From NCBI GenBank assembly GCA_028823175.1, contig JAPKBZ010000046.1:1-32316 (forward strand): 32,316 nucleotides of DNA, written 5' to 3'. The position numbers and the translations under genes are program-made. Below, in pieces: positions 1-32,316 of this stretch; the first letter of the stretch is position 1, and each line of letters opens with the position of its first letter. The notes beneath the pieces are model-generated. The model worked only from the letters and a program-made list of their open reading frames with translations. It was not told the DNA's origin and searched no databases. This DNA comes from Myxococcota bacterium (GTDB lineage: Bacteria > Myxococcota_A > UBA9160 > UBA4427).

Positions 1-71
1 TTCGAACCCACGGTAGGTTTCCCTACACACGCTTTCCAAGCGTGCGCCTTAAGCCGCTCGGCCACCTCTCC
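1..71 (-). tRNA. tRNA-Ser(GGA), 3' end cut by window edge
   Basis: On the minus strand the gene begins with GGAGAGGTGGCCGAG at 71, the usual 5' end of a class II serine tRNA. The anticodon stem is CACGC/GCGTG around the loop TTGGAAA, giving anticodon GGA, which reads UCC and UCU. A long variable arm and the start of the T arm (GGGTTCGAA) follow. The 3' acceptor strand and any CCA lie outside the window. It is the last of three tandem serine tRNAs on this strand. Confidence 0.93.
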
Positions 72-107
72 GGAATCCCGGTCTCTTGCTCGCTTCCTCT
101 TCGTCGT

Positions 108-167
108 GGTCTTGGTCTGGGTCGTGGTCTGGGTCTTGGCCTTGGTCTTGGCCGTGGTCTGGGTCTT
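108..167. repeat. Hexanucleotide tandem repeat in tRNA spacer (about 10 units)
   Basis: Ten consecutive 6-bp units of the form GGYCKK (mostly GGTCTT, GGTCTG, GGTCGT, GGCCTT, GGCCGT) fill the spacer between tRNA-Ser(GGA) and tRNA-Ser(GCU). In forward frames this reads as Gly-Leu/Arg or Trp-Ser low-complexity peptide, which accounts for the apparent open frames here. I see no start, ribosome binding site or protein-like composition. The repeat probably arose by replication slippage. Confidence 0.85.
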
Positions 168-228
168 CTTGTTCTTCTTTTGGTCGCCTCGAGGCACACG
201 TCCCCGGTCCGGGGCCGCGCCGCGCGCC

Positions 229-316
229 TGGCGGAGAGGGAGGGATTCGAACCCTCGAACGGTTTCCCGTTACACCCTTAGCAGGGGCGCGCCTTCAGCC
301 ACTCGGCCACCTCTCC
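229..316 (-). tRNA. tRNA-Ser(GCU)
   Basis: Minus strand, from 316 to 229. The acceptor stem GGAGAGG pairs with CCTCTCC, the discriminator is G, and a CCA end is encoded at 231-229. The anticodon stem CGCCC/GGGTG (one G-T pair) encloses loop CTGCTAA, giving anticodon GCU for AGC and AGU codons. It has a long class II variable arm and the T loop GGTTCGAATCC. It is the middle gene of the three-tRNA array. Confidence 0.95.
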
Positions 317-420
317 GCGGGCACGGAACATACGATTTCGCGGCCCAAATCCCCACCCCGAAGCGCACTCCCCGACGCATTGCCCCAAGGGGAAGTTGGA
401 GGGCGAAACCACTCCTTCTA

Positions 421-508
421 TCTACCTGTCTACCTGTCGATCTACCTGTCGATCGGCCTTCCGGGTCTCTCGACCTTCCGGCCTCTCGGGGCGGACGGGG
501 CGGACGTG
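421..508. repeat. Short direct repeats in tRNA spacer
   Basis: The spacer between tRNA-Ser(UGA) and tRNA-Ser(GCU) is built of small direct repeats. There are three copies of TCTACCTG (421, 429 and 441) with TCGA between the second and third. Two copies of CCTTCCGG plus CTCTCG start near 457 and 474. Two copies of GCGGACG lie near 490-505. No gene is supported here. The units differ from those in the other spacer. Confidence 0.7.
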
Positions 509-594
509 GCGGAGAGGGTGGGATTCGAACCCACGAGAGCTTTCACTCTGGCGGTTTTCAAGACCGCTGCCTTCAACCGCTCGGCCACCTCTCC
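507..594 (-). tRNA. tRNA-Ser(UGA)
   Basis: Minus strand, from 594 to 507. Acceptor GGAGAGG pairs with CCTCTCC, discriminator G, encoded CCA at 509-507. The anticodon stem GCGGT/ACCGC encloses loop CTTGAAA, giving anticodon UGA for UCA and related codons. The variable arm is long and the T arm is GGGTTCGAATCCC. The anticodon is UGA, not UCA, and the acceptor stem is 7 bp, so this is not tRNA-Sec despite selB elsewhere in the window. It is the first gene of the array in the direction of transcription. Confidence 0.95.
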
Positions 595-1029
595 GTGATC
601 GACCAGGTCCTGGCCCACTGGCCAGCGCCCAGCACCCGGCCCCGCGATTGGGCGGCCAAGGGTACCCGAGATCGCCCGGTCGAACAGGGGCGGCCAGCGA
701 CTCCGGGCGCCGCACCGCCTACACTCCGCTCGGGGCAGCTGACCCCGGTCGCCGCACCGGGGGAAAGCGCGCTCTGCCCCCGGCCTGCTACGGGCCCGCG
801 CACCCGCCGCGCATTCGACACGCGGAGGCAAAGAGGCCTTGCACGCGACCGAAAAGGAAGTGAAAAGGAGCTTTTTCCCGAGCCGGCTCCCTTCTCCACC
901 CTGCCCGCGGCCCGGGACGCCCGGAAACCCGGCAAGACCCGGGCATGCGGCTTGCACTCCCGACCCTGGGGATCTCCGTTTTTCCCACCCGCGTACCGAT
1001 GAATTTCGTCCTAGGAGGAAAACGGACCC
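595..1029. other. 435-nt intergenic region between tRNA array and kinase operon
   Basis: This is the divergent region between tRNA-Ser(UGA) (minus) and the histidine kinase gene (plus), so promoters for both should lie here. I could not identify a convincing -35/-10 pair on either strand. A 7-bp inverted repeat (GCCCGGG at 910-916, CCCGGGC at 938-944) and a short direct repeat of GAAAAGGA near 850-870 are visible. The open frames crossing this stretch run through the tRNA genes and are not believable proteins. Confidence 0.6.
1013..1019 (+). promoter_or_regulatory. Strong ribosome binding site fixing a TTG start
   Basis: AGGAGGA at 1013-1019 lies about 11 nt before TTG at 1030. It supports the rare TTG start of the histidine kinase, because the residues that follow (a hydrophobic N-terminal segment) fit a membrane anchor. 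Confidence 0.75.
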
Positions 1030-3285
1030 TTGAGTTTGCGCACCACCCTCTTGATCGCGTTGGCTGTTAGCCTCGGGCTGGTGGGCGCCGTGGGCCTGGG
1101 CTCGTATTGGCTCAGCCGCGACCTCGAGGCCCGGGTCGACGCGCTGCAATCGCGATCGGGCACCGATCTCGCCCGCATCGACGTGCGCCAGCACGGCCTC
1201 GAGATCGAGGGCACCTGGGATAACGCGGGCTTCTTTCTCGCCCGGGAAATGGACGTGCTGCCCCGCATTCGGCGGCCCAAACTGCGCGGCCCCCTGCAAG
1301 CCGTCGACCCCGAGGCCGGCACGCTCCGGCTCTACGGCACCCCCATCGAGGTCGAGGCGGAAACCGAAATCACCTCGGCCACGGGCCAGGCCGAGAGCCT
1401 GGCCGATCTGCGCCCGGGCCAGCGCGTAGAGATCAGCGCCCGGGTGAGCGCGGGCCGCTGGCAGGCGCGCAAGATCAAGACCGGGGGCATCAAGGCGAGC
1501 AACAAGATCAAGGGCACCCCGACCCGGGTCGAGATCGACCTCGACGGCGGCTTCATCGAACTCCACGGCCTGCGCGTCGTGCTCGCCCCGGCCTCGGAAG
1601 CCTCAGCGGATAGCCCCCTGCGCGAGCTGCGCCTCACGAGCCTGGTGGTCATCGTGCTCCAGGATCTGCAATCCGCCGCGCGTGCGCTGGTGGCCGCGCC
1701 CGGCCACACGGATGCGGCCACGGCGGCGGCGGATCAGTTGGCTCAAGCCCTCGAGGCCCTGGGCTATTACGTCGACCAGTTGGAGCCGGCCCCGGCGGCA
1801 GCCGGCGGCGGCGAGCCCCCGGCCTCGTCCCTGGCCCGGCTCGGCCAGGAACTGAACGATCAGGCCGCGACGCTTCGGGGCCTGGTGAAGAGCGACCCGG
1901 CCGCGGCCGGCCGCTGGGTCGAAGAAGAGATCGAGCCCCAGATCGAGCGACGCATCATCCCGGCGGTCTACGCCTTGCGCGGCGAAGCCGAGGAATCCCT
2001 CAACGATCAGATCCGCGAGATCGGGATTCGCGCCAGCACGGCCCTGAGCGCGGCCATGGCCCTGGGCGGCTTCGCCGTGCTCGGTGTGCTCGGCCTCGGT
2101 GCGCTTCTCTACCGCGCCATCGACACCCCGGTTCGCGCCCTGCACGACGCGGCCGTCGAGCTCGGGCACGGGCATCTCGAAACCCGGGTCCACCTGCGCG
2201 CCAAGGGCGAGTTCGGCGTTCTCGCCGAGGCCTTCAACCGCATGGCCGAAGAGCTCGCGAGCACCACGGTCTCGGTCACGAGCCTCGAGAGCATCTTCGA
2301 TTCCATGGCGGGCATCCTGATCATGCTCGGCCCCGATCGCCGCATCCTCAACATCAATCGCGGCGCCCTCGAGTTCCTGGGCTATCCGCACGAAGAGCTC
2401 GTGGGCCGACCCTTCGATCAGGTCTGTGCACGCTCGGCCGATGCATCCTTGGAGAAGGCCCTGCGCCGGGCCGAAGAGGGCCTGGCCACGGTCGAGGAGC
2501 TCACCCTGGTGCGGCGCAATGGCTCGGCGGTGCTCGTGTCGTTTTCCGGGGCCAGCGTCCGGTCGGCCGGGGGCGCGGTCCAGGGCTATGTCTGCATCGC
2601 CCAGGATCTCACCGAGCACAAGCAGATCGAAGAGCAGGTTCGCTCCTCCCTCGCCGAGAAGGAGATCTTGCTCCGAGAGCTGCACCACCGGGTCAAGAAC
2701 AACATGCAGGTGGTTTCGAGCCTGCTCGCCGTTCAGGCCGCCTACTCATCGGATCCCCACACCACGCACGAACTCGAGGAAAGCCAGGGGCGGATCCAAT
2801 CCATGGCCCTGATCCACGAGCAGCTCCACCATTCGTCCGATCTGGCCCGCCTGGACGTCGGGGCCTACCTCGACTCCCTGGCCGCGCACCTCGCCCGCTC
2901 CTTCGGCGCGCCCGGGGCCATCGCGGTGAGTGTCGACCTCAAGCGGCCGCCCCCGGATCTCGACCAGGCCCTGGTCTGCGGCCTGATCGTCAACGAACTC
3001 GTGACCAACGCTCTCAAGCACGCCCTCAAACACGCCGCCGGGGGCGAGGGCCAGATCCACATCGACCTGCACGACGAGGCCAACGGGGGGCGAGTGCTCG
3101 AGGTTCGGGACAACGGCCCGGGCATGGATGCGGCCGCCCTCGAAGAGGAGCGAACCCTGGGGCTGACCCTTGTGACGACCCTGGCCAAGCAACTCGCCGG
3201 CCGGGTCAGCGTCGACACCCGCCAGGGCACGACTTTTCGGATCGAGTTTCCCGCGACGGAAGCCGGGCAGGAGACCCGGGGATGA
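1030..3285 (+). CDS. Membrane sensor histidine kinase (HisKA_2 type) with DUF5666-like sensor, HAMP and PAS
   Basis: This 751-aa protein should autophosphorylate on histidine and pass phosphate to a receiver domain. Its order is: TM1 (about 5-27), an extracytoplasmic region with a beta-rich DUF5666-like segment (about 82-185) and a helical part, TM2 (about 337-362), HAMP (365-413) and PAS (about 418-535). The dimerisation helix follows, with ELHHRVKNN at 550-558; H553 aligns with the phosphoacceptor of the HisKA_2/HWE group. The HATPase domain (655-745) carries NELVTNALKH and DNGPGMD. TTG at 1030 is chosen for the AGGAGGA upstream. The stop overlaps the next start as ATGA at 3282, so the two are translationally coupled and the receiver fused to a glycosyltransferase is the obvious partner. 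A DUF5666-like domain in a kinase sensor is unusual. The signal sensed is unknown. Confidence 0.9.
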   Translation: MSLRTTLLIALAVSLGLVGAVGLGSYWLSRDLEARVDALQSRSGTDLARIDVRQHGLEIEGTWDNAGFFLAREMDVLPRIRRPKLRGPLQAVDPEAGTLRLYGTPIEVEAETEITSATGQAESLADLRPGQRVEISARVSAGRWQARKIKTGGIKASNKIKGTPTRVEIDLDGGFIELHGLRVVLAPASEASADSPLRELRLTSLVVIVLQDLQSAARALVAAPGHTDAATAAADQLAQALEALGYYVDQLEPAPAAAGGGEPPASSLARLGQELNDQAATLRGLVKSDPAAAGRWVEEEIEPQIERRIIPAVYALRGEAEESLNDQIREIGIRASTALSAAMALGGFAVLGVLGLGALLYRAIDTPVRALHDAAVELGHGHLETRVHLRAKGEFGVLAEAFNRMAEELASTTVSVTSLESIFDSMAGILIMLGPDRRILNINRGALEFLGYPHEELVGRPFDQVCARSADASLEKALRRAEEGLATVEELTLVRRNGSAVLVSFSGASVRSAGGAVQGYVCIAQDLTEHKQIEEQVRSSLAEKEILLRELHHRVKNNMQVVSSLLAVQAAYSSDPHTTHELEESQGRIQSMALIHEQLHHSSDLARLDVGAYLDSLAAHLARSFGAPGAIAVSVDLKRPPPDLDQALVCGLIVNELVTNALKHALKHAAGGEGQIHIDLHDEANGGRVLEVRDNGPGMDAAALEEERTLGLTLVTTLAKQLAGRVSVDTRQGTTFRIEFPATEAGQETRG

Positions 3286-5009
3286 GCGCGAACGCGAACG
3301 CGAAAAAGATCTTGATCGTCGAAGACGAGATGCTCGTGCAATTGCATCTCGACCGCACGGTGGTCGGCATGGGGCACCAGGTCACCGCCAAGGTCCGCAC
3401 CGCTGCCGAGGCCATCGAGGCCGCCGAGCGTGAGCGCCCGGACCTGGCCCTCATCGACATCAATCTGCCCGGGCCCCGAGACGGGATCAGCCTGGCCCGG
3501 GAACTCATCGAGCGCTTCGGCTCGACCATCGTTTTCGCCACCGCCCACGCCGACGAGGAGACCCTCGACCGCGCGCAATCCGTGAGGGCCTCGGGCTATC
3601 TCGTCAAACCCTTTACCAGCGCCGAGCTGCGCGCGGCGATCAGCACGGCGGTGGCTTTTGAAACCGCCCATGCGGGCGCTCTTAGCAACGCCCATAGCGA
3701 CGCCGACGCCCGTACCAACCCCACAGCCGGGCCAGGGCGCACCGGCCGCGAAGAGCGGCCGTTCGGGCCGGGCACCCGGATGCTCTTTTATTCCCATGAC
3801 ACCTTCGGCATGGGGCATCTCCAGCGCTCGCTCAAATTGATCCAGGCCATCATGACCGGCCACCCCGACATCTCGCTGCTCCTGGTCACGGGCTCTTCGG
3901 TGGTCCATCGCTACGAGCTGCCCGCCGGGGCCGACTACGTCAAGTTGCCCGCGGTCCAGAAGGTGGGCAGCGACGATTACGCGTCGCGCAGCCTGTTGAT
4001 GTCGGGTTCCGGGGTGCGCAACCTGCGCACCAACTTGCTGCTTCGCATCGTGCGCGATTATGATCCCAACGTGCTCTTTGTCGATCACTCCCCCGCCGGC
4101 ATGCAGGGCGAAATGGTGCCCGCCCTCGAATGGCTGAGCGATCGTACCCGTTGCCGGCGCGTGCTCGGCATGCGCGATGTCACCGACGACGCCGCCAACG
4201 TGCGCGCCCTGTGGAAGAAGCAGGGGATCGACGACCTGATCGCCCGCCACTACGACGATCTCCTGATCTTCGGGGACAAGGCGATCTACGACCCCGTGCA
4301 GGAATACGGGCTGGGAAATCAGGCCGGTCCTAGGATCGAATACATGGGCTTCGTCTGCGAGAACTCCGAACCCGCGCCCGCGCCAAAGGCCTCACCCGGC
4401 GACCGACCCAAGGTGGCCGTCTCCATCGGCGGGGGCGACGGCGCGGTCTCCACCCTTTTCGCCTATCTCGACATGCTCGAGGAATTCGGCGACGCCCTGG
4501 ACGTCGAGAGCGAGATCCTCACCGGGCCCCTGATCGCCGACGACGACCTGTACAAGGTCCGCGAGCGCGCCCGGAACCTGCCCGTCACGATCACCAAATT
4601 CCTGCCCTCGACGGCTGAGTTCTTCGCCCACGCCGATCTCGTGGTGGCCACGGCGGGGTACAACACCGTGACCCAGATCTTCCGCTACGCAAAGCGCGCG
4701 CTGCTGGTGCCCCGGGTGCTCTACCGCCGGGAGCAACTCGTCCGATCCCGGCGTCTCGAGGAACTCGGGCTGGTGCACTGCTTGCACCCCATGGATATTT
4801 CACCCCAAAGAATGCACGCGGTGCTCGCCCGGGCCCTGGCCGACCCGGCCCAGCCCCTGGAGGAAGCCCGGCGCAGCGGCGCCATGCGCCTGGACGGCGC
4901 CGAGCGCTTCGCCGAGCATTGCGGCAAGTTCACGGTCAGCGTAGATCCAGGGGAGGACGCCGCGGCCGGGGGAAAAGATCCGGAACAAAATCCGGGAACG
5001 GAAGACTGA
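3282..5009 (+). CDS. Response-regulator receiver fused to MurG-like GT-B glycosyltransferase
   Basis: This 575-aa fusion has an N-terminal receiver domain (about 8-128). All key residues are present: E14-D15 acidic pocket, phosphoacceptor D59 in LIDINLPG, T87 and K109 in LVKPF. A roughly 35-residue linker rich in Ala, Thr and Pro follows. From about 167 (MLFYSHDTFGMGHLQRS) the protein matches a MurG/GT28-like predicted glycosyltransferase. Its Gly-rich entry is VSIGGGDG, and the nucleotide-sugar site motif TAGYNTVTQIF lies near 460. The start overlaps the upstream kinase stop (ATGA). The inference is that phosphorylation controls sugar transfer directly. Donor and acceptor cannot be read from the sequence. 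The frame is continuous through the linker, so I see no frameshift artefact. Confidence 0.88.
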   Translation: MSANANAKKILIVEDEMLVQLHLDRTVVGMGHQVTAKVRTAAEAIEAAERERPDLALIDINLPGPRDGISLARELIERFGSTIVFATAHADEETLDRAQSVRASGYLVKPFTSAELRAAISTAVAFETAHAGALSNAHSDADARTNPTAGPGRTGREERPFGPGTRMLFYSHDTFGMGHLQRSLKLIQAIMTGHPDISLLLVTGSSVVHRYELPAGADYVKLPAVQKVGSDDYASRSLLMSGSGVRNLRTNLLLRIVRDYDPNVLFVDHSPAGMQGEMVPALEWLSDRTRCRRVLGMRDVTDDAANVRALWKKQGIDDLIARHYDDLLIFGDKAIYDPVQEYGLGNQAGPRIEYMGFVCENSEPAPAPKASPGDRPKVAVSIGGGDGAVSTLFAYLDMLEEFGDALDVESEILTGPLIADDDLYKVRERARNLPVTITKFLPSTAEFFAHADLVVATAGYNTVTQIFRYAKRALLVPRVLYRREQLVRSRRLEELGLVHCLHPMDISPQRMHAVLARALADPAQPLEEARRSGAMRLDGAERFAEHCGKFTVSVDPGEDAAAGGKDPEQNPGTED

Positions 5010-5030
5010 AAACGGAAGAGGGTGGTTCGG

Positions 5031-6290
5031 GTGACGGAAAAGGAAACTCAAGCATCGGAAGCGGCCGCGGGGGCTCCCCGGGTGGGCTACGTGGTCAAGC
5101 GCTACCCGCGCTACTCCGAGACTTTCATTGTCAACGAATTACTCGCCCACCAGGAGGCGGGCGCCCCCGTCGACATCTTCGCCCTGCGCCCCTCCAACGA
5201 CAGCCATTTCCAGGACGCCATCGCCCGGGTGCGCTCCCCGGTCACCTTCCTGCCCCATTACGGCGTCAAGGCCAAGCATTTTTGGAAGACCCTTCACGAT
5301 TTTCGCAACGATATGAGCCGCCTTGAAACGGGGCTCGAAGCGGCCTGGGGCGGTGAGGTTGTCGAAGTGCGCCAGGCCATGATCCTGGCCCAGGCCGTCC
5401 TGAAGCGCGGCATCGATCACCTGCACGCGCATTTCGCCACGTCGTCGACCTCGGTGGCGCGCATGGCCGCGCGCTTCGCGGGCATCGGCTTCAGCTTCAC
5501 CGCCCACGCCAAAGATATCTTTCACGAGGACGTCGACCCGGGCGAGCTACTCACCAAGCTCAGCGACGCCGACGCCGTGGTCACGGTCAGCGATTTTAAC
5601 GTGGCGCACCTCGAAGAGGTGAGCGCCGGGCACCCCATCAACCTCGTGCGCATCTACAACGGCCTCGATCTCGAGACCTTTGGCTACGCCTCGCCCCTCG
5701 AGCGCGCACCGCGCATCATCGCCGTCGGGCGATTGGTCGAGAAGAAGGGCTTCGACGTTCTCATCGACGCTTGCGCGATCCTCGAGCGCCGGGGAGTCGC
5801 GTTCGAATGCGACATCATCGGCACCGGCGATCTCGAGGGCAAACTGCGGCGGCAGATCGAAGGCGCCGAGCTCCAGGGCCGGGTGCGCTTGCCCGGGCCC
5901 CTGGCGCAAAGCGAACTGCGCGCCCAGATCCAGGGCGCCGCCGTCATGGCCGCGCCCTGCATCGTCGGCGGCGACGGAAACCGCGACGGCCTGCCCACGA
6001 CCCTGCTCGAGGCCATGGCCCTGGGCACGCCCAGCGTCGCTACCGACGTCACGGGCATCCCCGAGGCGATCCGTCACGACGAGACCGGCGTGATCGTCGC
6101 CCAACACGATGCCGAGGCTCTGGCCGGCGCCCTTGAAGACCTGCTCGGCAACCCCGGAAAACGCGAAGCCCTGGCCCTGAAGGCCCGCACCCTCGTCGAG
6201 GACGAGTTCAATGTCACGGTGAGCGCCCAGCGCCTGCGCGCGGTCTTCGCGCAATCCGTGGCGCGCCGGGCCGAAGCGGGGAGCCGCTGA
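5031..6290 (+). CDS. Glycosyltransferase family 4 (WcaL/AmsK-like)
   Basis: A GT-B fold retaining glycosyltransferase of about 419 aa. The N-terminal domain shows VGYVVKRYPRYSETFIVNE, typical of exopolysaccharide GT4 enzymes of the WcaL group. The C-terminal domain shows VGRLVEKKGFDVLIDA (donor phosphate binding) and DGLPTTLLEAMALG, the E-x7-E-type motif with Asp at its first position. I chose GTG at 5031 because GAGGG at 5018-5022 sits 8 nt before it. GTG at 5022 in the same frame would add three residues. It begins about 20 nt after the receiver-GT stop, and its own stop overlaps the next start by one base (TGATG). It probably elongates a glycan in the cytoplasm; the acceptor is unknown. 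Confidence 0.88.
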   Translation: MTEKETQASEAAAGAPRVGYVVKRYPRYSETFIVNELLAHQEAGAPVDIFALRPSNDSHFQDAIARVRSPVTFLPHYGVKAKHFWKTLHDFRNDMSRLETGLEAAWGGEVVEVRQAMILAQAVLKRGIDHLHAHFATSSTSVARMAARFAGIGFSFTAHAKDIFHEDVDPGELLTKLSDADAVVTVSDFNVAHLEEVSAGHPINLVRIYNGLDLETFGYASPLERAPRIIAVGRLVEKKGFDVLIDACAILERRGVAFECDIIGTGDLEGKLRRQIEGAELQGRVRLPGPLAQSELRAQIQGAAVMAAPCIVGGDGNRDGLPTTLLEAMALGTPSVATDVTGIPEAIRHDETGVIVAQHDAEALAGALEDLLGNPGKREALALKARTLVEDEFNVTVSAQRLRAVFAQSVARRAEAGSR

Positions 6291-7456
6291 TGCGTGTCGC
6301 CTACGTGAGCGCCGACCCGGGCGTGCCGGTCTTCGGTTCCAAGGGATGCTCGGTGCACGTCCAAGAGGTGATCCGCGCCATGCGCCGGGCCGGGGTCGAA
6401 GTCGAACTCCACACCGTGCGCACCGGGGGCACCGCGCCGGCGGATCTCGAGAGCGTCGAGGTCTTCAAGATCGCTTTCGATCGCAAGGGCGGGCGGGAAG
6501 CCATCGAGGAGCGCGGCCTGGCGGCCAATGCCGACTTCACCGCCTCGCTTTCGGGCCGGCCGGCCTACGACATGGTCTACGAACGCTATTCGCTCTGGGG
6601 CCAGGCGGGCATGGAATTCGCGCGCGGCGCCGGGCTGCCCGGCATCCTCGAGGTCAATGCGCCTCTCGTGGAAGAGCAAGCCACCCACCGCACCCTCGTG
6701 CACCGCGACGAAGCCGAAGCCATCGCGACCCGGGTCTTCGGCCTGGCCAGCGGCGTGGTCGCGGTCTCGAGCGAAGCCCGGGAATACGTGTGCGCGAATG
6801 GGGGCGCCCCGGAAAGGGCGCACGTGGTTCCCAATGGCGTCGACCCCGGGCGCTTTGTACCCGCAGCGGCCGACGCCCCCGAGCGCCCGTTCAGCGTGGG
6901 CTTCGTCGGCAGCCTCAAGCCCTGGCACGATCTCACGACCCTGGTGGCGGGCTACGCGCTCCTGCTCGAGAGCCAGCCCGAGGCCCGGCTCATCATCGTG
7001 GGCGACGGGCCCGAACGCGAGCGCGTCGAAGAAAGCTTGGCCGCCGCTGGCGCCGAAGCGGGCGTGACCTTTTCCGGGGCCATCGCTCCGGCCGAGGTTC
7101 CCCAATGGATTCAAACCATGGATGTCGGCCTCGCCCCCTATGCCCGGGACGCCGCGCGCTATTTCTCACCGCTCAAGGTGCTCGAGTACATGGCCTCGGG
7201 GATTCCCGTGGTGGGCAGCCGCACCGGACAAATTCCCGAACTCGTCGAGGAGGGCGTCGCCGGGCTCTTGCACGAGGCCGAAGACGCCGCCGGGCTCGCC
7301 CAAGCCATGGACACCCTGGCCCGGGATCCCGAGGCGCGCAGCCGCATGGGCCAAGCGGCCCGGCGCTCGGTCATCGCCGAGCACTCGTGGGATAGCGTAG
7401 TCGCCACCACCCTCGGCCTGGCCCGGGATGCCGGCGGCGACGGAGGAAACGCCTGA
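6290..7456 (+). CDS. Glycosyltransferase family 4
   Basis: A 388-aa GT4 glycosyltransferase. The N-terminal Rossmann half begins MRVAYVSADPGVPVFGSKG, which fits an acceptor-binding GT-B domain. The C-terminal half has VGFVGSLKPWHDLTTL and FSPLKVLEYMASGIPVV, in which the Lys/Glu positions of the GT4 donor site are recognisable. ATG at 6290 overlaps the previous stop (TGATG), so translation is coupled. Its stop lies one base before the next ATG. It is the third glycosyltransferase in the operon; order of action and sugar specificity cannot be deduced. Confidence 0.88.
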   Translation: MRVAYVSADPGVPVFGSKGCSVHVQEVIRAMRRAGVEVELHTVRTGGTAPADLESVEVFKIAFDRKGGREAIEERGLAANADFTASLSGRPAYDMVYERYSLWGQAGMEFARGAGLPGILEVNAPLVEEQATHRTLVHRDEAEAIATRVFGLASGVVAVSSEAREYVCANGGAPERAHVVPNGVDPGRFVPAAADAPERPFSVGFVGSLKPWHDLTTLVAGYALLLESQPEARLIIVGDGPERERVEESLAAAGAEAGVTFSGAIAPAEVPQWIQTMDVGLAPYARDAARYFSPLKVLEYMASGIPVVGSRTGQIPELVEEGVAGLLHEAEDAAGLAQAMDTLARDPEARSRMGQAARRSVIAEHSWDSVVATTLGLARDAGGDGGNA

Positions 7457-7457
7457 G

Positions 7458-9305
7458 ATGGCCCGGCCCGAGAAACTTCGACAGAGCCTCCCCATGCTCC
7501 AGAGGTTGCTCGAACGCTTCGCCCCGGAACTGCGCAAGCAGCGGTGGGTGATCTCGGGGTCGTTCCTCGCGATCTTTGCCGAGGTCGGGTTTCGCCTGCT
7601 CGAACCCTGGCCCCTGGGCCTGATCGTCGACTCGGTGCTCCAAGTGGAAGCCAAGCCCGGAGTCCACGCCTCCAACCCCTTCTCGGCCCTGGATCCCTCG
7701 ACCCTGCTCTGGGTCGCGCCGATCATGCTCGTGGTCGTGGTCGCCGCCCGGGGGCTCACCGCCTACATCAGCGCGGTGGGCTTCGCCCTTGCCGGCAACC
7801 GCCTGGTCACCGTTGTCCGCCTAGCGCTCTATACCCGGCTGCAAGCGCTCTCGGTCGCCTTCCACCGCAGGACCCGGAGCGGCGACCTCATCGTCCGGGT
7901 CGTCGGCGACGTGGGCATGGTGCGCGAGGTCATCGTCACCGCCCTGCTTCCCCTGATCGGCAATGTGATAGTGCTCATCGGCATGGTGGTCGTGATGGCC
8001 CTCATGAACTGGAAGCTCGCCCTGGTGGCGTTCTGCACCGCGCCGCTCTTTTGGCTCTCCAGCGTGCGCCTGGGCCGGCGCATCCGGGTGGTCGCGAAAA
8101 AACAGCGTCGCCGAGAGGGTTCCCTGGCGAATCAAGCGGCCGAGATGCTCGGCGCGGTTCAGGTCGTCCAAGCCCTCTCCCTCGAGGATCAACTCGCCGC
8201 GGGCTTCGCCGCCCAAAATCAGGGGAGCCTGCGCGAGGGCGTTCAGGCCAAACGGCTTTCGGCGCGCCTCGAGCGCACGGTGGACGTGATCACCGGGATC
8301 TCCACCGCCCTCGTGCTCTTCGTCGGGGCCAAGATCGTGCTCTCCGGCGAACTCTCGCCGGGCGAGCTCGTCATCTTTCTTTCCTACCTCAAGAGCAGCT
8401 TTCGGCCGGTCCGCAATTTCGCCAAGTACACCGCGCGCATCTCGAAGGCCAGCGCTGCGGCCGAGCGCGTGCTCGAAGTGCTGGACAAGGAACCCGATAT
8501 CACCGAGAAGCCCGGCGCCCGGCCGGCGCCCGCCTTCGCGGGAGAGATCCGGTTCGAGCACGCCGACTTCCTTTATGACGAGCGCAGCCCGGTGCTGCGC
8601 GACATCACTTTCCAGGTTGCGCCCGGCGAACACGTCGCCATCGTGGGCGAGTCCGGGGTCGGTAAATCGACCTTGCTCGCCGCGATCCCCCGGCTCCACG
8701 ATCCCGCCGGCGGCCGGGTGCTGATCGACGGCGAGGACATCCAGGATTTCACCCTCGACTCCCTGCGCGGCCAGATCGTGGTGCTGCTCCAGGAAAGCGT
8801 GCTCTTCGCGGGAACCGTGCGTGAAAATATTGGCTTGGGGGCGCCCCACTCCAGCGACGAAGACATCGAGCGGGTGGCCGCCCTGGCCAACGCCCACGAT
8901 TTCATCGAGGCCTTGCCCGACGGCTACGACACCGTTGTCGGGGAGCGGGGCGAAAGCCTTTCGGCGGGCCAGAGGCAGCGCATCGCTATCGCCCGAGCGG
9001 CCCTGCGCTCGGCGCCCATCGCGATTCTCGACGAACCGCTGACAGGCCTCGACGAAGAGAATGCGCGCTCGGTGCGCGATGCCCTGAGTCGCCTGACCGA
9101 GGGCCGAACCTGCTTGCTTATCAGCCACGACCTTAAGCACGCCGCCGGCTGCGATCGCATCGTTGTGCTCTCCGAGGAGGGCATCGCCGAGATCGGCACT
9201 CCCGCCGAGTTGCTGGCCCAAGGCGGCGCTTACGCGCAGATGGTGCGCGCCTCGGAAGCCGGGGCCTCGCCTGCGACTCGGGAGAAGCATGCCGAAGACA
9301 CCTGA
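7458..9305 (+). CDS. Type I ABC exporter half-transporter (permease fused to ATPase)
   Basis: A 615-aa MsbA-like exporter, probably working as a homodimer in the inner membrane. The N-terminal half has about six hydrophobic segments, including RLLEPWPLGLIVDSVL and VIVLIGMVVVMALMNWKLA. The ATPase half has Walker A GESGVGKST (397-405), signature LSAGQ (501-505), Walker B ILDEP with E526, and the H-loop ISHD. The start at 7458 is chosen because GGAGG (7442-7446) lies 11 nt upstream and it gives a normal N-terminus; a longer frame from 7428 would overlap the GT4 gene. Its position after three glycosyltransferases suggests it moves a glycosylated product out of the cytoplasm. Substrate is inference only. 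Confidence 0.9.
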   Translation: MARPEKLRQSLPMLQRLLERFAPELRKQRWVISGSFLAIFAEVGFRLLEPWPLGLIVDSVLQVEAKPGVHASNPFSALDPSTLLWVAPIMLVVVVAARGLTAYISAVGFALAGNRLVTVVRLALYTRLQALSVAFHRRTRSGDLIVRVVGDVGMVREVIVTALLPLIGNVIVLIGMVVVMALMNWKLALVAFCTAPLFWLSSVRLGRRIRVVAKKQRRREGSLANQAAEMLGAVQVVQALSLEDQLAAGFAAQNQGSLREGVQAKRLSARLERTVDVITGISTALVLFVGAKIVLSGELSPGELVIFLSYLKSSFRPVRNFAKYTARISKASAAAERVLEVLDKEPDITEKPGARPAPAFAGEIRFEHADFLYDERSPVLRDITFQVAPGEHVAIVGESGVGKSTLLAAIPRLHDPAGGRVLIDGEDIQDFTLDSLRGQIVVLLQESVLFAGTVRENIGLGAPHSSDEDIERVAALANAHDFIEALPDGYDTVVGERGESLSAGQRQRIAIARAALRSAPIAILDEPLTGLDEENARSVRDALSRLTEGRTCLLISHDLKHAAGCDRIVVLSEEGIAEIGTPAELLAQGGAYAQMVRASEAGASPATREKHAEDT

Positions 9306-10614
9306 AAACGATCTGATCACTCGCGACTCGGGCCTGCCCGGGCTCGCCGCGATTCTCGACCCCAGTGTCATGGCGGCGCAGCTCGCCGAGGCCGGCGCCG
9401 AATTTGACGGGCAGATTGACGGGCAGCTCGACGGGCAACTCGGCGCCGAGGCCGAGAAGCTCGAGCTTCAATACCTGCGCTACAAGCCCGGCACCAATTG
9501 CCTGGCCGGCTACCGGCTCGGCACAGGGCCCGGCGCCCGGGTCTTCTACGCCAAGGCCTACGCCGGCGGCGGCGCCCAGGCCAAGCTCGACAAGGCCGAG
9601 GCCAAGGCCGAAAAGCGCCAGGGGCTCCGGCGTATTCGCATCGATCGCTTGGGCCTTGTGCTCTTCGAGTTTCCCGACGACGCCAAGCTCGATGCCCTGC
9701 AAAAATTGGCCCAGCCCGAATTGCGCCAGCGATTGCTGGCCCGCACCCTCGGCGACGACTCCATCGGCCAATCAGACGAACTCGAAACCCTGGCCTACAA
9801 GCCCGAGCGGCGCTACGTCGCCCGGCTGGTTCGCGCGGGCAAAGGCGAGCCGATCGTCTTCAAGTTCTACAGCCCCGAGCGCTACCGGGCCGCCCGCAAG
9901 GCCCACCGAGCGCTCGGCTCGGTTCCCGAAGAGATCCTGCTCCAGCGGCAATGCGGGGGCTCCAAGAGCTATGAGATGCTGGCCTTTGGCTGGCTGCAGG
10001 GGCCGACCCTGCGCGAGGCGCTCGATGCCGGTTCCCCCGTCAACATGGAAAGCGTGGGCGCCGCCATCGCCCGGCTGCACGCCCAGACCCTGCCCAAGCT
10101 GGCCCAGGAAGGCGTGCCGAATACCGGCGATGAACTCGGTGCCCTGGCCGGGACCCTCGGCTTCCTGCTCCCCGGCCTCGCCGACTCGGCCGAGCAGTTG
10201 GCCAAGCAGATCGCCGGGGCCCGGGCGGACGCCGGGGAAGAACTCGGCCTGCTTCACGGCGATCTCTACGACAAGCAAATCGTGCTGACCGAAAGCGGGG
10301 CGGGCTTGATCGATCTCGACGACGCCTGCATGGGCGACCCCCGGCGCGACCTCGGCCTTTGGATCGCCCACCTCGAGCGCGACCGGATCATGGGGCGCGG
10401 CCTGCCCGCCGTTGACGGCCTCGTGGGCGCCTTCCTCGAGGGCTACCAAGCGGTTCGGGGTCGGCCCCTGGCCGGCCTCGCTCCCTTTGTCGCCGAAGGA
10501 CTCTTTCGCCTGGCCCACCACCCGTTCCGGCGACAGAGCCCGGACTGGCCCGAACGAAGCGCCGAGATCCTCGAGCGAACCCGCGCCCTTCTCGCGGAGA
10601 GCGCCCACCCGTGA
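9289..10614 (+). CDS. APH-fold small-molecule kinase with apparently duplicated N-lobe segment
   Basis: A 441-aa protein of the aminoglycoside/choline kinase-like superfamily. The catalytic loop is LHGDLYDKQ with D325, and the metal-binding stretch is LIDLDD (342-345). The N-terminal region is longer than usual and contains two similar segments, one around YKPGTNC (Y65) and one around YKPERRY (Y170), as if the N-lobe were duplicated. A short repeat, DGQIDGQLDGQL, lies near 37-48. The start at 9289 (ATG) has GGAGA just upstream and overlaps the exporter gene by 17 nt. Antibiotic resistance is an unlikely role in this operon; phosphorylation of a sugar, lipid head group or amino-alcohol on the exported product is more plausible. 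Confidence 0.82.
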   Translation: MPKTPENDLITRDSGLPGLAAILDPSVMAAQLAEAGAEFDGQIDGQLDGQLGAEAEKLELQYLRYKPGTNCLAGYRLGTGPGARVFYAKAYAGGGAQAKLDKAEAKAEKRQGLRRIRIDRLGLVLFEFPDDAKLDALQKLAQPELRQRLLARTLGDDSIGQSDELETLAYKPERRYVARLVRAGKGEPIVFKFYSPERYRAARKAHRALGSVPEEILLQRQCGGSKSYEMLAFGWLQGPTLREALDAGSPVNMESVGAAIARLHAQTLPKLAQEGVPNTGDELGALAGTLGFLLPGLADSAEQLAKQIAGARADAGEELGLLHGDLYDKQIVLTESGAGLIDLDDACMGDPRRDLGLWIAHLERDRIMGRGLPAVDGLVGAFLEGYQAVRGRPLAGLAPFVAEGLFRLAHHPFRRQSPDWPERSAEILERTRALLAESAHP

Positions 10615-11615
10615 CGCCCAAGGAAATCAAGCCCGCCGCCGAAGATCCCAAGCTGCCCTGGATCCCCGAAGCCCTGAACCCGGTGCTTGCAACCGAACGC
10701 GTCGCGCCGGTGGTCGCCGAGGCCGCGGGCTGGCGCGAGGTTCCGGGCGTGCTCGCCGCGCGGCTCGTGCGCCATAAGCCCGGGCGGCGCTGCGTCATCG
10801 AGTACGAATTCGGCGCGAGGGCGGGCGCCCAGGCGGGCCCAGGCGTCTTCGCCAAGATGCGCGCCAAGGGCGCCGACCGGCGCACCCAGGAACTCCTCGA
10901 GGAACTCCGCCGGGCAGGACTCGAGCACGGGGCCGAAAGCCGAGTGGCCGTTCCCCGGCCCCTGGGCAGCCTTGATGCCTGGAACATGACCTTCCAGGAA
11001 GCCGCACCCGGCCGCCTGCTCAACGAAATGCTCCCGGAGCCCGATGCCGAAAGCCGCATGGCCCAGGTGGCCGAAGCCCTCGCGGCCCTGCACCAGAGCG
11101 GCGTAGCCCCAGAGCGCCGCCACAATCTCAACGATGAACTCGAGATCCTGCGCACCCGCCTCGACGACGCCGCCGAGCGCGCTCCCCATTGGAGGGCGCG
11201 CATCGAACGCGTGCGCGATGGCTGCACCGCCCGGGCAGCGCGCCTGCCCGAGGTCGGGCCAGCCGGCCTGCACCGGGATTTCTACCCCGATCAGGTCATG
11301 GTCGATGGGCCGCGCACCACCTTGCTCGATCTCGATCTCTACGCCGGGGGCGACCCCGCCCTCGATGTCGGAAATTTCTCGGCCCACCTCGCCGAGATCG
11401 CCCTGCGCACCCGGGGCGACTTGCGCGGCTACGAAGCCCTCGAGGGCGCGTTCGAAGCGCGCTACCTCGCCCTCGCCGGCGCTGGCCACGCCCAGGCGAT
11501 TCGGACCTACCGGCTGCTCACCCTCGCCCGGCATATCCAGCTCAGCCTGATCCTCGACGGCCGCGCCCAGACCAGCGAAGCAATCCTCGAAGCCTGCGAG
11601 GAAGAACTCGGCTAG
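10611..11615 (+). CDS. APH-fold small-molecule kinase
   Basis: A 334-aa second APH-fold kinase. The catalytic loop is LHRDFYPDQ with D223, and the downstream metal-binding motif is LLDLDL (239-243). The N-lobe contains RLVRHKPGRRCVIEYEFG, similar to the YKP segments of the upstream kinase, so the pair probably arose by duplication. GTG at 10611 overlaps the previous stop (GTGA), which couples translation. It is the last gene of the operon and ends 15 nt before the convergent porin gene. Substrate unknown; the context points to glycoconjugate phosphorylation. Confidence 0.82.
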   Translation: MTPKEIKPAAEDPKLPWIPEALNPVLATERVAPVVAEAAGWREVPGVLAARLVRHKPGRRCVIEYEFGARAGAQAGPGVFAKMRAKGADRRTQELLEELRRAGLEHGAESRVAVPRPLGSLDAWNMTFQEAAPGRLLNEMLPEPDAESRMAQVAEALAALHQSGVAPERRHNLNDELEILRTRLDDAAERAPHWRARIERVRDGCTARAARLPEVGPAGLHRDFYPDQVMVDGPRTTLLDLDLYAGGDPALDVGNFSAHLAEIALRTRGDLRGYEALEGAFEARYLALAGAGHAQAIRTYRLLTLARHIQLSLILDGRAQTSEAILEACEEELG

Positions 11616-11629
11616 CCGGCCGCCGCCGG
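11616..11629. terminator. Small inverted repeat between convergent genes
   Basis: CCGGC-CGCC-GCCGG forms a 5-bp GC-only stem with a 4-nt loop in the 15-nt gap between the convergent kinase and porin genes. There is no T tract on either strand, so it is at best a weak candidate for a bidirectional terminator. Confidence 0.3.
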
Positions 11630-11630
11630 A

Positions 11631-13469
11631 TCAGAAGTTGTAACGGAAGCGGAAGGCGAAGAGATAGGAGAGGTCGCCCTTCTCGGGGCCGAAGGCGTCA
11701 CCGGGCCGGAAGATCGAGCCGACGATCTTGAACTCGAAAGGGTTCCAATCCTCGATGCCGAGGATCATGTCCCATTCCTGGCCGATATTCGGGCTGAGCC
11801 CCAAGGGATCGCGCTTGAAACCGACCTCGCGCATGAAGGGGGCGGCCTGGGCTTGCCGGTACCAGTGGTAGAGAAAATCGATAGAGCTCTTTTTGAGGAA
11901 GCGGAAACCGAAGCCCGTGGTGACGATGCCCAGGTTCGAGAGCTCGGGGTCGAGGAGTTCGCCGTAATAGCGAAAGCTCGCCACCCCGCGAAAGCGGTCG
12001 CTGTTGTCCTGGAAGCCGGTCTGCCGGAAACCCGTATCGTGGAGCTCGGTCATGTCCGCATCCCCGGAGCCGTAGGCATAGCCGAGGGTGATCGAGGGGC
12101 TCGCCTGGCCGGGCAGGATCCAAGTACCCCCGATGTCGATCCCACCCCCGGAGACGTCATGGGTATCGACCGCCGCCGCCTTACGCGCCCCTGTTTCCCC
12201 GGTGTAGTTGGTGTAGGTCTCGCTTCCGAAAACCCCCGCCGCCTCGAACCAATAGTTGATCCGGCCGTATTCCGGGATCTTCCAGCGCCCCTCCGCCGAG
12301 ATGCCCAGCCAGGTCAGATCCCCGTCGCTGTCATCTTCGTAGGTCACACAGCCCGTTCGAAAGAACGCCTCGGCTTCTGGAGGCAGCCCGGGCGGGAGAT
12401 CGATATCGGCCACGCATTGGGGATCCGCGGACTGCTGGTCCGAGTAGTCCTCGGTATGCAGAGCAAAGAGGCCCAGCTCCTGGCCACGCGCCCACGCCCA
12501 ACTCACCGAGCCGAGGATATGCACGACATCGTCGTCCTCGGGTTCGATCCCTCCGCGGTTGAGAACCACGGGGAAGAGCTCGTGGGCCACGGCGATTTCG
12601 GCGTGCACTTTTTCGAGATCGAAACGGAAGCGAACCGAATCGAAATCCTGATCCCACCACCATTCCCGAGAATCGAAATAGCGCTGGCGACCCACCTGGA
12701 GCCCGAAGGGGGAATCGAAGAGATTGCCGAGGTAAAGCCACATTTCGCCGCGTTCGACGAGCCAATCGTCACCGGTCACGACCGCATCCGATGAAACCAG
12801 GTTCCGCCAAAAGAATTTCATCTCGAGGTAGACCGACACCTGGTTGCTATACGCGTAGAAGAGATCGGTCTGGAGGCCCTGGTTGATGCGCCATTGATCG
12901 TCCCTGGGCGAAAGACCGCGGGCCTCGTCCTCGACATCGTCGAAGAAGCCGTCGCCGTCGATATCGTTGTTGTCCAGATCGAAATAATCGAAATCGAGCA
13001 GCTTCGACCCCTCATAACGCGGAAGTAATGTGTAACGACCGCCGAGCATCAGGGGCCGCCCGAAGAGCGGAACGATCAACTGTTTCTTCGGCCGCTCACG
13101 ATCGGGCCGCTTGATGAGAATCTCTTCGGGACGGGTCAGGGTGAGGCGGTCCGACGCCACCCGGCGAGCCTCCCGCCGCGGGTCGCTGGGCGGGGCGGCG
13201 GGCGGGGCGACAACAGGAGCGGTGTGCGGGGCGACAACAGCGGTGGCGGGCGGGGCGACAACAGCGGTGGCGGGCGGGGCGACAACAGCGGTGGCGGGCG
13301 GGGCGACAAGAGGACCGGGTGCATTCGGCGTCTCTTCGGCGACGGCCGCGACCGGAGTCGCCTCGGCGACCGTTTCGGCCAGGGGTGCCCCCACTGGATA
13401 CACCGGCCCCAATAGAACGAGGCCCAAGAGCAACTTCATACTGTAAATCTCTAATTTCGAAGGCTTCAT
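11631..13469 (-). CDS. Alginate-export-type outer-membrane porin with Pro/Ala repeat and Ca-type loop
   Basis: A 612-aa beta-barrel protein of the Alginate_exp/AlgE type. A signal peptide (KLLLGLVLLGPVYPVGAPLA) leads into a periplasmic segment of about five VVAPPATA-like octapeptides. Barrel strands follow (YTLLPRYEG, VYLEMKFFW, LQVGRQRY), ending in the outer-membrane signal FRFRYNF. At 166-178 there is an Asp-rich loop with DIDGDGFFDD, which resembles a calcium-binding loop. The start is ambiguous: ATG at 13469 or ATG at 13439, and the latter gives a compact signal peptide; neither has a clear ribosome binding site. It is convergent with the glycosyltransferase operon and divergent from the PEP-CTERM gene. 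It may let an anionic glycan or a small solute cross the outer membrane; family members vary in substrate. Confidence 0.8.
   Translation of the reverse strand: MKPSKLEIYSMKLLLGLVLLGPVYPVGAPLAETVAEATPVAAVAEETPNAPGPLVAPPATAVVAPPATAVVAPPATAVVAPHTAPVVAPPAAPPSDPRREARRVASDRLTLTRPEEILIKRPDRERPKKQLIVPLFGRPLMLGGRYTLLPRYEGSKLLDFDYFDLDNNDIDGDGFFDDVEDEARGLSPRDDQWRINQGLQTDLFYAYSNQVSVYLEMKFFWRNLVSSDAVVTGDDWLVERGEMWLYLGNLFDSPFGLQVGRQRYFDSREWWWDQDFDSVRFRFDLEKVHAEIAVAHELFPVVLNRGGIEPEDDDVVHILGSVSWAWARGQELGLFALHTEDYSDQQSADPQCVADIDLPPGLPPEAEAFFRTGCVTYEDDSDGDLTWLGISAEGRWKIPEYGRINYWFEAAGVFGSETYTNYTGETGARKAAAVDTHDVSGGGIDIGGTWILPGQASPSITLGYAYGSGDADMTELHDTGFRQTGFQDNSDRFRGVASFRYYGELLDPELSNLGIVTTGFGFRFLKKSSIDFLYHWYRQAQAAPFMREVGFKRDPLGLSPNIGQEWDMILGIEDWNPFEFKIVGSIFRPGDAFGPEKGDLSYLFAFRFRYNF
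13207..13313 (-). repeat. 24-bp tandem repeat coding for VVAPPATA units
   Basis: Three identical 24-bp units occupy 13231-13302, flanked by diverged copies on both sides. The repeats keep the reading frame and code for the octapeptide VVAPPATA in the periplasmic linker of the porin. The perfect copies suggest recent expansion and probable length variation between strains. Confidence 0.9.
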
Positions 13470-13579
13470 CGTCTCGTTCGTCCGTCCGGAAAAACCCCTG
13501 AAAATCCCCTAAAAAAATCGAGAGGGAAGGAGGCCGTTTCGGACTCTCTTTCGGAGGTTCACAAAATTGGCCGCGGACC

Positions 13580-13597
13580 TCTCCGAGTGCTCGGAGA
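13580..13597. promoter_or_regulatory. 18-bp perfect inverted repeat, candidate operator
   Basis: TCTCCGAG-TG-CTCGGAGA has two 8-bp arms around a 2-nt centre. It lies in the 197-nt region between the divergent porin and PEP-CTERM genes, 70 nt before the PEP-CTERM start. A further TCGGAG half-site is at 13551-13556. Its symmetry and position suggest a dimeric regulator site; the regulator is unknown. Confidence 0.5.
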
Positions 13598-13606
13598 AGT
13601 TCAGTC

Positions 13607-13622
13607 TGGCCCGCTGTCAGCC
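13607..13622 (+). promoter_or_regulatory. Weak sigma-54-like -24/-12 element
   Basis: TGGCCCGCTGTCAGCC carries the invariant GG and GC dinucleotides at the correct 10-nt separation, 45 nt before the PEP-CTERM start. The -24 half matches TGGCACG in six of seven bases, but the -12 half is poor beyond GC. PEP-CTERM genes in other bacteria are reported to use sigma-54-dependent regulation, which makes the match worth recording. Confidence 0.22.
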
Positions 13623-13666
13623 GATACTCTATAGGAAACTCATCGGACAAAGACTGGAATCACCGA

Positions 13667-16018
13667 ATGCAAATCTCGACCCAAACCCGTTTATTCTGCC
13701 TCGTTCTGGGAGCTGGGTTCCTCATGTTCCCCGCCGGAGCCTGGGGCCTAAACCTCGACCACCCCATCATCACCGAGGTTTACCAGGAATCCGCTGTTCC
13801 CGGAGGACCGGCAACGACGGATCTGACGAATCCCAATACCCCCGATCAGGAATTCATCGAAATTTTCATTCCGCCCCTGGACGACCTTTCACCCACGCTC
13901 GACAAGGACGCGCTGAACCTGACTCTCTACGATATCGAAGGCGATGCGAGCAGCCCCGGGCTCTCCCAGGTCAACCTTCGGGTCGATCTGCCGACCTTCG
14001 ACCTCGATCCCAGCAACGGCTTGACCGGGCTGCCAAGGCCCCATACCGGGATCGTCGTCCTCGGCTGGGTTCAATACGATGGAAATCCGCCGACTGGCCT
14101 TTCGGGTTCACCAAACTCCCGTATCGCAATGATCGATGGCGGCATCACCTCGACCTCCAGCTTCACTTTCATCCCGCTCAACGGCGCCCAGTTCGAGGGA
14201 ACCTTCAACTTCCCCCTGCCCCTCGCGGTCTCGCATATCGACCTGGCATCGGACTCGATCACGGGGAAAATCGAGCAGGGATCTGGCGCTTACCTTCTGG
14301 TCAATCGAGATGATCCCGGGTACGTGGAACTCTGCGGGATCACCGACCCCGCGACCTGCGATTCGTTTCCCAATCTCGCGTCAGGAACCAAACTCGGAAT
14401 CTCCTGCTTGCTCGACGCCTTTGCAGCCAACGACGATGCCTCGTTCGCGGTCGATCAGCAGCCTTACCTGGCTCCGTCCGGTGATAATATCGACCTCGAA
14501 TTCGTTCTTCCCCGGGGAGGCGCTTTCAGTGCATGGGTGCCTCAGGTCCCCGAAGAGGGAAGCGGCTATCAACGCATCCTGATCGATCAGATAAAGACCA
14601 GCGAAGACGGCGTGCCTGGAAACGAGGACCCCGCCTTCGATGCTGTGACCGCCTATCGGCCGACCTCGAACGCCGGCCCCTTCTTTGCCACCCCGGGCTA
14701 CGCCGCTCTATCGACCAGCCCCGGAAAGCTCTCTGTCGCGATCACCCCGATGCAATTCTTCCAGGTTCTCAAGGAGACTCAGGCCAGGCCCGGGCTCATC
14801 GCCGCCAATATCGGCGGAGGCTTCGGTATCCAGACGGAATCAAGGCCTGGGCCGACCCGAGACCCCTCTGCCATGAACGCCAGCGTGGCCGAAAGCCTGA
14901 GCCTTCCCGTAGCGCAATCCAAAATCGCACCCTATTTCGACGTGGAAACCTTCTCGACCACACCCTTGGGACACAGCGAGTTCATTTCCGTCGAACTCGA
15001 CTCCACCACCCCTGCTCCGGGTAGCCCTCCCACCACCGACCCGCGCCATTGGAGAGGGGCCTACCTCGTGACCATCGATCCAACCACAGGCACCGATGCG
15101 GCGGGCCAACCCTTTGAGGGCACCGCGCTTTTCGCTCTCCAGGGCGTCCCAGTCACAGGAGGCGTCTTGAACCCGTTTTCCGCAACGAGCCTGGGAGACT
15201 CGATGCGGTATGACACCGTGAACTTCCGAGATTCTCGGGGCAATGGGGCCGCTCTGAGCGACCCCGCGACGAACCTTTCCGATCCCACAATCATCGAGCC
15301 CATGGTCGCGACCATGCCCACCGACCCGGCTCTCTTCATCAACCCACTTGGCACCGGCACCGACCTGGTCGACGTGGTCCTGAACTCCGCCGAAGTCGTG
15401 AGCGGAGCGACCAGTTATGCCAACAGCTTCAACGCGGCCAAGACCCTCGTTCAGGCGCGAAATTTCAGCCTGCCGGGAACGCCTACGACCGGCGGTTTCA
15501 CACCCAACGAGCGCATTCATTACGCCGATGCCAAGGGTGCCGCCGGAAAACTCTCAAACGGGTTGACCGATGTCATCACCAAACGCGACTTCGAAATCGC
15601 CCTGATCGACAGCCAACTCTCTCCCCTGGGCACCCTGGAAACCGGCGCCACCGACGATTTCGGCGTGGCGATTCGGGTCGAGCAGGTCGCACCCGGAGCC
15701 AGCGCTTCCGTAGGCGAGATCGTTTTCCTGAGCAGCATGGGCGGCCTCGAGGGAGCCGATCTCGACACCCTCGACGTTCCCCCCCATGAAAACCTTCTCA
15801 CCGTCACCTATCTCGACCTCGACGCCCTGAACACTGTGATGGGGATCGAAACCATCGATCGGGTCTACGTGATCGACGGCAGTGGTCGCGGCGAAGTCGA
15901 TATTGTCGAAGTCGTCGCGCTGCCCGAACCCGGCGCCGGTCTGGCCCTGAGCCTTGGGGCCCTAATCCTGGCAAGCCTGGAGCGCCGCAAGCGAAGGGGC
16001 AACTCGACCCGCTCGTAA
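13667..16018 (+). CDS. PEP-CTERM surface/secreted protein
   Basis: A 783-aa exported protein. The N-terminal signal peptide (about 1-27, ending GAWG) is followed by IITEVYQE...EFIEIF, which resembles the opening strands of a lamin-tail-like beta-sandwich. The C-terminus (about 750-780) has the tripartite PEP-CTERM signal: the motif LPEPGA, a hydrophobic helix (LALSLGALILASLE) and a basic tail RRKRR. This signal is recognised by an exosortase, which is not encoded here. The central region is rich in Thr, Pro, Asp and Gly, as expected of an extracellular matrix protein. Such proteins are typically tied to exopolysaccharide production, which fits the nearby glycosyltransferase operon. ATG at 13667 has only a weak ribosome binding site. 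Confidence 0.85.
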   Translation: MQISTQTRLFCLVLGAGFLMFPAGAWGLNLDHPIITEVYQESAVPGGPATTDLTNPNTPDQEFIEIFIPPLDDLSPTLDKDALNLTLYDIEGDASSPGLSQVNLRVDLPTFDLDPSNGLTGLPRPHTGIVVLGWVQYDGNPPTGLSGSPNSRIAMIDGGITSTSSFTFIPLNGAQFEGTFNFPLPLAVSHIDLASDSITGKIEQGSGAYLLVNRDDPGYVELCGITDPATCDSFPNLASGTKLGISCLLDAFAANDDASFAVDQQPYLAPSGDNIDLEFVLPRGGAFSAWVPQVPEEGSGYQRILIDQIKTSEDGVPGNEDPAFDAVTAYRPTSNAGPFFATPGYAALSTSPGKLSVAITPMQFFQVLKETQARPGLIAANIGGGFGIQTESRPGPTRDPSAMNASVAESLSLPVAQSKIAPYFDVETFSTTPLGHSEFISVELDSTTPAPGSPPTTDPRHWRGAYLVTIDPTTGTDAAGQPFEGTALFALQGVPVTGGVLNPFSATSLGDSMRYDTVNFRDSRGNGAALSDPATNLSDPTIIEPMVATMPTDPALFINPLGTGTDLVDVVLNSAEVVSGATSYANSFNAAKTLVQARNFSLPGTPTTGGFTPNERIHYADAKGAAGKLSNGLTDVITKRDFEIALIDSQLSPLGTLETGATDDFGVAIRVEQVAPGASASVGEIVFLSSMGGLEGADLDTLDVPPHENLLTVTYLDLDALNTVMGIETIDRVYVIDGSGRGEVDIVEVVALPEPGAGLALSLGALILASLERRKRRGNSTRS

Positions 16019-16063
16019 CCGCCGAGTTTCACCCCGGATCACGCGCGCCGAAAAGCGACCCGC

Positions 16064-18139
16064 CTACTCGATGTAGCCGAGTTCTTTGAGGTGCTCGATG
16101 GTGTCCGAGTCGAGGGCCCGGCGATCGACTTGGCCGGCGGCGGTCTTCGCCATTCGCGCGAGCCAGGCGTTAAGGGAGGCCCCAAGGCGGGCGGCCTCCT
16201 GGGGGGAGGATTCGACCCGGTCGACTCGCTCCGAAGGGTCCGACGCGAGATCGAATAATTGCTCGTCGAAGGGCGGGGCCCCGGGAGCCAATAGGTGCGC
16301 CGGCGCAAAAAAATCGGGGACCGGCTCCTGGCCGTCCTCGACGACGCGAACGGGGCCATCGCCGAAACCCTTGAGTCGTGTGTCCTCGGTCACCCGGATC
16401 ACGAAGCCCGACCCCTCGAGCGCGATCTGCCCGTCGTCGCCCGCCGCCTCCACCCTCTCGACGATCAACTCGACCTCGTCGTTCCGGTCGCCCGGGGCGA
16501 GAAGCTTGAACTTGTCAGCGGCGACCACTCCGCCCTCTTCGATTTTTCCCTCGACCTTCACCCAGGTGCCCTCGGCGAGCGCCTCCACCGCCGGAGTTCC
16601 GTCGGCGCCGACGAGATCCTCGGCGTCGATGGTCCAACCGAGCAGGCTGAAAACGTTCTTCTCCACGGAAACCGACTCGATGGCGGCGCTGATCTCGAGG
16701 TCGTCGTCACCCGCATCTTTGAGGGTCAGCTTGGTCGCCTCAAGACTTCCATCGCCGAGGAGAAAACCCCGGGCCTTGACTCGGATCCCCGGTTCCAGAG
16801 AGAGGCCGGCCTCGGCCTTCGGATCCCGAGCCGCGGAGCCCTTGGGGCGTTTGGCTCGGTAGCTGCGCACGTATTTCCAGTCGCCCTCCCGGATGGAAAG
16901 CCGGTAAGTTCGCTTGTGCCGAGTTTCCGCGACGATCTCCGGGGGGGCAGCATCCGGGGCGAGCAGGTCCCGTCCCTCAATTTCCGCCGGGGCCTCGACC
17001 CCGGCAAGAGCGGCCAGGGTGGGAAGAACATCGAGCAGCCGCGCTACCCGGGCGCTTTGCTGGGCGTCCGCGCCGCCCGGCAGGCGGATCATGAGCGGGA
17101 TTTCGATGACTTCGCGATAGAGCGTGCCCCCGTGCCCCACCGCCCCGTGGTCGAGCAACTCCTCGCCATGGTCCGAGGTCAGGAGCAGAACCGTCTGGTC
17201 CAGAAGCCCCTGGGCCTGGAGGGCGTCGAATAATTGTCCGAGGCGATGATCGAGTTGGCCGACCCCCCCATCATGCTGATCCTGAAGCCTTGCCCGGTCG
17301 ACTTCGGTGAGTTCGAGGCTGGCGTCGTTGATCCGCTCCCGAAGTCCCTTCCAACTATCGCGGTCGAAAAGCGAAGCCTCGGGGGACTCCCCGACAAAGC
17401 GCTCCCGAAACGGGCTTTCGGGGTGGAAGGGCCAATGGGCGTCGAGGTAATGGAGATAGGCAAAGAAGGGACGATCGTCTTCCCGAGCATCCAGAAACTC
17501 AAGGAAGGCCGCGTTGATCTCGGCGGCGGTGAAGGACCCGTGCTCGTAGCGATCAAAGCCTTGGGCGAAGCCGCCTTCGGCCTCGAGGTGGGCGTTGTTC
17601 ACCAAGCCCAGGGTTTCGTAGCCCGCCGACGCGAAGACCTCGGCGAGGGTCGTGAAGGAATCATCGAGCACGTCCGACTCGAGACGCCCCCCGCCCACGT
17701 GGGCCTCGCCCTCGTAGACCCCGTGTTGAACCGGGTAAAGCGAGGTGAAGAGCGAGGGAATCGAGGGCTTTGTCCAGGGCGATTGCGCGTAGGCGTCCCC
17801 AAAGACGATGCTCTCCGAGGCGAGGGCATCGATGCGGGGAGACGTGTCGCGTCGATACCCGTAGGCGCCCAGGCGATCTGCCCGGAGGGCATCGATAAGA
17901 ATCACCAGGATATTGGGCCCCGGCGTCTCGGACTCGGCCAGAGCGGGGGGGCCGGCCAGCAGCCCCGCCGCCCCACAAAGCGCAAGAAGCCCGCGAATCG
18001 GCCGGAAGTGCGCGCCCGCCCGAGTCGGGGAAGGCCCAGGGCCAATAGTTTTTGCCCTCCCCCGCAAAGGGGACAGGCCCCCGACGACGGCGGGGTCTCT
18101 CTTGTGCCTTTTCCTCGCAATCGGCATGCTGTTGACCAT
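16064..18139 (-). CDS. Sulfatase-fold (alkaline phosphatase superfamily) enzyme with DUF5666-like insertion and Thr at nucleophile position
   Basis: About 691 aa from ATG 18139; starts at 18127 and 18175 are also possible and none has a clear ribosome binding site. A secretion signal (GLLALCGAAGLLAGPPALA) precedes the catalytic domain. Metal-site motifs are NILVILIDALRADR, SDHGEE and GHGGTLY. In sulfatases the catalytic motif is C/S-x-P-S-R; here the aligned segment is TKPSI with T123, so formylglycine maturation is not expected. A Thr nucleophile is known in phospho-transferring relatives such as LtaS and EptA. Between GDWKYVRSY and EQLFDLASDPSE, which are normally close together, lie about 190 residues (roughly 430-620) resembling DUF5666 beta domains. 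Likely a periplasmic phosphatase, phosphotransferase or atypical sulfatase. Confidence 0.82.
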   Translation of the reverse strand: MVNSMPIARKRHKRDPAVVGGLSPLRGRAKTIGPGPSPTRAGAHFRPIRGLLALCGAAGLLAGPPALAESETPGPNILVILIDALRADRLGAYGYRRDTSPRIDALASESIVFGDAYAQSPWTKPSIPSLFTSLYPVQHGVYEGEAHVGGGRLESDVLDDSFTTLAEVFASAGYETLGLVNNAHLEAEGGFAQGFDRYEHGSFTAAEINAAFLEFLDAREDDRPFFAYLHYLDAHWPFHPESPFRERFVGESPEASLFDRDSWKGLRERINDASLELTEVDRARLQDQHDGGVGQLDHRLGQLFDALQAQGLLDQTVLLLTSDHGEELLDHGAVGHGGTLYREVIEIPLMIRLPGGADAQQSARVARLLDVLPTLAALAGVEAPAEIEGRDLLAPDAAPPEIVAETRHKRTYRLSIREGDWKYVRSYRAKRPKGSAARDPKAEAGLSLEPGIRVKARGFLLGDGSLEATKLTLKDAGDDDLEISAAIESVSVEKNVFSLLGWTIDAEDLVGADGTPAVEALAEGTWVKVEGKIEEGGVVAADKFKLLAPGDRNDEVELIVERVEAAGDDGQIALEGSGFVIRVTEDTRLKGFGDGPVRVVEDGQEPVPDFFAPAHLLAPGAPPFDEQLFDLASDPSERVDRVESSPQEAARLGASLNAWLARMAKTAAGQVDRRALDSDTIEHLKELGYIE

Positions 18140-18157
18140 AGGAGAAATCAAATCCTC

Positions 18158-18856
18158 ATGGAAGAAGTCCTGCAAACTCGTCGTCTCAAACGAAATCGCG
18201 CGCTCGTTCTCACCGTTCTCATGGTTTTCGGCCTAGCCGTTGGTCTCTCCTGTGCTTCGACAGGGCCGACGCCCGTCGCTTTTCCTTCGGCACACCCCGT
18301 CGTCTTTGATTCCGACGACGGTGCAACCGCCTTCCGGCTCGCTCCGAATGCCGACTCCATCACGCTGAGTAACGGCAAGAGGGAAGTCCTCGCATCGGTG
18401 CGCGAATCCGGGGGGCGACTGGTTCTTGAAGACGCTTCGGGGAGCGCGGCCTGGTTCATCGAAAGAAGCCCGGGGGCGTCCTTGCGCCTTCGGGTCATCG
18501 GGGCCAAGAGCGGCGAAACCGCCTTCGTCATCAAGGCCGACTCGGACGGTGACCTCAAAGTGGAAACCGGGACAAAGGAGCGGATCGCAATTGCCAAGCG
18601 GAGGGATTACGGCTTCAAGCTCGTCGATCCCGACGGAAATCTGATCGCGCGAATTCTCTCACGATCGGGGAAGACCTCGGTTCGTGATGCGGCCGGGACC
18701 ACCTACCTGACCACGCGCGACGCAATCTCCGCCCGTGCGGTCGCCCTTCTGGTCTTTGAACGGTTTCCCATCGAAGTCGCCGCGGGGCTCGGTGTAGCCA
18801 CGGCTTTCTGGCCCGAACGCCAAGGCAGCGAAACAACAACGTCCCGGGGCGAATAA
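18158..18856 (+). CDS. Small putative lipoprotein, unknown function
   Basis: A 232-aa protein starting at ATG 18158, with AGGAGA at 18140-18145 upstream. The N-terminus is basic (RRLKRNR) and then hydrophobic (ALVLTVLMVFGLAVGLSC), ending in a plausible lipobox cysteine, so it is probably a lipoprotein. The rest is beta-rich (FRLAPNADSITLSNGKREVLASV, YGFKLVDPDGNLIARI) with a hydrophobic stretch near the C-terminus (VAAGLGVATAFW). I do not recognise the family. The gene is divergent from the sulfatase-fold gene and their 5' ends are only about 20 nt apart. Confidence 0.65.
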   Translation: MEEVLQTRRLKRNRALVLTVLMVFGLAVGLSCASTGPTPVAFPSAHPVVFDSDDGATAFRLAPNADSITLSNGKREVLASVRESGGRLVLEDASGSAAWFIERSPGASLRLRVIGAKSGETAFVIKADSDGDLKVETGTKERIAIAKRRDYGFKLVDPDGNLIARILSRSGKTSVRDAAGTTYLTTRDAISARAVALLVFERFPIEVAAGLGVATAFWPERQGSETTTSRGE

Positions 18857-18920
18857 GGGCCCATGCCTGCTCGGTGCGAATCGAAGCCCCCAGCGGTTCG
18901 ATCCCTGGCCTCGAAGAGGA

Positions 18921-20321
18921 CTAGACCGGGCTCTCAACCTGAACCCGGGGAAGGGACACTCGAAAGCGAGCTCCACCCCCGGGAGATCCCTCGACCCAGA
19001 CCCTCCCGCCATGAGCGGAGACGGCGTCCTGGGTCAGGGCCAGCCCAAGCCCGTAACCAATCCGGTGCTCCCTGGACTTGGCCACTCCCTGGAAGAATGC
19101 TTCGAAGATCTTCTCTCTCTCTGCCTCGGGAACACCCGGACCCGAGTCGTCGACGGTGATTTCGAGACCTTCGTTCTCTCCGTTGAGGTCGACTTTCACC
19201 TGCTCTCCGGCAGGCGACCAGAAAACAGCGTTCTCTACCAGGTTTCCCAGGGCAAGCATCACGGCTTCCCTATCCCCATCAATTTCCAGGCTGCCGGATG
19301 TCTTGAGCTTGACTTCAACGGAGTTGCGCTCGGCCCGCCGGCGTTCTCGCTCGATCCGGATCCGCGCCTCCGCGCCCATATCGAACCGCTCCTGCGATCC
19401 CTTGCTTCCCTTGCGCGTGCAGAGAACCACGAGGTTGTCCACCACCCGGGCCAGACTGCGCAGTTCATGGATCTGGTCGCCCAGTACCTCGCGGTAGCGG
19501 TCGCCTTCACGTTCACGAAGCAGGGCAACCTCTGTCGTGCCGAGCATGTTCTGGATCGGCGAGCGCAATTCGTGAGCGAGACCAGCGGTCATCACCATGA
19601 CCCGCCCTCGCTCCCGGCGAATATTCGCCAGCATAATGCCGAGCGCGTTGACGACGTTGTGGATCTCGGTCGGCAAATTGGGGACAACAATCTCCTGGCT
19701 CGAATCCAGGGCATCGAGCGAGCGGACATTCGCCGCCACCCTCGACAAGGCGGAACCGACCTGACGACCCACCAGCACGCCGCCCACGATGGAAAAGCCC
19801 AGGGCGAGCACTCCAAAGCCCGTCGCGGCAAGAAGAAATTGGGCAGCCAGCTGAGACTGCTCGGTGTCGTTGAAGACCAGCCCCATCACAAGGTCTTCGT
19901 TGAGTTCCTCGGTGAACCATGAGTAGCCACCGCCGAGGTCCTCCTCGAGCCCCAATCGCTGATCGAACTCTCCGACCTTCGCGATTTGGTCCAAATCTCC
20001 AAAATCGCCCCAGCTTTTGCCGTCCTTCGTCCAAACCCGCCAAGCGAAGCGCGTCGACGGATGATTGGCCTGAAGAGCGACGACGAGTTCGTTAAAAGCG
20101 CTCGGGGTCTGGGGCTTCGTGGCGAAGTACGCCTGCATCTCCGCGATTTCTTCTCGACCGTGGGCGAGCACGTTGTCGCGCACCGCGGAGTTCAGGTAGA
20201 TGCTCATGATCGAGATCAACGCAACCGAGACGAGACCCGTCATCAATGCGGAGAGCAAAGCCACCCGCGAAGTCAGGCTCCAGCGCTTCTCGCCTTGCTT
20301 TAGTTCGCTAGTGGGCTGCAC
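18921..20321 (-). CDS. Sensor histidine kinase (HisKA/HAMP)
   Basis: A 466-aa kinase from GTG 20321, overlapping the response-regulator gene by 22 nt; an upstream TTG at 20372 is less likely. Order: TM1 (VALLSALMTGLVSVALISIMSIYL), an extracytoplasmic sensor of about 130 residues, TM2 (FLLAATGFGVLALGFSIVGGVLVG), HAMP, and HisKA with LAHELRSP (H250). The HATPase domain has GNLVENAVFW, VDDSGPGVPEAE and GYGLGLALTQ. It resembles OmpR-partner kinases of the CusS/CopS type in layout. It should phosphorylate the adjacent regulator. I saw no metal-binding His cluster that would identify the stimulus. Confidence 0.9.
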   Translation of the reverse strand: MQPTSELKQGEKRWSLTSRVALLSALMTGLVSVALISIMSIYLNSAVRDNVLAHGREEIAEMQAYFATKPQTPSAFNELVVALQANHPSTRFAWRVWTKDGKSWGDFGDLDQIAKVGEFDQRLGLEEDLGGGYSWFTEELNEDLVMGLVFNDTEQSQLAAQFLLAATGFGVLALGFSIVGGVLVGRQVGSALSRVAANVRSLDALDSSQEIVVPNLPTEIHNVVNALGIMLANIRRERGRVMVMTAGLAHELRSPIQNMLGTTEVALLREREGDRYREVLGDQIHELRSLARVVDNLVVLCTRKGSKGSQERFDMGAEARIRIERERRRAERNSVEVKLKTSGSLEIDGDREAVMLALGNLVENAVFWSPAGEQVKVDLNGENEGLEITVDDSGPGVPEAEREKIFEAFFQGVAKSREHRIGYGLGLALTQDAVSAHGGRVWVEGSPGGGARFRVSLPRVQVESPV

Positions 20322-20983
20322 AAACGATACCCGTGACCCGTAACCGTCTGAATGAGCGGGGGGTCGAAGCAATCGACTTTGCGACGCAACCGCGCGATTT
20401 GAACCTCGAGGATATTGGTACCGGGGTCAAATTCCATATCCCAGACCTTCTTCAAGAGAACGGTCCGGTTGACCACCTCGCCGTCCGCCTCGACGAGTAC
20501 CCGGAGGAGGCGAAATTCCTGGTCCGTCGTCGTAATCTGGGTGCCGTTGCGTTCAACGAGCCGTTCGGCGAGGTCGATCTTGAGATCGGCCACCTGGAAC
20601 TCGGTCGGATTCACCTGCCGGCGCATGACCGCCTCGATCCGCGCCAGGAGTTCCTGAAACTCGAAGGGCTTGATCATGTAGTCGTCGGCGCCCATTTTCA
20701 GGCCCTTGACGCGCTGATCGACCTCTTGACGAGCGGTCAGGAAAATCACCGGGATCATATTTCCCGAATTCCGCAAATCCTGGAGAAATTCCCAGCCCGT
20801 CCGCCCCGGCATCATGACATCGAGCAGCATCAGATTGAGGGAGGGGCGTGCGGCCAAGACCGCTTCCGCCTCATCGGCGTTGGCGGCCGACTCCGTCATG
20901 ATGCCTAGGTCTTCGAGACCCGCCTTGACGAATTTTCGGAGCGTAATGTCGTCATCGACGACCAAGATCTGCGGTTTTTGCAT
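20300..20983 (-). CDS. OmpR-family response regulator
   Basis: A 227-aa transcription factor. The receiver domain (1-120) has acidic residues DDD (10-12), phosphoacceptor D55 in LLDVMMPG, T83 and K105 in IKPF. The C-terminal winged helix (about 130-225) contains LTTxE-like TTTDQEFRLLRVLVE and VQIARLRRKVD...GHGYRL. ATG at 20983 is preceded by AGGAA at 7-8 nt. It is the first gene of a two-gene operon with the overlapping kinase gene. Targets are unknown; the direct repeats in its own upstream region could be an autoregulatory site. Confidence 0.93.
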   Translation of the reverse strand: MQKPQILVVDDDITLRKFVKAGLEDLGIMTESAANADEAEAVLAARPSLNLMLLDVMMPGRTGWEFLQDLRNSGNMIPVIFLTARQEVDQRVKGLKMGADDYMIKPFEFQELLARIEAVMRRQVNPTEFQVADLKIDLAERLVERNGTQITTTDQEFRLLRVLVEADGEVVNRTVLLKKVWDMEFDPGTNILEVQIARLRRKVDCFDPPLIQTVTGHGYRLCSPLAN

Positions 20984-21037
20984 TATTGGATTCCTTACTT
21001 AATTGACACTTGATAGATGCGTAAACGGGCTGGATCG

Positions 21038-21117
21038 CAGGCCTCTAAACCTCTTGAGCCCATCACACGACAGGGGGCCGAACTAAGGATTTCGACCCAC
21101 CAGGCCTCTGTAACCTC
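21038..21117. repeat. Direct repeat pair upstream of response-regulator gene
   Basis: CAGGCCTCTAAACCTC at 21038-21053 recurs as CAGGCCTCTGTAACCTC at 21101-21117, differing by one inserted base and one substitution. The copies start 63 nt apart and lie 55-135 nt upstream of the response-regulator start. OmpR-family regulators bind direct repeats, though usually spaced 10-11 bp, so the role is uncertain. Confidence 0.6.
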
Positions 21118-21240
21118 CCGTCGTCGCTACATTGTAATCTTATTTTCGCCTGCCGGGCACGCACATTTTTCGAGGGAGAGGGCATATCACCTCAGGGATG
21201 GGTGTTCACTTCCTCTGTCAAGCGGCGCAAGAGAGCTTGG

Positions 21241-21279
21241 TGACCCGGTCAGGGGCACGGGATGCTCCATGACCGGTCA
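21241..21279. other. 39-nt near-perfect hairpin (16 bp)
   Basis: TGACCCGGTCA (21241-21251) pairs with TGACCGGTCA (21270-21279) over 10 bp with one bulged C at 21246. The pairing continues as GGGGCA (21252-21257) with TGCTCC (21263-21268), with one G-U pair and a bulged A at 21269. The 5-nt loop is CGGGA. Each outer arm is also palindromic by itself, so the element could be two dimeric protein sites or an RNA stem-loop. No T tract follows closely on either strand. Confidence 0.7.
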
Positions 21280-21328
21280 ATTTCTTGAGGAATTACAATT
21301 TTGATATTCCCCCTCGGCCTAGGCAAAG

Positions 21329-21343
21329 GGCCGGTAACCGGCC
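21329..21343 (-). terminator. Palindrome GGCCGGT-A-ACCGGCC downstream of isomerase gene
   Basis: A 15-nt inverted repeat with 7-bp arms lies about 65 nt after the isomerase stop. On the minus strand it is followed by CTTTG, a very short T run, so it may be a weak intrinsic terminator for the isomerase transcript. Confidence 0.3.
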
Positions 21344-21346
21344 GCG

Positions 21347-21374
21347 CACCCATCACCCATCACCCATCACCCAC
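21347..21374. repeat. 7-bp tandem repeat CCATCAC
   Basis: About four head-to-tail copies of CCATCAC, with further diverged copies to about 21400, lie directly downstream of the isomerase gene. It is simple-sequence DNA with no visible coding role. Confidence 0.75.
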
Positions 21375-21407
21375 CACTCATCATCCCCATGACCCATCAC
21401 CCCGAGC

Positions 21408-21809
21408 TCATCGATCCGAGCCGTGGTGACGTGCGTCCCTGAAATTCCAGAAAGCCCGAAGAGAGATAATCTGGGCCTCTTCGTCGAAGCGCATCACGTC
21501 GATCACATCGACCTCAGTGAGCCCGCCTTCGAGTTCCAAATGCAGGGTGAATGCCATGGCGGCCTCGTCCCCCGCCGTCGTCACAATCGGCCCATCGCGC
21601 CGAGGGCGGGGTTGGCTCGCGGCAAAACCCTCTCTAAAAAAAACCCGCACCGCGTCGATGCCGACGACATGGGTTCCCGGTGGGCCGCCAACCGGATCCT
21701 CGACGGAAATCGAATCCGCGAAGAGGCTCACCACCGCCTCCACATCTCCCGCTTCTACTCCCGCGAGATACTTGACCATTTGGGCTCTCATCCGGTCGCC
21801 CCTGGGCAT
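21408..21809 (-). CDS. Delta5-3-ketosteroid isomerase-like protein (SnoaL/NTF2 fold)
   Basis: A 133-aa cone-shaped NTF2-fold protein, very close in length to bacterial ketosteroid isomerase (about 125-131 aa). The catalytic residues of that enzyme are visible in order: Y14 in MVKYL, D38 in VEDPVGGPP and D104 in DVIDVMRFDE, followed by the family's RAFW near 118-121. ATG at 21809 is chosen because AGGAG lies 8 nt upstream; longer frames exist. It would shift the double bond of 3-oxo-delta5 steroids to delta4. A related small-molecule isomerase role is possible, but the conserved triad favours the steroid type. It is divergent from the acyl-CoA ligase gene, consistent with joint control. Confidence 0.82.
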   Translation of the reverse strand: MPRGDRMRAQMVKYLAGVEAGDVEAVVSLFADSISVEDPVGGPPGTHVVGIDAVRVFFREGFAASQPRPRRDGPIVTTAGDEAAMAFTLHLELEGGLTEVDVIDVMRFDEEAQIISLRAFWNFRDARHHGSDR

Positions 21810-21909
21810 GCTGGTGCTCTCCTTTTTGTCTCCGGGCCCCTCCACGCTGGCACACCCGAGAGTCCTTAACTTGCCCTACGCTCTTTCGTCACCCACGGGA
21901 CACCGGGGA

Positions 21910-21934
21910 TCGCCACCCTCGAGCGGGTCGGCGA
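21910..21934. promoter_or_regulatory. Inverted repeat in divergent isomerase/ligase promoter region
   Basis: TCGCCACCC (21910-21918) pairs with GGGT-C-GGCGA (21925-21934), a 9-bp stem with one bulged base around a 6-nt centre containing CTCGAG. It lies 38 nt before the ligase start. It could be an operator shared by the two divergent genes. Confidence 0.35.
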
Positions 21935-21972
21935 CCCCCGCAAGAACAAGAGAAGCGAGCCGAGGAGGAGCC

Positions 21973-23682
21973 GTGTACGAAGAACTGCGAGCCGTCTGGA
22001 AGGAACTGACTTCGAAAGGGGGACCCTTCGAAATCGAAACCGTCGACGTCCGTGGCATTCCGCTCAAGACGTACGCCTCGGCCCCGGCTTCCCTGCTCGA
22101 TGTGTGGCTCGGCTCCGCTGTACACGGCGACAAAGACTACCTCGTCTACGAGTCCGAACGCTGGACATTCAACGAGGCCCACAGGGAAGTCGCCTCGGCG
22201 GCCGCCTGGCTCGCCGAGCGCGGCGTCGGCCCGGGAGACCACGTCGCGATCGCCCTGCGGAACTACCCCGAGTGGATGCTCGCCTACTGGGCCACGATTT
22301 CTGTCGGCGCCACGGTGGTGGGCATGAACGCCTGGTGGCTCAGCGACGAAATCGCCTACGCCGCCGAGGATTCGAAGCCCAAGGTGATGATCGTGGACTC
22401 CGAGCGCCTCGAGCGCTTCCTGCCCGTGCGCGGATCGGTGCCCGAGTGCACCCTGGTGGTTGTCCGAGTCGAGGGCCCGTTGCCCGAAGGCGCGGTGCCC
22501 TGGTCGGACCTGCGCGAGCATTCTGGCTCGCTGCCCGAGGTCGAGATCGACCCGGAAAGCGATGCCTGCATCTTTTATACGTCGGGAACCACGGGCCGGC
22601 CCAAGGGCGCTCAGCTCACCCATCGCGGCTGCGTCAACAACATCTTCAGCCTGGCCTTCGCAAATCTCTCCTTCGCCGCGGCGGCGGCCCGCATCCGGGG
22701 CCCCGAGGAATCGCCCCCCGCCCCAGCGACGCCTGCCGCGCCCCTCGCCCTGCTCGTCGTGACCCCGCTCTTCCACGTCACCGCCAATAATTGTGTGGCC
22801 CACTCCGCCACCCTCGCCGGCGGAAAACTCGTCCACATGTATAAGTGGGAACCCGGCGCAGCCCTGGGCCTGATCGAAAGCGAGCGGATCACCAGCCTCA
22901 GTGGCGTGCCCGTCATGGCCCGGGAACTCATCGCCCACCCCGACTTCGACAAATACGACACGTCGACCCTCAAGGCTCTGGGTGGCGGCGGGGCCCAACT
23001 CCAGCCCGACCTGGTCAAGAAGATCGACGACAGCGTCAAGACGGCGCGCCCCGGCACCGGCTACGGGATGACCGAGACCTGCGGCATCATCACCTCGATC
23101 TCGGGCGATTTTTTCGTCGACAAGCCCGAGTCTGCTGGGCCCGCCATGCCCGTCTACGACACTCGGCTCGTCGATGCCGAGGGCAATGACGTGCCCGCCG
23201 GCGAAGTCGGCGAGCTCTGGGTGCGCGGCTCCCAGGTCATTCGCGGTTACCTGAACCGTCCGGAGGCGACCAGCGAATCGATCACCGATGGCTGGCTGCA
23301 TACCGGCGATATCGCGCGCATCGACGACGACGGCTTCATCTTCATCGTCGACCGCGCCAAGGACATGGTGATCCGAGGCGGCGAGAACATCTACTGCGCC
23401 GAGGTCGAGACCGTCATCTTCGACCACGACGACGTGGCGGAGTGCGCGGCCTTCGGAGTCGAGGACGACCGACTCGGCGAAGAGGTCGGCGTGGCCGTAA
23501 CCGCGCGGGCGGGCAGCGATCTCTCCGGCGACAGCCTGCGCGCCCACTGCGAGGGCCGCCTGGCCCGGCACAAAATCCCCCGCTATTTCTGGCTGCAATC
23601 GGAGCCGCTCCCCAAGAACGCCTCGGGGAAATTTCTCAAGCGGCAACTGCGCGATGAACTCGACCCGAAGGATGCCGTCTAG
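21973..23682 (+). CDS. Acyl-CoA synthetase (AMP-forming, FadD-like)
   Basis: A 569-aa ANL-superfamily ligase that activates a carboxylic acid to its CoA thioester via an acyl-adenylate. Motifs: YTSGTTGRPKG (202-212), GYGMTETCG, GELWVRG and GWLHTGDIARIDDDGF, and the C-terminal domain with GGENIYCAEVE and catalytic K553 in KNASGK. There is a Pro/Ala-rich insertion (ESPPAPATPAAP) after the adenylation motif. GTG at 21973 is preceded by GGAGGAG; the open frame extends further upstream but that part overlaps the divergent isomerase gene. The acid may be a steroid side chain, fatty or isoprenoid acid; this cannot be settled here. Confidence 0.9.
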   Translation: MYEELRAVWKELTSKGGPFEIETVDVRGIPLKTYASAPASLLDVWLGSAVHGDKDYLVYESERWTFNEAHREVASAAAWLAERGVGPGDHVAIALRNYPEWMLAYWATISVGATVVGMNAWWLSDEIAYAAEDSKPKVMIVDSERLERFLPVRGSVPECTLVVVRVEGPLPEGAVPWSDLREHSGSLPEVEIDPESDACIFYTSGTTGRPKGAQLTHRGCVNNIFSLAFANLSFAAAAARIRGPEESPPAPATPAAPLALLVVTPLFHVTANNCVAHSATLAGGKLVHMYKWEPGAALGLIESERITSLSGVPVMARELIAHPDFDKYDTSTLKALGGGGAQLQPDLVKKIDDSVKTARPGTGYGMTETCGIITSISGDFFVDKPESAGPAMPVYDTRLVDAEGNDVPAGEVGELWVRGSQVIRGYLNRPEATSESITDGWLHTGDIARIDDDGFIFIVDRAKDMVIRGGENIYCAEVETVIFDHDDVAECAAFGVEDDRLGEEVGVAVTARAGSDLSGDSLRAHCEGRLARHKIPRYFWLQSEPLPKNASGKFLKRQLRDELDPKDAV

Positions 23683-23831
23683 CCGGCCGGCCCTGCTCCA
23701 AATCCCTGGCCCACGGCTCGCGAGGCTCCGCGGTGCAATACGGTGCGAAGCCTGCGGCGCGAAGGGCGTCGTCTAGAGGGCTCGGGGGCAGCGCTGTGCG
23801 ATCGCGAGTTCTGGGGCCGGGCGTAGGGGTG

Positions 23832-23890
23832 GACGGCTTCGCGAGAGACGGCTTCGCGAGAGGCGACTTCGCGAGAGGCGGCTTCGCGGG
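23832..23890. repeat. 15-bp tandem repeat between ligase and epoxide hydrolase genes
   Basis: Four head-to-tail copies of GACGGCTTCGCGAGA (two perfect, two with one to three changes) lie in the 221-nt gap between the convergent ligase and epoxide hydrolase genes, ending 14 nt before the latter's stop. The core CTTCGCGAG is nearly palindromic. No gene is supported in the gap. Confidence 0.85.
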
Positions 23891-23903
23891 CTTTTTCGCG
23901 CGC

Positions 23904-25043
23904 TCAGCGCATGTGACGGAAGCAGGTGCGGACTTCGTCGACGTAGGTCTCGGGCCTTTCGAAGGCCGCGAAATGGCCGCCGGCGTCGAGTTCATTCCAG
24001 TGCACGAGGTTCGTGAACTTTTTTTCCGCCCAGCGCCGGGAGCACTGAAAGATTTCTTTGGGGAAAATGCTGCAGCCCGTGGGCACCGTCACGTTATCCA
24101 AGCTCGGCGTATTAAAACTCTCCCAGTAGAGCCGGGCCGACGAGGCGCCGGTAGCGGGCCACCAGTAGAGCATCACGTTATCCAGAAGTTCGTCCCGGGT
24201 GAGCACGTTCTCGGGGTGACCGTCGCAATCCATCCACGACCAAAATTTCTCGAGAATCCAGGCCGCCTGGCCGCTGGGCGAATCCACGAGGCCGTAGCCC
24301 AGGCTCTGGGGCCGGGTGCTCTGCTGCTTGGAATAGCCCGAATCGAAATCCTGGTAATGCTGCATGCCCGCCAGGGCGCGCTGCTCGATGGGGGTGAGAT
24401 CCGACATGGTTTCCGGGTCGGGGGCCACGATGGGCATATTGAGGTGGATGCCCGCGCAGTGCTCGGTATCCCGAAGGGCGATCTGGTTCGTCACCATCGC
24501 CCCCCAGTCTCCACCTTGGGCCAAGTAGCGGTCGTAGCCGAGGCGGGCCATGAGAGCCGCCCAGGTATCGGCGACCTTGTCGACCCCATAGCCCGTAACC
24601 GTAGGCTTGTCGGAGAAGCCATACCCCGGCATCGAGGGACAAACGACGTGAAAGGCGTCCTCGGCCTTGCCGCCGTGAGCGACGGGGTCGGTCAAGGGGC
24701 CGATCACCTTCTGGAACTCGACCACCGAGCCCGGCCAGCCGTGGGTGATCACCAGGGGCATGGCGTTCGGCTCGGCCGAGCGAACGTGAATGAAATGAAT
24801 CCCGAGGCCGTCGATCTCGGTCTTGAACTGCGCGAATTGGTTGAGCTTCGCCTCCCGCGCGCGCCAATCGTATTTTTCGCCCCAATAGGCGCACACTTCC
24901 TGCACGTAGGCGAGGGGAATGCCCTGGGACCAATCGTCCACGGTCTCGGCTTCGGGCCAGCGCGTGGCGGCGAGGCGGCGCTTCAGGTCTTCGACCTCGG
25001 CATCGCTCACGGAAATTTCAAAGGGCGTGATTTCGCTACTCAT
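23904..25043 (-). CDS. Epoxide hydrolase family protein (EHN plus alpha/beta-hydrolase)
   Basis: A 379-aa protein with the N-terminal epoxide hydrolase domain (about 1-95; SDAEVEDLKRRLAATRWPE) and an alpha/beta-hydrolase core. Visible features are the oxyanion motif HGWPG (101-105), nucleophile D179 in GGDWGA and catalytic H357 in DAGGHFAAFERPE. An Asp nucleophile fits hydrolysis of epoxides through a covalent ester. ATG at 25043 is preceded by GAGGAGG. It follows the racemase gene on the same strand with a 78-nt gap and is probably co-transcribed with it. It may open an epoxide made during terpenoid or sterol breakdown; substrate unproven. Confidence 0.88.
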   Translation of the reverse strand: MSSEITPFEISVSDAEVEDLKRRLAATRWPEAETVDDWSQGIPLAYVQEVCAYWGEKYDWRAREAKLNQFAQFKTEIDGLGIHFIHVRSAEPNAMPLVITHGWPGSVVEFQKVIGPLTDPVAHGGKAEDAFHVVCPSMPGYGFSDKPTVTGYGVDKVADTWAALMARLGYDRYLAQGGDWGAMVTNQIALRDTEHCAGIHLNMPIVAPDPETMSDLTPIEQRALAGMQHYQDFDSGYSKQQSTRPQSLGYGLVDSPSGQAAWILEKFWSWMDCDGHPENVLTRDELLDNVMLYWWPATGASSARLYWESFNTPSLDNVTVPTGCSIFPKEIFQCSRRWAEKKFTNLVHWNELDAGGHFAAFERPETYVDEVRTCFRHMR

Positions 25044-25121
25044 GAAGGCCTCCTCGTGCAGGCTGAGGGGAATCGAAGAGCAAAAGCCTAGAACAGATCC
25101 CGGGGCAACGCGGCCGAAGCT

Positions 25122-26264
25122 TTACGGAATCGTTCCGGCCTCGCGCAGCGCCAAAATCTCTTCGCCCGAGAATCCCGCCTCGCCCAGCACGGCCTCGGTA
25201 TCGGCCCCCGGCCAATCCGGGGAACGCCCTGGCGCACCGGGGGTCACGGAAAGGCGCGGTGTAGGGGCGAGTTCCGGGGGGGTACGACCCTCGAGAAAAA
25301 CTCCACGCTCGCGGTTGTGCGGATACTCGCGGGCCTCGGACAGGGTCAGGACAGGGGCATAGCAGGCGTCGGTCCCCTCCAGAATCGCGCTCCACTCATC
25401 CCGGGTTCGCGAACGGAAGACCTCGGCGAAGCGCTCGCGCATCTCGGGCCAACGGGCTTCGTCGTATTGCCCGGGCAACTCGCTCGGATCGAGTCCGATC
25501 TTTTCGAGCAGGAGCGCGTAGAAATGCGGCTCCACCGAGGCGATGCTGACATAGCGGCCGTCGCGGGCCTCGTAGACATTATAAAAGGGAGCCCCGCCAT
25601 CGAAGAGATTCGTCCCCATCTCGTCGCTCATCATCCCCATGGACTCCATGCCGTGGAAGACTCCGAGCAAGGAGGTCACCCCGTCAACCATCGCGGCGTC
25701 CACCACCTGGCCCCGGCCACTGCGCTGGGCTTCGAGCAGGGCGCAAACGACTCCGTAGGCGAGATGAAGCCCGCCCCCCGCGAAATCGCCGAGCAGGGTC
25801 AGGGGCGGCACGGGCGGTCCGCCCCGGGGCCCCAGAGAGTGCACCGCCCCGGTGATGGCCTCGTAGTTGAGGGAGTGGCCCGCCGTCTGCGCCAGGGGGC
25901 CGTCCTGGCCCCAGCCCGTCAGCCGGCCGTAGACCAGGGCCGGGTTGCGCGCGAGCAGCGCGTCGGGGCCCAGGCCCAGGCGCTCGGCGACCCCGGGCCG
26001 AAAGGCCTCGAGAAAAGCGTCGGCGCCCTCGGCCAAGCGTAAAACGGTTTCGACCCCGCGCGGATCCTTGAGATCCACCGCGATGCTCCGGCGACCTCGA
26101 TCCCAGAAATTATGCGGCCGGGGCGTGCGGTCCTCGGGCACCTCCGAGAGCCGATCGATGCGCACCACGTCGGCTCCCATATCGGCGAGCTTCAACGAGC
26201 CAAAGGGCAGGGCGCCGAGCCCCGCCAATTCCACCACCTTGATTCCTGCCAGGGGGCCAGCCAT
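25122..26264 (-). CDS. Alpha-methylacyl-CoA racemase (CaiB/BaiF family III)
   Basis: A 380-aa protein, the normal length for this racemase. The family III CoA-transferase fold begins PLAGIKVVELAGLGALPFGSLKLADMGADVVRID. Racemase hallmarks are H130 in GHSLNY and D160 in GDFAGGG, separated by 30 residues exactly as the catalytic pair in the mycobacterial enzyme, plus FDGGAPFYNVYEARDG with the expected Glu. It interconverts 2R- and 2S-methylacyl-CoA, allowing beta-oxidation of methyl-branched chains such as sterol side chains or phytanic-type acids. ATG at 26264 has GAGGGAGGG just upstream; the longer frame from 26348 overlaps the likely promoter. Confidence 0.88.
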   Translation of the reverse strand: MAGPLAGIKVVELAGLGALPFGSLKLADMGADVVRIDRLSEVPEDRTPRPHNFWDRGRRSIAVDLKDPRGVETVLRLAEGADAFLEAFRPGVAERLGLGPDALLARNPALVYGRLTGWGQDGPLAQTAGHSLNYEAITGAVHSLGPRGGPPVPPLTLLGDFAGGGLHLAYGVVCALLEAQRSGRGQVVDAAMVDGVTSLLGVFHGMESMGMMSDEMGTNLFDGGAPFYNVYEARDGRYVSIASVEPHFYALLLEKIGLDPSELPGQYDEARWPEMRERFAEVFRSRTRDEWSAILEGTDACYAPVLTLSEAREYPHNRERGVFLEGRTPPELAPTPRLSVTPGAPGRSPDWPGADTEAVLGEAGFSGEEILALREAGTIP

Positions 26265-26310
26265 GAGTCCCTCCCTCGCGCACGGCTCAATGGGTTCGTG
26301 CGAAGAAGGG

Positions 26311-26338
26311 ACCATAACGCTGTACAGTTCCCTCTCAA
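26311..26338 (-). promoter_or_regulatory. Candidate sigma-70 promoter for racemase operon
   Basis: On the minus strand, TTGAGA (26338-26333) and TATGGT (26316-26311) are 16 bp apart, five and four matches to the consensus hexamers. Transcription would start near 26304, about 40 nt before the racemase ATG. It is the best promoter-like pair I found in this GC-rich window. Confidence 0.4.
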
Positions 26339-26394
26339 GGGGCATCAAGGAGTCGCCAACCGCCTGCCCGACGCGGGCACTCCCTCAACGCCTG

Positions 26395-28887
26395 CTAGAG
26401 AAGAATCCCCGCCTCGGCGAGGCCCGCGATCCGCTCGGGCGAATAGCCCAGAATCGTTTCGAGCACGTAGCGGTTGTCCCGACCCAGGGAGACCGCTTTT
26501 TCGGGCCGGCGCGGGCGGCTCTCGGACAGGCGCAGGCGCGAACTCTCCACGGTCGTCGATTGGTAGATATCGCAAGCCACGTCGATGTAGTGCTCCCGGT
26601 GTTGCATCTGGGGGCAGGCGTAGAGGTCCAAAGTGTCGAGGGTGCGGTGGGCCGGGACGCCGTGCGCCTGAAGCAGCGCCTCGAGTTTCTCGCCCTCGTA
26701 CTCCGCCGTCCACGCCGCGATCTCCGGGTCCAGGGCCGGGCCTTCGCCACGCCTGGCCAACAGGTCCGGGCGATCCATCGCCGAGCAGAGACCCCGGTAT
26801 TGCGCATCGCTGGCGATCGCGATGGCGATCCAGCGATCTTCTCCCGCACAGGGGTAGACGCCGTGGGGACTCTGTTCGGTATCGCTATTGCCCACCTGCT
26901 CGCGCAGCTTCCCGTTGAACGTGTAGTCCACGAAGGCCGGAGCGAGAAAATGCAGGGCAGCCTCGGCCTGGGACTGGTCGATGTATTGGCCCTCGCCCGT
27001 TCGTTCCCGGTATTCGAGAGCGGCCAGGATGGCCACGGCGTTATAACGCGCCGAGATAAAATCCGTGTAGGCACCGTGGGGGCCCGACGGCAAGCGATCG
27101 GGCCAACCCGCGTGGCCCAGGTAGCCCGTCACACTGGCGGCCAGGTTTCCGAAGCCCGAGAAGCTCTTCCAGGGCCCGGTTTGGCCCATCAGACTGCTCG
27201 AGATCATGATGAGGTCGCTTTTCATCTTCGCGAGCGCCGCGTACTCGAGACCCAGAGAGGCCGCGACCCCGGGCGCAAAAGACTCGGTCACCACATCCGC
27301 CCACTCCACGAGTTCCATCACCACCGCGAGGCCCTCGGGCGAGTGGATATCCAGGCTGAGGTCGAGCTTGTTGGCATTGACGGACTGGAACCCCCCGGCG
27401 CCCTCGGGGTGTGGATTATTGAAGCGGTAGGGGGGAATCACGCGGAGGGTGTCGAGGTGTTTGCCCGACTCGACGTGGACGACCGTGGCTCCGTAGTCGG
27501 CCAGCATACGCGTCGAGCCCGGCCCGGCCAAGATCCAGAAGAGGTCGAGGATCTTGATGCCTTCGAGGGGCGCCGGCCCTGGGCGGTTCGGATCGAACGC
27601 GGAGTCCGGGTTCGGCGAGGCCGAGGCGGGCGAGCGAACGGGCTCGGAAAGAATCGCTGCGCGGTGCTCGTCGAGGCGCGGAGGCGGCAGGCGATACTCA
27701 ATGGGGGTTCTGGAAAAATGCGCCACCGGTCCGGGGTACTCGACCGTCTCGCCCTTCTCGCCCGTCTCGCCCTCCTCGCCCTCCTCGCCCCCGGCGGGCC
27801 CGGCGGGCCCGGCTAGAGACACGGCTAGAGGCACGGAAAAATCGCGCGCCTTCAGCTGCTCGCTCTCGATCACCTCCCCGAGACTCAGGACAGGGGCCAG
27901 CAGAAGGCGGCGCTCGACCACGGCCTGCATGAGCTCGCGCTTTCCCAGAGAGGCGAAGAGTTCGGTCAACACGGCGTCCAACGATGCGTGTTCTTCGGCG
28001 CCAATTTCCCGACGCATCATCCGCAGGGCGTAGGTCGACCAATCCTCGGCGAGAAGCCCTGGATCGTCGCAGAAGCCGAGCTCTTCCGCCCAGTCCATCA
28101 GGCGCTTCATGAAGTGCCCCGTCGAGGGGAGCCACGCCGGACCCACCACCACGCTGCCGTCGCGCAGGGCATAGCGGCTGGAAACCCAGTTGCCCCCGAG
28201 ATAGACCCCGCCCGAAATACGCCGGGCCGGCGCTTCCTCGAGCGGAGCATCCAGAGAGCGAAACATGGTGGCCAGGGTGACGGACTGCTGGGCCGAGATA
28301 TCGACGTGCTGGCCGCGCCCGGTTTGGCGCCGGGCGAAGTGCGCCACCAGCGCCCCGACCGCGGCATCGGTGGCGGCGTGGCCGTGGGCCTGGGGGACCG
28401 ACACCCGCAGAGGCGGGCCATCGGTTTCGCCGGTCAGAAAAGCGTGGCCCCCCGCCGCCATGGAGACAAGGTCGGAAGCGAGCCAATCCGCCTTGGGGCC
28501 GGTTTGCCCAAAGGGGCTGATCGACACGTAGACGAGGCCGGGGTTCAGGGCGGCGAGCTCGGGATAACCGAGGCCGAGTTCCGCCATGCGCCCCGGGCGA
28601 GCGGACTCGATCAGGAAATCGGCGCCGGCCACCAGCGCCAAGAGGGCGTCCCGGTCACCCGATGCCTCTGCGTCGAGCACCACCGAGCGCGTATTGCGCG
28701 CGTACGCCCACCAGTAGAGCGAGCGCTCGAGGCCGGGCTGATCCCCGGCAAAGGGCCCCACCCGCCGAGCCGTCGATCCCCCAGGCGGCTCGATGCGAAT
28801 GACGTCGGCACCAAGATCCGCCAGGATCTGCCCGCAGAGCAGACCTTGCTCATCACTGAAGTCCACGACCCGGTAGGGAGTCAGCAC
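26395..28887 (-). CDS. Tandem-domain CaiB/BaiF family III CoA-transferase
   Basis: An 830-aa protein, twice the usual family length, with two CoA_transf_3 domains (about 1-350 and 435-825). A low-complexity linker of Gly, Glu, Pro and Thr (about 354-384) lies between them. The N-half opens with PYRVVDFSDEQGLLCGQILADLGADVIRIE and the C-half with GIKILDLFWILAGPGSTRMLADYGA. The C-half has an Asp (about D609, AYTDFISAR) at the position of the catalytic Asp; the aligned stretch of the N-half (VPQAHGHAATDA) has His instead. So only the C-half looks catalytic. The GTG start at 28887 lacks a clear ribosome binding site. It probably transfers CoA to a carboxylic acid; donor and acceptor unknown. Confidence 0.87.
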   Translation of the reverse strand: MLTPYRVVDFSDEQGLLCGQILADLGADVIRIEPPGGSTARRVGPFAGDQPGLERSLYWWAYARNTRSVVLDAEASGDRDALLALVAGADFLIESARPGRMAELGLGYPELAALNPGLVYVSISPFGQTGPKADWLASDLVSMAAGGHAFLTGETDGPPLRVSVPQAHGHAATDAAVGALVAHFARRQTGRGQHVDISAQQSVTLATMFRSLDAPLEEAPARRISGGVYLGGNWVSSRYALRDGSVVVGPAWLPSTGHFMKRLMDWAEELGFCDDPGLLAEDWSTYALRMMRREIGAEEHASLDAVLTELFASLGKRELMQAVVERRLLLAPVLSLGEVIESEQLKARDFSVPLAVSLAGPAGPAGGEEGEEGETGEKGETVEYPGPVAHFSRTPIEYRLPPPRLDEHRAAILSEPVRSPASASPNPDSAFDPNRPGPAPLEGIKILDLFWILAGPGSTRMLADYGATVVHVESGKHLDTLRVIPPYRFNNPHPEGAGGFQSVNANKLDLSLDIHSPEGLAVVMELVEWADVVTESFAPGVAASLGLEYAALAKMKSDLIMISSSLMGQTGPWKSFSGFGNLAASVTGYLGHAGWPDRLPSGPHGAYTDFISARYNAVAILAALEYRERTGEGQYIDQSQAEAALHFLAPAFVDYTFNGKLREQVGNSDTEQSPHGVYPCAGEDRWIAIAIASDAQYRGLCSAMDRPDLLARRGEGPALDPEIAAWTAEYEGEKLEALLQAHGVPAHRTLDTLDLYACPQMQHREHYIDVACDIYQSTTVESSRLRLSESRPRRPEKAVSLGRDNRYVLETILGYSPERIAGLAEAGILL

Positions 28888-28904
28888 ATCCCGAGTCTAA
28901 CGGG

Positions 28905-28918
28905 ATTGCCCGGGCAAT
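28905..28918. promoter_or_regulatory. 14-bp perfect palindrome ATTGCCCGGGCAAT
   Basis: A perfect 14-bp palindrome sits 18 nt upstream of the CoA-transferase start codon and about 110 nt upstream of serS, in the divergent promoter region. Its position would overlap the CoA-transferase promoter or leader, so an operator is plausible. The regulator is unknown. Confidence 0.45.
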
Positions 28919-29030
28919 TGAAAGGCCCTTCTATCCGCCGCGCAATCTACCGCGAATTTCCCGCCCAAGTCGCCGCGAGCGGGCTCCCTCGCGTGGCAGG
29001 GCCCCCATCCCTGTGCTTCCCTTGGCCGTC

Positions 29031-30323
29031 ATGTTGGACCCTCGCCTACTCCGCGAAAAGCGGGACGAAATCGTCGACAGCTGTCGACACCGAAACGTCC
29101 AGGCCGACGTCGATCTCACCATCGCCGCCCAGGACGAGGTCACGGGCCTGCGCACCGAACTCAACGAGGCCAACCGGCTTCGCAACGAGCACCAGAAAAC
29201 CGGCAAGCGGCCCATGGACGAGGCCGAGCGCAAGGCCCACGTGGACGCGGGGCGCACGCTGAAGCAAGGGGTCGCCGGCCTCGAGAACGACCTGCGCGAA
29301 GTCGAACAGCGGCTCGACGACCTCCTGATGACCCTACCCAATTTCATCCACCCCGAGACGCCCCTCGGCGGTGAGGATAATTTTCGCATCGTCAAGGAAG
29401 GCCAGCCGACGGAATTCGATTTCGAACCCCTCGACCACCTGGCGCTCTGCGAAAAACACGACCTCGTCGATTTCGAAACCGCCGCCAAGGTCACCGGACA
29501 AAAATTCTACTACCTCAAGAATGAGGCGGCGCTGCTCGATCTCGCGCTCCAGCGCTTCGCCCTGGACCGCGTCATCGAGAAGGGCTTCACGCCCTTCTCG
29601 ACCCCGGACCTCGCCCGCCCGGGGATCCTCACCGCCATTGGTTTCAACCCGCGCGGCCAGGAATCCCAGATCTACTCGGTGGAAGACCACGATCTCTGCC
29701 TGGTCGGCACGGCGGAGATCACCCTGGGCGGCATGCTGTCGGACTCCATCGTCGACGAAAAAGAACTTCCCATCCGGCTGGCCGGGATCTCCCATTGCTT
29801 CCGCACCGAGGCCGGGGCCCACGGCCGAGAGAGCCGGGGGCTCTACCGCGTCCACCAATTCAGTAAGGCCGAGATGTTCGTCTTCTGTCGCCCCGAGGAC
29901 AGCGAGGCGGAACTCGACCGACTGTGCAGGATCGAGGAGAGCATCTTCGATGCCCTGGAGATCCCCTACCGGGTCATCGATATCGCCAGCGGCGACCTCG
30001 GCGCTCCCGCCTACCGCAAATTCGACCTCGAAGCCTGGATGCCCGGGCGGGGCGAGGGCGGCAGCTGGGGCGAGGTCACCAGCGCCTCGAATTGCACCGA
30101 CTTCCAGGCTCGGCGGCTCAAGACGCGCTACCGCCCCGCCGCCGGGGGCAAACCCGAGATTGTCCATACCCTCAACGGCACCGCGATCTCCAACGCCCGG
30201 GCAATTCTCGCCCTAGTCGAAAATCACCAACGCGCCGACGGCAGCATCCGGATCCCATCAGCCCTGGTGCCCTACCTGGGGCACGAATCCATCGGGCTCT
30301 CTCGAGCCCCGGCGGGTGGCTGA
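29031..30323 (+). CDS. serS: Seryl-tRNA synthetase
   Basis: A 430-aa class II synthetase that charges tRNA-Ser and, in selenocysteine users, tRNA-Sec with serine. The N-terminal arm (about 25-110) is a helical hairpin for the long variable arm of tRNA-Ser. The core has motif 2, CFRTEAGAHGRESRGLYRVHQF, split as FRTEAGAHG then RGLYRVHQF, and motif 3, NGTAISNARAILALVENHQ. ATG at 31 of this line (29031) gives the canonical MLDPRLLREKRDEI start; an upstream GTG at 29013 is less likely. No clear ribosome binding site is visible. Its stop overlaps selB by 8 nt. Three tRNA-Ser genes lie at the other end of the window. Confidence 0.96.
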   Translation: MLDPRLLREKRDEIVDSCRHRNVQADVDLTIAAQDEVTGLRTELNEANRLRNEHQKTGKRPMDEAERKAHVDAGRTLKQGVAGLENDLREVEQRLDDLLMTLPNFIHPETPLGGEDNFRIVKEGQPTEFDFEPLDHLALCEKHDLVDFETAAKVTGQKFYYLKNEAALLDLALQRFALDRVIEKGFTPFSTPDLARPGILTAIGFNPRGQESQIYSVEDHDLCLVGTAEITLGGMLSDSIVDEKELPIRLAGISHCFRTEAGAHGRESRGLYRVHQFSKAEMFVFCRPEDSEAELDRLCRIEESIFDALEIPYRVIDIASGDLGAPAYRKFDLEAWMPGRGEGGSWGEVTSASNCTDFQARRLKTRYRPAAGGKPEIVHTLNGTAISNARAILALVENHQRADGSIRIPSALVPYLGHESIGLSRAPAGG

Positions 30324-32298
30324 TTCGGCCAAAGAGCGCGAAAGCCCGGGTGAAAGCACGCTCGCCCGGGGCCTGGTGCTCGGCACCGCAGGCCATATCG
30401 ACCACGGCAAGACAGCGCTGATTCGCGCTCTCACGGGAACATCGACGGACCGCTTGCCCGAGGAACAGGCCCGGGGCATCACCATCGAGTTGGGCTTCGC
30501 GGCCCTCGACCTGGCGGGCTTCGGACGACTCTCGGTGATCGACGTGCCCGGCCACGAGGGCCTGGTCCGAACCATGGTCTCGGGCGCAAGCGGGATCGAC
30601 GTTCTCTTACTGGTGGTGGCCGCCGACGAGAGCGTCATGCCCCAAACCCGGGAACACGTCGCCATCTGCGACCTGCTCGGAATCGAATCCTGTGTGGTCG
30701 CCCTCACCAAGACCGACCTCGCCGACGACGAGATGATCGAGCTCTCGAGCGAGGAGGTGAGCGAATTGCTGGCCCCCACGAACCTCGCCGGCGCCCCCAT
30801 CGTCCCGGTCTCGTCGCAAACGGGCGAGGGCCTCGATGCCCTGCGCGACGCCCTGGCCCACGCGAGCGGAGTCGCGCGCCCGCGAACCTCCCGGCAGGGG
30901 CCCCCGCGCCTGGGCGTCGACCGGATCTTTGCCATGCGGGGCTTCGGAACCGTGGTCACCGGGACCCTCGTGGGGTCACCCCTGAAGTTGGGCGAAAAGG
31001 TCGAGATCATCCCCTCGGGCCTAAATGCCCGTATCCGAAGCCTGCAGAGCCACGGGGAGGAAAGCGAATGCGTGCTGCCCGGAGCACGCTGCGCCGCCAA
31101 CCTCCAGGGCCTCGAGGTGGCCGACCTGCACCGGGGCGACGTCGTGACCCTCGGCGGACGCATGGAAGCCACACGCACCGCCGACGTCCACGTCCAATGG
31201 CTCCCCACCTCTCCTGCGGGCCAGGCCATCACATCGGTGGAAGTCCTGGCGGGCACCGCCGAGCGAAGAGCGCACCTCGCCGCCATCGGCAGCGAGACCT
31301 TCGCCCCGGGCGACACCCAGATGGCCCGGCTCCATATCGACGGCGAGGCGCTCGCCCTACTCCCCGGCGACCGTTTCATCGTACGCGGCTTCGCCAAGAC
31401 GGCGAATGCCGGCGCCACCCTGGGTGGCGGTATCGTTCTGGACACCGCCCCGCCCCGGCGCCGGCGAAGCGATCCCGAACTCCTTGAAGAACTCGAACGC
31501 CTGCGCACAGGCGATTCCCGAGCCGGCCTGAGCGCCCGGGTGAAGCGGGCGGGCTACTCGGGCCGAGCCACGGGTGATTTGGCCCGGGAAACGGGCCTCG
31601 AAGCCGGCGAGGTTCAATCGCTTCTACGCGACTCCGCATCGAACCCGGCGGTTCTCGAGGTCGCCGGCGGCCAACTCTGGATCGATGCCCTGGCCAGCGG
31701 GCGCCTCGAGGAGCGACTCCTCGAAGGCCTCGTTCGCTTTCATCGCAACGAGCCCATGCGACCCGGGATGCCTCGGGCCACCCTGCGCGGCGAACTCCCC
31801 GAGAATGTCCCGCGAGAGGCGGCGGAGTTCATCCTCGCGCGCCTCGAGGACGCGGGGAAGATGGTCCGGGAGAAGGACCTCGTGCGCCTCGCCGAGCACC
31901 GCGCGGTTCTCGACCCCGAGGCCCAAATCGTCGCGGAGCGAATCCTCTCCGAGGCCCGGGAGAAAAATCTCGATCCCCCCAACCCGAAGGACTGGGCCGA
32001 CCAGATCGGCGTCTCCCTCGAGCGCCTGCGCGATATCCTCGCGCATCTCGAACGGCAGGGTGAACTCGTGCGGGCGCCGGGCGACCTGTGGTTCGCCCGG
32101 CAGGCGATCGACGCGCTTCGCGAACGGGTCACCGCTCACTTCGCCGAGAACGCGGTCCTCGACACCCAGACCTACAAGGCGTTGATCGGAACCTCTCGGC
32201 GGACCGCCATGCCGCTGATGGAATTGCTGGACGAAATGCATATCACCCGGCGCCAGGACGAGGTTCGGGTTCTCCGGGGCGGCGGCCAGCGCGGCTGA
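30316..32298 (+). CDS. selB: Selenocysteine-specific translation elongation factor SelB
   Basis: A 660-aa GTPase that delivers Sec-tRNA to UGA codons marked by a SECIS hairpin. The G domain (about 20-190) has GTAGHIDHGKTAL, DRLPEEQARGITIELGFA (the SelB-specific switch I form), DVPGHE (76-81) and TKTD. EF-Tu-like beta barrels follow (FAMRGFGTVVTGTLVGSP and beyond). The C-terminal part (about 400-660) is built of winged helices that bind SECIS RNA, ending LLDEMHITRRQDEVRVL. GTG at 30316 overlaps the serS stop, so the pair is coupled. The genome should encode selA, selD, tRNA-Sec and selenoproteins, none seen in this window. Confidence 0.95.
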   Translation: MADSAKERESPGESTLARGLVLGTAGHIDHGKTALIRALTGTSTDRLPEEQARGITIELGFAALDLAGFGRLSVIDVPGHEGLVRTMVSGASGIDVLLLVVAADESVMPQTREHVAICDLLGIESCVVALTKTDLADDEMIELSSEEVSELLAPTNLAGAPIVPVSSQTGEGLDALRDALAHASGVARPRTSRQGPPRLGVDRIFAMRGFGTVVTGTLVGSPLKLGEKVEIIPSGLNARIRSLQSHGEESECVLPGARCAANLQGLEVADLHRGDVVTLGGRMEATRTADVHVQWLPTSPAGQAITSVEVLAGTAERRAHLAAIGSETFAPGDTQMARLHIDGEALALLPGDRFIVRGFAKTANAGATLGGGIVLDTAPPRRRRSDPELLEELERLRTGDSRAGLSARVKRAGYSGRATGDLARETGLEAGEVQSLLRDSASNPAVLEVAGGQLWIDALASGRLEERLLEGLVRFHRNEPMRPGMPRATLRGELPENVPREAAEFILARLEDAGKMVREKDLVRLAEHRAVLDPEAQIVAERILSEAREKNLDPPNPKDWADQIGVSLERLRDILAHLERQGELVRAPGDLWFARQAIDALRERVTAHFAENAVLDTQTYKALIGTSRRTAMPLMELLDEMHITRRQDEVRVLRGGGQRG

Positions 32299-32316
32299 CT
32301 CGGGGCTGGCGCGGGG

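What the first reader, a model, noticed from the sequence alone, without database searches (positions are those of the whole stretch)
1030..11615. Seven-gene operon linking a sensor kinase to glycosyltransferases, an exporter and two small-molecule kinases
Seen: seven plus-strand genes, five of six junctions overlapping or within 1 nt and the sixth about 20 nt. Order is HisKA_2 kinase, receiver-GT fusion, GT4, GT4, ABC exporter, APH-fold kinase, APH-fold kinase. Known: each family separately. Inference: a signal-controlled pathway that builds, phosphorylates and exports a glycoconjugate. I know no characterised pathway with this exact set. A polymerase or flippase of a standard capsule pathway is absent, which argues for a small glycolipid or oligosaccharide rather than a long polymer.
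Basis: partly seen in the sequence, partly recalled or inferred. Interest (0 to 1): 0.85.

Follow-up and report, generated by a model that had tools for sequence, protein, structure and literature searches.

The report
Sensor-wired sugar building and export cassette
A row of genes that is predicted to build, phosphorylate and secrete a sugar chain has its first sugar-adding enzyme fused to the receiver half of a signalling pair, so a sensor would switch the enzyme directly; the core gene set recurs in at least six bacterial phyla and on E. coli plasmids, and our paper searches found no description of it.

Summary
The seven-gene operon is real: five of six junctions overlap (one could instead be a 1-nt gap), the sixth is 12-21 nt. 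It is part of a larger locus. An AlgE-like outer-membrane export barrel follows on the other strand, then a PEP-CTERM-like protein and a sulfatase; a same-genus genome shows all ten in order. The core (GT28-GT4-GT4-type I ABC exporter-APH) recurs in 12 of 52 testable loci from six named phyla, 8 with the barrel, and on plasmids of 18 of 5426 E. coli genomes. These genes are nearly absent from the upstream flanks.

Best reading: a glycan synthesis and export cassette whose first transferase is controlled by phosphorelay. By GT28 the locus falls outside the clade that its ABC and GT4 genes belong to (AU p = 0.003), so a kinase plus receiver-GT pair probably replaced a plain GT. The kinase's periplasmic domain (DUF5666) is homologous to a domain on related AlgE barrels, which suggests that it monitors the exported glycan. 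Both APH-like kinases carry the HxDxxxxQ loop seen in maltokinase, hinting at sugar substrates. Product, phosphorylation and export are untested. A receiver fused to another GT family is already described in archaea.

The parts
1030..3285 (+). Histidine kinase: periplasmic sensor domain, HAMP, PAS, HisKA_2, HATPase_c
   Evidence: Pfam; 40-43% identical over about 760 residues to kinases directly upstream of receiver-GT28 genes in L013, L016, L017; 60% to G001
1174..1584 (+). Sensor segment, residues 49-185, holding DUF5666 (1285-1479); homologous to the N-terminal domain of AlgE-like barrels in related clusters
   Evidence: 43% over 141 aa to the L021 barrel, E = 4e-31; also L014 and L018 barrels and a separate 244-aa ORF in L019; Pfam DUF5666
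3282..5009 (+). Receiver domain (3309-3641) fused to a COG4671/GT28-type glycosyltransferase (about 3777-5006)
   Evidence: Pfam; 109 of the 120 best-listed relatives (the window's own included) have the receiver N-terminal to the GT; D59 is D in 108 of 109 and K109 is K in 109 of 109
5022..6290 (+). Glycosyltransferase family 4 (GT4a)
   Evidence: Pfam; best NCBIfam EpsE/WcaL, below their cut-offs
6290..7456 (+). Glycosyltransferase family 4 (GT4b)
   Evidence: Pfam
7428..9305 (+). MsbA-like type I ABC exporter (possible start 7458)
   Evidence: Pfam ABC_membrane + ABC_tran; TIGR02203 MsbA 409.9 bits against a cut-off of 602
9289..10614 (+). APH-fold kinase 1, HGDLYDKQ catalytic loop, with an extra N-lobe-like segment (about residues 1-128)
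   Evidence: Pfam APH; model pLDDT 85.8; matched to solved kinases over residues 128-441
10611..11615 (+). APH-like kinase 2, HRDFYPDQ catalytic loop
   Evidence: Alignment A2; relative on the E. coli plasmid hits Pfam APH; the Paracoccus version has one 740-aa protein covering both kinases
11631..13469 (-). AlgE-family outer-membrane barrel, convergent with the operon
   Evidence: Pfam Alginate_exp 103 bits; profile A5 hits AlgE at 8.5e-32; the best 17 Foldseek rows are all AlgE, model pLDDT only 58.8
13667..16018 (+). 783-aa secreted protein with a PEP-CTERM-like tail; a homologue lies at the same place in G001, there in two open pieces
   Evidence: Tail read by eye; 59% and 65% to the two G001 pieces; no NCBIfam hit; exosortase hits elsewhere in this genome
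16064..18175 (-). Sulfatase-family enzyme carrying a DUF5666 segment; a homologue, cut by the contig end, lies at the same place in G001
   Evidence: Pfam Sulfatase 163 bits, DUF5666 33 bits; 63% over 602 aa to G001

Best explanation
This is a conserved gene cassette predicted to build a glycan in the cytoplasm, flip it out with a type I ABC exporter and release it through an AlgE-like outer-membrane barrel, and its first glycosyltransferase is fused to a receiver domain that the neighbouring histidine kinase would switch by phosphorylation. Shown by sequence: the gene set, its order, its recurrence, the intact receiver acceptor site, the AlgE-family barrel, and the shared DUF5666-type domain. 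Inferred: (1) the kinase reads the periplasm through its DUF5666-type domain, likely the same ligand that this domain contacts on related AlgE barrels, so the loop would be product feedback; (2) phosphorylation of D59 sets the activity of the GT28 domain, which adds the first sugar to a membrane acceptor; (3) the two GT4 enzymes extend the chain; (4) the two APH-fold kinases phosphorylate a sugar, either a free sugar that feeds the pathway or the chain itself; (5) the ABC exporter and the barrel carry the product out; (6) the neighbouring sulfatase-family enzyme may trim or modify it. In this lineage the kinase plus receiver-GT pair likely replaced an unregulated GT28 in an older cassette.
For: Order and recurrence: 45/52 GT4a, 18/52 GT4b, 27/52 type I ABC, 23/52 APH and 9/52 AlgE-like downstream on the same strand, against 2/48 GT4a, 2/48 ABC, 0/48 APH and 0/48 AlgE-like upstream on either strand (GT4b upstream was not counted). 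Full core in 12 of 52, in the same gene order in each; all 9 loci with an AlgE-like gene over threshold also have the ABC gene. E. coli plasmids carry GT28-GT4-GT4-ABC-APH-APH-AlgE-sugar dehydrogenase in one row. G001 has the ten genes in the same order. Receiver-GT28 with a kinase directly upstream: 6 of 6 loci (window, L123, L124, L013, L016, L017). Two-component genes recur beside cassettes: kinase + NtrC-type regulator directly upstream in 3 of 3 Zixibacteria loci tested, kinase + regulator beside the Paracoccus set (as annotated). DUF5666: only two in this genome at E up to 0.001, both in this window (kinase; sulfatase, 22.1 bits and so under the 27-bit cut-off, 33 bits), and two of five in G001 lie in its copy of the locus; homology of the kinase sensor to barrel domains. 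Slot swap: by ABC and GT4a the window falls in a clade whose other members have plain GT28s (100/100 and 100/99), but by GT28 it falls with kinase-linked receiver-GT28s (99/98); AU p = 0.0028. Kinases: of 53 catalytic loops read in APH-like ORFs of the loci, 37 have Gln, 13 Asn, 3 His (two further pattern matches are not loops); in the 12 core loci 19 Gln, 2 Asn, 1 His. Maltokinase binds Mg with Gln310 after HGD 303-305 (passages of PMC4306142); the A3 profile lists maltokinase at 5e-7, below a corramycin kinase at 2.7e-8 and level with APH(2'')-Id.
Confidence: 0.55

Rival explanations
1. The operon makes a phosphorylated glycolipid or short oligosaccharide that stays in the envelope; the AlgE-like gene is only a neighbour.
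For: No polymerase, synthase or chain-length family among 24 window ORFs scanned by Pfam; MsbA-like exporter; GT28 relatives such as MurG act on lipid acceptors (MurG is among the matches; the acceptor type is general knowledge). No Alginate_exp hit in two cyanobacterial carriers or on the Paracoccus and Pseudorhodobacter plasmids.
Against: The barrel is conserved at the same place in G001, is on the same strand and just past the kinases in the E. coli, Zixibacteria, planctomycete and Motiliproteus versions, and is single-copy in both genome bins.
Confidence: 0.25
2. The receiver-GT is regulated only loosely, as a scaffold or a dimerisation switch, and the kinase mainly serves another regulator; the fusion is a genomic accident.
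For: A second two-component pair lies at 18921-20983; no allosteric site is known.
Against: 109 of 120 listed relatives keep the fusion, with the acceptor Asp in 108 of 109; a kinase is directly upstream in 6 of 6 loci.
Confidence: 0.12
3. The two APH-like kinases and the ABC exporter form a drug-inactivation and efflux set.
For: Annotation of relatives as aminoglycoside phosphotransferase; fold and profile matches to antibiotic kinases such as the corramycin kinase, which ranks first in both.
Against: Company of glycosyltransferases, and often an AlgE-like barrel; catalytic-loop Asn replaced by Gln, as in maltokinase; no antibiotic-kinase model among the NCBIfam hits.
Confidence: 0.03
4. The kinases belong to a peptide-modification (class V lanthipeptide-like) pathway.
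For: Weak NCBIfam LxmK hits (25-30 bits); LxmK is the top VIA-align row for kinase 1.
Against: Scores far below the 315-bit cut-off; Z within 1 of methylthioribose kinase, a tie by the tool's note; no other lanthipeptide family among the 24 window ORFs scanned.
Confidence: 0.03

Closest known systems
Synthase-dependent polysaccharide export (alginate; AlgE barrel)
   Same: AlgE-family outer-membrane barrel with the conserved GRQ, GSG, FxQTGxxxN and GE...ELSNL stretches
   Different: No GT2 synthase among 24 window ORFs scanned; the inner-membrane step is a type I ABC exporter and the transferases are GT28 + GT4
ABC transporter-dependent capsule or O-antigen export with PCP and OPX (described in PMC9601211, passages read)
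   Same: Cytoplasmic synthesis by GTs, then an ABC transporter
   Different: Type I exporter fold instead of an ABC-2 pair (the latter recalled); no OPX in the locus; the only OPX hit of this genome lies beside an exosortase on another contig; two carrier genomes as held (those of L064 and L068) have no OPX hit
Composite OPX/beta-barrel translocon EpsX/EpsY of Myxococcus (PMC9601211, passages read)
   Same: AlgE-like barrel outside the synthase class
   Different: That system is Wzx/Wzy-dependent and uses a short OPX partner; no OPX hit lies in this window
Receiver fused to a BcsA-like GT in Methanobacteriaceae, MTH_548 (PMC5847659, section 14 and passages read)
   Same: Response regulator with a glycosyltransferase as output
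   Different: Another GT family (PF13641), archaeal, and no linked export cassette is mentioned in that section
Mycobacterial maltokinase Mak (PMC4306142, passages read)
   Same: APH/eukaryotic-like kinase fold and a magnesium-binding Gln at the HxDxxxxQ position
   Different: No Mak model among the NCBIfam hits at E up to 1e-3; the kinases come as a pair, kinase 1 with an extra N-lobe-like part, in a transferase and export context

Membership tests
AlgE (Alginate_exp) outer-membrane barrel | Sequence family match | tested here: met
   Pfam PF13372 103 bits against a cut-off of 25.2; profile A5 hits AlgE at 8.5e-32
AlgE (Alginate_exp) outer-membrane barrel | AlgE-type barrel fold | tested here: met
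   Foldseek rows 1-17 are all AlgE, E 1e-18 to 1e-21, next porins about 1e-9; the model itself is weak (pLDDT 58.8)
Synthase-dependent pathway | GT2 synthase encoded with the barrel | tested here: not met
   No GT2 family hit among 24 window ORFs scanned; the rest of the genome was not searched for one
ABC transporter-dependent capsule pathway | OPX protein in the locus | tested here: not met
   PF02563: single hit in this genome, on another contig, C158
ABC transporter-dependent capsule pathway | ABC-2 type permease | tested here: not met
   The transporter is PF00664 + PF00005, a type I exporter
Wzx/Wzy pathway | Flippase and polymerase in the locus | tested here: not met
   None among 24 window ORFs scanned by Pfam
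MsbA lipid A exporter | NCBIfam equivalog cut-off | tested here: not met
   TIGR02203 409.9 bits against 602
Two-component response regulator | Intact receiver with acceptor Asp and conserved Lys | tested here: met
   PF00072 73.3 bits; D59 and K109 conserved
Two-component response regulator | Phosphotransfer from the adjacent kinase | not testable with these tools
   Needs purified proteins
APH/eukaryotic-like small-molecule kinase | Kinase fold with HxD and Mg-binding Asp | tested here: met
Maltokinase | Gln at the HxDxxxxQ position | tested here: met
   HGDLYDKQ and HRDFYPDQ in the window; Gln310 in PMC4306142 (passages)
Maltokinase | Curated family model | tested here: inconclusive
   No maltokinase model among the NCBIfam hits at E up to 1e-3; whether the library holds one was not checked
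Aminoglycoside resistance kinase | Catalytic-loop Asn (recalled as typical) | tested here: not met
   Gln in both window kinases
PEP-CTERM protein (13667-16018) | PEP-CTERM model hit | tested here: not met
   No NCBIfam hit at E up to 5 and no Pfam hit at 1e-3; the tail is called by eye only

The most novel reading that the evidence does not exclude
A separate route of bacterial glycan secretion: glycosyltransferases feed a type I ABC exporter that hands its product to an AlgE-like barrel with no OPX, synthase or Wzx/Wzy partner, and its committed step is governed not by transcription or c-di-GMP but by a histidine kinase that senses the exported glycan with the same kind of domain that related barrels carry and phosphorylates the first glycosyltransferase itself.
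Probability: 0.3. Interest if true: 0.87.

Novelty: new variant of a known kind. Interest (0 to 1): 0.7.

Why it matters
If right, a two-component system acts straight on a sugar-adding enzyme, which could change envelope glycans without waiting for transcription, and scattered GT28-GT4-ABC-APH sets in Planctomycetota, Zixibacteria, Cyanobacteria, Pseudomonadota and on E. coli plasmids become one recognisable system with testable parts. The apparent swap of a plain GT28 for a kinase-linked one in the same slot offers a ready-made comparison of an unregulated and a regulated version.
Full report
WHAT IS THERE. The seven genes are present as described. Five of six junctions overlap by 1-29 nt (one, before the ABC gene, becomes a 1-nt gap if the later ATG is the start); the gap before the third gene is 12 or 21 nt depending on the start. 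Fifteen nucleotides past the last stop, on the other strand, ends a 612-residue protein of the AlgE family (Pfam Alginate_exp 103 bits; profile match to Pseudomonas AlgE at 8.5e-32; the first 17 Foldseek rows are all AlgE although the model has pLDDT 58.8). Beyond it lie a 783-residue secreted protein with a PEP-CTERM-like tail (seen by eye; no model hit) and a sulfatase-family protein.

CONSERVATION CLOSE BY. The window lies in a 4.64-Mb genome bin of 235 contigs, 91% complete. Of 78 other genomes searched, one of four of the same genus (G001) has a 73% identical GT28 part. There the set is present in the same order and orientation: 48-79% identity for the eight genes from kinase to barrel. 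The two genes beyond follow too, with limits: the secreted protein is there in two open pieces (59% and 65% identical) and the sulfatase (63%) is cut by the contig end. The locus also sits next to tRNA-Ser genes in both. dN is 0.17-0.43 and dS 1.2-1.9 in the eight genes, so all are under constraint, though dS is close to saturation. Among 25 genomes of the same family only G020 gives more than weak hits (two partial pieces); in an even sample of 282 genomes of the phylum 6, the window's included, have a hit above 180 bits. The locus is therefore patchy.

RECURRENCE FAR AWAY. A profile of the GT28 part (A1) found 593 relatives in named species genomes in a capped scan, of which the best 80 were kept. 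Of the 52 with at least 9 kb downstream, 45 have a GT4a-like gene, 18 a GT4b-like gene, 27 a type I ABC exporter, 23 an APH-like gene and 9 an AlgE-like gene downstream; of the 48 with at least 8.5 kb upstream the numbers upstream are 2 (GT4a), 2 (ABC), 0 (APH) and 0 (AlgE-like). Twelve hold GT28 + GT4a + GT4b + ABC + APH, in that order: L014, L018, L019, L021 (Zixibacteria), L023 (Actinomycetota, with a second GT28-like gene between), L062 and L088 (Cyanobacteria), L063 and L089 (Planctomycetota), L064 (Gemmatimonadota), L075 (Pseudomonadota, Motiliproteus) and L079 (unnamed bacterium). Eight of these have the barrel. Plasmids of 18 of 5426 E. coli genomes, and no E. coli chromosome in that collection, carry GT28-GT4-GT4-ABC-APH-APH-AlgE-UDP-sugar dehydrogenase in one row. 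Paracoccus and Pseudorhodobacter plasmids carry the set with the two kinases in one reading frame and no Alginate_exp hit on the plasmid. A UDP-sugar dehydrogenase-like gene lies within the fetched flank in 12 of 80 loci, 4 of the 6 Zixibacteria loci among them.

THE SENSOR LINK. Six distinct loci with a receiver fused to GT28 were examined (window, L123, L124, L013, L016, L017) and all six have a histidine kinase directly upstream; the planctomycete kinases are 40-43% identical to the window's over about 760 residues. Of the 120 best-listed relatives in the large protein search (314 hits in all; the window's own protein is among the 120), 109 have the receiver before the GT; in 84 of these 141-160 residues lie between them, where many listings show PAS domains, and in 25 only 22-61. 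The acceptor Asp is kept in 108 of 109 and the Lys in 109 of 109. Other cassettes have conventional two-component neighbours: kinase and NtrC-type regulator directly upstream in the three Zixibacteria loci tested, and an annotated kinase and regulator beside the Paracoccus set.

A SHARED PERIPLASMIC DOMAIN. Residues 49-185 of the window's kinase match the N-terminal part of the L021 barrel at 43% over 141 residues (E = 4e-31), those of L014 and L018, and a separate 244-residue ORF just before the barrel gene of L019. Pfam calls DUF5666 in the kinases of the window and L016, just under the cut-off in that of G001 (26.2 of 27 bits, 28.4), and in four of the seven barrels scanned (L018, L019, L021, L089); the barrels of the window, G001, L063, L068 and the E. 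coli plasmid show none, nor do the kinases of the three Zixibacteria loci. This genome has only two DUF5666 stretches, both in this window: the kinase and the sulfatase (the latter 22.1 bits and so below the cut-off, 33 bits). In G001 two of five lie in its copy of the locus. I read this as kinase, related barrels and sulfatase touching the same periplasmic ligand, most simply the glycan; this is inference.

A SWAPPED FIRST ENZYME. By the ABC and GT4a trees the window and G001 fall in a clade with plain-GT28 cassettes of cyanobacteria, Chloroflexota, Gemmatimonadota, planctomycetes and plasmids (100/100 and 100/99). By the GT28 tree they fall with the receiver-fused GT28s of two planctomycetes and G061 (99/98), and more widely with another fused one and the plain GT28s of Zixibacteria cassettes (98/93), away from the 13 plain cassette GT28s (split 100/100); holding window and G001 with those 13 is rejected (AU p = 0.0028; the group was chosen after the first tree). 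Three planctomycete kinase plus receiver-GT28 pairs have no cassette within 10 kb downstream, and in G061 the pair is followed by a kinase 1-like gene at the end of a 5.2-kb contig. The simplest history is that such a pair took the first slot of an existing cassette; entry from a Zixibacteria-like cassette with later fusion is not excluded. Either way the two kinds of GT28 would do the same job.

EXPORT ROUTE. PMC9601211 (passages read) describes outer-membrane export by OPX proteins, by barrels in synthase pathways, and by a composite of a short OPX and an AlgE-like barrel. Here an AlgE-like barrel goes with a type I ABC exporter. The only OPX hit of this genome lies on contig C158, 3.3 kb from an exosortase; two carrier genomes as held (those of L064, 2.1 Mb, without a barrel hit; and of L068, 4.2 Mb, whose set has one kinase and no clear GT4a) have none. 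The E. coli plasmid has none either, but the E. coli control chromosome does, so a host may supply one. Eleven of the 15 genomes or records searched have an OPX somewhere. A route without OPX is possible, not shown.

NOVELTY. Six paper searches aimed at the gene set, three at receiver-transferase fusions and one at DUF5666 turned up no description of this set in their listings; three papers were opened in part (PMC4306142, PMC9601211, PMC5847659), and the library holds only open-licence papers. A receiver fused to a different, BcsA-like glycosyltransferase is already described in Methanobacteriaceae (PMC5847659, section 14), so the idea of a transferase as response-regulator output is not new. 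I file it as a new variant of a known kind: a glycan export cassette with direct phosphorelay wiring.

Noticed in passing
L009:5248-15426 (E. coli plasmid p1RM9088): The same cassette with its own AlgE-like barrel and UDP-sugar dehydrogenase sits on plasmids of 18 of 5426 complete E. coli genomes, with no chromosomal copy found.
   Followed up: partly
window 16064-18175: Sulfatase-family protein with a DUF5666 segment; the genome's only other DUF5666 hit is in the kinase of this operon.
   Followed up: partly
window 13667-16018: Secreted 783-residue protein with a PEP-CTERM-like tail; the genome has exosortase hits at four places. Its G001 homologue is in two open pieces.
   Followed up: partly
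window 18921-20983: A second two-component pair (HisKA kinase and OmpR-type regulator) close to the cassette.
   Followed up: no
window 229-594: Two tRNA-Ser genes just upstream of the operon; three tRNA-Ser and one tRNA-Arg lie upstream of the G001 copy, so both copies sit beside a tRNA-Ser array.
   Followed up: partly
window 29013-32298: Seryl-tRNA synthetase gene overlapping a SelB elongation factor gene by 8 nt.
   Followed up: no
window 21408-28887: A block of acyl-CoA-type metabolism beyond the cassette: AMP-binding enzyme, SnoaL-like protein, epoxide hydrolase-like protein and two family III CoA-transferases, one of them a double-domain protein.
   Followed up: no
L011:2729-19194 (Candidatus Manganitrophus plasmid): Related glycan cluster with two APH genes, an alginate lyase family gene, a radical SAM gene and an AlgE-like gene, as annotated.
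   Followed up: no
L010:10762-12984 and L012:10507-12969: The two kinases lie in one reading frame in the Paracoccus and Pseudorhodobacter plasmids, so they probably act as a pair.
   Followed up: partly
window about 13180-13300, minus strand: Repeated VAPPATA-like units near the N-terminus of the AlgE-like protein, where several related barrels have a DUF5666-type domain.
   Followed up: no
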